A stretch of 64,000 bases of DNA from a candidate division KSB1 bacterium (lineage in GTDB: Bacteria > Zhuqueibacterota > Zhuqueibacteria > JANLFK01 > Oleimicrobiaceae), in NCBI GenBank assembly GCA_024655945.1, contig JANLFK010000003.1, forward strand, positions 248,001 through 312,000. Direction: 5' to 3'. This document shows positions 1 to 64,000 of the stretch, piece after piece. The first letter of the stretch is position 1, and every line of letters begins with the position of its first letter. Below the pieces are notes generated by a model. The model was not told the origin of the DNA, did not search any database, and saw only the letters and a program-made list of their open reading frames with translations. The position numbers were made by a program, and so were the translations under genes.

Positions 1-135
1 GAGTAGCAGCATTTTGATTTTTAAATTTACACGCAAAGCATCGGATATGCAAGCTCTTTTTCGCCCTTCAGCGGACGCGCCACGCTTCTCGCTCGCTGCA
101 CCTCCGCTTGGCACCCCTTGCCTTTGCCCCAGGGG

Positions 136-2319
136 TCACACCATGCCTCTGCGCCGCCGCAGAAACCATTCGCTGGCCAGGAGGGCCACCAGCACCGCCA
201 GCACTGCCTCACAGCGCGCATAACGAAACTGCACCTGCGACTTCTTGCTCACCACGCGCAGGGGGAGCCCCTGGGCAAGAGGTTCTAGGTCGTTCCAAAC
301 TACCATGAATCCGCCGGAACGGCTAGCCATCTGCTTCAGCTCTTCCACCCGGCTGGTGGTCGACAGATACTCCACGCTCCAGCGTGTGACCGTGAAGCGC
401 CCGGTGTCGGTAGACGCGACTCCCCTGCGCGGCATGGCCTCCGCAACGAATTCGTAGTCGCCTTCCACATCAGCAGTGGTCTTGGCCTCGTATCGCCCAG
501 CGCCTGCCTCCTCCAACACCAGCTCTTTGCTTCCCGCCGGGCCGCTCACCTTAGCACGCACCTGCGCTCCTTCTAAGGGATTGAGGTCGGGGCCAAAAAG
601 CTGTCCGACAAAGGTGACTGTCTCGCCGCTGCGATAGAACTCGCGGTCAGTTCGCACGTGGAAGAGCTTCTGCTCCTCCCGCAAGGAGAGCCAGCGCACA
701 CTGTTTTTTACAAAGGTGAGAAAGAGCGAATTGTCTTTGCCTATCCCCCACATCATCAGGTCCCAGCGCCAGAACCCGGAGGCGAGCAGCGCGACAGACC
801 TGCTCTCTGGCGTCTGGCGGGCGACAATCAGCGGCGCACCCTTCGTTGCCCTTGCCGACGGCTCCGCACCAAAGGCGAGCACTTCGGCGTCGGGCCAGAG
901 AGGGACGTCGGAAAACGACAAAATGACCGGGGGAAGTTCTTCCCAAGCTGCGGCGTTGGCAGGCCCACTCTCGGCGATTGCAGTAAGCGGGTGGAATGGC
1001 GCATCCTGCATGCGGACCGTGCGCAACTCAGGGCCGCGCAGGCGGGGCGTCCCGTTGAGGGGAAGGCTATCCCACAGCGTTGCCAGCCGCTCAAAGTCGA
1101 TGCCCTCCCCTCCGGCCCAAAAGAGGGGCAGGTGGCGCGCGCGGATGGCACCTGCGACCTGGGCAACCAAGGCGGCGTCGCTTTCTGTTGCCGGAAAGTC
1201 CACCAGCAGCGCGCAGTCCGCTTCCCTGAGCGCTTGCACAAGGCTCTGCGCCGAGGCCCTGTAAAAGCCGCCCCCCTTGCGGCAGACGTAGATGTGCGCC
1301 GCCACATTGGCATCTGCTTCCAGTGCCTTGCCGAGGAAGACCACATCGTGGCTGGGGCGCCCTGCCAAGAGCACCACCTTTATCTTGCTGGCAAGGGCCT
1401 TGACGACGAACTCGGCGCGGTTGTTCTCGTAGGTCTGCTCGCCAGGCAGATGCGACACGGTGACCACGTAGCGCCGCGCTCCTGGGGCATCAGGCCGGAA
1501 ACGGAGCGTCACTTGCGTCTCGGGCTGGCTTGCGGCGAGCGGCACGATGCGCCTGTCGAGCACCCGGCCGGCCGTCTGCAGTTCCACAACGAGGTTCGCC
1601 TGGTCAAAACCTCGGTTGAGAAGTCGCACTTCCACAGGCACTTCTGATCCCACGTAGGTGACCTCGTTGGCCAGCGCCGAGTGCACGATCAGATCGCGCG
1701 GCGGATTACTGCTGCCCACCGCCACCGGAAAGAGCGGCCATGCACTCTTTTCCCCGAGGCGCACGAGTCGCTCCCCCACATTCGCCGCTCCGTCGGTGGC
1801 AATGACCACCCCGGCCACGGGCTGGCCGCGCAGTTGCTCCGCCAAGTCCCTCAGCGCCGCCTCCAGGTTGGTTGCCAGTCCGTCGAAGCGGAGGGTGTCC
1901 TGCCCCGGCTGGAACTCCCCATCAAGGCCCGAGGAGAACAGGTAGAACGGCATGTGCGCGCGCGCGGCAAGGGAATGGAGCTGGCTGCTGCCCAGGACGG
2001 TAGCCACCTGCTGCGGCCGCGCGCCGCTGTCGTCCACCAACCCCATGCTGCCCGAGCGGTCCACAAGCACGGGCAAGAGTGGTTTTTCGCGCTTTGACAG
2101 GAGGAGTTCCAGCACCGGCTGGAAGACCAGCAGTATCACCCCCGCTAAGGAGAGCGCGCGCAGGCAAAGCAGGGTTTGCCGCAAGCGATTCGACACTACC
2201 GGATTCGTCCTCCGGTAAACCAAAACGGTGCAGAGCACCGCAACCAGCAAGGCAAGAAGCAGGAGCACTGTGCTCCCCGCCACCTCGAGCCGCACACTTG
2301 CCAGTGACCAGTGCCCCAT
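136..2319 (-). CDS. VWA-domain membrane protein (BatA/GATase-like family)
   Basis: About 727 residues. Two hydrophobic helices lie near the N-terminus (roughly residues 8-30 and 44-66). A von Willebrand A domain follows, with the metal-binding motif DRSGSMG near residue 92 and a second loop ATDGAANVG near 180. A further TM helix lies just before the basic C-terminus (RRRRGMV). The middle region looks like the beta-rich and GATase-like part usual in such proteins, and most of the chain is probably periplasmic. The ATG at 2319 is preferred because it overlaps the tsaD stop as TGATG, which implies translational coupling; a GTG at 2334 would add five residues. The exact role is unknown; relatives often sit beside MoxR/BatA clusters, which would lie off the left edge. 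Confidence 0.85.
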   Translation of the reverse strand: MGHWSLASVRLEVAGSTVLLLLALLVAVLCTVLVYRRTNPVVSNRLRQTLLCLRALSLAGVILLVFQPVLELLLSKREKPLLPVLVDRSGSMGLVDDSGARPQQVATVLGSSQLHSLAARAHMPFYLFSSGLDGEFQPGQDTLRFDGLATNLEAALRDLAEQLRGQPVAGVVIATDGAANVGERLVRLGEKSAWPLFPVAVGSSNPPRDLIVHSALANEVTYVGSEVPVEVRLLNRGFDQANLVVELQTAGRVLDRRIVPLAASQPETQVTLRFRPDAPGARRYVVTVSHLPGEQTYENNRAEFVVKALASKIKVVLLAGRPSHDVVFLGKALEADANVAAHIYVCRKGGGFYRASAQSLVQALREADCALLVDFPATESDAALVAQVAGAIRARHLPLFWAGGEGIDFERLATLWDSLPLNGTPRLRGPELRTVRMQDAPFHPLTAIAESGPANAAAWEELPPVILSFSDVPLWPDAEVLAFGAEPSARATKGAPLIVARQTPESRSVALLASGFWRWDLMMWGIGKDNSLFLTFVKNSVRWLSLREEQKLFHVRTDREFYRSGETVTFVGQLFGPDLNPLEGAQVRAKVSGPAGSKELVLEEAGAGRYEAKTTADVEGDYEFVAEAMPRRGVASTDTGRFTVTRWSVEYLSTTSRVEELKQMASRSGGFMVVWNDLEPLAQGLPLRVVSKKSQVQFRYARCEAVLAVLVALLASEWFLRRRRGMV

Positions 2320-3347
2320 CAGCGGCTTCCCCACGGCATCTGTTCCTCACCGCCGAGCGCCAAAGAGGGCTCTGGCCGGAGCTCATCGCCGGAGCGCTCA
2401 CCGCGCGCCAGGCGGGAAATCCCGGCACGGGCAACCATTGCCGCATTGTCGGTGCAGAGCGCCGGTGGCGGCACAAAGAGCTTGCAGCCTCGCTCCGCAG
2501 CCGCAGCGGCAAGCGCCTCACGCAGGGCCTTGTTCGCGGCCACCCCACCCGCCAAACAGATGGTGTCAAGGCCGCAAAGCTTGGCCGCGGCCATGGTCTT
2601 TTGCACCAGCACCTCCACGACTGCGGCCTGAAAACTGGCGGCAATATCCGGGAGTTGTGCCCGAAGCTCCTCCGCTGAGAGGGCGCGCGCGTAGTAGAGG
2701 ACCGCCGTCTTCACGCCGCTGAAGCTGAAATGGAAATTCCCCTCCTGCAGCAGGGCACGCGGGAAGGCGATTGCCCGAGGATTGCCCTGCTCCGCAAGCT
2801 GCGCCACCGCAGGCCCGCCGGGATAGCCAAGGCCCAACACCCGCGCCACTTTGTCAAAGGCCTCCCCTGCGGCATCGTCGATGGTTCGCCCGAGCGTGCG
2901 ATAGCGACCCTCGTCTTCCACAACCACCAACTGCGTGTGCCCCCCGGAGACGATCAGGCAGAGAAATGGCATACCGGGCTTTTCTTCCAGGAGGAAATTG
3001 GCAAAGATGTGGCCCTCCAGATGATTGACGCCCACCCAGGGGATTTCCAGGGCCAACGCCATGCTCTTTGCCACGTTGAGGCCCACGAGAATGGAGCCTG
3101 CCAGGCCTGGGCCAAAGGTGACGGCGATGCCCTCGAGGTCGCGTTTGTCGACCCCTGCTTGCTGCAATGCGGCGCTGATCACCGGAAGCAACAGGCGCAA
3201 ATGGGCACGCGAGGCGTACTCCGGTACCACACCACCATAGTGGCGATGGACCACTTGCGTGGAGATGACATTGGACAGGACGCGGTCGTTTTCGACGACC
3301 GCTGCGGCGCTGTCGTCGCAGGAAGTTTCGATGCCTAAGGTTACCAT
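2319..3347 (-). CDS. tsaD: tRNA N6-threonylcarbamoyladenosine synthase subunit TsaD
   Basis: 342 residues, normal for the family. TsaD transfers the threonylcarbamoyl group to A37 of ANN-decoding tRNAs, acting with TsaB and TsaE in the cytoplasm. The ASKHA fold begins with GIETSCDDSAAAVV. The metal-ligand histidines are in NHLEGH near residues 107-112. Nucleotide-binding segments VSGGHTQLV and the glycine-rich GGVAANKALR (near 270) are present. The gene overlaps the downstream VWA gene by TGATG and follows the YbbR gene after 51 nt. TsaB and TsaE are not in this window. Confidence 0.97.
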   Translation of the reverse strand: MVTLGIETSCDDSAAAVVENDRVLSNVISTQVVHRHYGGVVPEYASRAHLRLLLPVISAALQQAGVDKRDLEGIAVTFGPGLAGSILVGLNVAKSMALALEIPWVGVNHLEGHIFANFLLEEKPGMPFLCLIVSGGHTQLVVVEDEGRYRTLGRTIDDAAGEAFDKVARVLGLGYPGGPAVAQLAEQGNPRAIAFPRALLQEGNFHFSFSGVKTAVLYYARALSAEELRAQLPDIAASFQAAVVEVLVQKTMAAAKLCGLDTICLAGGVAANKALREALAAAAAERGCKLFVPPPALCTDNAAMVARAGISRLARGERSGDELRPEPSLALGGEEQMPWGSR

Positions 3348-3398
3348 GTCTCAGGCCTGTTGCGGCCTACGGAATGAGCCGGTAGTGGCAGCCCCTGC

Positions 3399-4412
3399 TC
3401 AACGTTCCAGGACCACCTTGAACCGTGGCGGCGTGACGTCGCGCCATGTCACGCCTTCGGGCGTCTCGATGACTGCGGGCAGATCAATCTGTTCTGGCGA
3501 GGTGGGCTGGCGCCATTCCACGTAGGCGACGATTTGCTCGGCAGTGACCTTCGTGAGGAGATCGACCCCTCCCTCAAGAGTCAGGCTGAGCTTAGGGGGC
3601 ACCACGAAGGCCTTGTATCCCGCCGGCACGTTGCGGGCCTCTACGGGAATGTCGTGCAGCACTCGTTCCATGAGCTTCTGCACGTCGGCAAAGGCTACCA
3701 CTTCCCTGCGGCTCAGGGTCAACTTGTCGACGCGGGGCTGCTCAAGAGGCAGGCGTATGCGCACGTCGCGCGAGACGCGGTTCAGCTCGCGTCGCTCCGT
3801 GGGCCAGCGTCCCACCACCTCCCGCACCAGCGAGGCCGGCCCGCTCACTACCACCGACTCCGGCCCCACATGGACGCCGCCCACCACCGTGTAGCCGTTT
3901 AACGGCTGAACTTCGAGCCGGCTTTCCACGGCCACGCTCCGCTGCACTTTGGGCTCAAGCACCAGCACCACCTCCTTTGGGGAGAGCACCTCCACCGCCT
4001 CAACCTTGCGCCCATAGTGGGGGAGGCTAACGTTGTCCGTCCCGATGGTAATGCGATGGCTGCCCCGCCCCCTGTTGGCGTCGACGAACACTGCCAGGTC
4101 GCCTCCTATGCGCAGGGCGATGAACGCGCGTCCCTGGCCCCTGAGCCGCACCTTGGCAACCTGAGGCGGATCATTTGCCACCACCAAGCCAGCCGTCACG
4201 CCCTCCAGGCGCACGGGTGCCTCGAAGACCCAGTCGTAATACCCCTCGGTCTTGACGTACAGCCAGAGCAGCAGCGCCAGGAGGAAGACAACGCCCACAA
4301 TTCTGTAGCGCCGGAGCAGTGAGCGCAGTTTTCCCACCGGGCTACCCGAGCCGTTGCTTGCGCTGCGGTGCTGAGGAGGGTCCATCCGGTCCGGTGCCGT
4401 CGGCAGCTGCAC
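3399..4412 (-). CDS. YbbR-domain membrane-anchored protein
   Basis: Up to 337 residues. One TM helix (about residues 38-53, VVFLLALLLWLYVKTEG) is followed by tandem YbbR-like beta domains, so the body should be extracytoplasmic. In Firmicutes YbbR (CdaR) regulates the diadenylate cyclase CdaA, but no cyclase gene lies in this window and the role here is unproven. The GTG at 4412 overlaps the upstream gene's stop (TAGTG). An ATG at 4385 is an alternative, and neither has a strong ribosome-binding site. Likely co-transcribed with the zinc-ribbon gene before it and tsaD after it. Confidence 0.85.
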   Translation of the reverse strand: MQLPTAPDRMDPPQHRSASNGSGSPVGKLRSLLRRYRIVGVVFLLALLLWLYVKTEGYYDWVFEAPVRLEGVTAGLVVANDPPQVAKVRLRGQGRAFIALRIGGDLAVFVDANRGRGSHRITIGTDNVSLPHYGRKVEAVEVLSPKEVVLVLEPKVQRSVAVESRLEVQPLNGYTVVGGVHVGPESVVVSGPASLVREVVGRWPTERRELNRVSRDVRIRLPLEQPRVDKLTLSRREVVAFADVQKLMERVLHDIPVEARNVPAGYKAFVVPPKLSLTLEGGVDLLTKVTAEQIVAYVEWRQPTSPEQIDLPAVIETPEGVTWRDVTPPRFKVVLER

Positions 4413-4603
4413 TACTTCTGGGAGAGGGTCGGTGCCTTGCCGATGCTAATTTCGCCGTTGTCGATCCGGATGTTGAATCCGCACTCCGGGTTGGAACAGA
4501 TCCAGGCCTTGTACATGATTGAGGCCCCCTCACGCCCATAGTCGGAAAGAGGCAGCAAGACCCCTTTGCCACACTTCTGACACGCCGGAAATGCGTTCTC
4601 CAT
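4412..4603 (-). CDS. small zinc-ribbon protein
   Basis: 63 residues. Two cysteine pairs, CQKC near the N-terminus and CSNPEC about 28 residues later, form a one-knuckle-pair zinc ribbon like those in short nucleic-acid-binding or rubredoxin-like proteins. The ATG at 4603 has AGGAGAGGG about 9 nt upstream; a TTG two codons earlier is less likely. The stop overlaps the start of the YbbR gene, so the two are probably coupled. No specific function is recognised. Confidence 0.7.
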   Translation of the reverse strand: MENAFPACQKCGKGVLLPLSDYGREGASIMYKAWICSNPECGFNIRIDNGEISIGKAPTLSQK

Positions 4604-4609
4604 GGTCAA

Positions 4610-4899
4610 TCCCTCTCCTCACGTTTCTCATTACCGCCCATCCCTCAGCAGCCTGCTGCCCGCAGCCCCGAGGACCTCACCACGTGCCGCACAGAACAAG
4701 GCGACACATCCGGAAAAGCCGGACCCACCCCACTGCGCGATGGCCGGTCAACGAAGGCACTCCCAAGAGTGGAGTTCCGGCGATTGTTCACCAAGCTGAA
4801 CCGTCTTCCACCCCGCGATCTGGCGTGCGGCCCTTGCCCCGCACTCGGATTGCCGAAGCTCACCACCAGAAAGCAGCCAATAGAGGAACCCTGCAACCC
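4610..4899. other. intergenic region without a recognised gene
   Basis: 290 bases between the DUF3307 gene and the zinc-ribbon gene, both on the minus strand. Open frames here (up to about 83 codons on the minus strand) give low-complexity Gly/Arg/Ser-rich translations with no recognisable motif. A short inverted repeat GTTCA-6-TGAAC occurs near 4785-4800. No convincing promoter or terminator was found. Confidence 0.4.
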
Positions 4900-5619
4900 C
4901 TATGCGGAGGTGAGCACGCGTGCCCACACGCCGCTCACCAGGCAGACTACCATCCCCACCACGGCCTCAATGGTGGCAGGGACGTTCCGCTCTCCACTGC
5001 GCAGAAACCACCGCACCACAATGGCGAGCAAGGCGATCAGCCCCAATCCGCCGCAATAGGCACCAGCGCTCGCCACCGTCCGCTCTACGTAGCCGGGCAG
5101 GCGGGCCCAGTAGGCAGGAAAGGGCGCCCTTTCTTCTTGCTTTCCCGGCCGCGCCAGTTCCTGCAGGTAGTAGATCAGGGGCGCGCTGGCGAACGATGCC
5201 GTCAGCAACGCCGTCGCCACGATGGCCACGTCCGTGTGAATCAGCAACGCCTTCAGCGCAGGCAATGGCGTTGGCGAAAAGCGCGTGCCGCAGAGTGCCA
5301 CGACCGCCGCCACGATGCCGACAATGTGCAGCGTCTGGTCTCCTAGGAACATCCACAGTGTCTCCAGGCCGCGTCTTCGCCGCAATTCCCCTTTGAACCA
5401 ATCCAGGAGCAAGTGCCAAGCGGTCAACAGGATGATCAAGGCCCACGGCCGCCAATGGCCAAGAAATGGCAGCAGAACCGCTACCATGGCCACGGCACAG
5501 ATGCCCACGTGCAGCAAGACACCCCAGCGGCGCGTCAGCTTGTAGGAGAAGACGCGGTCCGTCTGCAGGACAAAGTCGCCCACGACGTGCGCCAGCAGCA
5601 GCAACCAGATGCAGTGCAT
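4900..5619 (-). CDS. DUF3307 integral membrane protein
   Basis: 239 residues with about six hydrophobic segments. The N-terminal HVVGDFVLQTD and the following His-rich helix HLLLDWFKGELRRR are the hallmark of DUF3307 membrane proteins, whose function is unknown. The ATG at 5619 lies 24 nt after rplI, with GGGAGG about 12 nt upstream, so it is probably the last gene of the rpsF-ssb-rpsR-rplI unit. The final third carries two more TM helices after a charged loop (ARPGKQEERAP). Confidence 0.8.
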   Translation of the reverse strand: MHCIWLLLLAHVVGDFVLQTDRVFSYKLTRRWGVLLHVGICAVAMVAVLLPFLGHWRPWALIILLTAWHLLLDWFKGELRRRRGLETLWMFLGDQTLHIVGIVAAVVALCGTRFSPTPLPALKALLIHTDVAIVATALLTASFASAPLIYYLQELARPGKQEERAPFPAYWARLPGYVERTVASAGAYCGGLGLIALLAIVVRWFLRSGERNVPATIEAVVGMVVCLVSGVWARVLTSA

Positions 5620-5643
5620 GACGGCCGGGTCCTCCCAGCAGGC

Positions 5644-6087
5644 TCAGGCCTTCACCACCCAGACTTTCACCTTGGCCTCCACCTCCGGATGCAACCTGAT
5701 GGCCACATCATAGATGCCCAAGGCCTTGATCGGCTCCTCCAAAAGGATCTTCTTCTTGTCAACGTCAAAGCCCTTCTCCCGCAATAGATCGGCGATTGTC
5801 TGGGAGGTCACAGAGCCGAATACGCGGTCTTCTTCGCCCACAGCCACTGGAGCGGTACAGGAGACGCCGTTAAGTTTCTCGGCAAGGGCCAGGGCGCTCC
5901 TCTTGGCCCGTTCCAGGCGGTGGCTCTCTAACCTCTTTTGCTCTTCAAACGCTCTCAGATTGCTGGGGGTCGCCTCCACCGCGATGCCGCGCGGCAGGAG
6001 GAAGTTGCGGGCATATCCCGCCTTGACTTCCACCACGTCGCCGGCGCTGCCCAGCTTGTCATGGTCCTGCGTCAGAATCACTTTCAT
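5644..6087 (-). CDS. rplI: 50S ribosomal protein bL9
   Basis: 147 residues, typical for bL9. The N-terminal RNA-binding domain has the conserved MKVILTQDHDKLGSAGDVVEVK and the YARNFLLPRGIA signature. A long central helix (residues about 45-75) connects to the C-terminal domain, which has the FGSVTSQTIADLL segment. It binds 23S rRNA near the L1 stalk. It follows rpsR after 18 nt in the conserved rpsF-ssb-rpsR-rplI order. Confidence 0.98.
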   Translation of the reverse strand: MKVILTQDHDKLGSAGDVVEVKAGYARNFLLPRGIAVEATPSNLRAFEEQKRLESHRLERAKRSALALAEKLNGVSCTAPVAVGEEDRVFGSVTSQTIADLLREKGFDVDKKKILLEEPIKALGIYDVAIRLHPEVEAKVKVWVVKA

Positions 6088-6105
6088 AGTCTGTCCACCA
6101 GTCTG

Positions 6106-6330
6106 CTAACGTGTAACCTCTGCCACAAACGGGATCAAGGCAAGATGGCGAGCACGTTTCACTGCCTTCACCAGTTGCCGCTGGTGCCGCGCACACGTAC
6201 CAGAAGTCCGCCTGGGGATTATCTTTCCCTCATCGGTGGTGAAACGCATCAACCTCTTGTCGTCCTTGTAATCGATGTAGGCAATACCTTCCTCACAAAA
6301 ACGGCAGATCCGTTTCTTCCGCTTAAGCAT
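6106..6330 (-). CDS. rpsR: 30S ribosomal protein bS18
   Basis: 74 residues. It has the bS18 core ([20 protein letters not shown], then [22 protein letters not shown]). The CRFC pair near the N-terminus together with the Cys and His of CARH gives the zinc-binding (C+) form of bS18. bS18 pairs with bS6 on the 30S platform, consistent with rpsF two genes upstream. The start has GAGGGAG six nt before the ATG. Confidence 0.97.
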
Positions 6331-6393
6331 GTGTTACTCCCTCATGTGGTTCACCCGGTGCACACCAACCCAGGATGCGAGCCAGTGGATTGG

Positions 6394-6960
6394 TTACAGC
6401 TTCAGCCCCCGATAGCCAAAGTCGAATTCGGTCTCCCCCACCTCCACCTCCTGGCGCTGCTCCCGTCGGTTCTGCTCCTCGCCGGCGGGCCGATCGCTGC
6501 GCCTCCCGCCGCTGGTGGGCTGCAGCTGACTGGACGGGTAGGCGACCTCCAACACCCTCTCTTCGGGCTCGGTGATGTCGGCAGTGTCCGGGATCTCGCC
6601 GCCCTCTTCGCCAGCCCGTCGATTCAGGAATTGGATGCGCCGCGCCTTGATTTCGACGACGTTGCGCGTGGTGCCGTCTTCGCTCCGCCAGCTCCGGCTC
6701 TGCAGCTCGCCATCGATGAGCACAGCGCTGCCCTTTTTCAGCGTCTCATAGCAGCTCTCCGCCAGCTTGTACCATGCAACCACCCCCACATAGCAGACGT
6801 TGTCGCGCCACTGTCCAGTGTTGTCTTTGAACTTGCGGTTGCAGGCGATGTAAAAGTTCGCTACGGGCGTGCCACTGGTCGTCTTCCGAAATGTGGGATC
6901 ACACGTCAAGTGACCAGCAATGATCACGGTGTTGATGTCGGGCATCTTCAAGTCGACCAT
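6394..6960 (-). CDS. ssb: single-stranded DNA-binding protein
   Basis: 188 residues. The OB-fold domain spans about residues 8-115 (INTVIIAGHLTCDPTFRKT, then NFYIACNRKFKD and VEIKARRIQFL). A Gln/Arg/Glu-rich linker follows. The C-terminus reads GETEFDFGYRGLKL rather than the acidic DDDIPF-type tip that normally recruits repair and replication partners. The ATG at 6960 has AAGGAG nine nt upstream; an internal ATG five codons later is less likely. It lies between rpsF and rpsR as in many bacteria, so this is probably the main SSB. Confidence 0.95.
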   Translation of the reverse strand: MVDLKMPDINTVIIAGHLTCDPTFRKTTSGTPVANFYIACNRKFKDNTGQWRDNVCYVGVVAWYKLAESCYETLKKGSAVLIDGELQSRSWRSEDGTTRNVVEIKARRIQFLNRRAGEEGGEIPDTADITEPEERVLEVAYPSSQLQPTSGGRRSDRPAGEEQNRREQRQEVEVGETEFDFGYRGLKL

Positions 6961-7069
6961 ACGTCATCGCTCCTTCCCAAGCAAAAAGCATTTCAAAGAA
7001 CAAGGCCTGTTTTGCCTTGTCTTTCTCACCCTGACCACTACACCCACGCGCCCCCTGAGAAAAGGTCTC

Positions 7070-7543
7070 CTACTGCTCCTCAGCGGGAGGGGCTGCTACC
7101 TCTTCGTTCTCCTCGGCCAGCGGAGTGGCCACAGCCTCATCGTCTTCAGTGCCGGCCGGGTCGCCAGGTGCCTCGGCAGGGGCCTCCACAGCCGGTGCAG
7201 GGGCTGTAGCAGCCGCCAGCGACTTTTCCTTGCCGAGCGCCTCGGCCTTCAGCGCCTGCTTGCTCAGCACCACGGTCAGGTAGCGTAGGATGGCCTCATT
7301 GAGCTGATATTCTCGCTCCAAGGCCCGAATGATTGACCCTTTTCCCGCGAAGCGGATGTGCACGTAGTAGCCGTACTGTCGCTTCTTGATCTCGTAAGCC
7401 AACCGTCGTTTCCCCCAGCGCTGCACCTCCAGAACTTGTCCACCGTTGACAGAGATGAAGCGTTCGAATCTCTTGACGATCTCGTCGATCTCACCGCTTT
7501 TCAGCTGCGAGTCGATGGCAAAGGTAGTCTCGTACTGCCTCAA
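7070..7543 (-). CDS. rpsF: 30S ribosomal protein bS6 with acidic C-terminal tail
   Basis: 157 residues, longer than the usual 95-135. The core (RQYETTFAIDSQL, VQRWGKRRLAYEIKKRQYGYYVHIRF) is standard. After about residue 105 there is an Ala/Glu/Pro-rich acidic tail (EDDEAVATPLAEENEE). The start appears to be TTG at 7543: no ATG or GTG fits the conserved N-terminus, and a very strong ribosome-binding site (AGGAGGAGGT, 7551-7560) lies 7 nt upstream. bS6 binds bS18 and 16S rRNA, and it heads the ssb-rpsR-rplI group. Confidence 0.96.
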   Translation of the reverse strand: MRQYETTFAIDSQLKSGEIDEIVKRFERFISVNGGQVLEVQRWGKRRLAYEIKKRQYGYYVHIRFAGKGSIIRALEREYQLNEAILRYLTVVLSKQALKAEALGKEKSLAAATAPAPAVEAPAEAPGDPAGTEDDEAVATPLAEENEEVAAPPAEEQ

Positions 7544-7550
7544 ACTGTTT

Positions 7551-7560
7551 ACCTCCTCCT
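7551..7560 (-). promoter_or_regulatory. strong ribosome-binding site fixing the TTG start of rpsF
   Basis: On the minus strand the bases read AGGAGGAGGT, an extended match to the 16S anti-Shine-Dalgarno sequence, 7 nt before the TTG at 7543. This decides the start of rpsF in the absence of an ATG. Confidence 0.75.
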
Positions 7561-7590
7561 GCTATGAGTGAAAAACCCTCTTGCGGCTCC

Positions 7591-9618
7591 TCACACAAAG
7601 AGCGGTACACACACCAGGGCGACGACGGACATCAGCTTGATGAGGATGTTCAGCGACGGCCCGGCCGTGTCCTTGAAGGGGTCGCCCACCGTGTCGCCCA
7701 CGACCGAGGCCTTGTGCGCGGCCGATCCTTTTCCTCCCAATTGCCCGGCCTCGATGTACTTTTTGGCGTTATCCCACGCTCCACCTGCATTGGCCATGAG
7801 CACCGCAAAAAGGAAGCCAGTGACGATGGCGCCCGCGAGCAGCCCGCCCAGCGCCTCGGGGCCGAACACCAGGCCCACCAGCAGCGGTGCCACCACCGCT
7901 AATGCCCCAGGCGCCACCATCTGGCGTAGGGCACGGCGCGTGCTGATGTCCACGCACCGGCGGTAGTCAGGCTTGGCGGTCCCTTGGCGCAGGCCCGGAA
8001 TCTCCCGGAATTGCCGGCGCACCTCCTTGACCATCTCATAGCCGGCTTTGCCCACCGCATCCAAGGCCAAGGCACAGAAGACCACCGGCAACATTCCGCC
8101 AATGAACAGCCCGATTAGCGTGTTGGGGTCCTGGAGGCTCATCGCTATTTCGACGCCTCGCTCCCTCAGCGCCTGCGTGTAAGCCCAGAACAGCGCAAAG
8201 GCGGTGAACGCAGCCGAAGCGATGGCAAACCCCTTGCTGATGGCGGCAGTGGTGTTGCCCACGCTGTCCAAGGCCTCCGCCCGCCGTCGTGCCTCTTCGC
8301 CAAGCTCTGCCATCTGCGCTAAGCCAGCCGCGTTGTCGGTCACCGGACCATAGCCATCCACGGAGAGCACTGCCCCCACGCTGGCCAGTAAGCCCACGGC
8401 CACCATGCCCAGGCCGTACAGCCCCCCGAAGTGATAGGCGACAAAGATCGCCACCGCAGCAATGAGAATCGGCATGGCCGTACTGAGCATGCCGACACCA
8501 AGGCCGGCAAGGATGTTCATGGCTGCGCCGCTTTCCGCTGCTCTGGCAATTCGCTGCACTGGCTTGTTGCGGTCCGAAGTGTAATACTCGGTGCTCACGC
8601 CGATGAGCATCCCACCGATGATGCCCGCAACTGTCGCATAGTAGACGCCCACCTGGCCAATTTGCCAGCGCACCAGGAAGTAGCCACCAATGAGCACCAG
8701 CAGCACGGTGACCCACATCCCTGTGTTCAAAGCCATGCGCGCTTTGTGGGTCTGCTGCTGGAACGTCTCGTCCTTGCCCTCCTTCCAGCGTACAAAGAAG
8801 GAACCGCAGAGGCTGGCGACGATTCCCATCCCTGCAAACAGAAGGGGCAGTGCCGTGCCGGCGGCGCCGTAGGTAGCCAGCCCTATGGTCATGGCGCCGA
8901 CAATGGAGGCAATATTCGACTCGAACAGGTCTGCCCCCATACCGGCGATGTCGCCCACGTTGTCGCCCACGTTATCGGCGATGACCGCAGGATTGCGCGG
9001 GTCGTCCTCCGGGATGTTCTCCTCGACCTTGCCTACCAGGTCGGCGCCGACATCCGCCCCCTTGGTGTAGATACCCCCGCCCACGCGCGCGAAGAGCGCC
9101 ACAGAACTTGCCCCAAGGCTAAAGCCCGCTACGGTGTTGACCACACGGTGCAGGTCTCCTGCCAAGGCCCACGTGAGGCCCGCCAGCGTCAGCACCAGAC
9201 CGAGCGCGCCCAAGCCGACGATGGTGAAGCCAAGCACGCTCCCACCGTTAAAGGCCACGCGCAAGGCGCGCCCGATGCTCTGCGTTGCTGCCTGCGCGGT
9301 TGGCGCACTGGCCCTCGTCGCTGCCCGCATGCTCAACCAGCCGGACAACCCCGAGCAGACCGCCCCCACCAGGAATGCGGCCCCGGTGAGGGGTTGAATG
9401 AATACGGCCAACAGAACAGCCACGCCCACCACAAAGAAGGACAGCCAGAGAAACTCCCGCCGCAGAAAAGCCATTGCCCCCACTCTGATGGCACTGGCGA
9501 TCTCCACCACGCGTGCCGCCCCTGGGTCTTGGCGGCGCACCGCCAAGTCGTAAAGCCACGCCGCTGCCAGTCCGATACCGCCCGCACTGCCTACCAACAC
9601 TAGCGTCCTTGCGTCCAT
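7591..9618 (-). CDS. hppA: membrane-bound ion-pumping pyrophosphatase
   Basis: 675 residues with about 16 TM helices. It couples PPi hydrolysis to cation pumping across the inner membrane. The signature motifs are present: [38 protein letters not shown], and the C-terminal [14 protein letters not shown]. The segment [10 protein letters not shown] has Ala where K+-independent enzymes have Lys, so the enzyme should be K+-stimulated. The Glu in GADLFES is at the position found in Na+-pumping and some H+-pumping forms, so Na+ transport is possible but not proven. The ATG at 9618 is preceded by GGGAGGT. It lies 4 nt after pth. Confidence 0.96.
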
Positions 9619-9622
9619 TCCG

Positions 9623-10243
9623 TCACAACCTCCCAGTGTGTTCCGGTCCGCAACGCGCTGAGCTCTGTGGCTGCCGGTTGAACTGATTCATCGCCTCAGC
9701 CAGGGAAGAGGTCAGGAAGGTCAAGCAGGCATCGACCGCCCGGCCAATCACCCCTTCCAGCTGCAGCCATTCCTCATGCCCGAACTTGGACAGCACATAC
9801 TCCACCATCTTTCCTGGGGGAAAGTGTGAACCGATGCCAATGCGCAGGCGCGGGAACCGCTGGGTGCCCAGCTCCGCGATGATGGAAGCCACCCCGTTGT
9901 GCCCGCCGTCACTTCCCTTGCCTCGCAGCCGCAGCCGCCCAAACGGCAAGTTCACGTCGTCGTGGACTACCAGGACTGCCTCGGGGGGGAGCGTCAAGTT
10001 TCGGAGGAGGGTGGCCACCGCTTGGCCGCTGTTGTTCATGAAGGTGAGCGGTTTTGCCACCACGAACCCCACACCCTCAACCTCCGCCCGGGCCAGTGTG
10101 TAGAGGCCGGTTCTGACCGCAAAGTGTGAGCCCACGCGCTCCGCCAGCGCGTCGGCCACTAAGAATCCGATGTTGTGGCGAGTCCTGAGGTACTTGCGGC
10201 CAGGATTGCCGAGCCCAACAACGGCCTTTGCGACCTCCGCCAT
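9623..10243 (-). CDS. pth: peptidyl-tRNA hydrolase
   Basis: 206 residues from the ATG at 10243; a GTG at 10258 would add five. The enzyme cleaves peptidyl-tRNA released by stalled ribosomes. Motifs: VVGLGNPGRKYLRTRHNIGF with the catalytic His in RHNIGF, KPLTFMNNSGQAV, VVHDDVNLPFGRLR and GSDGGHNGVASI. It follows rplY closely, the common rplY-pth pairing. A short C-terminal extension (FNRQPQSSARCGPEHTGRL) goes beyond the usual end. Confidence 0.96.
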   Translation of the reverse strand: MAEVAKAVVGLGNPGRKYLRTRHNIGFLVADALAERVGSHFAVRTGLYTLARAEVEGVGFVVAKPLTFMNNSGQAVATLLRNLTLPPEAVLVVHDDVNLPFGRLRLRGKGSDGGHNGVASIIAELGTQRFPRLRIGIGSHFPPGKMVEYVLSKFGHEEWLQLEGVIGRAVDACLTFLTSSLAEAMNQFNRQPQSSARCGPEHTGRL

Positions 10244-10272
10244 TTGCCGTGCCGCCACCCTGCAGGAGGTTA

Positions 10273-10899
10273 CTACTGCTCCTGTTCAGCCTCCGGTGCA
10301 GCCTCTTCCTCCTCGGCTTCCGCCACCTCAGGGGCCGCAGCCTCTGCCGCCTCGCGCACCACTGCCGGTGCGGTCACGGTGGCCACAGACAGCGTGGGAT
10401 CTGTCAGGATGTGCGCCCGTTCCAGGACGAGATCCCTGACGTGTATCGACTCGCCGATACCCAGCTTCGAGACATCGACGTCAATGTGCTCCGGCAGGTC
10501 ACCAGGCAGCGCCTCCACCTCAACCTCGCGCAGCACTTGCTGCAGGATGCCGCCGGCAGTTTTCACACCTTCCGGAATCCCCACCAAGCGCACCGGTACC
10601 ATCAGGCTCACCTTCTGGTCCATGCGCACGCCCATCAAGTCCACGTGCACCGGCACGTCGCGGAGCGGATCAAATTGCACTTCGCGCACAATGCACTTGA
10701 CCGCCTTGCCGTCAAGCTTCACATCGACGATGTTGGCTTCACTCTGCAGCACGGCACGCAGCGCCTTCTCCTCGATAGCAATGGGGGTCGGCTCCCCGCG
10801 CCCGCAATAGTAGATGCCGGGGAGCATGCCTTTGCGGCGAAGCTGCTTGGCAGCCTGCTTGCCAGTTCTCTCACGCCTCTCACAGATCAGTTCAGACAT
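10273..10899 (-). CDS. rplY: 50S ribosomal protein bL25 (CTC/TL5 form)
   Basis: 208 residues, the two-domain CTC-type bL25 that binds 5S rRNA. The N-terminal domain has RRERTGKQAAKQLRRKGMLPGIYY and the middle REVQFDPLRDVPVHVDL. The TL5 beta domain follows (IGESIHVRDLVLE), and the chain ends in an Ala/Glu-rich acidic tail (AEAEEEEAAPEAEQEQ). Upstream is prs and downstream pth, the standard prs-rplY-pth order. Confidence 0.97.
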   Translation of the reverse strand: MSELICERRERTGKQAAKQLRRKGMLPGIYYCGRGEPTPIAIEEKALRAVLQSEANIVDVKLDGKAVKCIVREVQFDPLRDVPVHVDLMGVRMDQKVSLMVPVRLVGIPEGVKTAGGILQQVLREVEVEALPGDLPEHIDVDVSKLGIGESIHVRDLVLERAHILTDPTLSVATVTAPAVVREAAEAAAPEVAEAEEEEAAPEAEQEQ

Positions 10900-10937
10900 T
10901 GCAATTGCTCCATACGCAACGACCCATCAACCAAGAA

Positions 10938-11882
10938 TCACGTAACGCTAAACAGCTTGCTAACCGACATGTTCCTGTGAATCCGCCATACGCCCTCGGC
11001 GAAGAGCTCCGCCACCGAGATCACCTCGAGCTTGTCGATGCGCTTCTCGGGCGGCAAGGCAATGGTATCGGTGACCACCAGCCGCTTGAGAGGGGACGCC
11101 TGCAGCTTCTCGACGGCTTGCCCAGAGAGCACGGCGTGGGTGCAGAGCGCGGATACCGCCTTGGCTCCCCGCTGCTCGATCAAGAACTTTGTCACCTCAC
11201 AAAGGGTGTTGCCGGTGTCCACGATGTCATCCACCAGCAGCACATTCTTGCCCTCCACCTCGCCGATGAGGGTGCGTACCTCCGCTTCGTTCGGCCTCGG
11301 CCGCCTCTTGTCCACCAGTGCCAACGGTGCATGCAAACGGCGTGCGTAGGCACGTGCAATCTGGATGCCACCAACATCGGGCGAAGCGATGACCAGGTCG
11401 GGGATGCGCATCTTTTCGACAAACTTACACGCCACGGTGGCAGAGTACAGGTGGTCGACCGGTATGTCGAAAAAGCCCTGCAGCTGCGGCGCGTGCAGGT
11501 CCATGGTCAGCACGCGGTCGGCTCCGGCAGTGGTGATGAGATTGGCCACCAACTTGGCGGTGATGGCTACCCGTGGCCTGTCCTTGCGATCCTGGCGGGC
11601 ATAGCCAAAGTATGGAATCACCGCCGTGATGCGCTTGGCCGAAGCACGGCGCGCGGCGTCGATCATCACCAGCAGTTCCATCAGATTGTCCGCCGGCGCA
11701 TTGGTCGACTGGATGAGGAAGCAGTCTGCGCCGCGGACGTTCTCCTCGTACTTGACCCAGATTTCGCCATCGCTAAAGCGGCCCCGACTGATTACGCCCA
11801 GCTTTATGCGAAGGCTCTTGCAAATGGCCGTTGCCAAGGGCACGTTCGTCGAGCCGCTGAAAACCTTCAACCTTTCTGCCAT
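10938..11882 (-). CDS. prs: ribose-phosphate pyrophosphokinase
   Basis: 314 residues from the ATG at 11882, chosen because MAERLKVFSGSTNVPLA matches the family N-terminus; an upstream start would add 12 residues. It makes PRPP from ribose 5-phosphate and ATP. Motifs: RGRFSDGEIWVKYEENVRG, YFGYARQDRK, the divalent-cation loop DLHAPQLQGFFD and the PRPP loop LLVDDIVDTGNTL. It feeds the purine genes purF, purN and purH in this window. Confidence 0.97.
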   Translation of the reverse strand: MAERLKVFSGSTNVPLATAICKSLRIKLGVISRGRFSDGEIWVKYEENVRGADCFLIQSTNAPADNLMELLVMIDAARRASAKRITAVIPYFGYARQDRKDRPRVAITAKLVANLITTAGADRVLTMDLHAPQLQGFFDIPVDHLYSATVACKFVEKMRIPDLVIASPDVGGIQIARAYARRLHAPLALVDKRRPRPNEAEVRTLIGEVEGKNVLLVDDIVDTGNTLCEVTKFLIEQRGAKAVSALCTHAVLSGQAVEKLQASPLKRLVVTDTIALPPEKRIDKLEVISVAELFAEGVWRIHRNMSVSKLFSVT

Positions 11883-11960
11883 AGGCGAGACTCTTTTCCT
11901 GCTCTTCTCCGAACGCACGGCGGAGCACCTTTGTCCTCTGTCAAGAGAAGGAGCACCTTG

Positions 11961-12032
11961 CTGGGGCGGGAGGATTCGAACCTCCGAATGCAGGAACCAA
12001 AATCCTGTGTCTTACCGCTTGACGACGCCCCA
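11961..12032 (-). tRNA. tRNA-Gln (anticodon UUG)
   Basis: On the minus strand a full cloverleaf can be drawn. The acceptor arms TGGGGCG and CGCCCCA are followed by discriminator G. The D-arm is GTCAAGCGGTAAGAC. The anticodon stem CAGGA/TCCTG encloses TTTTGGT, giving anticodon TTG. The T-arm is GGAGGTTCGAATCCTCC. The sequence after the discriminator is CAAG, so the CCA end is not encoded. It lies between spoVG and prs with no visible promoter of its own. Confidence 0.95.
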
Positions 12033-12060
12033 GTAGAAAGAGGCCGTCTACCACCCGACC

Positions 12061-12360
12061 TCAGCGCAACTCCGGCGGGAGTTGCTCCTCAGTCAACCCT
12101 TTCTCTTCCATCAACTTCTTGCGATACACCGCAAGGACGGTCTTCTCAAGGTATTCCCGAAATTCGGGCGTGACGGGGTGGGCAATGTCGCGGTAGGTAC
12201 CGTCCTCAGCCTTGCGACTGGGCATGCTCACGAAGTAACCCGTGTTCCCGTGGATAACCTTCATACCCCGCACGACAAAGACGTTGTCGAAGGTCACGTT
12301 GACAAACGCCTTCAGCCTCTCCTCCTCGCGGAGGGTGATCGAGACCTCGGTGATTTCCAT
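12061..12360 (-). CDS. spoVG: SpoVG-family RNA/DNA-binding regulator
   Basis: 99 residues. The SpoVG core is clear: MEITEVSITLREEERLKAFV, NVFVVRGMKVIHGNTGYFV, MPSRKAEDGTYRDIAHPV and TPEFREYLEKTVL. SpoVG binds nucleic acid and controls division, sporulation or virulence in Firmicutes and spirochaetes; its target here is unknown. The ATG at 12360 has GGGAG six nt upstream. It lies 65 nt after ispE, and spoVG next to ispE and prs is a recurrent arrangement in bacteria. Confidence 0.95.
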   Translation of the reverse strand: MEITEVSITLREEERLKAFVNVTFDNVFVVRGMKVIHGNTGYFVSMPSRKAEDGTYRDIAHPVTPEFREYLEKTVLAVYRKKLMEEKGLTEEQLPPELR

Positions 12361-12425
12361 ATGTAGCTCCCGGGCGGCGTTATCGAGACTGAATACTCGC
12401 TGCCGCCCTCCCACGGAAGAATGTC

Positions 12426-13328
12426 CTACGCGGTGCAAAGTTGACGCGCCACTGCCTCTACCACCTCCCGGCGACCATACCTCACTGGACGAACGAGCAC
12501 TGCCCTGCTCACCCTGGAGAGGGCCGCGCGGGCGCGTCGCGCCTGCTCCCGGCGCGTGAACAGCCCAAACACTGCACCGCCGCTGCCTGACAAGCTACAG
12601 TAGAAGCCTCCCTCGCGACGCAGTTCCGCCTTCAACTGCGCAATAACCGGATACGCAGCAAACACCACCTCTTCAAAGTCGTTGTTCAGAAACTGCTCCC
12701 ACTGCTGACGATCGCGCAGTTCCGCAACGCGGCAGGGAAATGTAATACTTTTCCGCCTCTTTGTCAAGTCAAATTTGGCCGCGCTGTAGGCCCATCTTGT
12801 AGATATTTCGACATTTGGAATTGCCAGCACGCACCAATAATCCGTCGGCAGCTCGATCGGGCGCAGCACTTCGCCCCGTCCCTCACCGACGGCACTCCCT
12901 CCCAGGAGGAAGAAGGGCACATCAGAGCCAATCTGAGCAGCTAAGGACAGAAGTTCCTCCTCCGGGAGCCGCGTACCCCAGATTTCGTTGAGCGCAGCCA
13001 GCACCACCGCCGCGTTGCTGCTTCCGCCTCCCAAGCCCGCACCCACCGGGATGCGCTTGCGCAAGGTGATGCGCGCTCCTCGTCTGCAACCGGTGGCCAT
13101 CTGCAAGGCTGCAGCCGCCCGCCAACAGAGGTTGTCCCTCCCTGGGGCTACACCAGGCTGACGGCACACCACCGTGACCTCCTCGCCATCGGGCGCCACG
13201 ATGATATCATCGCCCAAGGAGACCTGCTGGAAGATGGTGCAAATGTCGTGGTAGCCGTCGCTGCGCCTGCCCAGGACGCGCAGCCCCAAGTTGATCTTTG
13301 CAAAAGAACGGAGGTAGACTCTCGCCAT
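12426..13328 (-). CDS. ispE: 4-diphosphocytidyl-2-C-methyl-D-erythritol kinase
   Basis: 300 residues, a GHMP kinase of the MEP isoprenoid pathway. Motifs: SFAKINLGLRVLGRRSDGYHD at the N-terminus, the ATP-binding VGAGLGGGSSNAA near residue 100, QIGSDVPFFL and SLSGSGGAVFGLF. The ATG at 13328 gives the standard N-terminus. A TTG at 13337 has GAGG at a usable distance, but that GAGG sits inside the terminator hairpin just upstream. MEP-derived prenyl diphosphates would be the substrates of the UbiA-like enzyme at 54471. Confidence 0.96.
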   Translation of the reverse strand: MARVYLRSFAKINLGLRVLGRRSDGYHDICTIFQQVSLGDDIIVAPDGEEVTVVCRQPGVAPGRDNLCWRAAAALQMATGCRRGARITLRKRIPVGAGLGGGSSNAAVVLAALNEIWGTRLPEEELLSLAAQIGSDVPFFLLGGSAVGEGRGEVLRPIELPTDYWCVLAIPNVEISTRWAYSAAKFDLTKRRKSITFPCRVAELRDRQQWEQFLNNDFEEVVFAAYPVIAQLKAELRREGGFYCSLSGSGGAVFGLFTRREQARRARAALSRVSRAVLVRPVRYGRREVVEAVARQLCTA

Positions 13329-13340
13329 AGCGCACAATTG

Positions 13341-13369
13341 AAAAAGGCCTCACGGGATCGTGAAGCCTT
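13341..13369 (-). terminator. intrinsic terminator after the BMC gene pair
   Basis: On the minus strand AAGGCTTCACG-ATCC-CGTGAGGCCTT forms an 11-bp stem with one G-U pair, followed by a run of T. It lies 3 nt after the second BMC gene's stop and 12 nt before ispE. It closes the BMC unit and may also mask the GAGG that could serve ispE. Confidence 0.75.
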
Positions 13370-13372
13370 GTC

Positions 13373-13825
13373 TCATCTGCCGAGGACTCGCCGGAGTTCG
13401 GCGAGCAGTGTTTCCCTGTCTGCCCGTGAGACCTCCCTACCGTGAATTTTGACCCCTGGAGTTTCTCGTGCCAGCTGCCGCAACTTGCGCACGGGGAGCC
13501 GCTCGAGCTCCTCGCTGGTGAGGGTGGCCCCTTGCTCAGTCGGCGGGCCCCCTTCGTCGTAGACGATCGACTCGGTATCGGCGTGCGGGCGAGGAATGAC
13601 GTGCGTGGCCACCAGCTCACCCACTCGTGCGGCTGCCGCCTGCCCTGCGGCGACTGCCGCGCGCACCGCTGCCACCTCGCCCACAACCTTGACCACCACC
13701 AGCCCGCCGGTGCTCAGCTCCTTGCCAATCAGCCGCACCCGGGCCGCCTTAACCATCGCGTCAGCCGCCTCGATGGCCCCCACCAGTCCCCTGGTTTCAA
13801 TAAGGCCTAAGGCTCGTTCATACAT
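13373..13825 (-). CDS. BMC-domain microcompartment shell protein with C-terminal extension
   Basis: About 150 residues. Residues 1-88 are a single BMC domain ([20 protein letters not shown], then [22 protein letters not shown] and [11 protein letters not shown]). The pore-loop region reads LSTGG. A C-terminal extension of about 60 residues ends with [34 protein letters not shown], a helical pattern that by eye recalls Rho_N/SAP-like nucleic-acid-binding motifs; this is inference. The ATG at 13825 gives the family N-terminus, and a GTG at 13834 is an alternative. Paired with the shorter BMC gene upstream (33 nt gap). No pentamer protein or signature enzyme lies nearby. Confidence 0.93.
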
Positions 13826-13858
13826 GCGCGTCACCGACCCTCGTGGTGCGGCGCTCGC

Positions 13859-14155
13859 CTACTCATTGACCTCCACATTGGGGCGCTTGGGCAGAATCAT
13901 CTCCACATCAGAGTGCGGCCGCGGGATGACATGCACGGAGACCAGCTCCCCCACCTTCTCTGCGGCCGCCGCACCTGCGTCCACGGCTGCTTTGACGGCG
14001 CCCACGTCGCCGCGCACCATCACCGTCACATAGCCTCCCCCCACCTTCTCCTTGCCGATGAGCTGCACCTTTGCTGCCTTGACCATCGCATCTGCCGCTT
14101 CGATGGCACCCACCAGGCCCTTGGTCTCGATCAATCCCAGGGCATCGAGCGTCAT
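13859..14155 (-). CDS. BMC-domain hexameric shell protein (PduA/EutM type)
   Basis: 98 residues, a standard single-domain BMC-H protein that forms flat hexagonal tiles with a central pore. The sequence matches PduA/Eut[53 protein letters not shown] and [13 protein letters not shown]. The pore loop is VGGG where PduA has IGSG. GGAGG lies 5 nt before the ATG at 14155. It is the first gene after the promoter at 14203-14231. What the shell would enclose cannot be told from this window. Confidence 0.96.
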
Positions 14156-14202
14156 AGACTCCTCCGCATCTTGCCTGTGCACGTCCTACCGCACTCGCGG
14201 CT

Positions 14203-14231
14203 AAGTTAACAAAACTTTGCCAAATTGTCAA
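14203..14231 (-). promoter_or_regulatory. sigma-70-type promoter of the BMC pair
   Basis: On the minus strand: TTGACA (14226-14231), a 17-nt spacer, then TAACTT (14203-14208). The first BMC start codon is about 48 nt downstream of the -10 box. A strong match, so the two shell genes form their own transcription unit. Confidence 0.75.
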
Positions 14232-14260
14232 CCCATTTTTCCTGGCGCGCCCGCAGAAGG

Positions 14261-15943
14261 TCACTGCTGTGCATACTGCTGGGCAAAGTAGGTGGCGGTG
14301 AGCGGCTCGCCTGTTGCCCGCTGGATGAGCTCATCCCAATGGTAGCGCGAGCCAGGGGCGAATACCCGCTGCCGCAGAAACTCCCCTATGCGCCGCTGCC
14401 CCACGTAGCCCAACCCCTGCTCGTCCGCGGCGCGCAGCAGCGAAGTGACAAGGTAGTGATGGAGTTGCGATGCAAACAGCTCGCCAAGCATGTAGTTGTG
14501 ATAGTACACCGGAGAGGAAGAGAAGTGAATCTTGGCTGCCCAGTCCGGGGCCTTGCGGTTTTCCGGCCTGCGCACCAGTTGATACCTCTCCACCAGATCC
14601 CACCACAAGCAGTTCAAGTCCTGGTCAGGATCGCGGTAGAGTTCTCGTTCAAAGTTCACCATCACCTGGCACCAGCGTGCAAACACGAGCTGTTTCAATC
14701 GGGCGCTGCGCAGCATTGCCTGCTCACACTCCGCACGTTGCTGGTCGCTGAGCTGCAAGATGCTTTGCAACCAACTGGGATTGAGCGCCAGACGGCCAAA
14801 CAATTCGGCGATCCCCTCGGTGGTAAAGGCATGTGCCGGCTCGCGCACGAGGTAAGGCAGACGCCGGTCGATGTAGACGTCGTACACGGCGTGGCCGAGC
14901 TCGTGCAGCATCGTGTCCATCCAGCGGGCATCGCTACGCACGTTGGCCAGCACCCGGACGTCCCCCTCGCGGTCAATATCCGTGCAGAAAGCGTGCGGGT
15001 TCTTGCCCGGCTTCTCGAAGAGGTCACTCCTGGCCAACACGGAGTCCACGTCCAGCCCGATGCCGCGATAGAAAGTGCGCGCCAGCTCCACCACGTCTCG
15101 GTCCTGGTAGTAGCGGTCCAGGTCCAATTCCTGGATTCGCGGCGCCTCCTGGAGGAACGGGTCCTGGTAGTGCCACGGTCGCAACTGGTCAGGAGCAATG
15201 CCATAACGTGCGGCCAGTACGGAGTCCACCTCCCGTTTGGCACGGCCGAAAGGCTCGTCGGTGAGCTCGGCCAGCTCTGCAAAAATGGCCTCCAGGTTCT
15301 CTACGTCTTGTTCGGCCAGGGCGAGCGCCATAACGTAGTAGTCCTCAAACCCCAAGGCACGAGCTGCCTGATTGCGCAGCTTGGCCAATTGAATGAGGTC
15401 GGCTGCCACCTTGGCGCCCACTTCCTTGCTGGCCTCCCACGCCCGCTGCCGCAGCTGGCTATCGGTCGAAGTGCGCAGCACCTCGGCAATGTCGTTGGAG
15501 CTCACCGGCCTGCCGTCCAGCGTGGGGCGAAAGGTGTTGAACGCCTGCTCAACCTTCGTGCTCAACGCCACAATCTGACCCAGCAACTCGGCGGGGATCT
15601 GGTTCGCCAGGAACTGCTTGTAGAGCAGGGTAAGCTGCCGCGCCACCAAGGGGTCGTGCACCGCCTTTGACTCCTTGAATGACTTCACTTTGGCAAACGC
15701 TGCGCTGTCGGACAGCACTTGTCGCAAGGCAAGTTGGTACTGGGCGTACTGGTCGTAGAACTCCTGCTCCCCGGTCACGCACGCCCGCCAGTAGGCCAGG
15801 TTCATGGCCTTCTCCAGCGGACGGACCTTCTGGACGTGGGCATCCAGGAAAGCGCGTGCCTCCTGTTCGACAGCACGTCGGCCACACCCCCCGAGCATGC
15901 CAAGGAGGGCAATTGCCATCATAGCCGCTGCGAACCTTTGCAT
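14261..15943 (-). CDS. M2-family-like zinc metallopeptidase, lipoprotein
   Basis: 560 residues. The N-terminus is a lipoprotein signal (MAIALLGMLGGCG, lipobox ending at Cys 20), so it is probably anchored on the periplasmic side of a membrane. The zinc site is HELGH at residues 347-351, with the third ligand probably Glu376 in TTEGIAE, the spacing seen in ACE-type M2 peptidyl-dipeptidases. The mostly helical sequence and the late motif YHNYMLGELFASQL also fit M2/M3. GGGAGG lies 7 nt before the ATG. Substrate unknown; it stands alone between mntP and the BMC unit. Confidence 0.87.
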   Translation of the reverse strand: MQRFAAAMMAIALLGMLGGCGRRAVEQEARAFLDAHVQKVRPLEKAMNLAYWRACVTGEQEFYDQYAQYQLALRQVLSDSAAFAKVKSFKESKAVHDPLVARQLTLLYKQFLANQIPAELLGQIVALSTKVEQAFNTFRPTLDGRPVSSNDIAEVLRTSTDSQLRQRAWEASKEVGAKVAADLIQLAKLRNQAARALGFEDYYVMALALAEQDVENLEAIFAELAELTDEPFGRAKREVDSVLAARYGIAPDQLRPWHYQDPFLQEAPRIQELDLDRYYQDRDVVELARTFYRGIGLDVDSVLARSDLFEKPGKNPHAFCTDIDREGDVRVLANVRSDARWMDTMLHELGHAVYDVYIDRRLPYLVREPAHAFTTEGIAELFGRLALNPSWLQSILQLSDQQRAECEQAMLRSARLKQLVFARWCQVMVNFERELYRDPDQDLNCLWWDLVERYQLVRRPENRKAPDWAAKIHFSSSPVYYHNYMLGELFASQLHHYLVTSLLRAADEQGLGYVGQRRIGEFLRQRVFAPGSRYHWDELIQRATGEPLTATYFAQQYAQQ

Positions 15944-16020
15944 GTCTTCACCTCCCTTTCCTTGCCGGCAGCCGCTCCCCTACTTGCGGGACGAGACCTG
16001 CCAGCCGGTCTCCGGACGAC

Positions 16021-16584
16021 TCATATCCCCCTCTGCAAGTGGGCCACGAGAATGCGCAGCGCCACAGCCACCAAGATCGCGGCCCCCACCAACTGGGTGC
16101 TCTTGCCAAACACCCTGTGGGTGTGATGGCCTAACAGGCCACCGAGGCCGCTGAGAGAAAACGCCACCACCCCGATGATCGCGCACGAATAGAGCACGGC
16201 CAAACCCAGGAGCGCTAAGGAGAACCCCACCGCTAAGGCGTCGATGCTGGTAGCAACAGACAGCACCACCAGGGTGAGGCCACGGGTAGGATCGTTCTTG
16301 GGAAGCTCCGGCGGTCGCTTAGCCTCGTGCACCATGTGTCCGGCCACGCCTACGAGCAGCGCGAAGGCGACCCAATGGTCGTACCTCTCCAGCCAGCTAC
16401 TGACCACCGCGCCAATTGCCCAGCCGATGAGTGGCATCAGGAACTGAAACAGACCAAAGTGCAAGGACAGACGGAGTATTGCCCGGGCCCGCCAGGGGCG
16501 GAGGTTGGCCCCCACTCCTACCGCCACCGCGGTCGCATCCATGGCCAGGCCCACAGCGATAACGAAGACGGTCAGGAACTCCAT
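16021..16584 (-). CDS. mntP: putative Mn2+ efflux pump MntP
   Basis: 187 residues with six TM helices in two repeats. The repeat motifs are GLAMDATAVAVGVGANL in helix 1 and SVATSIDALAVGFSLALL in helix 4, carrying the paired Asp residues of the MntP family. MntP exports manganese across the inner membrane. The ATG at 16584 gives the usual N-terminus MEFLTVFVIAVGLAMDA. The upstream region was checked for the yybP-ykoY manganese riboswitch and none could be made out. Confidence 0.93.
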   Translation of the reverse strand: MEFLTVFVIAVGLAMDATAVAVGVGANLRPWRARAILRLSLHFGLFQFLMPLIGWAIGAVVSSWLERYDHWVAFALLVGVAGHMVHEAKRPPELPKNDPTRGLTLVVLSVATSIDALAVGFSLALLGLAVLYSCAIIGVVAFSLSGLGGLLGHHTHRVFGKSTQLVGAAILVAVALRILVAHLQRGI

Positions 16585-16756
16585 CCAGTCGGTCCCTTCC
16601 GCACGGCACAACGACTACGGCACTTGGCTCACCCGCAGGAGCACGCTTTGGCCAAAGGGCCGGTGGTCAGTCGGACGGCGGCCTAATATACGAAATCTGC
16701 GCGCCAATAGCAAAGGGCGAAATTGCCTTGCCCCTTGCGTCGCCTGAAGTTTGGGG

Positions 16757-16785
16757 TTGAAAATCAACCGCAAGTTGCATATATT
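16757..16785 (+). promoter_or_regulatory. promoter of hsp20-lon
   Basis: TTGAAA (16757-16762), a 17-nt spacer, then TATATT (16780-16785), 42 nt before the hsp20 start. It lies in the 243-base divergent region between mntP and hsp20. No CIRCE element accompanies it, so the pair is not under the same operator as groES. Confidence 0.75.
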
Positions 16786-16827
16786 TTCTACAGCTTGGTG
16801 CAAAGGTGTCCACTGGAGGAAGTAGGT

Positions 16828-17274
16828 ATGCCAATCGCGAGGCGGCTCGCTGCCATGGGCCTTGGCGAGGGAGGCGACGAGCCGGGCATGAGAGCGGGGG
16901 TCGTATTCACCAAGAACGTGAGCTATTGGGTCAGTGACCTGGGATGGAGCCCCAACACCGATATCTTCGAGACCGAGCAAGCACTGGTGATCCGCTTGGA
17001 GATTGCCGGGGTCGAGCGGGATCACATGGAGATCACCCTGCGGGAGAACACCCTCACGGTGCGCGGCTACCGGCACAGCAGCCCGCATGCGCAGCGGGTG
17101 TACTTCCACCAGGCGGAAATTAGCTACGGCCCGTTCGAGAAGGTCATTGTTCTGCCGGAACGCCTGGTTGCCGGCAGGGTTGAGGCACGCTACCGCCAGG
17201 GATTCCTGGAGATAACCATCGCCAAGGAGCAAGACGCCTTGCACGAAGCACGCGAAGTTCAGATCGAAGATTGA
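16828..17274 (+). CDS. Hsp20/alpha-crystallin small heat-shock protein
   Basis: 148 residues. The alpha-crystallin domain runs from about residue 37 to 138 ([35 protein letters not shown], ending [26 protein letters not shown] with the GxLxI-like pattern). It is an ATP-independent holdase that binds unfolding proteins in the cytoplasm. The ATG at 16828 has GGAGGA about 8 nt upstream; an in-frame ATG at 16723 lies upstream of the promoter and is discarded. lon follows after 23 nt, so the chaperone and protease are probably made together. Confidence 0.93.
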
Positions 17275-17297
17275 CTCAATCGGAGCAAACTACCTTT

Positions 17298-19676
17298 ATG
17301 ACCGAGCAGGGTAACAACACAGTCCCGGAATCGCCGTCCAAGATCGAGATACCTGCGGAGTTGCCGGTTTTGCCGCTGCGCGATACCGTGGTGTTTCCTT
17401 TCGTGGCCACGCCGCTGATTGTGGCCAGGCGGCCATCCGTGCAACTGATCGACGATGTGCTGAGTGGCGATCGCTTGCTGGCCCTGGTGGCGCAGCGTAA
17501 GCCCGAGCTCGAGGAGCCGAAGCCAGAGGATATCTACACCGTAGGCACGGCTGCCATCGTGCTCAAGATGCTCAAGTTCCCGGACGGCAGCCTGCGGGTG
17601 CTTGTGCAGGGGATCGAGCGCATCAAGGTGCTGGAGTACTCGTCGTCCGAGCCTTACTACCGGGCGAGAATCAAGGTGGTCAGGGAGTCGTATCGGCCCA
17701 GCACCACGATCGAAGCGCTGATGCGCAACGTGCAGATTCAGTTCCAGAAGATTGTCAGCCTGGTGCCGCACCTCCCTGACGAGCTGCAGGTGGTGGCCAT
17801 GAACCTGCAGGACCCGGGTCGGCTGGCGGACCTGGTGGCTTCCAACATCAACCTGAGCCTGCAGGAGAAGCAGGAAATCCTCGAGCATGCCGACGTCGAG
17901 CGGCGCTTGGAGAGGCTCACTGTCTTCCTCACTCGCGAGCTGGAAGTCTTAGAACTCGGCTCCAAGATCCAGAGCCAGGTGCAGAGCGAGTTGGGCAAGA
18001 ATCAGCGCGAGTACTTCTTGCGCGAACAGCTCAAGGCCATCCAGCAGGAGCTGGGCATCGGCGACGAACGTTCTGCGGAGATCAACGAGCTCCGCAAGGC
18101 AATCGAAGAAGCGAAGATGCCGGAGCAGGCCTATAAGGAGGCGATGCGGGAGTTGGATCGCCTCGCCAAGATGCAGCCCGGCGCCGCCGAGTACACGGTC
18201 TCGCGCACCTACATCGACTGGCTGGTCGCCCTGCCGTGGTCGGTTTCCACCCAGGACAACTTGGACATCGAAGCCGCGCGCAGAGTGCTGGATGAAGACC
18301 ACTACGACTTAGAGAAGGTCAAAGAGCGCATCCTCGAATACCTGGCAGTGCGCAAGCTGAAGCCCGATTCCAAAGGGCCTATCCTCTGCTTCGTGGGCCC
18401 GCCGGGTGTGGGCAAGACCTCCGTCGGGCGCTCCATTGCCCGGGCGCTGGGGCGCAAGTTCGTGCGCATGTCCTTGGGTGGGGTGCGCGACGAGGCGGAG
18501 ATCCGCGGCCACCGCCGCACCTACATCGGCGCCCTCCCAGGCCGCATCATTCAGGGGCTGAAGAACGCGCGCGCCAACAATCCGGTGTTCATGCTCGACG
18601 AGGTGGACAAGATCGGCGCTGACTTTCGCGGTGATCCCTCGTCGGCGCTGCTGGAAGTGCTCGACCCAGAACAGAACTTCTCCTTCTCCGACCACTACTT
18701 GGAGGTGCCCTTCGATCTGTCCAAGGTGATGTTTATCACCACGGCCAACGTCTTGGACACCATTCCCCCAGCGTTGCGCGACCGAATGGAGGTGTTGGAG
18801 TTGCCCGGCTACATCGCCGAGGAGAAACTGCATATCGCCTTCAAATACCTCATCCCGCGCCAGATCGAGGAGAATGGCCTCAAGCCGAAGCACATCACTT
18901 TCACCCACGCCGCCGTGCGCAAGATCATCCAGGCGTATACACGAGAGGCGGGCGTGCGCAACTTGGAGCGAGAAATCGCCTCCATCTGCCGCAAAGTGGC
19001 CAAAGAGGTCGCTGCCCACGGCGACACCAAGCACATCATCACGCCGGACAAGCTGCGGGAGTACTTAGGGCCGGCCAAGTTCTACTCCGAGGTCAAGGAG
19101 CGCACCAGCGAGCCGGGTGTGGCCACCGGTCTTGCCTGGACGCCGGTCGGCGGCGACATCCTCTTTGTCGAGGCGACCAAGATGCGCGGCAATAACAAGC
19201 TTACCCTCACCGGCCAGCTTGGCGAAGTGATGCGCGAGTCGGCGCAGGCTGCGCTCTCCTACGTCCGCTCCCGCGCTGCGCAGTTGGGCATCAGCGAGGA
19301 GGTCTTTGAAAAGCACGACATCCATGTGCACGTCCCCCAGGGAGCCATTCCGAAGGACGGCCCGTCTGCGGGCGTGACCATCGCCACCTCGCTGGTGTCG
19401 CTGCTCACCGATCGGCCTATCCGCAGCGACATCGCAATGACCGGGGAGATCACCCTGCGTGGCAAGGTGCTTCCGGTGGGGGGCATCAAGGAGAAGGTGC
19501 TGGCTGCCCGGCGCGCCGGTATCCGCCACATCATTCTGCCCAGCAAGAATGAGAAGGATTTGGCCGAGATCCCAGAAGAATTGCGCAAGGAAATCACGTT
19601 CTACTTTGTCGACAACATGGATCAGGTCTTGGAGTTGGCCCTGCGCAAGAATGGCCGTTTGCGCTCCCGCAGTTAG
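17298..19676 (+). CDS. lon: ATP-dependent protease Lon
   Basis: 792 residues. Domains in order: N-terminal substrate-binding LON domain ([19 protein letters not shown]), coiled helical region, AAA+ module with Walker A GPPGVGKT at residues 367-374 and Walker [12 protein letters not shown], then the protease domain. The catalytic dyad is Ser690 in DGPSAG and Lys733 in GGIKEK. It degrades damaged and regulatory proteins in the cytoplasm. The ATG at 17298 is chosen over a TTG at 17271 that overlaps the hsp20 stop. A terminator follows at 19704. Confidence 0.98.
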
Positions 19677-19703
19677 CCGGAATTGCTGGCGGGGGCGTGC
19701 ACC

Positions 19704-19729
19704 AGGGCTGTTGTCGCACAGCCCTTTTT
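19704..19729 (+). terminator. intrinsic terminator after lon
   Basis: AGGGCTGT-TGTCGC-ACAGCCCT is a perfect 8-bp stem with a 6-nt loop, followed by TTTT. It starts 28 nt after the lon stop. Confidence 0.85.
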
Positions 19730-19741
19730 GCTTGCTGCCGT

Positions 19742-19770
19742 TTGCAGTCGAGGGCCATGTCCCGTATGAA
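19742..19770 (+). promoter_or_regulatory. candidate promoter for the UDP-sugar pyrophosphorylase/AsmA/CHAT operon
   Basis: TTGCAG (19742-19747), 17-nt spacer, TATGAA (19765-19770), 32 nt before the GTG at 19803. It falls just after the lon terminator, which supports it, but both boxes are imperfect. Confidence 0.45.
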
Positions 19771-19802
19771 GTAACAGAATTCAAGCAGAGAGGCTGATCG
19801 GC

Positions 19803-21236
19803 GTGGCACAGGTGGACTACCGAGAGGTGAGACGGCGCTTCGAGCAAGCTGGCCAGGGACATGTGTTCCGCTTTTGGGAGGAGCTGACCCCCACAGAAAG
19901 AGAGCGACTCTTGAGGCAAGCAGCCGGCATCGACTTAGCCTTCATGCAGGATTTGTGGCGTCGCTACATTCTCACACCCCAGGACCGCTTTTTTAAGGGC
20001 GAGCTTGACCAACCCGACGTCATCCCCATACCGGGCACGCCGGAACAGATGGCGCAAGCGGCGCAGGCACGCCTGCGCGGCGAGGAGGCCCTGCGCACCG
20101 GCCTCGTGGGGGTCATTCTGGTCGCAGGGGGACAAAGTTCGCGCTTAGGACAGCCTTATCCTAAGGGACTACTGCCCATAGGGCCCATTACCGGCAAGAG
20201 CCTGTTGCAGTTTCACGCCGAGAAGATTTTGGCCATCAGCCGGCGTGTCGGGAAGCCCATCCCCTGGTACATCATGACCAGCGAGACTACCCACACCGCA
20301 ACAGTCGCCCACTTTCGGGAAAACCGCTTCTTTGGCCTCCCGGAGGACTCGGTGCACTTTTTCCAGCAGAACATGATCCCCGCCATGGACAGTCAGGGCA
20401 AGTTCTTCTTGGAGGCCCGCGACCGCATCTTTGTCAACCCTGATGGCCATGGCGGGCTGCTTCGGGCTCTCAGCAGAAGTGGCGCCCTTGACGACATGCA
20501 AGCGCGCGGGCTGAAGTGGCTCTTCTACTTCCAGGTCGACAATGTGCTGATCAAGATCTGCGATCCGGTATTTCTCGGCTATCACTTGCGCGAAGGTGCG
20601 GAGGTGTCCGCAAAGGTGCTCCGGCGGCGAGATGGCCAGGAGAAGATGGGCATTGCCGGCAAAGTCGGCGGCAGGCCGGTGGTGATCGAGTACAGCGACT
20701 TGCACGAGGAGCGATTGGCCTCTCTGCTGCCGGACGGCAACCTTCGCTACTGGGCCGGCAGCATTGCCATTCACGTGTTCAATGTCGACCTGCTGGAGCG
20801 GTTACAGGACTCTGGGTTCAGCCTGCCGTACCACGTCGCCCACAAGAAGATCCCCCACCTCGATGCCGCAGGAAGGATGGTGGAACCTAAGAAGGAGAAC
20901 GGCTACAAGTTCGAGCAGTTCATCTTCGATGTGCTACCGCAGGCCCGCAAAGTTGTCTTCATGGAGGTGGCCAGGGGCGAAGAGTTCAGCGCGCTCAAGT
21001 ACTCGCAAGGGACTGACTCGCCGGCCACCGCTCAGAAGGACATGATGCGCCTATGGGCTCGCTGGCTGGAGAAGGCTGGCTGCCGGGTAGCGCGTGGCGC
21101 CGACGGCGACCCTAAGCATCCCATAGAAATCAGCCCACTCCGCGCCTTAGATGCCGAAGAACTTGCCGCCAGCTTGTCCGCCCCGCTTACCATGGAGGGG
21201 CCCATCAATTTGGAGGCGGAAGAGCCTCCCCGGTAG
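19803..21236 (+). CDS. UDPGP-family nucleotidyltransferase (UDP-N-acetylglucosamine pyrophosphorylase-like)
   Basis: 477 residues. The eukaryotic-type UAP/UDPGP signature is clear: LVAGGQSSRLGQPYPKGLLPIG at about residues 102-123, followed by SLLQFHAEKI. Further conserved pieces are FVNPDGHGGLLRAL, YFQVDNVLIKICDP and KKENGYKFEQFIFD. Such enzymes make UDP-GlcNAc, UDP-GalNAc or UDP-glucose from the sugar 1-phosphate and UTP; which one cannot be read here. The GTG at 19803 has AGAGAGG about 10 nt upstream. It heads a run of genes with short gaps, ending in cell-envelope proteins. Confidence 0.88.
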   Translation: MAQVDYREVRRRFEQAGQGHVFRFWEELTPTERERLLRQAAGIDLAFMQDLWRRYILTPQDRFFKGELDQPDVIPIPGTPEQMAQAAQARLRGEEALRTGLVGVILVAGGQSSRLGQPYPKGLLPIGPITGKSLLQFHAEKILAISRRVGKPIPWYIMTSETTHTATVAHFRENRFFGLPEDSVHFFQQNMIPAMDSQGKFFLEARDRIFVNPDGHGGLLRALSRSGALDDMQARGLKWLFYFQVDNVLIKICDPVFLGYHLREGAEVSAKVLRRRDGQEKMGIAGKVGGRPVVIEYSDLHEERLASLLPDGNLRYWAGSIAIHVFNVDLLERLQDSGFSLPYHVAHKKIPHLDAAGRMVEPKKENGYKFEQFIFDVLPQARKVVFMEVARGEEFSALKYSQGTDSPATAQKDMMRLWARWLEKAGCRVARGADGDPKHPIEISPLRALDAEELAASLSAPLTMEGPINLEAEEPPR

Positions 21237-21270
21237 CTTTGACGCGGCCGCTGAAAAGGCCACCCTTGCT

Positions 21271-24200
21271 ATGCATGGTCAGGCACAGACATTCCGACCC
21301 ACGAGGGGACGCTGGCTAAAGGTGCTGGGGCTTGCGCTGGCCCTCTACGTTCTTGCTTTCGTCGTCGGGGGTCTCCTGCTGCGAGTCTTGGTGCCTGCGG
21401 ACCGCCTATCTGAAGCGGTGCTGGCTACCCTTGAACAGAGCCTCGGCCGGGAGCTCTCCGTAGAGAGCATCCAGTTCGGGCTGTTCAGAGGCATCACCCT
21501 CAATGGGGTGCGCATGACCACCCCTGCGGGCGGCGACAGCATCGCGTTCCCAATCAGGAGTGCGACTGCCGAGCGCTTTGTCCTCCACTATCGTCTGCGT
21601 TCCCTTTTCAAACGTCGCCTCGAGATTACGGAGGTCTCCCTGCACAACCCCCGGCTTGAGCTGTTCTTCTCTGGGCCCTCGGCTACAATGCCGGCGGCGA
21701 CGCCCCAAGACTCGTTGCCACGGGCGGTTTCCGTTCCGGTGAGCGTGGCATTGCAGCGGCTGGAAATCCGCGATGCCCACTGCACGGTGACCATCGCCAC
21801 CGACACGTCACGCTTGGAATTCGGCCTCGCTGGGCTCACCTTTGTGGCGTCCAAGCTCTATCTGCCGCGGGGCAAGGGTGAGGCATGGCACCAGGCGACC
21901 GGTAAGATCGCGCTCACGTGCGACAAGGCTCCCCTCTTTTTCCGGCAGGAACTGGCAAGTGCGGGGCGCACAGAGGTGAAGTGCCTTTTGGACTTGCAAC
22001 TGGCCGCGGAGTCGCGCGGGCTCGCGGACGTGGAGGCGAGGCTGCTCATCGCCGCGCACCGGGGGCAGGTCCAGCTGTCGGGCGGCCCAGCCTTCTCGGG
22101 TACCTTGCCATCTGTGGAAATCACCACCACGCTTCGCGGGAACGTGCCCCAAGGGGAGTTTCTTGTGGACAGGCTGAGTCTGGGCCTTGGCGGACAGGAG
22201 CTTCTGGAATGCCGTGGCCAGCTCAGTAGCCTCGGCAGCCAGCCGAAGGTGCACGCGGAGGTGGTAGAGGGCGAGATTTCCTTAGGCAAGCTTCTGGCGA
22301 CCGTGCGGCCCCTCCTCACCGAGACGGCATTCGCCGGCCTGTTGCCCGAGCGGCTCTCCGGGAGGCTTTCTTTTGCCGGCACGAGCCTCGACTGGGCCTT
22401 CCCTTCCCTCGCGGGCGGGAGTTCTTTGGACGCAAATGCTGCGGTGGATCTGCGCGACCTGTCGCTGGTCGTGCGCGACGTAGCGACGGTGGAACACCTC
22501 ACGCTCTCTGCACGGTGGGCCGCATCGGCGGACAGCGCCGGTCTGCGCACGGGAGGAGCCTCTGCCTCGTTGGCCTTTGACCAGGTGAGGTACAATTCGC
22601 CGGGGCTCCCCATGAGCGCTTTCCGGGGGAAGCTGGAGTTGAAGGCACTCGCCGGCGAGCGGCTGAGCTCGTTGATCACGGATTTCACGCTGAAGGTGGC
22701 CAGCCTCATGGGAGGGGAGCTGGAGGGCGAAGTGCATCTGTCAGCAGGCCAGGCCGCTGCAGCCTGGCGCGGCAACGTAGTCATGGCCGTGCGCCGTCTC
22801 CCCTTGGCGCCACTTACCGCAGGACAGGTACGTGGCAGCACCACCAGCTCCTTAGCTGCAAGGGTACGAGGCCTCAGCGACATCGGGCTGGAGCTCACTG
22901 TGGGCGTTGATTCCTTGGCTGCTCTCCTGCAAGGTCGCGAGCAGAGCCTGTCTCCGTTAGAGCTCACCGCGCTCGGCAAGCTGCGCACTAACGTGCGTTT
23001 CGATGCGGTGACGGTGGACTCGTTGTTGCTCCAGCTTGCCGACATGGTTTCGGCGCGCCTGGCAGGAAGCTTTGGGCTCCAGGACGAGCGCTTTTCCTTT
23101 ACTTTGCACGACCTGACGCTCCACCATCGCCCCCTGCCGCGCCTGCTGCCGGTTGAACTTGGCGAGCAGATTGGAGTTATCTCGCTGGCAGGGGCCACTC
23201 ATGTGCGCGGCAGCGCTTCTGGCCAACTACTCCCCGACAACTCTCGTTTTGAAGTGCAAGGTTCCGTAAGCTCTTCTATCGGCGCGTCGCTGCCGGCGCT
23301 GGGGCTGCAGGTATCGGGCGTAAGGCTCGGGGCTGAGCTGGCGATGACGCCCTCCCTTGCCCGGGCCACAATCGAGGCCCGCTTGGATACGGCAATCATC
23401 GCGCAGATGCGGGCGGCGCCTATCACCGGCAGCGGCGCTCGTTTTGAGGTGTCCCTGCCAGAGCTGCAGAGCCTCGTGCTGACGCGAGGTGAACTCTGGG
23501 TGCCGGCCTTTGCCGCAAAGGGAGAGCTGTCCGGTCACATGGCACCAGGTGCAGCAGGGCCAACAGGCGCGGTGGATGTGGCCTTCTCCCTGGACGCGAC
23601 AGACACCGTGCACGTCACGGACACGGTGAGTTTGTTGGGCAGGGTACTGGCCAAGGCAAAGCTGCGCATGGATGGCTCGGTGGCGGGTGTGGAAGGCAAC
23701 ATCTCCATCCCCGGCCTTGCCGTGTATCTGCCAGGGGGGACCTCGCTGAAGGGTATCCGCGCCGCAATCCCCTTCTCTCAGGCCTTTGACCTCCAGCGCA
23801 TGGAGCTTGTCCTGTCACCCCTCGAACGGTACGCTTACTCGGGCCCGGCCGGCGCCTATCCATCGCTCTTCGCCGCCCACTTCGCCGATGCACTGCCCGA
23901 GCAGGGGTGGCTGACCATCGATCGGCTATCCTTTGCCGCCTACGGCGCTCGCAACCTCCGCATGCGCCTCTTTGTCGGCGGGGGCAAGCTCATGGTGCCG
24001 ACCATGCTCCTGGATGCCTATGACGGCAACTTTGGCGGCAGCTTGGCAGTGGAGTTTCCCGCCCTGGATTTGGCGCGGGTGCAGTACAGGGTAGAGGGGC
24101 ACCTGTCCGGGCTAAATTCCGCCCTTCTGGCAGCAAGGAGCGGACAGCCGCTGGAGAAGGGGATTATCAATGCCAACTTCCGCTTCACCGGTACCGGACT

Positions 24201-24522
24201 GGATGTGCAGAAGGGGATAGAGGTCGAGGGGTTCTTTCGCATCACCGACATTGGGCCACGGGTGGCCGACAATCTGCTGCGCTCTCTGGACCCTCAGGGC
24301 CTGGATGCCGGCATTCGCAGCGCGCGCTTTTTCATCAACCACGGGTTCAAGCCGCGCGAGATGTCCTTTGACCTGCGGCACGCCCACCTCTACCCCAGCA
24401 TCCACCTCTCGCAACCCTGGTACTTCCCGGTGCGGGTCGGCGGCGGCAAAGTGGAGCTGGCGCGCATTCCGGTGGCCTTCTTCTTGCAGATGATCAAACA
24501 GGAAGCCGTACCGACGTACTGA
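21271..24522 (+). CDS. AsmA-like inner-membrane-anchored protein
   Basis: 1083 residues. One N-terminal TM helix (about residues 17-38, LGLALALYVLAFVVGGLLL) is followed by a long beta-rich, low-cysteine chain typical of the AsmA/YdbH/TamB/YhdP group. These form periplasmic grooves that carry phospholipids to the outer membrane. The C-terminal part (GGKLMVPTMLLDAYDGNFGGSL, then repeated beta-strands) resembles AsmA_2-type C-terminal domains. The ATG at 21271 is 34 nt after the previous stop and has only a weak ribosome-binding site. The next gene encodes a DUF1318 lipoprotein, as ydbL accompanies ydbH in E. coli. Confidence 0.82.
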   Translation: MHGQAQTFRPTRGRWLKVLGLALALYVLAFVVGGLLLRVLVPADRLSEAVLATLEQSLGRELSVESIQFGLFRGITLNGVRMTTPAGGDSIAFPIRSATAERFVLHYRLRSLFKRRLEITEVSLHNPRLELFFSGPSATMPAATPQDSLPRAVSVPVSVALQRLEIRDAHCTVTIATDTSRLEFGLAGLTFVASKLYLPRGKGEAWHQATGKIALTCDKAPLFFRQELASAGRTEVKCLLDLQLAAESRGLADVEARLLIAAHRGQVQLSGGPAFSGTLPSVEITTTLRGNVPQGEFLVDRLSLGLGGQELLECRGQLSSLGSQPKVHAEVVEGEISLGKLLATVRPLLTETAFAGLLPERLSGRLSFAGTSLDWAFPSLAGGSSLDANAAVDLRDLSLVVRDVATVEHLTLSARWAASADSAGLRTGGASASLAFDQVRYNSPGLPMSAFRGKLELKALAGERLSSLITDFTLKVASLMGGELEGEVHLSAGQAAAAWRGNVVMAVRRLPLAPLTAGQVRGSTTSSLAARVRGLSDIGLELTVGVDSLAALLQGREQSLSPLELTALGKLRTNVRFDAVTVDSLLLQLADMVSARLAGSFGLQDERFSFTLHDLTLHHRPLPRLLPVELGEQIGVISLAGATHVRGSASGQLLPDNSRFEVQGSVSSSIGASLPALGLQVSGVRLGAELAMTPSLARATIEARLDTAIIAQMRAAPITGSGARFEVSLPELQSLVLTRGELWVPAFAAKGELSGHMAPGAAGPTGAVDVAFSLDATDTVHVTDTVSLLGRVLAKAKLRMDGSVAGVEGNISIPGLAVYLPGGTSLKGIRAAIPFSQAFDLQRMELVLSPLERYAYSGPAGAYPSLFAAHFADALPEQGWLTIDRLSFAAYGARNLRMRLFVGGGKLMVPTMLLDAYDGNFGGSLAVEFPALDLARVQYRVEGHLSGLNSALLAARSGQPLEKGIINANFRFTGTGLDVQKGIEVEGFFRITDIGPRVADNLLRSLDPQGLDAGIRSARFFINHGFKPREMSFDLRHAHLYPSIHLSQPWYFPVRVGGGKVELARIPVAFFLQMIKQEAVPTY

Positions 24523-24553
24523 AACAACAAACATTGCGAAAGGAGGACGGCCC

Positions 24554-25135
24554 ATGGCGCGACACATCGCAGCAGCAGTGGTACTGGCCGGCATAGTGGC
24601 CAGCTGCAGTATCCGCGCACCTGAAGTGCAGGTGACCGGCGAGAAGACCGCCTTGGAGAACCAGGTGATCGGCACCTACCAACAGGTGGCCGACGAGAGC
24701 TGGATGATCGCTTCCACGCGGGCGGCAGACAGCGACCAGAAGGCGCAAATGGCCACCGAGAAGAAAGAGGTTCTCGATGCGGTGCAAAACCGCAAGTTCA
24801 ACAAAGACGACATCGACGAGTTCAAGCGGGATGGCGCCTTGGGCGAGAACAATCAAGGTTTTCTGGAGCTCCGTCGCCTGCCCAGACTGGATCAGGACCC
24901 GGAGTATCGTAGCCTGGTGGTCAGGATCATGAACGAAGAGAATCGGGATCGCAAGATCATCTACGATCGGGTCTTGGAGCTCAACCCCAACGCGGGCCGC
25001 GCCGGTACGGCTGCCGTCTATGCGGTCTTTGCCAAGATGAACAGCGAAGAGTCCGTCCCGGGCACCTGGGTACAGGCTGAGGACGGCACCTGGTATCGCA
25101 AAGGCAAGGAGGCTGCCCCCAACGAGAAGAAGTAG
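24554..25135 (+). CDS. DUF1318 (YdbL-like) lipoprotein
   Basis: 193 residues. A lipoprotein signal (VLAGIVASC, Cys 17 modified) is followed by a short segment IRAPEVQVTGEKTALENQVIG. A domain at about residues 75-145 has the YdbL pattern: RDGALGENNQGFLELR, then VVRIMNEENRDRKIIYDRVLEL. In E. coli separate genes encode the lipoprotein YnbE and the periplasmic YdbL acting with AsmA-like YdbH. Here lipoprotein anchor and YdbL-like domain are in one chain. AAGGAGG lies 8 nt before the ATG. 31 nt after the AsmA gene and 9 nt before the CHAT gene. Confidence 0.85.
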   Translation: MARHIAAAVVLAGIVASCSIRAPEVQVTGEKTALENQVIGTYQQVADESWMIASTRAADSDQKAQMATEKKEVLDAVQNRKFNKDDIDEFKRDGALGENNQGFLELRRLPRLDQDPEYRSLVVRIMNEENRDRKIIYDRVLELNPNAGRAGTAAVYAVFAKMNSEESVPGTWVQAEDGTWYRKGKEAAPNEKK

Positions 25136-25144
25136 CGGCAATAC

Positions 25145-28100
25145 ATGAGCTCAGTGCGGCGCGACATATTCTCCGTTCTGCCTCTGCTGTGGCTTCTGGC
25201 GAGCCCACCGCCGTGCGCTCTGGCGGGCGGGCAACCGCTGCTGCCTCATCAGGTGACCACGCACCCTGCAGACGATTTGAGTCCTGCCCTTTCTCCTGAC
25301 GGCAAGTGGGTTGCGTTCACCTCCACGCGCAGCGGCAACCAGGATGTGTGGGTGCGGCCAGTCCATGGTGGCAAGGCGTACCAGATTACCACCCACCAGG
25401 CGGACGACTATTGCCCGGCCTGGAGTCGCAATGGTGACCGCCTGGTTTTTGTGTCCAAGCGTTCCGACGCGGCCGGCGACATCTGGATGGTGGAGCTTCG
25501 CCGCACAGGCAAGGCGATTCTTGCCAGGGGCGAACCAGTCAGACTGACCGACTATTTGGGCGAAGATGCCTTTCCCTCCTTTTCGCCCGACGGCACGGAG
25601 GTGGCCTTCTGTTCTGACCGCACCGGTCGGACGGAGATCTGGGTGCTGAGGCTAAAGCCGAGGTCCCTGACCCGGGTGACCTGGCAGGGCGGAAAAGAGC
25701 CCAATTGGTCGCCCGACGGGACATGGCTCGTCTACACCGCTTTCGATAGTCTTCGCCGCAACGGTACCATCGCCGTGACCCCCGCGCACCCGGACAGTCG
25801 GCCAGAGCTGCCCAAGGAAGTGCCTATCACCGATGGCTCGTGGTTCGATTGCCAGCCGGCTTGGTCGCCCACAGGCCACGAAGTTGTCTTCTGCCGCTTC
25901 CCCTACGACACGAATCACGACGGCAGAATAACGCCTGACGACAATCCGGTAATCGTCCGGGCGGCGGTGAGCCTGCCCTCGTCCCCTTCGCAGCTTCCTT
26001 CCGCTCCGCGCGAGCTGCAAGTGTGGCTCACCAGTGGTACGGATTTCGCCTTCGGCCCGAACTGGGCGAGCGGCGAATTGGTGTGCTACGCCTCCGATCG
26101 CAGCGGCAACCTGGACATCTGGGCAGTGCCTGCAGATGGGCTCATCCCTCGCCATGCATCGGCCATGGGGCAGCTGTCCTATGCGCGTGACGCTTTTCCC
26201 CTCCCCGCTTCGCCCCTTTCAGCCTTGTCCGCGCAGCAGAGGACGGGTCTTTACGAACGCCTGTTGGCCCTGCGGCGGGTGCGTGACTTTTTTCCGGCGG
26301 AACGGTCCTTCGTGGCCTTGGCCACCTTGGAGATGGCGCGCACCTACCGCGCACTTGGGGACGAAGCCATGGCACGTCAGGCGCTCCAGGAGCTGGAGGC
26401 GGAGTTCGCCGAGCAGGAGGAGGCGCGTGTTTTGGCGGCCGTGGAGAACATCGACATGGACATGGCCGAAGGGAGGATCGATTCCCTCGCTGCAATGCGC
26501 GCCTTGGCACGCCTTTTGGAAGTTCACCGATCTCAACCGCAGCTGGCGGTGCCCATTGCCATGCGCTTGGGCGGCCTGCAATTTGCCGCCGCTCAGTACG
26601 GGGAGGCGCTCACCTCCTACGGTTGGGTGCTGCAGCAGCAGGGCGCAGACCGCGAGGCGGCGGCCGAAAGCCAGCTGCGCATTGGCGACTGCCTTGACGC
26701 CCTTAGGCGCGAGGAGGAGGCAGAACGCGCCTACGCTCTGCTGGTGGACCGCTATCCTGAGCAGGAGACGACGGCGGCGCAGGCTATGGAGCGTCTGCTG
26801 CGGGAGAGGCAGCTCGCCGGCGACCGGCTGGCACTCTTGCGCCGCTGCCGTGAGGTGAGCAGCGCCTACCGCCTGCGCATGCCGCGCGTCGCGGCCTTTG
26901 CACAACTGCGCGCAGCAGAGCTTCTCCTGGCGGCCGGCGACTTCGAGGCGGCCCAGATTGAGCTGGCAGCCCTCCAGTCCGACTTTCCCGACCAGCGCAC
27001 GCTGGTCGCCCGCAGCCGATTACTCCTTGCCAAGGCCTACCAGGACGGTGGCGACTGGCGCAAGGCAGTGAGCGTTCTTCAACAGGCACAGGCAGAATTC
27101 GACACGGTTGCCGGAGGTCGTTGGGCAGAAGCGGCACGGCAGGCACTCTTCCGCGCCCTCATGCAATCTGGCGAGCAGCTACTCCAGGCCGCCTACTTTG
27201 CGCTCGCCGCAGCCCGCTATCGCCAGGCGCTGGAAGTGGCACCTAACGACATCGAGGCCCACCGCGGCTACATCCAGGCGCAGTACTACGGCCGAGCGAT
27301 TGACCAGGCCACCCGCGAATACCAGGCACGCCTGGTGCAACACCCCGATGACCCGCTGCTCCTGTACTGCCTGGGCCTGTGCCTGTCCTTCAAAGCCACC
27401 GAGCAAGCGGAGCTCTATGGCCACCAGGGCAGAATCGACCCTGAGCTCCTGGCTCGCTCCAATAGCCTCCTTGACAGGGCCCTGGAGGCCGACTATCGGA
27501 TGGTCTACGCCTACCTGACCAAGAGCTACAACTACGAGATGTTAGAGACCTATGACCGCCTGCGTCGCAGCAGACCGCAGACCCTCCCGCGAAGGGTCCT
27601 TGAGGCGATCTCGGCGCCGCTTGTTTCGGTGCTCAGAACGGTCACCATGGCCAAGGAAGAGGCCCAGGTGGGCAATTACGAACGAGCCATCGATGCACTC
27701 ACCATTGCCCTCGGCCTCAATGACGAAAATGAAAACCCAAAGTTGGAGGCCCGCCTCTGCCGCAACTTGGCGAACAACTACTACAACCTGGCCGAGTTCG
27801 GCTACCAAAAGGCCTACGAGTATTACCACCTCGCCCTGCGGTTTGATTCGACCTTCGCGAGCCGCCGGGATGAAGCAGTGATGATGGAAAGGATGGGCCA
27901 CTGCGCGTTGGTGGTGGAGGACTTTGAACGGGGGCCCACCTACCTGCGCCGCGCCATCGACTTGTACCGCGACCTCGGCAGAGAGGAGCTGGTGCTGCTC
28001 AACATAAAGCGGCTGGCCATGCTCTATCAGATGGCAGAGGACTATCTCTCGGCTGCCGAGTACTTTGAACAAGCCGTCGCCATGGAGACGCGGCGCGGTA

Positions 28101-31100
28101 ACCTCGGGGAGGTGCAGCGCCTCCATCGCAATCTCGCTTACAACTACTGGCTGTTGGGCGAGCCAACCGACGCCTACACGCATGCCATTCGCGCCCGTGA
28201 CCTTCTGGACAGCGGCAAGCTCAAGGAGGCCAAGGGCACATCCTCGCGCATCCAGGTCGGCGTGCTGGGGTGGTACGTCCCCATTCCCTTTGTCGATCTG
28301 AGCAAAATGGGGGCAATTGGCGGCAGCGCAGCCTTCGGCTTCACTACCGTCGAGGAACGAGCTCTGGTCTACACGATCCTCGGCAACATCTTAGTGGAGA
28401 CGAAACGCTACGAGGAAGCCATCCGCGAAAACGTGAAGAAGCTTGCCCTCTACCGCAAGCGGAAAGATGTCCGCGCTGAGGCAGCGGTGCTCAACAACCT
28501 CGGCTATCTACAACTGCTGAAGGGGGATCCACTGGGCGCTTGGCAGCAGTGCGAGCGCAGCTACGACCTTTGCCTGAAGCAGAAGGTGGTAGCCGGCGTG
28601 GTCGTCAACGCCATCAATCTTGGCCAACTGGCGCTGCTCCTTTCGGATCCTGCCCTATGCGATGCTGCTGCAACTCGTCTGGACCGCGCGTTGAGTTTCA
28701 CGGAGGGGCAGTCGCGGGTTCTCGTGCAGCGGCGCGCCCAGCTCCTCAACCTCCTCGGCGCCCTCACCTTGGAGCACCAAGCCCAGCGCGCCGCGGAGGC
28801 CGATTTTCAGGATTCCCTGCGCCACACTGTGGAAATATTCCAACGCGCCGGCTATGCGCAGACGTACTTCGAAGAAGCGCTCAACCTCAGTCTGCGGCGG
28901 CGGCTGCCGCGCGAAGAGGCCCTTTCCAGGATGAATTTGGCGCGCTGTTGGGCCGTGCTCGGCGAATGGGAGCACGCCGCTCTTCATCTCTTGCAGGCGC
29001 GTCGCCTCTGCCAGACCAGGGGGTATGGCGACCTGCTCTGGCAGGTCAACCAGGGGCTCGCCGAGCTTGCTGACCGCCTCGATGAACGGGCCCGGACCGA
29101 TTTAAGACTCAGCCCCCCACGCGTCTACTTTGCCGAGGCGCTCACCGAATTGCGCGCGGCGAGCGAGGCTGGCATCACCCGTCTGGTGCTCCCCATGGAA
29201 CGCAGCCGCCACCGCCAACTGTACGAGGAGTATGCATTCCATCTGGCGACCATCGGCGATACGCTTGGCGCTCTCCAGGCTGCAGAGGAGCTGCGGGCCC
29301 AGGCTTTCTTGGATGCCACCTCAGGGGAGGCCATTCGCCTAAGCAGCCCCACGCGCACCAATCTGCTCAACTGGGTGCGTACCTTTCGGGAGGAGTTAAC
29401 CGCCTCAGAGCTCAAGGTGCGGCAGCTGAGCGCCGTGCTGCAGCGGAACGCCCCCGAGCTCATCAGGTGGCGCGCAGCGCAAGACAGCCTCCGCCGCGAA
29501 TACGAACAGGCATTGGCACGACTCCGCCAGGAAGCGCCTGCACTGGAAGCGCTGGTGACAGTCCACTCCCCCTCGTTGGCGGCCGTGCAGCATGCCCTGG
29601 AAGGCGACGAAGTGGCGTTGGCCTTCCTGGTGGGCGCCCGACACACGCTGCTCTGGGCAGTCACTCCCCGGCGTGTAGCCATGTTCCGCATTCCCACTGG
29701 CGCCGAAGGGATCCGCCAGCTCACCGAAGGCTTTCTCAAAAGCTCGCCAGACGACAGCTCGCGCCAAATGATAGCCAGGCTCTTCATGCCTGCGGCGGGC
29801 CTGCTCCGAAGAGCGCGCCGGGCCATCATCGTCCCGGATGGCTTTCTTTTCCGGTTGCCGATGCAGGCGGCAGTGCTGGCGTCGTTGGGCCAGGAGGCGC
29901 CAGCGGTCACTGTCTGCTCCAGCCTGAGCAGCTACGTGCTTGCCGCAAACCGCCGCACAGTCGGTGGCCCAGTCGTTTTCCTCGCCGACACGCTCCTGCA
30001 ACACCCGCTGCAGGAGCTCGGCTACGAGGTCGTCTCCCTCCCCAGATTGCCGGGTAAGGAAACGCAGGCACGGGAGGTTTCCCAGGTCCTTCTGGGGAGC
30101 AACATCGTGCACTGGCGAGCCACCTGGCAGTGGCAAGAGACAGCCCCGCTGCACTCGGCTCTGCAACTCGCCGATGGGCAGGGGGGCTTTACGCTGCGTC
30201 TGCTGGATCTTTTCGAGGTCATCTCCAACGCGACCGTGTGCGTCATAGACGGAGGGGAGACGGCCGCGTACGGGTCGGCTGCGCAGTTGGTTGACCGCTT
30301 GCTGGCACTGAGTGGCAGCGCTGCAGGCTTGCTGGTGGGCGACGAAACATCACCCGAGGCACGTCTTACCTTCTACGAGGCATTCTACCGCCAGCTCCTG
30401 GAGAAACCTCCCGCCGAAGCCTTCCGTGCCGCGGTGCAGGCGGCTATAAAAAAGGGCATGGGCAATCTGTCCGCCCAACTGGTGGGTTACGGCGGCATGA
30501 GCAGGGTTGAGGCCAGCACCTATGCCGAACGCGCGCTGGCCGGCAAGGTACGAGCAGGGCTGCAGGCAGAGCAAGACAAGGACTGGGGCGACGCGGTACG
30601 GTTCTACGAGGAGGCTTTGGCCATGGCCACCGCGCGCCAGGACAGCGCGAGCATCCAGCGCCTCCGCCTGCTGATCGTGCGCGCCTCTGCCAGCGGCGGC
30701 CTTGTGCGCAAGACCATTCAGTACCAGCGCTTGCTGGCCGCCGAGGCCGACCGCAAGGGAGATCCGCAGCTCCAGGTGCGGCGCTCCCGCAATCTCGCTT
30801 CGCTCTACGCCCAGGCCGAGGACTATGCTGCGGCCATTGCGGCGATGGAGCACGTCAGAGAGGTTGCGAGCAGCTCTCAAGAACAGCTGTTACCTGAGCT
30901 GCACCGGGAGTTGGGGATCGTGCACGAGCGGGCCGGGCATTATCAGGCCGCCCTGGAGCAGTACGAGGCCTCGCGCGCCCTGTATGCCGCGGCGGGCGCC
31001 AGCGAAGGTCAAGCGCTGAATCTGAGCGACATGGGGCGCGTGGCCCTGCGCTACCTGGAAGACTACCCCCTGGCCCTCCAGCACTTGTCCGCTGGCCTTG

Positions 31101-33412
31101 CCCTCTTGGAGGCGCAGGGCCCGTCCGCAACGCTGGTGGAGGTGCTGAACAACCTGGGCCTCGCCCACGAAATGATGGCCGACTACCGCGCAGCCGTCGA
31201 CGCACAGCGCCGTGCCAGAGAGCAGGCGGAAAGACTCAAACTTCCGGACAAGGTGGCCTTGTGCGAACACTACCTTGCCAACCTTGCCTGGAAAATGGGT
31301 GACTATCAGGAAGCCCTGCAGCACAACCGGCGGGCCTTGCAGGCCTTCGAAAAACAGGGCGACTTGTCCCTGCAGGCACTGGCCTTAGCGACCCGGGGCC
31401 TCATTCAGCTGAGCATCGGCAACGCACCGCAGGCGTTGCGCGACCAGCACAACGCCTTGGAGATAGCAATTCGCACCGGCGAGCTCCTCGACCAGGCCAC
31501 CATTCGCAAAAACATCGGGCTGGTGCACGTCACCTTGGGCGAGTATGAAAAGGCGCTGGTGGAATTCACCGCTGCCGCCCACCTCGACAGCACTATCGGT
31601 AGGCAACGAGGCCTGTCCTATGACCTGCGCAACATGGGTGCCCTGTTGCTGCAGAAGGGGCAATTGACAGGGGCCGACGAATCGCTGCGGGCAGCCCTGA
31701 CCCTCAGCAAGGAGGTTGGCGACCGCCGTAACGAAGCGCAATGCCTCTACTACATTGGGGCGGTGCGGCGCGCGCAGCGGAACAGGGAACAGGCTGTCCT
31801 TTACCTGGAGCAAGCAGCTGCTCTTGCGCGCTCCCTGTTCGTCCCAGAGGTGGAATGGCGGGCGCTGCACCAATTGGGTCTGTTGCAGCGGGAAGCGCGC
31901 CGTCTCGAGGAAAGCCGCGCCAGCCTGCTGCAGGCGGTGCAGGTCGTCGAACAGATGCGCGCGCGCATCAAGGTGGCCGAGCATCAGGCAGGCTTCATCA
32001 ACGACAAACAAGAGGTCTACGCCGACCTTATCGACCTGCTGATTGAGATGGGCCGTGACGAGGAGGCTTTTGCCATCGCCGAACGAGCTCGCTCACGCGG
32101 CTTCTTGGACATGCTCGGCAACCGCCAGCTCGCCTTCGGTGCGCGCACCAGCCAGGAGTTGTACGATGCGCTTACCGGCGTGGAAGCGCAGATGCGCAAC
32201 GTGCAAGAGGAGATCGCCCGCCTGCGCAGCGTAGAACCAGAACAAGCGAGCGCGGCGCAGAAGGAACGATTGCAACAACTGAGCGCAGAACTGACCAAGC
32301 TGCGCAGCACCTATGAGAGCCAGCTGATCAGGCTCAAGGAATCAGATCCTCGCCTGGCAGATATGGTCACCGTCGACCCCTGGCCGCCATCACGTGTGCA
32401 GGCGCTGTTGCCCCCAGGCGTGGCCGTGGTGGAGTACTTTGTCGGCAAGGATCGTCTGTTCATCTGGCTGGTGACCAGCGCGACGCTCAAGGCCTGGGCA
32501 ACACCGCTCGGCCAAGAGGAGCTCTACAAGGAAGTGGGCCAGGTGCGCCAGGCAATCAGCCAGCTCTCCACCGTGAGGCAGCGCAGTGCGCGGCTGTGGC
32601 AGGCGCTCATCGCGCCGGCCGCTCCCTCGCTGCAAGGGGTCTCCACTCTGGTCATCATCCCGCACGGGCCTCTGCACTACTTGCCCTTTGCCTGCCTGGT
32701 GGACCCGCAGGGCCGGTATCTGATAGAGACTTTTTCCTTGGCAACCGCGCCCAGCGGCACCGTACTGGGCATGTGCATGGAGGGCGGAAGCCGGTTCCTC
32801 TCCACGCCACGCCAGGAGTTCCGCGTGCTTGCCTTGGGCAATCCCACACTGCCAGGCCAGCCGCGGCCCCTCCCCATGGCAGCCAAGGAGGTGGAGAGCA
32901 TCTCCCGGAGTTTTGCCAAGGTGGACAAGTTCCTCGGCACCTCTGCCACCGAGACGGTGGTGAAAGCTGCTCAGAGCCCGTACGATGTCTACCTCTTCTC
33001 CTGCCACGGCGAATACGATTCCGCCAACCCTCTGTTTTCGTCACTCCTGCTGGCGCCCGACAAGGAGAACGACGGGCGGCTCGAGGCACGGGAGGTCTTC
33101 TCCTTGCGCCTGGAGAGCTATCTGGTGGCCATGAGTGCCTGCGAGACGGCGCTGAGTTCCATTGCCGGTGGCGATGAGATCATTGGCCTCACGCGCAGTT
33201 TCGTCTTCGCCGGGGCCTCTTCGTTGTTCGCCAGCCTGTGGAAAGTCGATGACTTGGCCACTGCGGTCATGGTGAAGCGCTTTGTGCGGTACTTGGCGGA
33301 GGGCGAAAGCAGAGCCCGGGCGCTGCAGCGCGCCCAACTGCTCGTGATGAGCGAGGTCAATGCCCATCCGGCCTACTGGGCAGCGTTCCAGTTGATAGGG
33401 GACTTCCGGTGA
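25145..33412 (+). CDS. giant secreted PD40-TPR-CHAT protein with an inactive first CHAT domain
   Basis: 2755 residues. Order: signal peptide (about 1-27); six PD40/TolB-like propeller repeats (about 35-330, such as SPDGKWVAFTS, SPDGTEVAFCS), with a DTNHDGR calcium-type loop; a long TPR array (about 360-1330); a first CHAT-like domain (about 1470-1790); a second TPR array (about 1800-2320); and a C-terminal CHAT domain (about 2410-2755). The last has the caspase-like dyad His2621 (SCHGEY) and Cys2666 (MSACET). In the first, Trp1661 and Gly1704 stand where His and Cys should be, so it looks catalytically dead. CHAT is a clan CD cysteine peptidase fold usually regulated by attached repeats. The export signal puts this one outside the cytoplasm. 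Substrate unknown. Confidence 0.93.
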   Translation: MSSVRRDIFSVLPLLWLLASPPPCALAGGQPLLPHQVTTHPADDLSPALSPDGKWVAFTSTRSGNQDVWVRPVHGGKAYQITTHQADDYCPAWSRNGDRLVFVSKRSDAAGDIWMVELRRTGKAILARGEPVRLTDYLGEDAFPSFSPDGTEVAFCSDRTGRTEIWVLRLKPRSLTRVTWQGGKEPNWSPDGTWLVYTAFDSLRRNGTIAVTPAHPDSRPELPKEVPITDGSWFDCQPAWSPTGHEVVFCRFPYDTNHDGRITPDDNPVIVRAAVSLPSSPSQLPSAPRELQVWLTSGTDFAFGPNWASGELVCYASDRSGNLDIWAVPADGLIPRHASAMGQLSYARDAFPLPASPLSALSAQQRTGLYERLLALRRVRDFFPAERSFVALATLEMARTYRALGDEAMARQALQELEAEFAEQEEARVLAAVENIDMDMAEGRIDSLAAMRALARLLEVHRSQPQLAVPIAMRLGGLQFAAAQYGEALTSYGWVLQQQGADREAAAESQLRIGDCLDALRREEEAERAYALLVDRYPEQETTAAQAMERLLRERQLAGDRLALLRRCREVSSAYRLRMPRVAAFAQLRAAELLLAAGDFEAAQIELAALQSDFPDQRTLVARSRLLLAKAYQDGGDWRKAVSVLQQAQAEFDTVAGGRWAEAARQALFRALMQSGEQLLQAAYFALAAARYRQALEVAPNDIEAHRGYIQAQYYGRAIDQATREYQARLVQHPDDPLLLYCLGLCLSFKATEQAELYGHQGRIDPELLARSNSLLDRALEADYRMVYAYLTKSYNYEMLETYDRLRRSRPQTLPRRVLEAISAPLVSVLRTVTMAKEEAQVGNYERAIDALTIALGLNDENENPKLEARLCRNLANNYYNLAEFGYQKAYEYYHLALRFDSTFASRRDEAVMMERMGHCALVVEDFERGPTYLRRAIDLYRDLGREELVLLNIKRLAMLYQMAEDYLSAAEYFEQAVAMETRRGNLGEVQRLHRNLAYNYWLLGEPTDAYTHAIRARDLLDSGKLKEAKGTSSRIQVGVLGWYVPIPFVDLSKMGAIGGSAAFGFTTVEERALVYTILGNILVETKRYEEAIRENVKKLALYRKRKDVRAEAAVLNNLGYLQLLKGDPLGAWQQCERSYDLCLKQKVVAGVVVNAINLGQLALLLSDPALCDAAATRLDRALSFTEGQSRVLVQRRAQLLNLLGALTLEHQAQRAAEADFQDSLRHTVEIFQRAGYAQTYFEEALNLSLRRRLPREEALSRMNLARCWAVLGEWEHAALHLLQARRLCQTRGYGDLLWQVNQGLAELADRLDERARTDLRLSPPRVYFAEALTELRAASEAGITRLVLPMERSRHRQLYEEYAFHLATIGDTLGALQAAEELRAQAFLDATSGEAIRLSSPTRTNLLNWVRTFREELTASELKVRQLSAVLQRNAPELIRWRAAQDSLRREYEQALARLRQEAPALEALVTVHSPSLAAVQHALEGDEVALAFLVGARHTLLWAVTPRRVAMFRIPTGAEGIRQLTEGFLKSSPDDSSRQMIARLFMPAAGLLRRARRAIIVPDGFLFRLPMQAAVLASLGQEAPAVTVCSSLSSYVLAANRRTVGGPVVFLADTLLQHPLQELGYEVVSLPRLPGKETQAREVSQVLLGSNIVHWRATWQWQETAPLHSALQLADGQGGFTLRLLDLFEVISNATVCVIDGGETAAYGSAAQLVDRLLALSGSAAGLLVGDETSPEARLTFYEAFYRQLLEKPPAEAFRAAVQAAIKKGMGNLSAQLVGYGGMSRVEASTYAERALAGKVRAGLQAEQDKDWGDAVRFYEEALAMATARQDSASIQRLRLLIVRASASGGLVRKTIQYQRLLAAEADRKGDPQLQVRRSRNLASLYAQAEDYAAAIAAMEHVREVASSSQEQLLPELHRELGIVHERAGHYQAALEQYEASRALYAAAGASEGQALNLSDMGRVALRYLEDYPLALQHLSAGLALLEAQGPSATLVEVLNNLGLAHEMMADYRAAVDAQRRAREQAERLKLPDKVALCEHYLANLAWKMGDYQEALQHNRRALQAFEKQGDLSLQALALATRGLIQLSIGNAPQALRDQHNALEIAIRTGELLDQATIRKNIGLVHVTLGEYEKALVEFTAAAHLDSTIGRQRGLSYDLRNMGALLLQKGQLTGADESLRAALTLSKEVGDRRNEAQCLYYIGAVRRAQRNREQAVLYLEQAAALARSLFVPEVEWRALHQLGLLQREARRLEESRASLLQAVQVVEQMRARIKVAEHQAGFINDKQEVYADLIDLLIEMGRDEEAFAIAERARSRGFLDMLGNRQLAFGARTSQELYDALTGVEAQMRNVQEEIARLRSVEPEQASAAQKERLQQLSAELTKLRSTYESQLIRLKESDPRLADMVTVDPWPPSRVQALLPPGVAVVEYFVGKDRLFIWLVTSATLKAWATPLGQEELYKEVGQVRQAISQLSTVRQRSARLWQALIAPAAPSLQGVSTLVIIPHGPLHYLPFACLVDPQGRYLIETFSLATAPSGTVLGMCMEGGSRFLSTPRQEFRVLALGNPTLPGQPRPLPMAAKEVESISRSFAKVDKFLGTSATETVVKAAQSPYDVYLFSCHGEYDSANPLFSSLLLAPDKENDGRLEAREVFSLRLESYLVAMSACETALSSIAGGDEIIGLTRSFVFAGASSLFASLWKVDDLATAVMVKRFVRYLAEGESRARALQRAQLLVMSEVNAHPAYWAAFQLIGDFR

Positions 33413-34725
33413 ACACGATGGATAGAGAACCGTCGCAAGTCATGGCGCATGGCGTAACCATCCGGTCTCGCCTGCAATTGCAGGCAATCGAGGAACGTGT
33501 GCTTGCCCCTTATGCGGCGCGCTCATCGCAAGGAGAAACGACCCGCTTGCACCCGGAAGAGCCGCATCCTTATCGCACCGCCTTCCAGCGTGATCGCGAC
33601 CGGCTGGTGCACTCCCGTGCCTTCCGGCGGCTGAAGCACAAGCGCCAAGTGTTCCTCACCGACGAGGGCGACCACTACCGCACGCGCCTCACGCACACGC
33701 TAGAGGTCTCACAGTTGTCGCGCACCTTAGCCAAGGCGCTGGGGCTCAACGAAGAGCTGGTGGAGGCGATCGCTCTTGGCCACGACCTTGGCCACACCCC
33801 CTTCGGCCATATAGGCGAAGTGGTCTTGGGCAAGATCATGGCCGGCGAAGACACGCTGGACGGCCTCCTGACCTCGGGACCCTTAGGTGGCTTCAAGCAC
33901 AACTACCAGAGCCTGCGCGTGGTGGACTACATCGAACGCAAGTACGCGCGCCCCGGGCTGAACCTGACCGCACCGGTGCGCGAAGGCATTCTCAAGCACA
34001 CGCGACTGCAAGAGGGGATAGACTACCCCAACTTTCAGAGCGAGGGCCTCTCCCTGGAGCAGGAGGTGGCCGGCACCTTGGAGGGACAGGTAGTTGCCAT
34101 CTGCGACGAGATCGCGCAACACACTCATGACCTGGAAGACGGCATCCGCGCCGGCTTTGTCGCGCTCGAGCAGGTGCGCAAGGTGGGCATTGTCCAACGC
34201 CTGGAGCACGAGCACCGCATCGACGCGCTGTGCGAACGCGACCCCTTCCTCTACCGTAACCTGCTCATCAAAGCCCTGATCGATGCCCTCATCTCCGACC
34301 TCCTGCACACTACCGTCCGAAACTTGGAGCGCATAAGGAGGAAGGGGCCTTTTCCCAAACGCTTCACGCAGGTGGTCGTGCACTTTGGCGAGGAGTTGGA
34401 GCCGCTCCACCGCGAACTCGATGAGTTTGTCGACGAAGAGATCATCTATCACGCCTCCATCTATCGGGCCGACGATGTGGCGGTGCGCACCATCCGCGAA
34501 CTGTTCAAGTTCTACCTTCGCTTTCCGTCGCAACTACCTGAGTATGTGCTGGGCCGCATCTCCTGTCGGGAGAATCGAGCGCAATTGGTGCGCGCAATCT
34601 GTGACCACATCGCGGGAATGAGTGACAACTACGCCCAGACGGAATTGACCCGCGTGGAACAGATCGTGCGCAACATGGACGAGAGCCGCCCGCAAGGAGC
34701 CGCCAGCGACCAGGAGCTCGCGTGA
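33409..34725 (+). CDS. deoxyguanosinetriphosphate triphosphohydrolase-like protein
   Basis: 438 residues, HD superfamily. Motifs in order: RDRDRLVHSRAFRRLKHKRQVF, RTRLTHTLEVSQ with the first metal His, the HD pair in LGHDLGHTPFGH, and AICDEIAQHTHDLEDG with the last Asp. Bacterial Dgt-like enzymes hydrolyse dNTPs to the deoxynucleoside and triphosphate. The GTG at 33409 overlaps the CHAT stop (GTGA) with AGGGGA upstream; an ATG at 33418 is an alternative. Coupling to the CHAT gene is probably positional rather than functional. Confidence 0.92.
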   Translation: MNTMDREPSQVMAHGVTIRSRLQLQAIEERVLAPYAARSSQGETTRLHPEEPHPYRTAFQRDRDRLVHSRAFRRLKHKRQVFLTDEGDHYRTRLTHTLEVSQLSRTLAKALGLNEELVEAIALGHDLGHTPFGHIGEVVLGKIMAGEDTLDGLLTSGPLGGFKHNYQSLRVVDYIERKYARPGLNLTAPVREGILKHTRLQEGIDYPNFQSEGLSLEQEVAGTLEGQVVAICDEIAQHTHDLEDGIRAGFVALEQVRKVGIVQRLEHEHRIDALCERDPFLYRNLLIKALIDALISDLLHTTVRNLERIRRKGPFPKRFTQVVVHFGEELEPLHRELDEFVDEEIIYHASIYRADDVAVRTIRELFKFYLRFPSQLPEYVLGRISCRENRAQLVRAICDHIAGMSDNYAQTELTRVEQIVRNMDESRPQGAASDQELA

Positions 34726-35564
34726 GGCTGACCCTCGACAACGTCTCCTACCGCTACCGCCAGGCAGGACCCGCTAGCCGCTTGGCACTTGACGGCGTGA
34801 GCCTTGAAATCAAGGAGTGCGAGTTTGTCGCCTTGGTGGGGCCGAGTGGCTCAGGCAAGACCACCCTCATCCAGCACTTCACTGGCCTGCTCCGCCCAAG
34901 CGCCGGACGTGTACTGGTGGATGGCCAAGAGCTCCCCGAGCGTGGGCCTGCCCTGACCGCCTTGCGTCGGCGCATCGGGCTGGTATTCCAATCTCCGGAG
35001 CTGCAACTTTTCGAGGAAACGGTTTTCGAGGACGTGGCCTTTGGGCCGCGCAGACTGGGTCTGCCGGAACAGGAAATTGCGGCGCGCGTGGACTGGGCCC
35101 TGCGAGCAATGGGCCTTGACCCCGCAGCATTTGCCTCGCGCTCCCCTCACCGGCTGAGTGAAGGGGAGAAACGCCGGGTAGCAGTGGCCGGTGTGCTGGC
35201 GATGGACCCGGAGATGCTTGTCTTGGACGAACCCACCGCCGGCATGGACCCGGCAAGCGTACGGAGAATTGCCGACATTCTCGAGAATCTGCACCGGGAG
35301 GGTAAAACCATCGTCCTTGTGTCCCACAATATCGACTTGGTCTACCGCCTGGCGCAGCGGGTGATCGTCCTTGTGGCAGGGCGGATGGTGCTCGACTGCC
35401 CAAAAGAAGAGCTCGTCGCCCACGAGGCCCTCCTCGTGCGCCATGGCTTGGCATTGCCACGTCTGTTGCGCGTGCTGCGAAGAAACCCGCCGCCGCTGCC
35501 AATTGACCTGCGCCAGCTTCTCTCGGTGGAGGCAGTGGAGCAAGCGCTGCAGAACTTGAAGTGA
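34722..35564 (+). CDS. ECF/CbiO-type ABC transporter ATP-binding protein
   Basis: 280 residues. Walker A GPSGSGKTTL, Q-loop LVFQSPELQLF (the ECF-typical Q-SPE-Q-LF form), signature LSEGEKRRVAVAG, Walker B MLVLDEPTAGMDP and H-loop VSHN. This is the ATPase of an energy-coupling-factor uptake system for a vitamin or metal. No EcfT or substrate-binding S component lies in the window, so its partners must be elsewhere. GTGA overlap with the dGTPase gene. Confidence 0.9.
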   Translation: MRLTLDNVSYRYRQAGPASRLALDGVSLEIKECEFVALVGPSGSGKTTLIQHFTGLLRPSAGRVLVDGQELPERGPALTALRRRIGLVFQSPELQLFEETVFEDVAFGPRRLGLPEQEIAARVDWALRAMGLDPAAFASRSPHRLSEGEKRRVAVAGVLAMDPEMLVLDEPTAGMDPASVRRIADILENLHREGKTIVLVSHNIDLVYRLAQRVIVLVAGRMVLDCPKEELVAHEALLVRHGLALPRLLRVLRRNPPPLPIDLRQLLSVEAVEQALQNLK

Positions 35565-35887
35565 CCGGATACTTGCCACGCTCCAAGGCCTCTGTTCGGA
35601 AAGACGACACGATTACACCCCAATTACGGATTTGAAATTGTGATGCAGAGCACAGGCTCAAATGTGAAGAAAATGACAAGGGCTCGAAGAGGAGCGGTTT
35701 CCCGGGCGCTCGCTGCTGCTTGTCCCAAGACCATGTGTTCCTGTGGACTTGCCCTCGCAGCTTGGACGCTTGCCGTGTCGACCATCGCCCCGTCCTTGGC
35801 GGCGAGTGGTCGATTTTTTGCACACCTTGGCGTGGCCCCGAGGTGCTCGGGCCATGGCAAGCTGAACCACAACGAGGTGTGCGAGGC
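35565..35887 (+). other. intergenic leader upstream of the sigma-54 activator
   Basis: 323 bases. Frames continue open through it, but the translations (Ala/Arg/Cys-rich, up to 83 codons) show no family signal apart from one stretch that looks like a chance signal peptide. A -24/-12 type element at 35807-35822 is listed separately. No terminator hairpin was found after the ABC gene. Confidence 0.4.
35807..35822 (+). promoter_or_regulatory. candidate sigma-54 promoter (-24/-12)
   Basis: TGGTCGATTTTTTGCA has the invariant GG and GC dinucleotides exactly 10 nt apart and a perfect TTGCA -12 half. The -24 half matches only TGG. It lies 66 nt before the start of a sigma-54 activator, as expected for autoregulation. 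Confidence 0.35.
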
Positions 35888-36979
35888 ATGAGGGACGAGT
35901 TGACGGACACCCTTGCCGGGGTGTCAGTGGTGGGGTGCGACTTCCCGGAGGTGGCGGAGAAGAGTGGCAGCAGTGCCTTTGGGTTTGACTACTACTACCC
36001 CATGGTCAGTCACAACCCACAGATTCGGCAGATGCTCTCGCTCATCAGGAAAGTAGCGCGGAGCAACGCCACCGTGCTCATCCAGGGCGAGACGGGCACC
36101 GGCAAGGAGATGATGGCCGGCCTCATCCAGATGCTCAGCCTGCGTGCCGACAAGCCTTTTGTCCAGGTGAACTGCGCGGCCCTGCCAGACCAGCTCTTGG
36201 AGAGTGAGCTGTTCGGCCACGAGCGTGGCGCCTATACCGGCGCCTACACCACGCGCATCGGTAAGTTCGAGCTGGCCGACAAGGGGACGCTCTTTCTGGA
36301 CGAGGTTGGGGATATGGCCCTGCCCACCCAGGCCAAGATCCTGCGCGTGCTGCAGGAGCAGCGCTTCAATCGCTTAGGTGGCAACCGCATGATCAATGTG
36401 GACGTCCGCGTAATCGCAGCCACCAACAAGGACCTGGAGCGGGAGATTGAGCTGGGCAACTTCCGGCTGGACCTGTACTATCGACTGAATGTGGTACAGA
36501 TCAACATTCCCCCTTTGCGTGAGCGGCGCGAAGATATCCCCATTCTTGCCGAATATTTCCGGCGCAAGTTCGCCTCGGAAATGAAGAAAGAGGTGGGAGG
36601 ATTCACGCAAGAGACGATGCGCCTGCTACAGAACCATTCCTGGCCGGGGAACATCCGCGAGCTGAAGAATTTGGTGGAGAGGGCGGTCATCGTCGTCGGC
36701 GAAGGGCAACAGATTACGCCCAACGACCTCTCCCTCTCCGGCCGTGACTACTTTGCCGCGGGTGGCCAGAATCGCCGCCGCCTGGAAAGCGACTGCGGCG
36801 GCAGACTCACCACCCTCAACCTTGCCGAGCTGGAGCGCACTGCAATTCTGCAGGCATTAGAGAGGACAGGCTGGGTGCAGAAGGAGGCGGCTGCGCTCCT
36901 CGGCATTTCGCCGCGGGCGCTCAACTACAAGATCAGTCAGCACAACATCACCCACGAGTCGTGGAAAAAGCATGTGTGA
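35888..36979 (+). CDS. sigma-54-dependent transcriptional activator without receiver domain
   Basis: 363 residues. A short N-terminal region (about 35 residues) leads directly into the AAA+ domain: Walker A GETGTGKE, the sigma-54 contact loop GAYTGA (Tyr in place of the usual Phe), Walker B GTLFLDEVGD, and RLNVVQINIPPLRERREDI. The C-terminal Fis-type helix-turn-helix is ALERTGWVQKEAAALLGISPRALNYKI. With no receiver, GAF or PAS domain it resembles PspF-type activators controlled by a partner protein. The ATG at 35888 is chosen because earlier in-frame codons encode non-conserved sequence. It overlaps the next gene by 8 nt. Confidence 0.92.
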   Translation: MRDELTDTLAGVSVVGCDFPEVAEKSGSSAFGFDYYYPMVSHNPQIRQMLSLIRKVARSNATVLIQGETGTGKEMMAGLIQMLSLRADKPFVQVNCAALPDQLLESELFGHERGAYTGAYTTRIGKFELADKGTLFLDEVGDMALPTQAKILRVLQEQRFNRLGGNRMINVDVRVIAATNKDLEREIELGNFRLDLYYRLNVVQINIPPLRERREDIPILAEYFRRKFASEMKKEVGGFTQETMRLLQNHSWPGNIRELKNLVERAVIVVGEGQQITPNDLSLSGRDYFAAGGQNRRRLESDCGGRLTTLNLAELERTAILQALERTGWVQKEAAALLGISPRALNYKISQHNITHESWKKHV

Positions 36980-37589
36980 GGCGATGGGAAGAGAGGCTAC
37001 GAAGTTCTTGCTTGCTGTAACCTTGTCCGTATTCTTGTCCACCGTTGCTCAGGCTGGCCACCTGGTGATTGTCTGGGAGCCAAACCACGAACCGGATGTG
37101 GCCGGCTACATCGTCCACTACGGCACGCGGCCCGGCACATACGAGGCGTCCCTCGACGTGGGCGCAAAGACCCGCGTTCTGGTGGGCCCATTGGCAGACA
37201 GCGTGCGCTACTACTTTGCGGTGTCCGCCTACGACAGGTGGAACAACGAGAGTGCCCTGTCGCGAGAGGTGAGCGGCGTGGTGGGCCAAGGGGAGATTCT
37301 ACCCACCGAGTTTGTCCTCTACCCCAGCTTTCCCAATCCCTTTGCGACCGATACGTGGCTTGCCTTTGATCTGCCTTCCTCCGAAGAGGTTGAGCTCCGC
37401 ATTTTCGACATCAACGGCAAACTGGTGCGCACCCTGCGTCCGGCTGCCACCAATCCCGGAGCAAATGCCCCTGTGCTCTGGGACGGTCTTGACGACTCCG
37501 GCCGTCCTGTGCCGAGCGGCATCTACTACTGCCGTGGCTTTGCCTCCACTTTCCGCAGCCAGACTATTCGCATCATCCGCCTGCGCTGA
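36972..37589 (+). CDS. secreted protein with FnIII-like domain and type IX-style C-terminal sorting domain
   Basis: 205 residues. Signal peptide at about 1-28 (FLLAVTLSVFLSTVAQAG). A fibronectin type III-like domain follows (HLVIVWEPNHEPDVAGYIVHYG, then VRYYFAVSAYDRWNNESALS). The last 95 residues match the Por_Secre_tail/FlgD-like sorting domain: FVLYPSFPNPFATDTWLAFDLP, VELRIFDINGKLVRTL, WDGLDDSGRPVPSGIYY. Proteins of this kind are exported across the outer membrane by type IX secretion in FCB bacteria. The small size suggests a scaffold or surface piece. Translation is probably coupled to the activator gene. Confidence 0.85.
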   Translation: MCEAMGREATKFLLAVTLSVFLSTVAQAGHLVIVWEPNHEPDVAGYIVHYGTRPGTYEASLDVGAKTRVLVGPLADSVRYYFAVSAYDRWNNESALSREVSGVVGQGEILPTEFVLYPSFPNPFATDTWLAFDLPSSEEVELRIFDINGKLVRTLRPAATNPGANAPVLWDGLDDSGRPVPSGIYYCRGFASTFRSQTIRIIRLR

Positions 37590-37935
37590 GGATTGGACTG
37601 GGCCTTGAGCGGATGCGGGGCCCCTGGTCAAGTGACGCTCACGGCCTCCCCGGGTCAGCCTCGCCCGCTGCCGGGAAAGGCTTCAATCCTTGCGCAGCGG
37701 ACCCCGCCCCTCACAGCGACAGCAAAGGCCCCACGTTCCTCAACAGGGAGCTTGCGCCATCCGATTTGACGCCTACGTTCTTCGCCACCATGCGGAAACG
37801 TTCGGCCTGCGGCCTGATTCCTTGCGATGGCCCTGCCGACGCCCAGAGCCAGCCGCCGCCTGCCCTTTGTTCGGCCTTACGCCGTGCCTGCGCGGCGAGT
37901 TGGCAGCCAGGAGGTCCGCTCCGCCGGCCGACCTC
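37590..37935. other. intergenic region between convergent genes
   Basis: 346 bases between the sorting-domain gene (+) and nadE (-). The frames here are short or are ends of antisense frames over nadE, with no recognisable motif. It contains GGGGCCCC at about 37617 but no hairpin followed by T. No gene or RNA was recognised. Confidence 0.4.
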
Positions 37936-39669
37936 CTACTCCTCGCGGTAGCGATTGGTGATGGGCATGCGTCGATCCTTGCCAAAGGCGCGCGGCGTGA
38001 TCTTGATGCCCGGGGCCGCCTGCCGGCGTTTGTACTCGCTCATGTCGACCATCCGCACCACCCGCCGGACGGTCGCCTCGTCGAAACCCTGACCGACGAT
38101 GTCGGCTATGCTCAGGTCGCGCTCGACGTAGGCCTCAAGAATCGGATCCAGAACCCTGTACGGCGGCAGCGAGTCTTCGTCTTTCTGGTTGGGGCGCAGT
38201 TCGGCAGTGGGCGCCCTTTCGATGACCGACCTCGGGATGACCTCTCTGCCGCTGCGCGCGTTGACATGGTGGGCCAATCGATAAACCAACGTCTTCGGCA
38301 CGTCCTTGAGCACTGCAAAGCCGCCCACCATATCGCCGTAGATGGTGCAGTAGCCCACAGCCACCTCGCTCTTGTTGCCGGTTGCCAGCACCAGCCAATT
38401 GAACTTGTTGGCAAAGGCCATGAGAATGTTCCCGCGGATGCGCGCCTGAATGTTCTCCTCGGTGACGTCTTCGGGCAGGCCGCGGAAGTGTTCGGCCAGG
38501 AGCTGGCGGTAGACAGTCACGGCCTGCTGAATCGGCACGGTGATGAGGTTTATCCCGAGGTTCATCGCCACCTGCTGCGCATCGGTCATGCTCTGCTCGC
38601 TGGTGTAGACCGAGGGCATCCGCACGCCGGTCAGGTGCTGGGGGCCCACGGCCTCAGCGGCAATGGCGGCGACCAGGGCGGAGTCTATGCCACCGCTCAG
38701 GCCGAGGACCACGTCCCGGAAACCATTCTTGCAGACATAGTCGCGCGTGCCAAGCACCAGGGCGCGCCAGACCTCTTCCTCCATGTCGAGGTTTTCGAAG
38801 GCGCCTGGTGCAAGCGGCTGCTTTGGAAAATGATGCTCTGCGCCGGAGAGCACTACCTCGCGCTGCGGGTAGGGGGCCGCGAAACCCTTTTGCCGCGCGA
38901 TGAATTCGTTGTCGGCAGCGCGCAGGGCGTGCACTTGCTGTGGGTCGATATCCACCAGGATCATCTCTTCGGCAAAGGCTCTGCCATGCGCCAACACCTC
39001 GCCCGAGGGCGCTATCACCAGGCTCTGCCCGTCGAAAACCAACTCCTCCTGCCCGCCGACCAGATTGCAGTAGGCGAGGAACACCCTGCACCTCTTGGCG
39101 CGCGCCGTCATCATCTGCGCCCGCTCCTGGCCCTTCAGGGCGTGGAACGGCGAGCACGAAATGTTCACCACCACCTGCGCCCCAGCGGCATACGCGAGCG
39201 TCTCCACTACCCCTTCCGGCACCCAGAGGTCCTCGCAGATGGAAACCCCTATCCGCACCCCAGCGACGTCCAGGACGAGTACCTCACCTCCCGGCACAAA
39301 GTAGCGCTTTTCGTCGAACACCCCGTAGTTGGGCAGACAGATCTTGTGGTAGGTGGCCACCAGTTGACCGTCGCGCATCACAGCAGCAGCGTTGTGAAGA
39401 CCCGCCGCGTCGTGGTCGGCGAATCCTACCACTGCCACAAGGCCCTTTGCGGCTGCTACCACGCTCTCCAGCGCCAAGCGGTTATCTTCCGCAAAACGGC
39501 GCCGCAGGAGCAGGTCCTCAGGCGGGTACCCGGTCAACACCAGCTCGGGGAACACGGCCACATCGGCGCCCACTCCCCTGGCCTTCTGCACGCCACTGAT
39601 GACGAGTTGGGCGTTTCCCTTGAGGTCTCCCACCGTTGGGTTAATCTGAAAGAGGGCGATCCTTAGCAT
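37936..39669 (-). CDS. nadE: glutamine-dependent NAD+ synthetase
   Basis: 577 residues, two domains. The N-terminal nitrilase-like glutaminase carries the Glu-Lys-Cys triad: Glu in VFPELVLTGYPPEDLL, Lys in KICLPNYGVFDE and Cys in GVSICEDLWVPEG. The C-terminal synthetase has the PP-loop GLSGGIDSALVA, then ATGNKSEVAVGYCTIYGDMVGG. It converts deamido-NAD to NAD with glutamine as nitrogen donor. The gene is 7 nt after the RmlD-like gene. Confidence 0.97.
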   Translation of the reverse strand: MLRIALFQINPTVGDLKGNAQLVISGVQKARGVGADVAVFPELVLTGYPPEDLLLRRRFAEDNRLALESVVAAAKGLVAVVGFADHDAAGLHNAAAVMRDGQLVATYHKICLPNYGVFDEKRYFVPGGEVLVLDVAGVRIGVSICEDLWVPEGVVETLAYAAGAQVVVNISCSPFHALKGQERAQMMTARAKRCRVFLAYCNLVGGQEELVFDGQSLVIAPSGEVLAHGRAFAEEMILVDIDPQQVHALRAADNEFIARQKGFAAPYPQREVVLSGAEHHFPKQPLAPGAFENLDMEEEVWRALVLGTRDYVCKNGFRDVVLGLSGGIDSALVAAIAAEAVGPQHLTGVRMPSVYTSEQSMTDAQQVAMNLGINLITVPIQQAVTVYRQLLAEHFRGLPEDVTEENIQARIRGNILMAFANKFNWLVLATGNKSEVAVGYCTIYGDMVGGFAVLKDVPKTLVYRLAHHVNARSGREVIPRSVIERAPTAELRPNQKDEDSLPPYRVLDPILEAYVERDLSIADIVGQGFDEATVRRVVRMVDMSEYKRRQAAPGIKITPRAFGKDRRMPITNRYREE

Positions 39670-39676
39670 TCCTGTC

Positions 39677-40630
39677 CTACTCCTGGCTCTGCTGACCCGC
39701 TGTGCTCGAGGTCACCGCTGCTCGGTATCCAGCGTGGGCGATCATGCGCCGCAGCCCATCCTGAACGCCATGGAGCCTCGTGGCAAGCAGTCTCTGGGCT
39801 CGCTCGGTGCACAGGCTGACGTCCCGAGGCCTGGGTGCGCCAAGAGGGACCTCCGCCATAGTGCGCTTCAGCAGCAGGGACGTGTTGTGACTCAAAAGGT
39901 GCGCCAGCTGCCAGCCGAAGGCAAAACGGTCCGTGCGCTCCGGGCCGGCAAGGTGGAGCACGCCAACAAACCCCCTGCCCGCCAGTTCCACCAGCGCTGC
40001 CGCCAGGTCGGAGACCAGAATCGGCGTGCGGTATTGGTCGACAAACAGGGGCACCGGTTCGCCTGCCGCCAGGCGCTGCTCAATCCAGGTAGAAAACGAC
40101 GATCCACCGGTGCGCGGCCGCCCGTAGATGAGAGCCGACCGGGCGATAACATGATTGGCGCAAAAAGCCTGCACGGCTTGTTCTGCTTCCACCTTGGTTG
40201 CTCCATAGACATTGACCGCGTGGGGACTGTCCGTCTCCCGGTACCAGCCAAGGCTGCCGTCGAAAACCATGTCCGAGGAAAGAAAGATCAGGCGGGCTGC
40301 ATTGACGCCACACCACTCCGCTATGGTTTTGGTGGCCTCCACGTTGATGAGCTGCGCCGCATCTGGATGAGCCTCGCAGTAATCCAGATCGGTGAGTGCC
40401 GCACAGTGGATCACCACCTGGGGGCGCACCGTGTCCAGCAGACGGCGCACGGCGCGCTCATCGCCCAGCCGGAGCTGAATGGCCTCCACTCCACGCAGGC
40501 AGAAGGGGTGCTCCTGCCAGGTGCCGTACACAGACCAGTGGCGCGCAGCTAAATAGGCCACATGGCCACCCAAAAAGCCGCTCGCGCCGGTGACTAAGAG
40601 TCGCCCAAGGCTGCTCTTGCCGCCTCTCAT
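39677..40630 (-). CDS. RmlD-like NAD(P)-dependent sugar-nucleotide reductase (SDR family)
   Basis: 317 residues. N-terminal Rossmann motif GRLLVTGASGFLGGHVA, then IHCAALTDLDYCEAHPD (dTDP-4-dehydrorhamnose reductase-like), LSSDMVFDG, the catalytic YGATK (Tyr/Lys) and YRTPILVSDLAAAL. The rmlA, B and C genes are not nearby, so a dedicated rhamnose role is doubtful; it could also be a MAT2B-like or epimerase-type protein. It lies between the Cys-rich small gene (6 nt) and nadE (7 nt). Confidence 0.85.
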   Translation of the reverse strand: MRGGKSSLGRLLVTGASGFLGGHVAYLAARHWSVYGTWQEHPFCLRGVEAIQLRLGDERAVRRLLDTVRPQVVIHCAALTDLDYCEAHPDAAQLINVEATKTIAEWCGVNAARLIFLSSDMVFDGSLGWYRETDSPHAVNVYGATKVEAEQAVQAFCANHVIARSALIYGRPRTGGSSFSTWIEQRLAAGEPVPLFVDQYRTPILVSDLAAALVELAGRGFVGVLHLAGPERTDRFAFGWQLAHLLSHNTSLLLKRTMAEVPLGAPRPRDVSLCTERAQRLLATRLHGVQDGLRRMIAHAGYRAAVTSSTAGQQSQE

Positions 40631-40636
40631 GAAGCC

Positions 40637-40855
40637 TCACAGGTTCGCCTTTGGTCGACGCCTGCCAAACTGCACGGCACAGGGCGCATTCTTCGGCACC
40701 AGCGCCTGCAGCTGTGCACACCAGAGCGCGGCAAAGGTGCGACAGCTACGCGCTCCGTCCAATGCCTCTTCTTTGGGGAAGGAGGCATGCTCGCAACGCA
40801 AGTCGCAAAACTTGATGCGCGCGGTGGTCACTCCTGCATTATCGTCTTCGCCCAT
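40637..40855 (-). CDS. small conserved-looking cysteine-rich protein
   Basis: 72 residues. Five cysteines in an ordered pattern: FCDLRCEHASFPKEEA, ARSCRTFAALWC, then NAPCAVQFGRRRPK. The composition (acidic and aromatic, few low-complexity runs) and the 6-nt gap to the next gene argue that it is real. A GAGGTGGCAGG leads into the ATG at 40855. The cysteines suggest a metal or Fe-S site. I do not recognise a named family and give no function. Confidence 0.7.
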   Translation of the reverse strand: MGEDDNAGVTTARIKFCDLRCEHASFPKEEALDGARSCRTFAALWCAQLQALVPKNAPCAVQFGRRRPKANL

Positions 40856-40898
40856 CCTGCCACCTCACCGCCTGTCTGCCTCGCGATTCGGGTAACGT

Positions 40899-40920
40899 TG
40901 AGCCTTCCTTTTTAGGCTCA
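40899..40920. repeat. inverted repeat in a divergent promoter region
   Basis: TGAGCCT-TCCTTTTT-AGGCTCA, a perfect 7-bp repeat with an 8-nt loop, 14 nt upstream of the rlmH -35 box and 43 nt before the small Cys-rich gene (minus strand). The T-run lies in the loop, so it is not a terminator; it could be an operator. Confidence 0.45.
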
Positions 40921-40934
40921 CGGACACAAATCTG

Positions 40935-40963
40935 TTGACATTGGCGCGAATGTTTCGTATAGT
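40935..40963 (+). promoter_or_regulatory. promoter of rlmH
   Basis: TTGACA (40935-40940), exactly 17 nt, TATAGT (40958-40963). A near-consensus promoter about 50 nt before the rlmH start. Confidence 0.85.
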
Positions 40964-41013
40964 AAAACGTCTGCCGCTGATGGCTGCCTCACTGTGCGAA
41001 GGAGGCCCCTTCG

Positions 41014-41481
41014 GTGCGTGTGAAGCTGATTGTCGTGGGCGCGCCAAAAAACACCCACGTCCGTGCATTGGCTGCAGATTACCTGCAGCGCCTCGCTCGC
41101 TATGCCAACGTAGAAGCCACCTACGTGAAAGAGGAGCGTCCTGGTGGCCGGTTTGGGACCAGCGCCCCCACGCGAGAGGAACGCAGGGTCCTGGAGCGCC
41201 TCACAGCACGCGACTTCGTCGTGGCTTTAGATGCCAAGGGCCGAATGATGAGCTCCCCTGAACTTGCGCAGTTTCTGGCCGCTCGTGCCAATGCGCCTGC
41301 CAGCTCCACCGTGTTCATCATCGGAGGTCCTGAGGGTCTTGGTCCCCACCTCAAGAACCGAGCTGACCTTACGTTGTCGCTTTCGCCAATGACCTTCCCC
41401 CACGAGCTCTGCCTGGTGCTGGTCTTGGAACAACTCTACCGCGCCTTCACCATCCTCAAAGGCGAGCCCTATCACAAATAG
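41014..41481 (+). CDS. rlmH: 23S rRNA (pseudouridine1915-N3)-methyltransferase RlmH
   Basis: 155 residues, SPOUT family, the usual length. Motifs: VKLIVVGAPKNTHVRALAADYLQRL at the start, EERRVLERLTARDFVVALDAKG, the SAM-knot sequence VFIIGGPEGLGPHLKNRAD and the C-terminal MTFPHELCLVLVLEQLYRAF, GEPYHK. It methylates pseudouridine in helix 69 of 23S rRNA. The GTG at 41014 has AAGGAGG 8 nt upstream. A single-gene unit with its own promoter. Confidence 0.97.
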   Translation: MRVKLIVVGAPKNTHVRALAADYLQRLARYANVEATYVKEERPGGRFGTSAPTREERRVLERLTARDFVVALDAKGRMMSSPELAQFLAARANAPASSTVFIIGGPEGLGPHLKNRADLTLSLSPMTFPHELCLVLVLEQLYRAFTILKGEPYHK

Positions 41482-41500
41482 CCCTGGGAAGGGGTGAGAC

Positions 41501-41527
41501 AAAAAAGCGCCGTCTCCGCATCGGCGC
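41501..41527 (-). terminator. intrinsic terminator after khpA
   Basis: On the minus strand GCGCCG-ATGCGGAGA-CGGCGC is followed by TTTTTT. It lies between the convergent khpA and rlmH genes and best serves khpA. Confidence 0.7.
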
Positions 41528-41630
41528 GCGCTCTTGCTCTGCCAGGACTGGCTGACTTGCGGGCCGTCGTCCCCCCGGCCAAGGGCACCCCCTGTGGAAG
41601 CACAATGCGTGGATAACGAGGATAGCCACT

Positions 41631-41861
41631 CTACTCGAGGATTTCCAGCGTGGCGTGCCTCCCCGACTTGCGGGCCACCGCGCTCAACAACACGCGGATG
41701 GCATGGGCGGTACGCCCATTCTTGCCAATGACCTTCCCCATATCCTGCCGGGCCACGCGCAGTTCATAGACGATCGTCGTCTCCCCGTACACCTCGGACA
41801 CCCTGACCTGATCCGGGTCGTCCACCAGGTGCTTGACGATGTACTCCACGAATTCCTTCAT
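41631..41861 (-). CDS. khpA: KH-domain RNA-binding protein KhpA
   Basis: 76 residues, a single KH domain. The family start [21 protein letters not shown] and the KH GxxG loop [18 protein letters not shown] are present. KhpA binds RNA, often with KhpB/Jag, and affects cell size and ribosome assembly. In many bacteria it sits between rpsP and rimM; here it is alone with its own promoter about 150 nt upstream and a terminator after it. Confidence 0.95.
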
Positions 41862-42011
41862 GGCTATCCCCTTCCTTTCGACTGGTCCGTTCCGCGATAG
41901 CCGGCGAGCCCCAGACCATCGGGCGTCAGGAGAGAGGCGAGATGCCTACTGCGGGTGCACCTGCGAGTTGTCGCGAACACACCGGCCATTGTCCTTAGCG
42001 ACTCTGTGCAT

Positions 42012-42040
42012 AATATACCCCACTGCATCTACATTGTCAA
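42012..42040 (-). promoter_or_regulatory. promoter of khpA
   Basis: On the minus strand TTGACA (42035-42040), 17 nt, TATATT (42012-42017): both boxes at or near consensus. It implies a 5' leader of about 140 nt before the khpA start. The rest of the region up to the groES promoter holds only a small repeat (TGCCA-AATGA-TGGCA near 42127). Confidence 0.85.
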
Positions 42041-42230
42041 GGAAAAAGTGAAGCACTTGCCTCCGCGGAACACCACCCTGTGCCTGGGCTGCCAGTCGCA
42101 GACAGCAAGACCGGAAGCCAAAAATTGCCAAATGATGGCAGGAGGTGCAGCTATCTGCCGGGAAGGGTAACTATGCTCGGCCATGTCCCAGATGGCGATG
42201 AAGCCTCCACAAGCTGAGGCAAGAGGCGTC

Positions 42231-42258
42231 TTGACATTTGGGCGCGGAACGTTATATT
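42231..42258 (+). promoter_or_regulatory. promoter of groES-groEL
   Basis: TTGACA (42231-42236), 16-nt spacer, TATATT (42253-42258). The CIRCE operator starts 13 nt after the -10 box, over the expected transcription start. Confidence 0.88.
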
Positions 42259-42271
42259 TGTAAGGCGTTTG

Positions 42272-42298
42272 TTAGCACTCACTACCAGGGAGTGCTAA
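42272..42298. promoter_or_regulatory. CIRCE operator (HrcA binding site)
   Basis: TTAGCACTC, nine bases, GAGTGCTAA: a perfect match to the CIRCE consensus. It predicts repression of groES-groEL by HrcA, released on heat shock. No hrcA gene lies in the window. Confidence 0.97.
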
Positions 42299-42350
42299 CA
42301 AGTGCGTCTCAGCTGTCCAAGTGTCAGTCTCATAGCAAGGAGGTGTAGGT

Positions 42351-42635
42351 ATGAACATCAAGCCGTTAGCTGATCGAGTGGTTGTCAAGCCCATTGAAGC
42401 TGAGGAGAAGAAGCAAGGGGGCATCATCATCCCCGACACTGCCAAGGAGAAGCCGCAGCAGGGGGAAGTTATTGCGGTCGGCCCTGGCAAGGTGAGCGAA
42501 TCTGGGCAGAAGATCCCGATGGAGGTGAAGAAAGGCGATCGTGTGCTGTACGGCAAGTACTCCGGCACAGAAGTGACCGTGGACGGCGAGGACCTGCTCA
42601 TCATGCGCGAGAGCGATATTCTCGCCATCATCTGA
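42351..42635 (+). CDS. groES: co-chaperonin GroES
   Basis: 94 residues. Standard Gro[22 protein letters not shown], the mobile loop [30 protein letters not shown] and the C-terminal [25 protein letters not shown]. It caps GroEL as a heptamer. AGGAGGTG precedes the ATG. First gene of the CIRCE-controlled unit. Confidence 0.99.
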
Positions 42636-42682
42636 ACGCAGTGAAGACGTGGACCGATGTCTAACCGATGGGAGGCAAGGCA

Positions 42683-44302
<1,620 letters not shown>

Positions 44303-44320
44303 TGCACACATCTCAGGCTG

Positions 44321-44352
44321 AAAACCCCTGCGCCCGTGCGCAGGGGTTTTTT
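44321..44352 (+). terminator. intrinsic terminator after groEL
   Basis: AACCCCTGCGC-CCGT-GCGCAGGGGTT is a perfect 11-bp stem with a 4-nt loop, followed by TTTT and flanked by A and T runs, so it may work in both directions. Confidence 0.93.
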
Positions 44353-44372
44353 GTTTGCGGCAGGGAATTGCC

Positions 44373-44401
44373 TTGACTTTGTGCTATTATTTTGATAAAT
44401 T
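44373..44401 (+). promoter_or_regulatory. promoter of the folB-folK-dNK unit
   Basis: TTGACT (44373-44378), 17 nt, TAAATT (44396-44401). The predicted start is about 10 nt before the ATG at 44419, leaving almost no leader for that start. Confidence 0.7.
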
Positions 44402-44418
44402 GAAAGCCCAAAAAAACA

Positions 44419-44832
44419 ATGCCTCGGGCATCGGTGCGCAGCAGTGTACAATTGCTCGTGGAGTCTGCTCTCTGCTTGGACGTCATCAGGTTAAGCAACA
44501 TGGTCTTCTACGCCTACCACGGCGTGGATGAGAACGAGCGCGACGCCGGCCAGCGTTTCGAGGTGGACGTGGAGCTGGCCGCTGACTTGCGCTTGCCCGG
44601 GCACACGGACCGCTTGCGCGACACCATAGACGCCCGCGAAGTGTACCGAGTGGTGGAAGAGGTGGTCATCCAAGGGGATTTTCGACTGGTGGAGGCGCTC
44701 GCCGAGAACATCGCGGCGGCACTGTTGGAGCGTTTCGCCGTACATGGGGTGGTCGTCCGGGTGCGCAAACCTTTCGCGCCCATCCCCGGGGTGTGCGACG
44801 GTATCGAGGTGGAGATTGCCCGTGAAGCCTGA
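44419..44832 (+). CDS. folB: dihydroneopterin aldolase
   Basis: Up to 137 residues. The family sequence begins at LDVIRLSNMVFYAYHGVDENER and continues with GQRFEVDVELAADL, DTIDAREVYRVVEEVV and LVEALAENIAAALLERF with the active-site region VRVRKPFAPIPG. It cleaves dihydroneopterin to 6-hydroxymethyldihydropterin in folate synthesis. The ATG at 44419 is the only ATG but adds about 19 non-conserved residues; a TTG at 44476 or GTG at 44458 would give the usual 118-124 residues. It overlaps folK. Confidence 0.93.
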   Translation: MPRASVRSSVQLLVESALCLDVIRLSNMVFYAYHGVDENERDAGQRFEVDVELAADLRLPGHTDRLRDTIDAREVYRVVEEVVIQGDFRLVEALAENIAAALLERFAVHGVVVRVRKPFAPIPGVCDGIEVEIAREA

Positions 44833-45373
44833 GCCCTCAGAGGGCGTGCACGCCTTTCTAAGCCTGGGAAGCAATCTCGGTGACCGCCTGCGGAACCTCG
44901 CCTTAGGCATGGAAGCAGTGGCAGCTCTGCCCGCAACGTGGGTGGTGCGTACCTCCCGGCTCTATGAAACCGAGCCAGTTGGGCTCCGAGAGCAGCGGCC
45001 ATTTCTGAATGCAGTGATGCAGATAGCAACCGGCCTGTCGCCTCACTGCCTGCTCAGGGAGCTGCAGGCAATTGAGCGCAGGCTGGGGCGGCAGCGCGTG
45101 CAGCGGTGGGGTCCGCGCACCTTGGACATCGATATTGTGCTCTACGGCAACGTGCTTTTCTCTGACGCGGTGCTCACCGTGCCGCATCCACGCTTTGCCG
45201 AGCGCCGCTTCGTGTTGGCCCCGCTCGCCGAGATAGCGCCCACCATGATTCCTCCCGGCACGAACGGGCGCACCGTTGTGGAGTTGCTGGCGAACTGCCC
45301 AGACAGGAGCGCGGTACGGCTCTTGGACAACGCAGAAACAAGCAGTATGGCCATAGTTCGGGGTAGAGCGTGA
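44822..45373 (+). CDS. folK: 2-amino-4-hydroxy-6-hydroxymethyldihydropteridine pyrophosphokinase
   Basis: 183 residues. HPPK motifs: FLSLGSNLGDRLRNL, TSRLYETEPVG, FLNAVMQIAT, the metal-binding RRLGRQRVQRWGPRTLDIDIVLYG and VPHPRFAERRFVLAPLAE. It is the step after FolB in folate synthesis. The GTG at 44822 overlaps the end of folB by 11 nt; earlier in-frame codons lie inside folB. The folB-folK-deoxynucleoside kinase order recurs in bacteria. Confidence 0.96.
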   Translation: MKPEPSEGVHAFLSLGSNLGDRLRNLALGMEAVAALPATWVVRTSRLYETEPVGLREQRPFLNAVMQIATGLSPHCLLRELQAIERRLGRQRVQRWGPRTLDIDIVLYGNVLFSDAVLTVPHPRFAERRFVLAPLAEIAPTMIPPGTNGRTVVELLANCPDRSAVRLLDNAETSSMAIVRGRA

Positions 45374-46005
45374 AACGCGACTACATCGCTATTGAAGGTG
45401 TGATTGGCGTGGGCAAGACCAGTCTGGCCACCAAGCTGGGGGAAAGGTACAACGCGCGCATCGTGTACGAGAAACACGAGGAAAACCCGTTCCTGGCGGA
45501 TTTCTACCGCGACCCGCGACGGTACGCATTTCAGACGCAGATGTTCTTTCTGCTCAGCAGGTACCGTCAGCAACAAGAGATTCCTCAGCGCGACCTTTTT
45601 CACGAAATGGTGATTGCCGACTACCTCTTCGCCAAGGACAGAATCTTTGCCCATCTGACCTTGGAAGACCGGGAGCTGTGGTTGTACGACCATATCGCTT
45701 CGCTGCTGGAGCAGGACATTCCCAAGCCTGCTCTGGTCATCTATCTACAGTGCAGCCTGGAGAGGCTGATGCAGAACATCCGCAAGCGGGGGCGGACGTA
45801 CGAACGCAACATCTCTGAGGACTATTTGCGCTCGCTCAATGACGCCTACAACCAGTTCTTCTTCCACTATGACGCCACTCCGCTCTTGGTGGTGAACACG
45901 ACGCAGATTGACTTTGTCAACAATGACGAGCACTTTGAGGATTTGGTGCGGCAAATCGAGCGCCCGCTCTCTGGGACCGAGTACTACTCCCCTTCACCCT
46001 GGTGA
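45370..46005 (+). CDS. deoxynucleoside kinase (dGK/dAK family)
   Basis: 211 residues. P-loop EGVIGVGKTSLATKL, the substrate-side FQTQMFFLLSRYRQQ, DLFHEMVIADYLFAKDR (the DRS/ERS-like region) and the lid RKRGRTYERNISEDYL. Salvages deoxynucleosides to dNMPs in the cytoplasm. The GTG at 45370 overlaps the folK stop (GTGA). The preferred base cannot be read from sequence alone. Confidence 0.93.
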   Translation: MKRDYIAIEGVIGVGKTSLATKLGERYNARIVYEKHEENPFLADFYRDPRRYAFQTQMFFLLSRYRQQQEIPQRDLFHEMVIADYLFAKDRIFAHLTLEDRELWLYDHIASLLEQDIPKPALVIYLQCSLERLMQNIRKRGRTYERNISEDYLRSLNDAYNQFFFHYDATPLLVVNTTQIDFVNNDEHFEDLVRQIERPLSGTEYYSPSPW

Positions 46006-46011
46006 CCTCCG

Positions 46012-46230
46012 ATGCTCTTCTTCCGTCTACTCCTGATTGCCCTCCTCATCTACTTGGCCGTGAAGGTGTGGAGGTCACTGTCTGCCCTGTTTGGCTCCGA
46101 CAGAATGGAGGTCAGAGGGGCGCAGCGCCGGGGGAAGCCGCCTCTTGACCTGGAGGGCAAGGACGTCGAAGACGCCAAGTATCGGGAGATCCCACCTGCC
46201 GAGGATGAGCAGAGCAAGCGCTCTTCGTGA
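46012..46230 (+). CDS. small single-pass membrane protein
   Basis: 72 residues. One TM helix at the N-terminus (FFRLLLIALLIYLAVKVW), then a basic stretch and an acidic C-terminal region with LDLEGKDVEDAKYREIPPAED. It looks like the short DUF4834-type proteins of FCB bacteria, but the match is by pattern only. It sits 6 nt after the kinase and its stop overlaps a GTG of the ABC exporter frame. Function unknown. Confidence 0.72.
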   Translation: MLFFRLLLIALLIYLAVKVWRSLSALFGSDRMEVRGAQRRGKPPLDLEGKDVEDAKYREIPPAEDEQSKRSS

Positions 46231-46271
46231 GGGGCCGAGCGGGAATTGAGGAGAAAGGCTATCGCAAGCTT

Positions 46272-48128
46272 ATGCGCATCTACAGACGTGTCATTAAATA
46301 TGTGCTGCGCTATTGGAAGGAGCTCGTGGCTTCCTGTATGTGCATGGTATTTTTCGTTGCCTTCAGCACCGTGTCCGTCGGCTTGGTGATGCCCTTCGTC
46401 AACCTCCTTTTTGGCTCACAGGAGCAGAGTGCGCCTGCGGTGACTCAACCAGCCGGCGGGGCCATCTCCGTTATGCATGCGGACAAGTCTGTGCCGAATC
46501 TGCGGCAGCAGCTGGAGAACTGGCTTCAAGGGCTGTTCACTCGCTACAGCCGGCCCCACGCGCTGCGCCTGCTCTGCGTGGTTATGCTGGTCGGCTTCTT
46601 CTTGAAAAACCTCTTCCGCTTCGGCCAGACCTACTTCATGGCCCCTGTGGAGCAGGGGGTGATCCGCGACCTGCGCAATGACCTCTACCGGCATTTCCAG
46701 CGCCTCTCGCTGGACTTTTTCCACGGGGAGCGGGCAGGGCAGCTGATCTCCCGCGTCACCTACGACGTCACGGTGATCAACGCCTCCATCACTGCGGCCA
46801 TCAACAGCATTTTCCGCGACCCGCTCATGATCGTGATCTACCTGGCCGTCATGGTCATCCTCAGTTGGAAGCTGACGTTGCTGGCCCTTTTGGTCTTCCC
46901 AGGAGCCGGGTACTTCATCGCTCAGTTCGGCAACAAGCTGAAGCGAGATAGCTTGCGCCAACAGGAGCGGATTGCAGACCTGACGTCCATCATCCAGGAG
47001 GCCATCTACGGGGCGCGAGTCATCAAGGCCTTTGCCAGAGAAAGGTATGAGATTAAGCGCTTCGAGAGGGAGAACCAGCGCTTCTTTGATACGGTGGTGC
47101 GCATGACCCGCATTAGAAAGTTGGGTCCGTGTGTAACCGAGTACATCGGAGTCATCATCGGTGTTCTGGTCCTGTACGTGGGCGGCATGGAGGTGCTGCG
47201 CGCCAACCAGACACTTTCCCCGGGTGGCTTTGTCCTCTTCCTTGGCGCGCTCTTTTCCATCATGGAGCCGCTCAAGCTGCTGGGACAACTGCACAACGCC
47301 CTGAAGGAGGGTGTGGTGGCTGCCCAGCGCGTGTTCGCGGTGTTGGACACGCCCCCCCACGTTGCTGACCGACCTGGGGCTATCGCCCTCGATGGCTTCC
47401 ACGATGAGATTGTCTACGACCACGTCTCCTTTCGCTACGACCGGGACGTCGAGGTCCTCACGGACGTTTCCCTGCGCATCAAACGGGGCCAAGTGGTGGC
47501 GATTGTAGGACCGTCCGGAAGTGGCAAGTCGACCTTAGTCGACCTCCTCGTCAGGTTCTACGATCCTACGGCTGGTCGCATCCTCATTGACGGCCACGAT
47601 CTCAGGGAGGTTACCTTAGAGTCCCTGCGCAGGTTGTTGGGCATCGTCACGCAGGAGACCATCCTGTTCAACGACACCGTGCGCAACAACATCGCCTATG
47701 GCCTGGATGGGGTGGCGATGGAGAAGGTCATCGCCGCGGCGCGGGCCGCCAACGCCCACGACTTTATCATGGAAATGCCCAACGGCTACGACACGGTCAT
47801 CGGCGATCGAGGGGTGAAGGTCTCGGGAGGGGAGAAGCAACGACTGGCCATTGCGCGCGCCATCCTCCGCGATCCGCCTATTCTGGTTTTCGACGAGGCC
47901 ACTTCTGCTCTGGATACCGAGTCGGAGATTCTCGTGCAGGATGCGATCAAGAACCTCTTGCAGGGGCGAACCTCGCTGGTGATTGCGCACCGCCTGTCCA
48001 CGGTACGTCATGCCGACAGGATCGTGGTCCTGCATGACGGCAAGATCGTGCAAGAGGGCGCGCACGACGAGCTAATGAGCCGGGGCGGTCTGTACCGCAG
48101 GTTGTATGAAATGCAATTCAGCGAATAG
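46272..48128 (+). CDS. MsbA-like ABC exporter (fused permease-ATPase)
   Basis: 618 residues from the ATG at 46272; a GTG at 46227 overlapping the previous stop would add 15. Six TM helices, with an unusually long periplasmic loop between helices 1 and 2 (about 60 residues). The coupling segment is LSLDFFHGERAGQLISRVTYDV. The ATPase has Walker A GPSGSGKST, signature VSGGEKQRLAIARA and Walker B ILVFDEATSALD, then H-loop IAHRLSTV. Homologues flip lipid A-core or other lipids. The O-antigen ligase-like gene follows, consistent with LPS export. Confidence 0.93.
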   Translation: MRIYRRVIKYVLRYWKELVASCMCMVFFVAFSTVSVGLVMPFVNLLFGSQEQSAPAVTQPAGGAISVMHADKSVPNLRQQLENWLQGLFTRYSRPHALRLLCVVMLVGFFLKNLFRFGQTYFMAPVEQGVIRDLRNDLYRHFQRLSLDFFHGERAGQLISRVTYDVTVINASITAAINSIFRDPLMIVIYLAVMVILSWKLTLLALLVFPGAGYFIAQFGNKLKRDSLRQQERIADLTSIIQEAIYGARVIKAFARERYEIKRFERENQRFFDTVVRMTRIRKLGPCVTEYIGVIIGVLVLYVGGMEVLRANQTLSPGGFVLFLGALFSIMEPLKLLGQLHNALKEGVVAAQRVFAVLDTPPHVADRPGAIALDGFHDEIVYDHVSFRYDRDVEVLTDVSLRIKRGQVVAIVGPSGSGKSTLVDLLVRFYDPTAGRILIDGHDLREVTLESLRRLLGIVTQETILFNDTVRNNIAYGLDGVAMEKVIAAARAANAHDFIMEMPNGYDTVIGDRGVKVSGGEKQRLAIARAILRDPPILVFDEATSALDTESEILVQDAIKNLLQGRTSLVIAHRLSTVRHADRIVVLHDGKIVQEGAHDELMSRGGLYRRLYEMQFSE

Positions 48129-48155
48129 GGCCAGCGCCCGCCCATTGGGAAGAGA

Positions 48156-49376
48156 ATGGAGATGAGCGTATCTACTGCCGGAACAATGCCCCAGGTCAGT
48201 GCCCGCCTTGCCGCGGTGACGCGAGGCGCGCTCTACGTGACGGTGGCAGCGATGCCGTTCAGCATCGCCCTGACGCAGACTGCTCTGGCAGTGGCCATCC
48301 TTACCTGGCTGGCACGCATGGCCCTGGAGCGGCGGCTTCTGGTACGTCGAACGCGCTTGGAGGTAGCATTTCTCCTTTACATGGCTGCTGAGCTCATCTC
48401 CTTGGCATTTTCCATCAATGTGCCGAACGCGGTAATCTACCTCAAGCGCTTGCTCCTCATCCCCACGGTCTACGTGGTGGCCAGCAATGTGGAGAGCGAG
48501 CGGACTCTGAACCGTCTGGTAGCCACTTTCCTTGCCGCCATGTCGCTCTACTCTCTGTGGGGCATAGGTTCTTTTGCGCTGAACCCATCGCTGCGCGTGC
48601 GGCATATTCAGAACTCCATGACGGCTGGCGGCCTCACCATGATCGCGGCGGTGGTCGGCCTGGCCCTCGCGGCGGCCAGCACGAGCAAGAAGGTGCGCCT
48701 CTGGGCAGGAGCATCGGCAGTGGTCAATGCAACCTGTCTGTTTTTCACCAACACCCGCGGCTCCTGGCTTGGCTTTGCCGTGGCTCTGGTCCTCATGGCC
48801 GTTCTCACCAACTGGAGGCTGCTCCTCGTCATCCCGGTACTGGCCGTGGTCGCCTACGTTGCCGTGCCAGGAGAGTACAAGGCGCGCGTGACGCACTTCT
48901 TCGATCCTCACTACCGCACCAACGCCTATCGCCTCACCTGGTGGAAGACGGGCTGGCGGATTTTCAAGGACTATCCCATCACCGGGGTGGGCGATATCGA
49001 CACGGTGGAAATCTATCGGCGGTACCTGAGCCCCGAGGAAACCCAGGCCGTCGGACATTTCCACAACAACTTTGTGCACATCGCCGTCACCTTGGGGAGC
49101 ATTGGACTTGTCGCCTTCAGCTATCTGAAGGCCAGAATCGCCATATTCATGGGCCAGACCTTGCGTGTGGCGCGCCCGCCATCCTTGCGGGCGGTGGCGC
49201 TGGCCGGTCTGTGCTCGTTTGTGGCCTTTCTGGTCAACGGCCTTTTCGAGTGGAACTATGGCGACGCTGAGGTGGTAACCGTCATCTGGTGGCTTGTGGG
49301 CATGGTGGCGGCCACGGCCACCTTGCTCAAGAGGTCACAGGCGCTGGAGACCGTGGTTGTGGAAGTCCTCAGCTAA
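48156..49376 (+). CDS. O-antigen ligase-like polytopic membrane protein (Wzy_C family)
   Basis: 406 residues with about 11-12 TM helices. The Wzy_C segment is present: FTNTRGSWLGFAVALVL, followed by a large periplasmic loop with YRLTWWKTGWRIFKDYPITGVG and the His motif VGHFHNNFVHIAVTLGSIGL. Members either ligate O-antigen to lipid A-core or polymerise glycans, and the two cannot be told apart by eye. It is 27 nt after the MsbA-like gene, which supports a role in surface glycolipid assembly. GGGAAGAGA precedes the ATG at 48156. Confidence 0.88.
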   Translation: MEMSVSTAGTMPQVSARLAAVTRGALYVTVAAMPFSIALTQTALAVAILTWLARMALERRLLVRRTRLEVAFLLYMAAELISLAFSINVPNAVIYLKRLLLIPTVYVVASNVESERTLNRLVATFLAAMSLYSLWGIGSFALNPSLRVRHIQNSMTAGGLTMIAAVVGLALAAASTSKKVRLWAGASAVVNATCLFFTNTRGSWLGFAVALVLMAVLTNWRLLLVIPVLAVVAYVAVPGEYKARVTHFFDPHYRTNAYRLTWWKTGWRIFKDYPITGVGDIDTVEIYRRYLSPEETQAVGHFHNNFVHIAVTLGSIGLVAFSYLKARIAIFMGQTLRVARPPSLRAVALAGLCSFVAFLVNGLFEWNYGDAEVVTVIWWLVGMVAATATLLKRSQALETVVVEVLS

Positions 49377-49551
49377 GGCGGAAAGGCCTCTTCCCACAGG
49401 TGCCAGAACTTGTGGCGTTTCCATGAGCCGGGGTGTGCGCCGTGGGGCTTTGCCTCGGTCCGGAGACTGACGCGCGGACTCTGACGGGGCGGTTTACCTC
49501 TTTGGGGGTCGATGATAGACCTCGAGTCCTGATTTGCGAACGGAGGCGGAA

Positions 49552-49935
49552 GTGAGACAAATCGTCCGGGCATCGGATGCACCGAAGGCTATTGGGCCCT
49601 ATAGCCATGCGGTAATCAGCAGTGGCGAATTGGTGTATACGGCTGGCCAGCTCGGCATAGATCCCGCAACTGGCGAACTGGTTGGTCCCGGCATAGAAGA
49701 GCAGACCCGGCAGGTGCTGACCAACTTGGCTGCCGTTCTGCGTGCGGCAGGCTCGGGTTTGGACAAGGTGGTCAAGACCACGGTCTTTTTGGCCGACATG
49801 AACGATTTTGCAGCCATGAACGGCGTATATGCCGAGTTTTTCACCAGCGACCCGCCAGCGCGCTCAGCGGTACAGGTGGCGCGGTTGCCCAAGGGCGCCA
49901 GAGTGGAAATCGAGGCTGTGGCGACACGTGGATAG
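49552..49935 (+). CDS. ridA: RidA family enamine/imine deaminase
   Basis: 127 residues. Standard RidA: VRASDAPKAIGPYSHAVISSG, VYTAGQLGIDPATGELVG, VVKTTVFLADMNDFAAMNGVY, and the substrate-binding Arg and Glu in PPARSAVQVARLPKGARVEIEAVA. It hydrolyses reactive 2-aminoacrylate. The GTG at 49552 has GGAGG six nt upstream. The 175 bases before it hold no recognised feature. It overlaps the DUF5683 gene by 8 nt. Confidence 0.96.
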   Translation: MRQIVRASDAPKAIGPYSHAVISSGELVYTAGQLGIDPATGELVGPGIEEQTRQVLTNLAAVLRAAGSGLDKVVKTTVFLADMNDFAAMNGVYAEFFTSDPPARSAVQVARLPKGARVEIEAVATRG

Positions 49936-50455
49936 CCCGTTTCGCGCTGCCAGGACAGCGCTGATTCTGATAATCCTATCGGTCCTGGGAGCCCAAGGGT
50001 TGCTCGGCCAGGAGACGAGGGTGCAAGGGCAGGGGCGCGACCCCGTCACCAGCCCGGCCGATTCCCAGATTGTCCAAAGACGGTCCCCGAATGGAGCAAT
50101 GGTGCGCTCGTTGCTTGTGCCAGGTTGGGGACAATGGTATAACGGGAAGAGGTGGAAGGCGGCGCTGGCCTTTGGCGCGGAGGTGGGCCTGGCGGCCAAC
50201 GCTGTCGTGCAGAACCAATATCTGCAGCGCGCCGAGGACCCTGTAACCCGAGAATACCACCTGAGCAATCGCAATACCTCGAACTGGTTCCTGGCAGTGG
50301 TGGTTTTGCTCAGCATGCTCGACGCCTACGTCGACGCACACTTTTCGGACTTTGACGAAAGTCCGGAGTTAGCTAACTGGCCTCCCCCGGCGCCCGAGGG
50401 TTCTGCCCGGTGTGGCTTCGGGGGTGTGCGGGTCTCTCTGTCTTTGAGCTTCTGA
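49928..50455 (+). CDS. DUF5683 membrane protein
   Basis: 175 residues from a GTG at 49928 overlapping the ridA stop. A signal peptide or N-terminal TM (ALILIILSVLGAQGLLGQ) is followed by the DUF5683 core MVRSLLVPGWGQWYNGKRWKA and two further TM segments (about 100-125 and 130-155, NWFLAVVVLLSMLDAYVDAHF). The family is common in Bacteroidetes and relatives and is of unknown function. Earlier in-frame codons lie inside ridA and are not used. Confidence 0.85.
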   Translation: MDSPFRAARTALILIILSVLGAQGLLGQETRVQGQGRDPVTSPADSQIVQRRSPNGAMVRSLLVPGWGQWYNGKRWKAALAFGAEVGLAANAVVQNQYLQRAEDPVTREYHLSNRNTSNWFLAVVVLLSMLDAYVDAHFSDFDESPELANWPPPAPEGSARCGFGGVRVSLSLSF

Positions 50456-50483
50456 GGACACGGCGCTGACGCAGGAGGTCTCG

Positions 50484-52043
50484 GTGGTGGAACAGCACGG
50501 ACAACGGGGAACCTGGGGTTCGACGGTAGGCTTCATCTTGGCTTCTGCCGGGTCGGCGGTCGGACTGGGCAATATCTGGCGTTTCCCGTATGTGGTGGGA
50601 GAAAACGGCGGGGCTGCCTTCGTGCTTCTCTACCTTCTCTGCGTGCTCTTCATCTCTGCGCCCGTGATGATCGCGGAGCTTGCCCTGGGGCGCCATACCC
50701 AGCGCAACCCCATCGGCGCCTTCTCTGCCCTGGTGCCGGGCAGCCGTTGGAAGCTGGTTGGGGCCCTCGGCGTGCTCACTGGCGTAGGGATTCTCTCGTT
50801 CTATTCGGTGATCGCCGGGTGGACACTGCAGTATGCCGTACGTTCGATAGCGACGCCCGGCTACATTCGCTACAGCCAGGCGGAGGGCGACAGCCTGTGG
50901 GCGCATTTTGTTGCCGACCCGAAGAACCTCGCGCAGGCCCTGATGGAGGAAGGAGTGCTGTCCGCCGAACCTTCCACTCGGTCCGAACAGGAGGTGAGCG
51001 AGGCGTGGCAGGCGTTCACTAACGAAGCGCGTTTCTCCGCTTACAAGGAGAAGATGATTGGGCGGCTGCACAATCTATCATTGTTCGAGAAGTTTGCCAG
51101 TAATGGCTGGGGGCCAGTTTTGTACCTGTTCTTGTTCATCCTCCTTACCGGAGCGGTGGTGGCCGGGGGCGTTGCCGCGGGCATCGAGCGGTGGTCGCGG
51201 GTGCTGATGCCGGTCCTGTTTGTCCTGCTCGTGCTGCTGGCCCTACGGGCGATTACTCTCAAAGGAGCCTCGCAAGGCCTGGTCTTCTACCTTAAGCCAG
51301 ACCTGAGCAAGCTCACACTGGAATCGTTTGCGCGCGCCCTTGGCCAAGCCTTCTTCTCCCTGAGCTTAGGCATGGGGACCATGATCACCTATGGGAGCTA
51401 CCTTTCACGGCGGGACAACATTCCACGTTCGGCTGCGTGGGTGTGCCTGTCCGATACCATGGTGGCGCTCATCGCCGGACTGGTCATCTTCCCCGCTCTG
51501 TTTGCCATGGGCTTCCGGCCGGATGCCGGCGTGAGTCTGGTCTTCGTGGTGCTGCCGTCCATTTTTGCGCATATGCCTGCCGGCGCCTTTTTCGCCGCGG
51601 CATTCTTCCTCTTGCTGTGCGTGGCGGCCCTGACCTCGACCATTTCGCTTTTGGAGGTACCCGTTGCCTACTTGGTTGACGAGCACCGGTGGCCGCGCCG
51701 ACGGGCCGTGGTGGTGACCAGCGCAGTAGCCTTTGTGCTGGGCATCGCCTCTGCGCTTTCCACAGGGGCGATCCCCGCCTTGAGCAAGCTGCCCGGAGTG
51801 GGAATCGGCGTGTTGGAGTTCTTCAATGCGCTGTTTGGCAACTATGCGCTGTCGATTGGCGCCTTAGGCGTCGCCCTCTTTGTCGGCTACCGTTGGGGGA
51901 CGAAGGCCGTGGCCGCCGAAGTCGAGCAGCATGGCAACGAGTTCTACCTTCGTCGCACCTGGTCGGCGATGATCCGCTACGTTTCGCCGCTGGGCATCGC
52001 CTTGGTGTTGGTCTACATCCTTCTCACTGGCAAGTACTTTTGA
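50484..52043 (+). CDS. neurotransmitter:sodium symporter (SNF/LeuT family)
   Basis: 519 residues with about 12 TM helices. The LeuT-type helix 1 is clear: LASAGSAVGLGNIWRFPYVVGENGGAAF, holding the Na+ and substrate sites. Helix 6 region AFFSLSLGMGTMITYGSYL and helix 8 LTSTISLLEVPVAYLVDE also match. An extra charged loop of about 60 residues lies between TM3 and TM4. It takes up an amino acid or similar solute with Na+. The GTG at 50484 has AGGAGGT 5 nt upstream. A Na+ gradient might come from the pyrophosphatase at 7591. Confidence 0.94.
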   Translation: MVEQHGQRGTWGSTVGFILASAGSAVGLGNIWRFPYVVGENGGAAFVLLYLLCVLFISAPVMIAELALGRHTQRNPIGAFSALVPGSRWKLVGALGVLTGVGILSFYSVIAGWTLQYAVRSIATPGYIRYSQAEGDSLWAHFVADPKNLAQALMEEGVLSAEPSTRSEQEVSEAWQAFTNEARFSAYKEKMIGRLHNLSLFEKFASNGWGPVLYLFLFILLTGAVVAGGVAAGIERWSRVLMPVLFVLLVLLALRAITLKGASQGLVFYLKPDLSKLTLESFARALGQAFFSLSLGMGTMITYGSYLSRRDNIPRSAAWVCLSDTMVALIAGLVIFPALFAMGFRPDAGVSLVFVVLPSIFAHMPAGAFFAAAFFLLLCVAALTSTISLLEVPVAYLVDEHRWPRRRAVVVTSAVAFVLGIASALSTGAIPALSKLPGVGIGVLEFFNALFGNYALSIGALGVALFVGYRWGTKAVAAEVEQHGNEFYLRRTWSAMIRYVSPLGIALVLVYILLTGKYF

Positions 52044-52054
52044 GGCATGCAACG

Positions 52055-52603
52055 ATGATGACGCGAGAAGAGGCATATCGCCTGGCAGAGTCGCGCTTTT
52101 CCAACCGCAACCTTTTCAAGCACGTTTTGGCCGTGGAGGCGGTGATGCGCGCCCTGGCGGGGCGCTTTGGCCAAGACGTGGCGAGATGGGGCCTTGCCGG
52201 CCTGCTTCACGACCTCGACTACGAGGAGACCGCCCAGACGCCTGAGCGGCATGGTTTGCGCACGGTGGAGCTGCTGGCCGACTATGACGTCGACGCCGAG
52301 ATCATTCACGCCATCAAGAGCCACAACAACCACGTGCCGCGGGAAAGCCTGATGGACAAGGCCATCTACGCGGCCGACCCGGTCACGGGGCTGATCGTGG
52401 CCGCGGCCCTTATGCACCCGAGCAAGAAGCTGGCCGAATTGGATGTGCCTTTCATCCTGCGGCGGTTCAAGGAGAAGGCGTTCGCCAAAGGTGCCAATCG
52501 CGTGCAAATCAAAGCCTGCGAGGAGTTCGGCTTGCCGCTGGACGAATTCTTGCGGCTGGCGCTCAAGGCTATGCAAGGCATTCACCAGGAGCTGGGCCTG
52601 TAG
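52055..52603 (+). CDS. HD-domain hydrolase
   Basis: 182 residues. Metal-binding HD motifs: NLFKHVLAVEAVMRAL, the HD pair in WGLAGLLHDLDYEET, and HAIKSHNNHVPRESLMDKAIYAADPVTG with the later His/Asp. This is the short YfbR/COG2316-like HD group, presumably a phosphohydrolase; the substrate is unknown. The double ATG at 52055/52058 follows the transporter stop by 11 nt. Confidence 0.88.
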   Translation: MMTREEAYRLAESRFSNRNLFKHVLAVEAVMRALAGRFGQDVARWGLAGLLHDLDYEETAQTPERHGLRTVELLADYDVDAEIIHAIKSHNNHVPRESLMDKAIYAADPVTGLIVAAALMHPSKKLAELDVPFILRRFKEKAFAKGANRVQIKACEEFGLPLDEFLRLALKAMQGIHQELGL

Positions 52604-52996
52604 ATGCGCTGCTGGCTGACAACTGTCCTGTTCCTGCTGAGTATTGCCGCGCCCATGCGGGCCCAAGGGCTGCAAAGCACGGCATCAGACACGGCCACGA
52701 AGCCGGCGGCCATGCTCACGATGCCTATGCGCGATTCCCTGCTGGGCGAGGACAAGGCCCACCATGCGCTGCTGAGCGTGTTCTTGGCAGCCGCCGGCTA
52801 CTATCTGGCCAGAGACGAGGCTTCGTGGTCGAAAAAGAGCTCGGTGGCTTTTGCCGCGGGCTTTTCTTTCTCCTTTGGCGTGGGCAAGGAGGTCTATGAC
52901 AAACGGAGCGGCCGCGGGCACGCCAGCATTGGCGACTTGGTTGCCGACGTTGCAGGCCTTGCTTTCGGCTTAGCGCTGTTCGCCGGGCACTTTTGA
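52604..52996 (+). CDS. YfiM-like small exported protein
   Basis: 130 residues. A signal peptide (VLFLLSIAAPMRAQG) is followed by DKAHHALLSVFLAAAGYYLARDE, then a glycine-rich helix FAAGFSFSFGVGKEVYDKRSGRGHASIGDLVADVAG. The GxGKExxD...DLxxDxxG pattern resembles E. coli YfiM and DUF2279-type proteins of unknown function. Its ATG follows the HD stop directly (TAGATG), and its own TGA is directly followed by the purF ATG. Confidence 0.75.
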   Translation: MRCWLTTVLFLLSIAAPMRAQGLQSTASDTATKPAAMLTMPMRDSLLGEDKAHHALLSVFLAAAGYYLARDEASWSKKSSVAFAAGFSFSFGVGKEVYDKRSGRGHASIGDLVADVAGLAFGLALFAGHF

Positions 52997-54433
52997 ATGG
53001 AAACACGCATGCTCCTATCGTCGCTTGACAAACCTCTCTGCAACTGTGGCATCGTCGGAGTGTACGGGCACCCTGAGGCTGCGCGGCTGGTTTACCTTTG
53101 CCTCTACGCCCTGCAGCACCGCGGGCAAGAGAGTGCAGGAATAGCCGCCAGCGACTTTATGCGCATGCGCCGGCATGCGGGGTTGGGCCTTGTCGCCGAC
53201 GTGTTTTCCGACGCCTCCACCCTGTCGGCCCTTGCGGGCTCGCTGGCAATCGGGCACAACCGCTATTCCACTACCGGCTCCACGCAGCTTGCCAATGCCC
53301 AGCCGATCGTGGTGAATGCCCACGACGGCCCCCTGGCTATTGCCCACAACGGCAATCTGGTCAATTCGGGTTCCTGTCGGCGCCGGCTGGTGCGGGATGG
53401 GGCCATTTTCCAGACGAGTACCGACACCGAGGTCGTCTTGCACCTCATCGCCCGCTCCAAACGGGCCACCTTGGTGGAGCGCCTGATGGAGGCTCTCGGC
53501 CAGGTGCAAGGGGCCTACTCACTGGTCCTCATGAACCGCACCCAGCTCATTGCCGTGCGCGACCCGCGCGGTTTTCGACCGTTGTCCTTGGGATGCAAGG
53601 ACGACGCCTACGTGGTCGCCTCCGAGACCTGCGCCATGGATTTGATAGGAGCAGAGTACCTCAGGGAGGTGGAGCCCGGCGAGGTGCTGGTCAGCGACCG
53701 CGACGGGCTGCACAGCCTGCGGCTGCCTGAGCAGGCTCCGCGCGCGGCGTGCATCTTTGAGTTCATCTACTTTTCGCGTCCGGACAGCAAAATCTTTGAC
53801 GAAAACGTCGACAAGTGCCGGCGCAAATTGGGCAAGACGCTGGCGTTAGAGCATCCGGCGGATGCCGACATTGTCATCGCCGTGCCGGACTCCAGCAACA
53901 CGGCGGCCGTGGGCTATTCGCGACGCTCGGGGATCAAGTTCGAGCTGGGGCTGATTCGCAACCATTACATCGGCCGCACCTTCATCCACCCGGAGCAGGA
54001 TGTGCGCGACTTTAGCGTGCGCGTCAAGTTCAATCCGGTGCGCGGGGTGCTCGAGGGGCGCAGGGTGGTGATTGTGGAGGACTCGATCGTGCGCGGCACC
54101 ACCCTGAAACACCTCGTGGGCATGGTGCGCGCCGCCGGGGCAAAGGAAGTCCACGTGCGCGTCACCTCGTCGCCCATCATTTCCCCTTGCTACTACGGCA
54201 TGGATTTTCCCACCCGGGACGAGCTCATCGCCTCTTCGCGCACCGTGGAGGAGATCCGCCAATTCATTCGCGCCGACACGCTCGGCTATCTCTCGATGGA
54301 GGGGATGCTGGCTTCGGTTCCCCAGGAGCGGGGCGGCTACTGCCACGCCTGTTTTGACGGCAACTACCCACTGCCGCCTGAGCGCGTCAGCAAGTTCCAA
54401 CACGAGCAAGAGTGCTGGGTGCCTCATCAATGA
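52997..54433 (+). CDS. purF: amidophosphoribosyltransferase
   Basis: 478 residues. First committed step of purine synthesis, PRPP plus glutamine. The N-terminal nucleophile Cys17 (CGIVGVYG) is preceded by 16 residues, implying a cleaved propeptide as in B. subtilis. Glutaminase motifs ALQHRGQESAGIAAS and GHNRYSTTGS follow. The PRPP loop is VVIVEDSIVRGTTL. Cysteines in AACIFEFIYFSRPDS, ISPCYYGMD and CHAC fit the Fe-S cluster form. It is separated from the other purine genes (62-64 kb) by the lipid/ftsY block. Confidence 0.97.
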   Translation: METRMLLSSLDKPLCNCGIVGVYGHPEAARLVYLCLYALQHRGQESAGIAASDFMRMRRHAGLGLVADVFSDASTLSALAGSLAIGHNRYSTTGSTQLANAQPIVVNAHDGPLAIAHNGNLVNSGSCRRRLVRDGAIFQTSTDTEVVLHLIARSKRATLVERLMEALGQVQGAYSLVLMNRTQLIAVRDPRGFRPLSLGCKDDAYVVASETCAMDLIGAEYLREVEPGEVLVSDRDGLHSLRLPEQAPRAACIFEFIYFSRPDSKIFDENVDKCRRKLGKTLALEHPADADIVIAVPDSSNTAAVGYSRRSGIKFELGLIRNHYIGRTFIHPEQDVRDFSVRVKFNPVRGVLEGRRVVIVEDSIVRGTTLKHLVGMVRAAGAKEVHVRVTSSPIISPCYYGMDFPTRDELIASSRTVEEIRQFIRADTLGYLSMEGMLASVPQERGGYCHACFDGNYPLPPERVSKFQHEQECWVPHQ

Positions 54434-54470
54434 GTGGAGATTTCCGGCTCGGTTTGACGAGGAATGAGCG

Positions 54471-55430
54471 ATGGGGGCAGTCGTGAAACGCGCGTTGCGC
54501 TTGCTGGATTTTGTCTTTGTGCTTCGTCCCACACTCATGTTTCCGGTGTGGACCGTGTTCTTGGCTGGGCATGCGGCACAGCTCCGGTTCGGCTCTTGGC
54601 CGGTGCGCGTTGCCTGGCGCGCCGCGTGGGAGGTGGACTACCTGCTGGTGGGTGCCCTCCTCACGTTGTGCCTGGGCGCCACGTTCGTGCTCAATCAACT
54701 GACCGATGTGGAAAGCGATAGGCTCAACAACAAGCTGTTTCTCTTGGCCACAGGCGAGCTGACTGTCAGGCAAGCCATGGTGGAACTGGCGCTTCTCGCG
54801 GGCCTGTCTATCGGCATCGGCTTTGTGCTCAAACCGGCGCTGGGGGCAGCGCTGCTCCTCTGTTTCCTCGTCGCCGGTGTTCTCTACAGCTGCCCACCCT
54901 TTCTGTGCAAAGACCGCCCTTATGCCGGTCTGGTGTGCAACGGCCTGGGTGCGCTGGGCGTGTTCTCTACAGGTTGGCTGGTGCGGGGTCAGGTGGGCTC
55001 GGCCATGTGGCTGCACTCGCTCCCCTTCATCCTGGCCCTGTGGTCGCTATATTTTTTCACGACGCTGCCCGATGTGGAGGGAGACCGCGCGGCCGGCAAA
55101 ATGACTATCGGCGTACTGTTTGGGCCGAGGGTGTGTGCGCGCCTGGCCTTGTTGGCGGAACTGGGCACTTTGGCCACGTCGTATCTCTTGCGCGACTGGT
55201 TCATTTTCGGCCCGGCGCTGGCCGCCTTGCCCCTGTTTGTAATCGCTGCTGCGAAGGGAACTGTCGCCGCCGGGGTGCGCACCACCAAGTTCGGTTTGCT
55301 TTTCGTGGCGCTCTCTTACTGTTTTCTTTTTCCTGGTTTCCTGCTCCTTCTGGCCCTTGTGTTTGTGGCGTGCAAGTTCTATTACCGAAAGCGCTTCAAC
55401 CTCAACTACCCAAGTTTTGATGCAGGTTAG
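54471..55430 (+). CDS. UbiA-family prenyltransferase
   Basis: 319 residues with about 8-9 TM helices. The two Asp-rich sites are NQLTDVESDRLNNK (Asn75, Asp79, Asp83) and PDVEGDRAAGK (Asp201, Asp205). They bind Mg-prenyl-diphosphate, and the second resembles chlorophyll-synthase/DGGGP-synthase members. It transfers a polyprenyl chain to an aromatic or glycerol-phosphate acceptor; the acceptor is not evident. It is followed 1 nt later by a ferredoxin gene and then a geranylgeranyl-reductase-like gene. GAGGAATGAGCG leads to the ATG. Confidence 0.92.
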   Translation: MGAVVKRALRLLDFVFVLRPTLMFPVWTVFLAGHAAQLRFGSWPVRVAWRAAWEVDYLLVGALLTLCLGATFVLNQLTDVESDRLNNKLFLLATGELTVRQAMVELALLAGLSIGIGFVLKPALGAALLLCFLVAGVLYSCPPFLCKDRPYAGLVCNGLGALGVFSTGWLVRGQVGSAMWLHSLPFILALWSLYFFTTLPDVEGDRAAGKMTIGVLFGPRVCARLALLAELGTLATSYLLRDWFIFGPALAALPLFVIAAAKGTVAAGVRTTKFGLLFVALSYCFLFPGFLLLLALVFVACKFYYRKRFNLNYPSFDAG

Positions 55431-55431
55431 C

Positions 55432-55629
55432 ATGGGAAGGAAAGCCATTCGACTGAAAGACGATCTGTGTGACCTGTGCGGTACATGTGTGGCTGTCTGT
55501 CCGGCCGACGCGCTGGAACTGACCGAGTGCCGGTTGCTCATCGACATGGAGCGTTGCACGCTGTGCGCCAATTGCGTGCATGCCTGCCCCCTCGGATGCC
55601 TGGAGGTCCGCGATGAAGTCCCGGTATGA
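55432..55629 (+). CDS. 2[4Fe-4S] ferredoxin
   Basis: 65 residues. Two complete cluster motifs: CDLCGTCVAVCP and CTLCANCVHACP, each CxxCxxCxxxCP. It is a small soluble electron carrier. It starts 1 nt after the UbiA-like gene and overlaps the reductase start by 17 nt, so it is the likely electron donor for that reductase, as ferredoxin is for the archaeal geranylgeranyl reductase of Methanosarcina. Confidence 0.93.
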   Translation: MGRKAIRLKDDLCDLCGTCVAVCPADALELTECRLLIDMERCTLCANCVHACPLGCLEVRDEVPV

Positions 55630-56782
55630 CGTGGTCGTGGTGGGAGCAGGGCCCGCAGGCTCTACTGCCGCGCGGTTCGCCGCTATGGGAGGAACCAGCG
55701 TGCTCCTCCTGGAAAAAGACCGCGAGGTGGGCATTCCGGTGCGCTGCGCCGAAGGCGTGGGCGAAAAGGGGCTCCGCCAGGTCGTTGAGCCCCAGGAACG
55801 ATGGATCGATCGCGTCATCAAGGGTGCCTTTCTTTACGCGCCGAACGGCGTGCGCATCTGTTTGGAGACCAACGACATCGGCTTTATCCTGAACCGCAAG
55901 GTGTTCGACTATGACTTGGCGCGTTTGGCGGCGCAGGCTGGCGCCGAGGTGGTCAGCAAGGCTTACGTCACCAACCTGCTGCTCCGTGAGGGCCAGGTCT
56001 GCGGCATCCAGGTCAATCACCTCGGGCGCCCGCTCACCATCGAGTGCGGCATCGTCATCGGTGCGGACGGAGTGGAGTCCAGGGTGGGACGATGGGCCGG
56101 TCTGCGCACCCATGTGGGGCTGCATGACATCGAGAGCTGTGCCCAAGTGACGGCGAGCAACGTGGACATCGAAGACACCCACTGCCACTTCTTCTTCGGT
56201 CGCCAGGTCGCTCCGGGTGGATACGCCTGGGTCTTTCCCAAAGGCAATGGACTTGCCAATATCGGCTTAGGCGTGTCCGGCGACTGCGCGCGCAACAAGC
56301 CGGCGTGGGCCTACCTGGAGGAGTTCCTGGCCAAGCGCTTCCCGCGCGTGTCCGTGTTGACCGTGGTGACCGGGGGCGTGCCGGTGGCTAGACCCTTGAA
56401 GCGGCTGGTCGCCAACGGCCTCATGCTGGTGGGGGATGCAGCGCGCCAGGCAAATCCTGTCTCAGGAGGCGGCATCGTCTCCGGCATGATTGCGGCCAAG
56501 ATTGCCGGCCAGGTGGCAGCCCAGGCCATCCACCAAAGGGATGTCTCCGAGGCGCGCCTGCAGGAATATGTGACCCGGTGGCATCAGCAAGAAGGCAAGG
56601 CCCACGAGCGCTTCTACAAGCTCAAGGAGGCCATCTGGCGGCTGACTGACGAAGACCTGAACCGCACCGCCGAAGGCTACCTCCACACGGCCCCGGAGAA
56701 GCGTTCATTGCTGAGCCTGTTCGCCACGGCCTTGGTCACTCAGCCGAAGTTGATTCTTGAGGCAGCCAAGGTGTTCGTGTGA
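55613..56782 (+). CDS. geranylgeranyl reductase family FAD-dependent oxidoreductase
   Basis: 389 residues. N-terminal FAD motif VVVVGAGPAGSTAARFAA, then EVGIPVRCAEGVGEKGL. The family hallmark PxxYxWxFP is intact at residues 201-209 (PGGYAWVFP). The second FAD motif is LMLVGDAARQANPVSGGGIVSGM. Such enzymes saturate double bonds of geranylgeranyl chains in archaeal lipids, chlorophyll or quinones. The ATG at 55613 has GGAGG six nt upstream inside the ferredoxin gene. Coupled to the ferredoxin and UbiA genes. Confidence 0.94.
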   Translation: MKSRYDVVVVGAGPAGSTAARFAAMGGTSVLLLEKDREVGIPVRCAEGVGEKGLRQVVEPQERWIDRVIKGAFLYAPNGVRICLETNDIGFILNRKVFDYDLARLAAQAGAEVVSKAYVTNLLLREGQVCGIQVNHLGRPLTIECGIVIGADGVESRVGRWAGLRTHVGLHDIESCAQVTASNVDIEDTHCHFFFGRQVAPGGYAWVFPKGNGLANIGLGVSGDCARNKPAWAYLEEFLAKRFPRVSVLTVVTGGVPVARPLKRLVANGLMLVGDAARQANPVSGGGIVSGMIAAKIAGQVAAQAIHQRDVSEARLQEYVTRWHQQEGKAHERFYKLKEAIWRLTDEDLNRTAEGYLHTAPEKRSLLSLFATALVTQPKLILEAAKVFV

Positions 56783-56800
56783 GATCGCAAGGAAGTGGAG

Positions 56801-57409
56801 ATGCCGTACCTCTTTGACCCCAAAGAAAGCCGTGTCCTGACCGTGCCCAACGTGCTCACGGTACTCCGCTTTATCTTTCTGGTGCCCATCTACCTATGTC
56901 TACGGCAGAACGCGCCGCGAACGGATTTCATAGCGGCAGGGCTGATGGTGGCGGCCGCAGCCAGCGACTTTTTCGACGGGATACTTGCCCGCCATCTGCG
57001 GCAGACGTCCAATGTGGGGCGCATCCTCGACCCGCTGGCGGACAAGGTGTGCGCAATCTTCGTGCTTGCCATGCTCGTGGGCCTGGGGAGGGTGTCAAGG
57101 TGGTATCTTGCTGCAGTGGTGGCGCGCGACCTGCTCATCCTTGCCGCAGGAGCGTATCTGATTCTGGGCAAACGCTTCGTCTCCGAGTCGAATCTGGTGG
57201 GCAAGATGACCGCCGCCTCCGTGGTGCTGGTCATCCTGGCCAGCACGCTACGGCTCGGCATGGTCGCCACGTTGCTGGTGTGCCTGTCGAGTCTGCTGCT
57301 TCTGGCATCCGTGGTAAGTTACGGGCTGGTGTTCGCACGACTTGTGCGCAGTGTTCCTTCGCCGGAAAAAGTGGCAAGCGCCCGCGCCATCGAGGGGGAG
57401 AGGCTATGA
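56801..57409 (+). CDS. pgsA: CDP-alcohol phosphatidyltransferase (PgsA-like)
   Basis: 202 residues with about 5-6 TM helices. The catalytic motif DG-x2-AR-x8-G-x3-D-x3-D is complete in SDFFDGILARHLRQTSNVGR followed by ILDPLADK. N-terminal VPNVLTVLRFIFLVPIYL is typical of phosphatidylglycerophosphate synthase. It would make PGP from CDP-diacylglycerol and glycerol 3-phosphate. It is the fourth gene of the prenyl-lipid run, but pgsA next to ftsY/rimO is also common, so the link is open. The ATG at 56801 is preferred to a GTG two codons earlier. ATGA overlap with ftsY. Confidence 0.9.
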   Translation: MPYLFDPKESRVLTVPNVLTVLRFIFLVPIYLCLRQNAPRTDFIAAGLMVAAAASDFFDGILARHLRQTSNVGRILDPLADKVCAIFVLAMLVGLGRVSRWYLAAVVARDLLILAAGAYLILGKRFVSESNLVGKMTAASVVLVILASTLRLGMVATLLVCLSSLLLLASVVSYGLVFARLVRSVPSPEKVASARAIEGERL

Positions 57410-58320
57410 GTGGCGTGATTGGCCGGCTCCGCTCCGGCCTGCTGAAGAGTAGACTCGCTCTAAGCGACGGCTTGGCGCGGGTAGTGGGGACAAAGAGGCC
57501 CCTGGACAGCGAGTTTCTGGCGGAGCTGGCAGAAGTGCTCATCGCTGCGGACGTAGGTGTTGCGGCAACCGAAAAGCTTGAGGCGCAGCTGCAAGAAGCA
57601 CTCCGCACTCTGCCGACATCTGACTCGCAGCGGGTCATCAAGCTCCTACAGGAACAGCTGGTCATGCTCCTTGACGGCGGTTCTTCGGATGCGCCGGCAC
57701 CTGCCCACCGGCCGCACGTCATCCTGGTGGTCGGGGTCAACGGCACCGGCAAGACTACCAGCATCGGCAAGCTGGCCTTCTACTACCGCCAACAGGGCAA
57801 GAGGGTGCTGCTGGCGGCGGCGGACACGTTTCGCGCTGCCGCCACCGAGCAGTTGGCCATCTGGGCACAGCGGGCAGGGGCGGACATGGTACGGACCAAT
57901 CCGGGCGCAGACCCGGCAGCACTGGCCTTCGACGCGCTGAACGCCGCCATGGCGCGAGGGGTGGATGTGCTGCTTGTCGACACCGCCGGCCGCCTGCACA
58001 CCAAGGTGAACCTCATGGAGGAGGTGCGCAAGATCCGCCGCGTGCTGGACCGCCGTCTGCCTGGCGCTCCGCACGAGGTGCTGTTGGTCATCGACGCCAC
58101 CACCGGCCAGAACGGCCTGTCGCAAGCGCGGGAGTTCACCCAGGCCACCGGGGTGACCGGCATCGTGCTCACCAAGCTCGACGGCACGGCAAAGGGCGGC
58201 ATCGCGGTGGGCATCCGGCAGGAGCTCGCCGTCCCGGTGCGCTGGGTTGGCCTTGGCGAGGGCATCAGCGACCTCGCCCCGTTCGATGCGCGGGAGTTCG
58301 TGGAAGGACTGTTCGGATGA
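57406..58320 (+). CDS. ftsY: signal recognition particle receptor FtsY
   Basis: 304 residues, the NG domain without a long acidic A domain. G1 GVNGTGKTTSIGKLAF, DTFRAAATEQLAIWA, G3 DTAGRLHTKVNLMEEVRKI, G4 TKLDGTAKGG and the final VGLGEGISDLAPFD. It docks SRP-ribosome complexes at the membrane. The ATG at 57406 overlaps the pgsA stop with GGGGGAGAGG upstream; the frame stays open far into pgsA, but that part is not FtsY-like. Confidence 0.97.
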   Translation: MSGVIGRLRSGLLKSRLALSDGLARVVGTKRPLDSEFLAELAEVLIAADVGVAATEKLEAQLQEALRTLPTSDSQRVIKLLQEQLVMLLDGGSSDAPAPAHRPHVILVVGVNGTGKTTSIGKLAFYYRQQGKRVLLAAADTFRAAATEQLAIWAQRAGADMVRTNPGADPAALAFDALNAAMARGVDVLLVDTAGRLHTKVNLMEEVRKIRRVLDRRLPGAPHEVLLVIDATTGQNGLSQAREFTQATGVTGIVLTKLDGTAKGGIAVGIRQELAVPVRWVGLGEGISDLAPFDAREFVEGLFG

Positions 58321-59672
58321 AGATCGCGCCGATAGACCTGGGCTGCCCCAAGAACACCGTGGACCTCGAGAAGGTGGTGGGCCTGCTTGTCCGCCCGGAG
58401 CTGCGCATCGTTGGTGACCCGCGCGAGGCAGATGTCGTCATCATCAACACCTGCGCGTTCATCCGCCCAGCGGTCGAGGAGGCGTTAGAAACAATTATAG
58501 AGACGGCCCGGTTAAAAAAGCAGGGCATCCCCAGGGTCGTGGTCACCGGCTGCCTGCCGCAGCGCTTTGGCAGGGAGTTGGCGGGCCTGCTTCCGGAGGC
58601 CGAGCTGGTGGTCACCGCTCGCGACCCAGCCCGCATCGCCGCACGCATCCGCCGCTTTCTCGGCTTGCGCGCAACCAGGCACGAGGCGACGCGCTGGTCG
58701 TTGACGCCCCCGCACTATGCTTACCTGAAGATTGCCGGGGGGTGCGACAACCGGTGTGCCTACTGTACCATCCCGCTGATCAAGGGGCGGTACCGGAGCA
58801 AGCCGGCGGAAGCTATCATGGCGGAAGCGCGGGAATTGGTGCGCCGCGGGGCACAGGAGCTCATCGTGGTGGCACAGGACACCACGCTCTACGGCGCCGA
58901 GAGGGGAAGCCCCTCTGCCTTGCCCGAGCTCCTGCGCGCATTAGGCCAAGTGGATGGGCCCCGCTGGATCCGGCTGATGTACACCCATCCGGCTCATGTG
59001 GATGAGGCGGTGATTGCCACCATCGCCGGCGAGGAGCGCATCTGCAAGTACATCGATCTGCCGGTACAACACGGCTCCGACCGCATTCTGGCGGCGATGG
59101 GGCGCAAGACCACGAGGGCGCAGCTCGAGCAGCTGGTGCACCACCTTCGCCAGCAGATCCCCTCGCTCGCCATCCGGTCTACGGTGATGGTGGGGTTCCC
59201 TGGCGAGACCGAGGAAGACTTTGAAATGCTCCTCGACTTCTTGGAAACGGTGCGTTTTGACCACTTAGGGGTCTTCACTTACTGGCCGGAAGAAGAGACC
59301 CGAGCGGCCGCCATGGCAGGGCAAGTTCCGGAGGAAGAAAAGAATGCCCGCCAGGCTCAGGTCCTCGACCTGCAGAGCCGCATCAGCAGCGCGCGCACAG
59401 CCTCATTGCAGGGAAGGACAGTGCAGGTCCTGGTAGACGAGGTCGACAAGACCCTGGGCATCTCCTGGGGCAGGACAGAGTGGGACGCGCCTGAGGTCGA
59501 TAGTCGTGTGCGGATTGACGACATATTGGAACTGGGACACTTTGCAGCAGTTCGCATCACAGGTTCGGACGGATTTGACCTTTACGCCACCCCGGCGAGC
59601 AGGAGTAGCACGTCTGCTGCGGCTGGGGAAGGCGCGGAGTTGAACGTGCCGAGGGAAGTTTCTCGTGCTTGA
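58317..59672 (+). CDS. rimO: ribosomal protein uS12 methylthiotransferase RimO
   Basis: 451 residues. N-terminal MTTase domain with three cysteines (LGCPKNTVDLE, IINTCAFI, VTGCLPQR), the radical-SAM motif CDNRCAYCTIPLIKGRYRSK, and a C-terminal TRAM domain (about 380-435). The two clusters support methylthiolation of Asp in ribosomal protein uS12. ATGA overlap with ftsY. The last 15 or so residues (SSTSAAAGEGAEL) are low-complexity. Confidence 0.97.
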   Translation: MKIAPIDLGCPKNTVDLEKVVGLLVRPELRIVGDPREADVVIINTCAFIRPAVEEALETIIETARLKKQGIPRVVVTGCLPQRFGRELAGLLPEAELVVTARDPARIAARIRRFLGLRATRHEATRWSLTPPHYAYLKIAGGCDNRCAYCTIPLIKGRYRSKPAEAIMAEARELVRRGAQELIVVAQDTTLYGAERGSPSALPELLRALGQVDGPRWIRLMYTHPAHVDEAVIATIAGEERICKYIDLPVQHGSDRILAAMGRKTTRAQLEQLVHHLRQQIPSLAIRSTVMVGFPGETEEDFEMLLDFLETVRFDHLGVFTYWPEEETRAAAMAGQVPEEEKNARQAQVLDLQSRISSARTASLQGRTVQVLVDEVDKTLGISWGRTEWDAPEVDSRVRIDDILELGHFAAVRITGSDGFDLYATPASRSSTSAAAGEGAELNVPREVSRA

Positions 59673-59753
59673 GGAGTGGCTGGACTCATCTTGCTCAGCT
59701 TTGGCAAAGCGGCTCACTTCGTCACACCGAGCTTTCCCCGGTGGGAGGGAACG

Positions 59754-61052
59754 ATGAGAAGGGTTTTCTCACTGTTGGTCGCCACCGTGCTCCTGGTGGC
59801 TATAGTGGCACCCCCCACCTTGTTGTGGGCCCAGACAGAGATGAGCCAGGAAGCCAACGAGCTGGGGCCGCGATTTCACTTCGACGTCTCGACAATGGCC
59901 TCGCCGCAGGACTCCACCAAGAGCCGCGTGCACGTCTACGTCAAGATCACCTTCGACGAGATCCAGTTCGTGCGCAGCGATTCCGGCTACAGCGGCTCCT
60001 ACGAGGTGACGGTGGTGGTGCTCGACAAGGCGCGCGACCAGGTGGCCGGCGAGGTGTGGCGGGACGAAATGGCCACCCAGGCCTACGAACAGACCACCTC
60101 CCGGCGCGACTTTAACACCAGTTACGCCAGCTTTGACATCCCCCCTGGCGAGTACACGATGACCATCGGCGTGACCGACTTGGAGACACGCGAACGCCGC
60201 CAGGTTACGCAGCCGCTCAAGGTGCGCGACTTTCGCGCGCTGCCCCTGGCTCTCAGCGACATCACCTTCGCCTCCGTGGTGGAGAGCGACTCGCTTGGCC
60301 TGAAGTCAATTCGACCAGATGTCTCGGACAACACCATCGGCATAAGCAGGACTCTCTATGCCTGTTTCGAAATCTACACCCGGCGACCACGCCAGACTGT
60401 CACTCTTTCCTACCGCGTGGTGAACGCGCGCAACAAAGTGGTGCTGGCCCGATCCTACAAGCGCTCTCTTGCCGCCTGGCGGACGCTGGACTACTTTCCA
60501 CTCTGCCCGGACAGCTTGGGGTACGGCAGGTACACCCTCCGCCTGGAGGTGAAAGGCGACGGTGTAGACGACCAGGTGGAGAAGATGTTCAACGTGCGGT
60601 GGAGTGGTTTGCCGGCAACGGTCTCTGACTTGGACTTGGCCATCGAACAGGTCAGGTACGTGGCCGAGAAGAAGGAATACGACGCGCTCCGCAAGGCACC
60701 GGAGGAAAAGAAGCTCAGCGAGTTCATGCGCTTCTGGAAGCGCCGCGACCCAACGCCGGGTACCGAAGAAAACGAGGCCATGGACGAGCACTACCGACGC
60801 GTGGAGTACGCCAACGAACGCTTCACCGTGTTCCGCGAGGGGTGGAAGACCGATATGGGCATGGTCTACATCATCTTGGGCCCGCCCAACGACATCGAGC
60901 GCCACCCCTATCCGGCCGGGGACAAGCCGTATGAGATCTGGTACTACTATCGCATCAACAGGCAGTTCGTCTTCTACGATCCCACAGGATTTGGCGAATA
61001 CCGGCTCTTGAATCCGTATTCGCTTTACGACCTCAACCGGCTTCGCGAATGA
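59754..61052 (+). CDS. GWxTD-domain secreted protein
   Basis: 432 residues. Signal peptide at about 1-27 (LLVATVLLVAIVAPPTLLWAQ). The central region is beta-rich. The C-terminal GWxTD domain shows the motif EGWKTDMGMVYIILGPPNDIERHP, then YEIWYYYRINRQFVFYD. The domain is frequent in FCB-group genomes and its function is unknown. GGGAGGGA precedes the ATG at 59754; an ATG at 59676 adds non-signal sequence. It follows rimO after 81 nt. Confidence 0.88.
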   Translation: MRRVFSLLVATVLLVAIVAPPTLLWAQTEMSQEANELGPRFHFDVSTMASPQDSTKSRVHVYVKITFDEIQFVRSDSGYSGSYEVTVVVLDKARDQVAGEVWRDEMATQAYEQTTSRRDFNTSYASFDIPPGEYTMTIGVTDLETRERRQVTQPLKVRDFRALPLALSDITFASVVESDSLGLKSIRPDVSDNTIGISRTLYACFEIYTRRPRQTVTLSYRVVNARNKVVLARSYKRSLAAWRTLDYFPLCPDSLGYGRYTLRLEVKGDGVDDQVEKMFNVRWSGLPATVSDLDLAIEQVRYVAEKKEYDALRKAPEEKKLSEFMRFWKRRDPTPGTEENEAMDEHYRRVEYANERFTVFREGWKTDMGMVYIILGPPNDIERHPYPAGDKPYEIWYYYRINRQFVFYDPTGFGEYRLLNPYSLYDLNRLRE

Positions 61053-61080
61053 GGCAGAAGGCACTGAGTAAAGGAGGCGC

Positions 61081-62019
61081 ATGAACCCCATACGACCCCC
61101 ACGACTTCGGCCTGGGGACACCATCGGCATCGTCACCCCGGCCAGCCCCATGATCCCGGAACGGCTTGCCAAAGGCGTCGCCTACTTGCAGGAGCACGGC
61201 TTCAAGGTAATCCAGGGCGAGCATGTGTACGCGCAACGCGGTTACCTGGCAGGTACTGACCAGGAGCGCGTCGAGGACCTCAACCGCATGTTCGCCGACC
61301 CAGAGGTCAAAGCGGTGTTCTGCTCACGTGGCGGCTACGGGGTGTCGCGTCTACTTGAGCGCATCGACTATCAAGCCCTGCGTGCCAACCCGAAGATCTT
61401 CGTGGGGTACAGCGACTTGACGGCCCTTGAGCTGGCCATTTGGCGAGAGATCGGCCTGGTCACTTTTTCCGGGCCAATGGTGGCTGTGGAGATGGGCAAG
61501 GGCATTCACCCGTTCACCGAGGAGCACTTCTGGCGAATGGTCACGGCCGATGACGTCAATGGGCAGTTGCCCCACCCAGAAGGACAAGTGCTCACCTGTC
61601 TGCGCCCTGGCCGGGCACGCGGTCGTCTGCTGGGCGGCTGCCTGTCGCTGATCTCCCCGCTCATGGGGACGCCCTTCATGCCCGAGCTCGAAGGTGCCAT
61701 CCTTGTGCTTGAGGACATCGACGAGGAAGTCTATCGCATCGATCGCTACTTTGCCCAGCTCCGCAGCGCGGGAATTCTCGACCGCATAGCCGGACTGGTC
61801 TTCGGCACTTTCATCAACTGGGAGCCGAGCGAAACTGACAAGCCCTATCTGACCTTGGAACAGGTGATCGATGACTATGTGAGAGACTTGCCCATACCGG
61901 TGGCTGCAGGCCTTGCCTACGGACACGGCGAGGCCAAAGTGACCTTGCCCATCGGCGTGCAGGCGGAGCTGGATGCCGATCAAGGCACGTTGAGCATACT
62001 GGAACCTGCGGTGGCGTAG
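61081..62019 (+). CDS. S66-family LD-carboxypeptidase-like protein
   Basis: 312 residues. RLRPGDTIGIVTPASPM at the start, then FCSRGGYGVSRLLERIDY, and the nucleophile Ser in FVGYSDLTALELAI. The later acidic and His residues are in LVLEDIDEEVYRIDRYFAQL and GLAYGHGEAKVTLPIG. S66 enzymes either trim the terminal D-Ala of muropeptide tetrapeptides (LdcA) or act on microcin C-like conjugates (MccF). AAAGGAGG precedes the ATG. Together with the VanX-like gene at 62688 it suggests peptidoglycan peptide recycling. Confidence 0.92.
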   Translation: MNPIRPPRLRPGDTIGIVTPASPMIPERLAKGVAYLQEHGFKVIQGEHVYAQRGYLAGTDQERVEDLNRMFADPEVKAVFCSRGGYGVSRLLERIDYQALRANPKIFVGYSDLTALELAIWREIGLVTFSGPMVAVEMGKGIHPFTEEHFWRMVTADDVNGQLPHPEGQVLTCLRPGRARGRLLGGCLSLISPLMGTPFMPELEGAILVLEDIDEEVYRIDRYFAQLRSAGILDRIAGLVFGTFINWEPSETDKPYLTLEQVIDDYVRDLPIPVAAGLAYGHGEAKVTLPIGVQAELDADQGTLSILEPAVA

Positions 62020-62044
62020 AATCTTTGCTCTGGAGGGAGCGACC

Positions 62045-62686
62045 ATGCCCCACCTGCGCCTTGCCGTGCTGGCCTCTGGCCGTGGCTCCAATCTGGAGGC
62101 CATCCTCCGGGCCATAGACCGCGGAGAGCTTGACGCCGAAGTCGCGGCGGTCATCAGCAACAAGTCCACTGCTGGCGCCTTGGAGATTGCGCGCTCCCGC
62201 GGGATACCGGCCGTGCACCTGTCCGCGCTCCAGTTCTCATCGCAGGAGGAATTCGACAAGGCCTTGCTTCAGCTCTTGGAGCGACATGCTGTGAACTTTA
62301 TCGCCCTGGCCGGGTACTTGAAGATGCTGAGCCCCACCATCGTGCGGGCCTTTCGCCATCGCATTCTGAACATTCACCCGGCGCTGCTCCCTTCCTTCGG
62401 TGGCAAAGGACTTTATGGCCACTACGTGCACGAAGCCGTGCTTGCCTACGGCTGCAAGGTCTCCGGTGCAACCGTGCACCTCGTGGACGAGGAGTACGAC
62501 ACCGGCCCGCCCGTGATTCAGGAGTGTGTGCCCGTGTTGGAAGACGACACCCCAGAGACCCTGGCGGCGCGCGTGCTGACTGTGGAACATCGCATCTATG
62601 CCCAGGCCCTGCAGCTCTTTGCCGAAGACCGCGTGGTCGTGGAGGGCAGGCGCGTGCGCATTTTGCCGGCAAAGAGGGAAGGCTGA
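62045..62686 (+). CDS. purN: phosphoribosylglycinamide formyltransferase
   Basis: 213 residues. RLAVLASGRGSNLEAILRAI, VAAVISNKSTAGALE, FIALAGYLKMLSPTIVRAF, the catalytic NIHPALLPSFGGKGLYGHYVHEAV (Asn, His) and VHLVDEEYDTGPPVIQ with the Asp. It transfers formyl from 10-formyl-THF to GAR in purine synthesis. The VanX-like gene starts 1 nt after its stop, and purH follows. Confidence 0.96.
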   Translation: MPHLRLAVLASGRGSNLEAILRAIDRGELDAEVAAVISNKSTAGALEIARSRGIPAVHLSALQFSSQEEFDKALLQLLERHAVNFIALAGYLKMLSPTIVRAFRHRILNIHPALLPSFGGKGLYGHYVHEAVLAYGCKVSGATVHLVDEEYDTGPPVIQECVPVLEDDTPETLAARVLTVEHRIYAQALQLFAEDRVVVEGRRVRILPAKREG

Positions 62687-62687
62687 G

Positions 62688-63323
62688 GTGGCGCGCCGAC
62701 CGTCGCTCCTGGTCGGCCTGCTGCTCGGCGGGTTGCTGATTGGCTTCTGCGCCACGCCCCCGGCCGACCTTGTGGACATTCGTAGCCTCGATTCTACGAT
62801 TGTGGTCGACCTGAAATACGCGACGGCGGACAATTTCGTGGGCGACACGCTGTACGCGGCCAACGTCTGCTTTCTGCGCCAGGCAACGGCCGAGCGCCTG
62901 GTGCGCGTGCAGCGCCGGCTGCGCCAAGCAGGGCTGGGCGTCAAGGTGTACGACTGCTATCGCCCCTTGTCGGTGCAATGGCGCATGTGGGAGCTGGTAC
63001 CCGATACCCGCTACGTGGCCGACCCGCGCAAGGGTTCACGCCACAATCGCGGCGCTGCAGTGGACCTCACCCTGGTGGACAGCAGTGGGCAGGAGCTGCT
63101 CATGCCCAGCGCCTTCGACGACTTTACCGAACGGGCCAGCCGCTCGTTCACCGGGGCATCGCCAGAGGCTCTCCGCCACCGCGCCCTTCTCGAGGAGGCG
63201 ATGACCGCCGAGGGCTTTCTCCCCTTGCCTTCGGAATGGTGGCATTTCGATGACCCGGAGTGGCAAAGGTACCCGGTTCTGGACATACCTCTTGAGAAGC
63301 TGCAGGAACGCCCTGCCAAGTGA
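62688..63323 (+). CDS. D-alanyl-D-alanine dipeptidase (VanX/DdpX family)
   Basis: 211 residues from a GTG at 62688. A signal peptide (LLVGLLLGGLLIGFCATPP) indicates export; the Cys may be a lipid site but Phe at -1 is unusual. The M15D zinc ligands are in SRHNRGAAVDLTLVD (His, Asp) and SEWWHFDD (Glu, His), and VYDCYRPLSVQWRMW holds the conserved Arg. It cleaves D-Ala-D-Ala in the periplasm. No vanHA or regulator is present, so cell-wall turnover is more likely than vancomycin resistance. Confidence 0.9.
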   Translation: MARRPSLLVGLLLGGLLIGFCATPPADLVDIRSLDSTIVVDLKYATADNFVGDTLYAANVCFLRQATAERLVRVQRRLRQAGLGVKVYDCYRPLSVQWRMWELVPDTRYVADPRKGSRHNRGAAVDLTLVDSSGQELLMPSAFDDFTERASRSFTGASPEALRHRALLEEAMTAEGFLPLPSEWWHFDDPEWQRYPVLDIPLEKLQERPAK

Positions 63324-63344
63324 CGCCTGAACGGCACGAGGGAG

Positions 63345-64000
63345 ATGATGAAACGACGAGCCCTGATTAGCGTGTTCGACAAGACCGGCGCCGTGGACTT
63401 TGCACGGGGCCTCCATGAACTCGGCTTTGAGATCGTCTCCACCGGCGGGACCGAAAAGGCACTGCGCCAGGCACAGGTGCCGGTCACCGCGATTTCTCAG
63501 ATAACCGGCTTCCCGGAGATGCTCTCCGGTCGCGTCAAGACCCTGCACCCGCTGATCCTCGGCGGCATCTTAGCGGTGCGCAGCGACCCGCAGCATATGG
63601 CCGAGCTTCAGGAACACGGCATCACGCCCATAGACCTCGTGGCGGTCAACCTCTACCCCTTCGAAAGCAGCGTGGCGCGGCCGGGAGTCACTGTGGCAGA
63701 GGCCACGGAAAACATCGACATCGGTGGGCCGGCTATGATCCGCTCGGCCGCCAAGAACTTTGCCTACGTGGCGGTGGTCACCCGTCCTGACCAGTACGGC
63801 TGCGTCCTGGAGGAGCTGCGCGCAACTGGTGGCACTCTTTCTGAGGACTCACGCCGCCGCCTGGCAGCAGAGGCGTTTGCGCTTACCAGTCGCTACGACG
63901 CCGCAATCGAAAGCTACGTGCGCTCTCTCGGCGAGGGCCAGGGGGCGATGCCTGCGCGGCTATGGGCGTGCCTGGACAAAGTTGCCGAGCTGCGCTACGG
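63345..64000 (+). CDS. purH: AICAR transformylase/IMP cyclohydrolase, 5' part
   Basis: The first 218 residues; the gene runs off the right edge. The cyclohydrolase domain has RRALISVFDKTGAVDFARGL, STGGTEKAL, LSGRVKTLHPLILGGILAVR, VAVNLYPFE, and ENIDIGGPAMIRSAAKN. It completes IMP synthesis with the C-terminal transformylase (off the window). The usual H in HPKIHGGIL-type sequences is Leu here. ATG at 63345 or 63348; the second has better spacing from GAGGG. Confidence 0.95.
   Translation, partial: MMKRRALISVFDKTGAVDFARGLHELGFEIVSTGGTEKALRQAQVPVTAISQITGFPEMLSGRVKTLHPLILGGILAVRSDPQHMAELQEHGITPIDLVAVNLYPFESSVARPGVTVAEATENIDIGGPAMIRSAAKNFAYVAVVTRPDQYGCVLEELRATGGTLSEDSRRRLAAEAFALTSRYDAAIESYVRSLGEGQGAMPARLWACLDKVAELRY

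Follow-up and report, generated by a model that had tools for sequence, protein, structure and literature searches.

A conserved trio of genes for an AsmA-like protein, a DUF1318 lipoprotein and a giant propeller-TPR-CHAT protein as a probable three-part envelope module

In the window, the whole 64,000-nt stretch of DNA from a candidate division KSB1 bacterium that was analysed here, genes for an AsmA-like protein, a DUF1318 lipoprotein and a giant propeller/TPR/CHAT protein follow one another on the forward strand. The same three genes were found in the same order in several phyla. There is good support for a module of three parts in the envelope, and the three genes probably work as one machine there.

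The gene trio in the window and among relatives

The AsmA-like gene occupies positions 21271-24522 (+; 1083 aa), starting at an in-frame ATG at 21271 inside the open reading frame 21151-24522. It is followed by the gene of the DUF1318 (YdbL-domain) lipoprotein at 24554-25135 (+; 193 aa), the ATG of which is preceded by AGGAGG, and by the gene of the giant at 25145-33412 (+; 2755 aa). The gaps of 31 and 9 nt calculated from the ORF coordinates confirmed the gene string described in the first-pass annotation.

Upstream, a UDPGP-family nucleotidyltransferase gene (19803-21236, +) ends 34 nt before the AsmA-like gene and is probably on the same transcript as the trio. Its conservation next to the trio was limited to several families of KSB1, and it is not a core gene of the module. 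The lon gene (17271-19676) lies before it, and a terminator-like hairpin with a T-run after lon (19704-19725, +) suggests that the transcription unit starts there, the consensus scan that detected the hairpin giving no more hits in total than in shuffled sequence. Since neither lon nor a UDPGP gene was detected ahead of the trio in the loci L112 and L114-L116, we regard the trio itself as the conserved core. Downstream, the gene of a dGTPase overlaps that of the giant by 4 nt and an EcfA-type ATPase gene comes next (33409-35564), the string running head-to-tail with overlaps of 4 nt each. This arrangement was limited to the genus of the window (L035, L036), probably reflecting a recent operon fusion, and the two genes were rejected as members of the module.

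Gene order was compared at those DUF1318 loci for which the sequence reached 800 nt or more upstream and 900 nt or more downstream, after removal of duplicates. This gave 79 evaluable distinct loci: 34 of 37 from the class genomes, 20 of 45 named loci (22 of the 45 were duplicates of the class set) and 25 of 30 from Spirochaetota, the latter 30 being the top-scoring matches in the 46 genomes, out of 120, that were positive. Both AsmA and the giant were adjacent in 42 loci, only the giant in 11, only AsmA upstream in 10 or downstream in 2, and neither in 14. Thus the giant, recognised by its propeller, was located just downstream of DUF1318 in 53/79 loci, and AsmA immediately upstream in 52/79. 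The trio was intact in KSB1, Calditrichota (L100), Zixibacteria (L112) and Spirochaetota (L114, L116 and others), and its order is conserved far above chance. The loci with neither neighbour comprised nine named ones (five titled Delongbacteria), two from the class and three from low-GC spirochaetes, and in these last three a weak AsmA match was present. The earlier proposal of the trio as one unit was borne out, across phyla, by the 42 complete loci. The opposite pattern, in which the CHAT gene of most relatives lies beside unrelated genes and only AsmA and DUF1318 stay together, was not seen, the giant adjoining DUF1318 in two thirds of the loci; the view that only the AsmA-DUF1318 pair is conserved was rejected on the two neighbour counts.

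The genes also occur together. Among 60 class genomes, with thresholds of at least 180 bits for the TPR part of the giant and at least 250 bits for AsmA, the DUF1318 lipoprotein was detected in 38, the giant TPR part in 38 and AsmA in 40; the complete set was present in 35 genomes and wholly absent from 19 (Fisher's test on any of the pairs gave p about 1e-11, uncorrected for shared ancestry). Among the genomes with a partial set, G003 and G043 contain the start of the propeller at a contig end, without a strong TPR match, and G014, G017, G025 and G046 are 56-88% complete. In terms of the families f1-f12, which are the search tool's own labels, all three genes were absent in f5 (7 genomes) and f6 (8 genomes), and in f10 one genus (2 genomes) was without all three and the other 4/6 genomes had all three.

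Where the operon is broken, its parts persist in new pairings. In f8 the giant lies beside AsmA (L117-L119) and DUF1318 is found elsewhere, in L050 and L054 beside a more distant AsmA-like gene. In f3, f9 and f11 DUF1318 and the giant remain paired and AsmA is found elsewhere, and in G064 and G065 a lone DUF1318 gene was observed, with AsmA and the giant at separate places in the same genomes. The giant was not found in 5/5 low-GC spirochaete genomes searched that keep AsmA-DUF1318, from which we concluded that it can be lost and is not indispensable. At the loci L169, L170 and L186 (GC 0.23-0.27) AsmA-DUF1318 was kept and no giant was found adjacent.

Other genes were observed at the rearranged loci. 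A FecR-domain gene is located directly upstream of AsmA in 4/4 f8 loci scanned (L118:7721-8545, L119:6376-7215, L125:9647-10474 and L127:5157-5978), and its product is a possible fourth partner in f8. Directly upstream of the relocated AsmA of f3, f9 and f11 an MscS-type channel gene was found in 3/3 loci scanned (L120:10233-11153, L122:2338-3225 and L123:4934-5833). An ECF sigma factor gene follows AsmA in L124.

The AsmA-like protein and the DUF1318 lipoprotein

The models for DUF748, YhdP, AsmA and TamB matched the N-terminal part of the AsmA-like protein only, all below their cut-offs, and the label AsmA-like therefore needed a structural model. An AlphaFold (AF2) model computed from an alignment of 30 rows reached a mean pLDDT of 83.1. 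It shows an N-terminal membrane helix (residues 12-40), strands nearly throughout residues 61-1047 and a short helix at the end; by the consensus of the same alignment, conservation is highest at the C-terminal end of the protein. The top Foldseek matches were among bridge-like lipid-transfer proteins (LPD-3 with an E-value of 6.5e-7, fragments of Vps13 and Atg2), with low TM-scores (0.14 for LPD-3). With VIA-align the N-terminal fragment of Vps13 was aligned to residues 43-270 of the model over 188 residues (Z 9.6, rmsd 5.3), while beta-barrels and ApoB gave similar or higher Z, as expected for long beta-sheets. The predicted structure thus combines a Chorein-like N-terminal part with a continuous beta-groove that could span the envelope. 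In agreement with the bridge fold suggested in the first-pass annotation, the model and its matches predict a bridge-like lipid-transfer protein, which may move lipids. A separate TamB, another member of the AsmA superfamily, was present in 58/60 class genomes; lipid supply therefore need not depend on the trio, and redundancy is possible.

The lipobox Cys18 of the DUF1318 lipoprotein was invariant in 26/26 relatives in the alignment, and the protein is presumably located in the outer membrane. Pfam DUF1318 was matched above cut-off (2.8e-12 in the window protein) and was present in 26/26 members; the YdbL-like domain covers about residues 84-183. The profile match to E. coli YdbL extended over 85 columns at 95.6%, and PDB 28oj ('Probable chaperone-like protein YdbL') was matched with an E-value of 4.9e-5. 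On these sequence comparisons the domain is homologous to YdbL, as had been supposed.

In E. coli YdbL controls the assembly of YnbE. The parallel to YdbH-YnbE-YdbL that had been drawn for the trio held in part: both operons encode a protein of the AsmA superfamily together with an outer-membrane lipoprotein, in the window presumed to be one, and a DUF1318/YdbL domain, in both the gene order is AsmA and then lipoprotein/YdbL, and the model of the window protein contains the N-terminal membrane helix and a predicted lipid groove. A sequence relationship to YdbH or YnbE was not detectable. In hhalign the AsmA-like family matched E. coli YdbH with a probability of 0.9%, and no YdbH model was among the Pfam matches of the protein; orthology to YdbH was not found. 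For YnbE, hhalign gave 7.6% over 26 columns, mostly signal peptide, and the YnbE family was absent among the family matches of the 26 DUF1318 members; orthology to YnbE was likewise not found. The systems differ further in that a single protein of the window carries both the lipobox and the YdbL domain, and that the propeller-TPR-CHAT giant is added, whereas in E. coli the regulator gene feaR is next, on the other strand. Interaction of YdbH with YnbE in E. coli is dealt with in PMC12977461 and PMC11784454, and redundancy among the three E. coli AsmA proteins in PMC8593681.

Distances between the proteins were correlated over 16-17 genomes. The C-terminal quarter of AsmA correlated with the first TPR region of the giant (TPRA) at 0.87-0.90, and the control, either of them versus Lon or the nucleotidyltransferase, gave 0.60-0.67; the tie between the two is only suggestive. 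The correlations of DUF1318 with its module partners fell to 0.32-0.63 when f2 was excluded and did not exceed that with the control (0.54). They depend on f2 and are hence unreliable.

The giant and the fate of its protease part

Pfam matches in the giant were CHAT (3e-69, in two stretches), PD40 (1.3e-35) and TPRs. An export signal is followed by a TolB-like PD40 propeller (25250-26164, about aa 36-340, from Pfam and a structure-sequence match), TPRA (26225-29554, aa 361-1470), a dead CHAT1 (29567-30604, aa about 1475-1820), a second TPR region, TPRB (30647-32314, aa about 1835-2390), and CHAT2 (32342-33409, aa 2400-2755), all on the + strand. A hydrophobic export-signal core was present in 51/52 giants, as judged by a simple hydropathy scan and not by SignalP. 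The giant opens with a lipobox-like motif in L042, L038, L059, L171, L175, L177, L178 and L114-L116, and on this motif these giants may be membrane-anchored.

CHAT2 contains the catalytic pair, His2621 (33005-33007) and Cys2666 (33140-33142), and CHAT1 is without both: its His and Cys positions are occupied by Thr1660 and Gly1704, and at the latter a Cys was found in 0/27 aligned giants (3 = gaps). The two domains are homologous over their whole length (hhalign 100%, E 2.4e-43), and the CHAT1 assignment rests on Pfam (33.9 bits) and this profile match to CHAT2. Among the fold-library matches listed for the AlphaFold model (residues 1556-2755, pLDDT 85.3), no row covers CHAT1. In its layout the giant resembles a propeller joined to two units of TPR and CHAT, of which the first is dead. 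A dead CHAT before an intact one recalls the pseudo-plus-active layout of separase, but here a TPR region lies between. From its sequence (Pfam CHAT 234 bits for the whole protein) and its separase/Craspase-like fold, CHAT2 is a predicted protease of the caspase/separase type, and in the lineage of the window its active site is intact.

The likeness to Csx29 (Craspase) and separase consists of TPRs followed by a CHAT domain with the His-Cys pair. The nearest solved sequences to CHAT2 were the TPR-CHAT of Csx29; VIA-align aligned 572 residues of the C-terminal model with Craspase TPR-CHAT 8d9f (Z 28.8, rmsd 6.4), and 305 residues of aa 2304-2755 with separase ctSPD 5fby (Z 27.0, rmsd 2.9). In contrast to these proteins the giant is exported, has a propeller in front and an extra dead CHAT, and stands in no CRISPR or cohesin context; with 46.3 bits against the cut-off of 300 it is not a member of NCBIfam Csx29 (NF041237). 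The propeller has TolB as the closest solved structures by sequence (E 7e-17), but is part of a 2755-aa protein, which scored 113.8 bits against the TolB family TIGR02800 (cut-off 343.15) and is not a member. The idea that the giant replaces TolB was dropped: PF04052 was weak in 24/60 genomes, with and without the module, and nothing follows from it. The C-terminal half also resembled the transmembrane anti-sigma factor DdvA (8rot, VIA-align Z 22.6, rmsd 6.4, 622 aligned), although the Pfam matches of the window giant include no anti-sigma family; our literature search found no paper on the DdvA structure. A defence role was rejected, as PADLOC gave only weak TPR and BovA matches in the C-terminal part of the giant and, for the dGTPase, a generic match. 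Elsewhere the window's genome encodes a further CHAT protein, about 609 aa long (G000:C6:206281-207243; L002, L004).

Among 53 giants the His-Cys pair of CHAT2 was intact in 26, lost in 11, and no CHAT2 was recognisable in 7; the other 9/53 were cut off by contig ends. The complete giants therefore number 44, with the dyad intact in 26/44 and dyad or domain gone in 18/44. Some of the dead or short giants could be assembly errors, most likely L087 (1724 aa). On a FastTree tree of the N-terminal part the state of CHAT2 changes at least 5 times, and many giants without dyad or domain still sit in an intact operon. In the complete spirochaete-type giants examined CHAT was always dead or could not be recognised; in L180 and L181 the pair is retained within a variant motif. 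Mean identity in 13 dyad-intact rows was highest in CHAT2 (0.495), followed by PD40 (0.405), TPRB (0.367), TPRA (0.346) and CHAT1 (0.26). In 6 dead rows CHAT2 (0.206) and TPRB dropped to about 0.21, whereas PD40 (0.498) and TPRA (0.354) kept their conservation. The clearest functional hint obtained here is thus that the N-terminal half of the giant serves the conserved unit and the C-terminal half is a separable protease module, strongly constrained in lineages that use it and able to decay in the others. Dyad losses, changes on the tree and the domain conservation pattern led us to reject the view that the operon exists for the CHAT protease. Because 18 complete giants had lost CHAT2 dyad or domain, proteolysis cannot be the core function of the giant, and we read the protease as a lineage-specific, dispensable output.

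A possible lipid bridge with a scaffold or sensor

We lean slightly towards reading the trio as one envelope-spanning lipid-bridge module, with the giant as scaffold or sensor and a separable protease. The AsmA-like protein would be anchored in the inner membrane via its N-terminal helix, and its hydrophobic beta-groove could offer phospholipids a path to the outer membrane. There the DUF1318 lipoprotein might dock or organise the C-terminal end of the groove and so play, in one protein, the part that the YnbE/YdbL pair plays for YdbH in E. coli. The giant would be a periplasmic propeller-TPR scaffold or sensor, lipid-anchored in some lineages, that could use its propeller and TPRA to contact the bridge at the end facing the outer membrane. 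Its TPR-CHAT protease may be switched by the state of the bridge in the window's lineage and have been discarded in others. The regulated lipid bridge of the first-pass annotation is in this sense partly supported. That annotation had left open whether the giant processes, monitors or scaffolds the bridge; scaffold or sensor fits better, and processing fits poorly with the 18/44 giants lacking dyad or domain. A stronger version, in which the bridge carries a built-in separase-like switch, with propeller and TPRA sensing docking or conduction and releasing the protease on an envelope target, is in our view unlikely. With such a switch, the lineages that lost the protease would keep the sensor-scaffold alone.

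The giant could instead act mainly in surveillance, as a periplasmic TPR-CHAT sensor of envelope stress that signals faults in the envelope or the bridge by cutting a partner in signalling, without belonging to the structure of the bridge. DdvA (8rot, 8rw5) near the top of the Foldseek matches of the C-terminal half, the FecR-domain gene at all f8 loci scanned, the sigma factor gene in L124 and CHAT2 being the best-conserved domain where the dyad is intact are in line with this. We nevertheless find it doubtful, as no regulator gene is a constant neighbour and as propeller, TPRA and operon are kept in giants that have no dyad or domain. The same giants bear on direct processing, in which CHAT2 would cut the lipoprotein or the AsmA tip and so control the bridge. 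The shared gene string, the intact dyad and the strong constraint on CHAT2 in dyad-intact lineages agree with this, but the operon persists with a dead or missing CHAT2, and cleavage is therefore not required for bridge function there; we regard direct processing as highly improbable.

A TamB-like role of the AsmA protein in outer-membrane protein assembly or secretion, with the giant as chaperone or protease for the clients, would account for the weak TamB match in the N-terminal part of the AsmA-like protein and for the quality-control-like combination of a TolB-like propeller with a TPR solenoid and a protease. It is quite unlikely given that nearly all class genomes encode a separate TamB and that the module contains a YdbL domain, which in E. 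coli is part of a system for lipid homeostasis. We give almost no credence to the view that the genes are neighbours with no shared function, in an old order that chance or co-expression has preserved. Although lon and the nucleotidyltransferase likewise remain adjacent in several KSB1 families, the trio is present in L112 and L114-L116, where these genes were not found upstream, and its genes still persist together in the same genomes after separation.

Our literature search found no publication on the AsmA-DUF1318-giant trio. To our knowledge the docking and control of bacterial lipid bridges are largely open, with E. coli providing one lipoprotein case. The present data show that AsmA and YdbL are also partners in KSB1, Calditrichota, Zixibacteria, Delongbacteria and Spirochaetota, name a giant propeller-TPR protein as a frequent third partner, and describe a caspase-like domain that behaves as a module, retained in some lineages and dropped in others, while the envelope scaffold carrying it is conserved. 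Were the protease-switch reading true, we would know of no earlier exported caspase-like protease that is wired to intermembrane lipid transport. In a spirochaete the giant shares an operon with an AsmA protein from the hypothetical LIC_11026 family, named after a Leptospira locus, which makes the module testable in a saprophytic spirochaete of the laboratory. The trio at L175 consists of this AsmA, a member of NCBIfam NF047499 with 1106.9 bits (cut-off 325), DUF1318 and a 2676-aa propeller giant with a lipobox start. The window AsmA scored 17.4 bits against the same cut-off; the two share superfamily and gene order but belong to different family models.

Follow-up and report, generated by a model that had tools for sequence, protein, structure and literature searches.

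Csx29 of the type III-E CRISPR system (Craspase) is a cytosolic protein of about 700 aa that carries TPR repeats and a C-terminal CHAT domain and is bound to Cas7-11. Separase, which acts in chromosome cohesion in eukaryotes, is a large protein of helical repeats that ends in a CHAT-like protease, and an inactive caspase-like part is found within that protease region. Catalytically dead bacterial caspase-fold proteins have been described as pseudo-orthocaspases (PMC6426788), and the CHAT-TPR protein HetF belongs to the cyanobacterial divisome (PMC8406250). Among envelope proteins, three AsmA-like proteins of E. coli, one of which is YdbH, have been proposed as phospholipid carriers between the membranes (PMC8593681), and an interaction of YdbH with the outer-membrane lipoprotein YnbE has been described (PMC12977461). 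Caspase-fold pseudoproteases and TPR-CHAT proteins are therefore not new in themselves; the context in which they occur here is unexpected. Our searches of the open literature, outside which most subscription papers lie, found no publication on the giant protein family described below or on CHAT proteins at AsmA/DUF1318 loci.

Architecture and export of the giant protein

The window (the whole stretch of 64,000 nucleotides that was analysed) lies in a genome of 3.94 Mb (contig C3, positions 248001-312000) and encodes, in one unbroken frame on the + strand (25145..33412), a giant exported-type protein of 2755 aa. An earlier note on this DNA had read the chain as signal peptide, PD40, TPR, CHAT, TPR, and CHAT, which is confirmed; Pfam finds PD40 (E=1.3e-35), eight stretches of TPR_12, and two stretches of CHAT (E=3e-69). 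All features of the chain lie on the + strand. The signal-peptide-like N-terminus, about residues 1-27 with the ending ...CALA/GG (25145..25225), was recognized from the sequence and its homologues and is followed by a TolB-like PD40 propeller (PF07676) at residues 36-335 (25250..26149), in which six repeats can be counted by eye and four stretches are marked by Pfam. A first TPR array (26222..29296) leads to the first CHAT domain, CHAT1 (residues 1385-1800; 29297..30544), and a second array (residues 1801-2334; 30545..32146) leads to the C-terminal CHAT2 (residues 2335-2755; 32147..33409). The dyad of CHAT2 is intact, with His2621 in an SCHG motif (33005..33007) and Cys2666 in an SACET motif (33140..33142); in the alignment the catalytic His and Cys places of CHAT1 are taken by Trp1661 (30125..30127) and Gly1704 (30254..30256), respectively, and all four residues stand where they had been placed earlier. 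Residues 700-1160 are among the best-conserved parts of the family. As a candidate TolB the giant was rejected, scoring 113.8 bits against the equivalog cut-off of 343.

The giant resembles the described caspase-fold proteins in some respects and differs from them in others. The combination of TPRs with a C-terminal CHAT domain, and the Cys/His motif of CHAT2, are shared with Csx29, but the giant also has a signal peptide, a propeller, and a second, dead CHAT domain, and no Cas genes are present among its scanned neighbours. Separase resembles it in general layout and in structure, but the dead domain of the giant is a complete CHAT that precedes the C-terminal one by about 950 residues and follows a TPR array of its own. 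CHAT1 recalls the pseudo-orthocaspases in being a catalytically dead bacterial caspase fold, and HetF, which has an envelope or division role, is likewise a bacterial CHAT-TPR protein; these, however, are single caspase-like domains in other architectures.

A signal-peptide-like N-terminus was called in 43 of 46 giants and in one of 15 cytoplasmic controls, using a crude home-made charge-plus-hydrophobicity rule rather than SignalP, and a few giants have a lipobox. Export had been thought unusual for such proteins, which does not hold in this phylum: judged with this rule or by eye, such an N-terminus is also present in about 18 of the 20 ordinary TPR-CHAT proteins sampled from the phylum, and export is therefore the norm there. 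These ordinary secreted-type proteins of about 1100 aa (L107-L126) are common in the phylum, with several per genome. The genome carrying the window encodes a second CHAT protein, of 609 aa (L050 5421-7247; G000 contig C6).

The two CHAT domains across the family

Both CHAT domains score above the 24-bit cut-off of PF12770, CHAT2 with 225.8 bits and CHAT1 with 33.9. The AlphaFold2 model of CHAT1 (pLDDT 89.4, pTM 0.88, with 30 homologues as input) is matched by Foldseek in the PDB to Csx29 (2.9e-10) and separase (4.2e-4), and also to the Craspase TPR-CHAT and DdvA; the model of CHAT2 (pLDDT 88) recovers the same set more strongly (Csx29 4.1e-15, separases to 4.8e-11). By profile and model, CHAT1 is a true CHAT fold, as had been supposed for the internal copy. 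The two domains of the giant match each other in BLAST over 196 alignment columns in their N-terminal halves (E=8e-10), and a CHAT1-only profile matches the CHAT2s of the family nearly end to end (E 1e-46 to 1e-61 in most live members). In the CHAT alignment, the motif SCHGEYDSANPLFS aligns with ATWQWQETAPLHS, and MSACETA aligns with IDGGETA. An unrooted tree of CHAT1, CHAT2, and 21 ordinary CHATs resolves three groups; in this tree the Lac Pavin MAG entry labelled "CHAT1" is its CHAT2, a selection artefact. Profile scores bearing on the tandem duplication proposed in the earlier note are split and are partly contaminated by CHAT2 stretches (38/53).

With Csx29 and TPR-CHAT as the closest solved structures, and with weak PADLOC matches, the giant could be proposed to be a defence or cell-suicide protease of the Craspase or caspase type. 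We consider this highly improbable, as it reaches 46.3 of the 300 bits required by the Csx29 model, the scanned neighbours include no CRISPR or defence genes, and it is found in most genomes of the phylum, inherited with a fixed neighbourhood. The assignment of the giant as a Csx29 or Craspase was rejected on this score and on the absence of cas genes noted above.

Named relatives are MAGs assigned to candidate division KSB1, Calditrichota, LCP-89, and Delongbacteria, which makes Zhuqueibacterota or one of its neighbours the probable phylum. The conserved mid-section is matched strongly (E < 1e-70) in 50 of 69 phylum genomes, each at least 80% complete, and a 51st giant (G003) was located via its gene neighbourhood; most giants of the family are encoded in frames of about 2500-2880 aa. 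The CHAT1 domain is present in 52 members, spread over the phylum and extending outside it, and not one of these 52 readable members keeps its His or Cys; the two former dyad sites hold 12 and 14 different residues. Simple Nei-Gojobori counts, in which synonymous sites are partly saturated in more distant pairs, give a within-genus dN/dS (G000 versus G001) of about 0.17 for CHAT1, 0.11 for CHAT2, and 0.075 for the middle TPR region. Because it is dead in 52 of 52 members and yet under purifying selection, CHAT1 is, as far as sequences can tell, an old and maintained pseudoprotease, in agreement with the earlier reading of the first copy. The earlier note had named two results that would overturn this reading, a fold other than CHAT or homologues with His/Cys at these places, and neither was observed. 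No part of the chain varies more than CHAT1, which is less conserved than CHAT2 and is missing in family f2, as would be consistent with decaying debris that has no function, but its confidently predicted fold, its low dN/dS, and its retention in 52 members across such a range make this explanation very hard to credit.

In CHAT2, His and Cys are both present in 37 of 42 readable members, suggesting a potentially active Cys/His protease in most lineages. The domain is degenerate in G022, G041, G058, G044, and G057, and it is probably dead in G010, where the region cannot be aligned. Two giants, G005 (1843 aa) and G062 (1838 aa), stop after CHAT1, and no CHAT2 remnant was found in any frame; in the family-f2 giants G008 and G013 (about 1650 aa) no CHAT was detected, including by hhalign. 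The f2 giants (L085 5784-10721, L086 2-5059) keep the operon and the PD40-TPR core, and their C-terminal 350-450 residues are without a detectable CHAT. A tree of the PD40-TPR core requires at least four changes between the live and the not-live state, and by this reckoning the live state of CHAT2 has been lost at least four times.

These losses bear on the earlier proposal that the dead copy is a built-in regulator or substrate trap holding off CHAT2. The two domains are homologous and share one chain, and neighbouring domains are known to control TPR-CHAT proteases of known function (Craspase papers). However, if restraint or feeding of CHAT2 were its sole job, CHAT1 would be expected to degenerate after the death or loss of CHAT2, and instead it persists in the five members with a degenerate CHAT2, in G010 with its probably dead one, and in the two that stop before it. 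CHAT1 has been kept in several independent lineages in which it has no live partner, which argues against regulation or trapping as its main role. It is also the less conserved of the two domains, and its former active site is without a fixed residue, as if the pocket binds nothing. We regard the proposal as improbable for the main role of CHAT1; regulating or trapping may be an additional function in members with a live CHAT2.

The gene neighbourhood of the giant

The giant is preceded, with nine bases ahead of its ATG, by a gene for a DUF1318 (YdbL-family) lipoprotein of 193 aa (24554..25135, + strand; PF07027, 2.8e-12). Its lipobox is VASC, and the lipobox Cys is kept in all aligned DUF1318 family members. 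Upstream of this gene lies one for an AsmA-superfamily protein of 1123 aa (21151..24522, + strand), assigned from Pfam and orthologues, with an N-terminal membrane helix and a TamB-like start; DUF748, AsmA, and YhdP match weakly in this copy, and AsmA matches reach 7.6e-21 in orthologues. This conserved AsmA-like/DUF1318 neighbourhood had no place in the earlier note.

In 41 of the 45 phylum genomes with assembled upstream DNA, a DUF1318 gene is found upstream of the giant on the same strand and within 2.3 kb. All four exceptions belong to family f8, most of whose members have the DUF1318 gene elsewhere. At least 28 genomes have the AsmA gene ahead of DUF1318; it lies 3' of the giant instead in the f8 genomes G011 and G027, which have a complete giant, and G039, in which the giant is truncated, and families f3, f9, and f11 have a strong AsmA match elsewhere in the genome. 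The DUF1318-giant pair also occurs in an LCP-89 genome and the Lac Pavin MAG. In two genomes (L027 3047-4645, L029 3017-4561) a glycosyltransferase-like membrane protein, recognized by eye, is encoded between DUF1318 and the giant.

The genes also tend to occur together. Across the 69 genomes, 48 have both the giant and DUF1318, 16 have neither, three have only the giant (each at a contig end), and two have only DUF1318 (Fisher p=7e-11, with related genomes counted and no correction for kinship). Genomes without the giant and DUF1318 contain no full-length AsmA-like match, only short generic ones, and the AsmA-like match of G064 is a 148-residue terminal fragment (4.8e-37). The giant, DUF1318, and AsmA-like genes are thus largely present or absent together. 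Both the giant and DUF1318 are missing from family f5 (G006, G015, G019, G031, G042, and G048), from family f6 (G007, G012, G016, G020, G024, G028, and G036), and from genus g35 (G049 and G056) of family f10, the rest of which has both. Since two whole families and one genus within a third lack the module, it has been lost more than once.

Genes for a UGPase (19803), the AsmA-like protein, DUF1318, the giant, an HD protein, an ABC ATPase, and a sigma-54 activator follow one another on the + strand, overlapping or separated by short gaps, and may form one operon. A strong terminator-like hairpin is located 3' of lon (window 19704-19725), and a protein with a FlgD-Ig/Por secretion-tail domain closes the gene run (window 36972-37589). 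The sigma-54 activator, three genes downstream of the giant (35720-36979), and the Foldseek matches of both CHATs to the transmembrane anti-sigma factor DdvA (8.5e-7 for CHAT1, 2.6e-12 for CHAT2) would fit an extracytoplasmic sensor in which the TPR and PD40 regions sense an envelope signal and CHAT2, with its DdvA-like fold, cleaves a signalling protein. This seems unlikely to us, as the signalling gene is not a constant neighbour beyond the genus and the module stays intact despite repeated loss of the catalytic dyad. DdvA is also a structural lead only; a sequence match between it and the giant was looked for and none was found.

The neighbourhood invites comparison with E. coli, which was found with the same DUF1318 model (PF07027) and in which ydbL (DUF1318) shares the locus ydbH-ynbE-ydbL. 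In both cases an AsmA-superfamily protein adjoins a DUF1318 protein and a lipoprotein. In contrast to E. coli, the lipobox is here on the DUF1318 protein itself, and no separate ORF for a YnbE is present at the giant locus; the E. coli locus, in turn, is without a giant, its next gene being feaR. The AsmA-like protein could not be placed in the YdbH family, as hhalign gave a probability of 0.7% and the YdbH model was unmatched, and it is assigned to the AsmA superfamily only.

A possible role in the cell envelope

Its gene company suggests that the giant contributes structurally to the construction of the cell envelope. In the explanation we favour, and in which we place about even confidence, the giant would serve as a scaffold in intermembrane lipid transport of the AsmA type, and cleavage by CHAT2 would be optional. 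The three genes would encode a cell-envelope module of an AsmA-like bridge protein, a DUF1318 lipoprotein, and the giant. We infer that the latter is an exported scaffold, periplasmic or, in some members, lipid-anchored, and that its PD40 propeller and TPR core are the partner-binding parts. CHAT1 would be an ancient pseudoprotease retained for its fold, to bind proteins or to act as a spacer, and any cut by CHAT2 would be regulatory and optional, with a module partner as a conceivable target. Consistent with this, the PD40-TPR core is kept in G005 and G062, which are without CHAT2, and in G008 and G013, which are without a detectable CHAT. Against it stand the failure to match the AsmA-like protein to the YdbH family, the lack of a separate YnbE gene, the location of the AsmA gene elsewhere in f3, f9, and f11 and of the DUF1318 gene elsewhere in most of f8, and the many roles of PD40-TPR proteins. 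A bolder version, which we put forward only tentatively, is a phylum-specific outer-membrane biogenesis machine in which the giant, as a periplasmic scaffold with a pseudoprotease/protease CHAT pair, would organise the AsmA-type bridge and the DUF1318 lipoprotein, and lipid traffic to the outer membrane would be gated by regulated caspase-like proteolysis where CHAT2 is active.

If the scaffold explanation is correct, it would link CHAT proteases of the separase and Craspase type with AsmA-type intermembrane lipid transport, two fields that have not yet met. The family would also offer a natural series of live, dead, and absent proteases with the same gene neighbours, in which the part played by a caspase-like domain in an envelope machine could be probed, and a conserved pseudoprotease that must do more than simply inhibit its active twin. 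Finally, a likely process would be assigned to a giant protein that is encoded in most genomes of an uncultured phylum.
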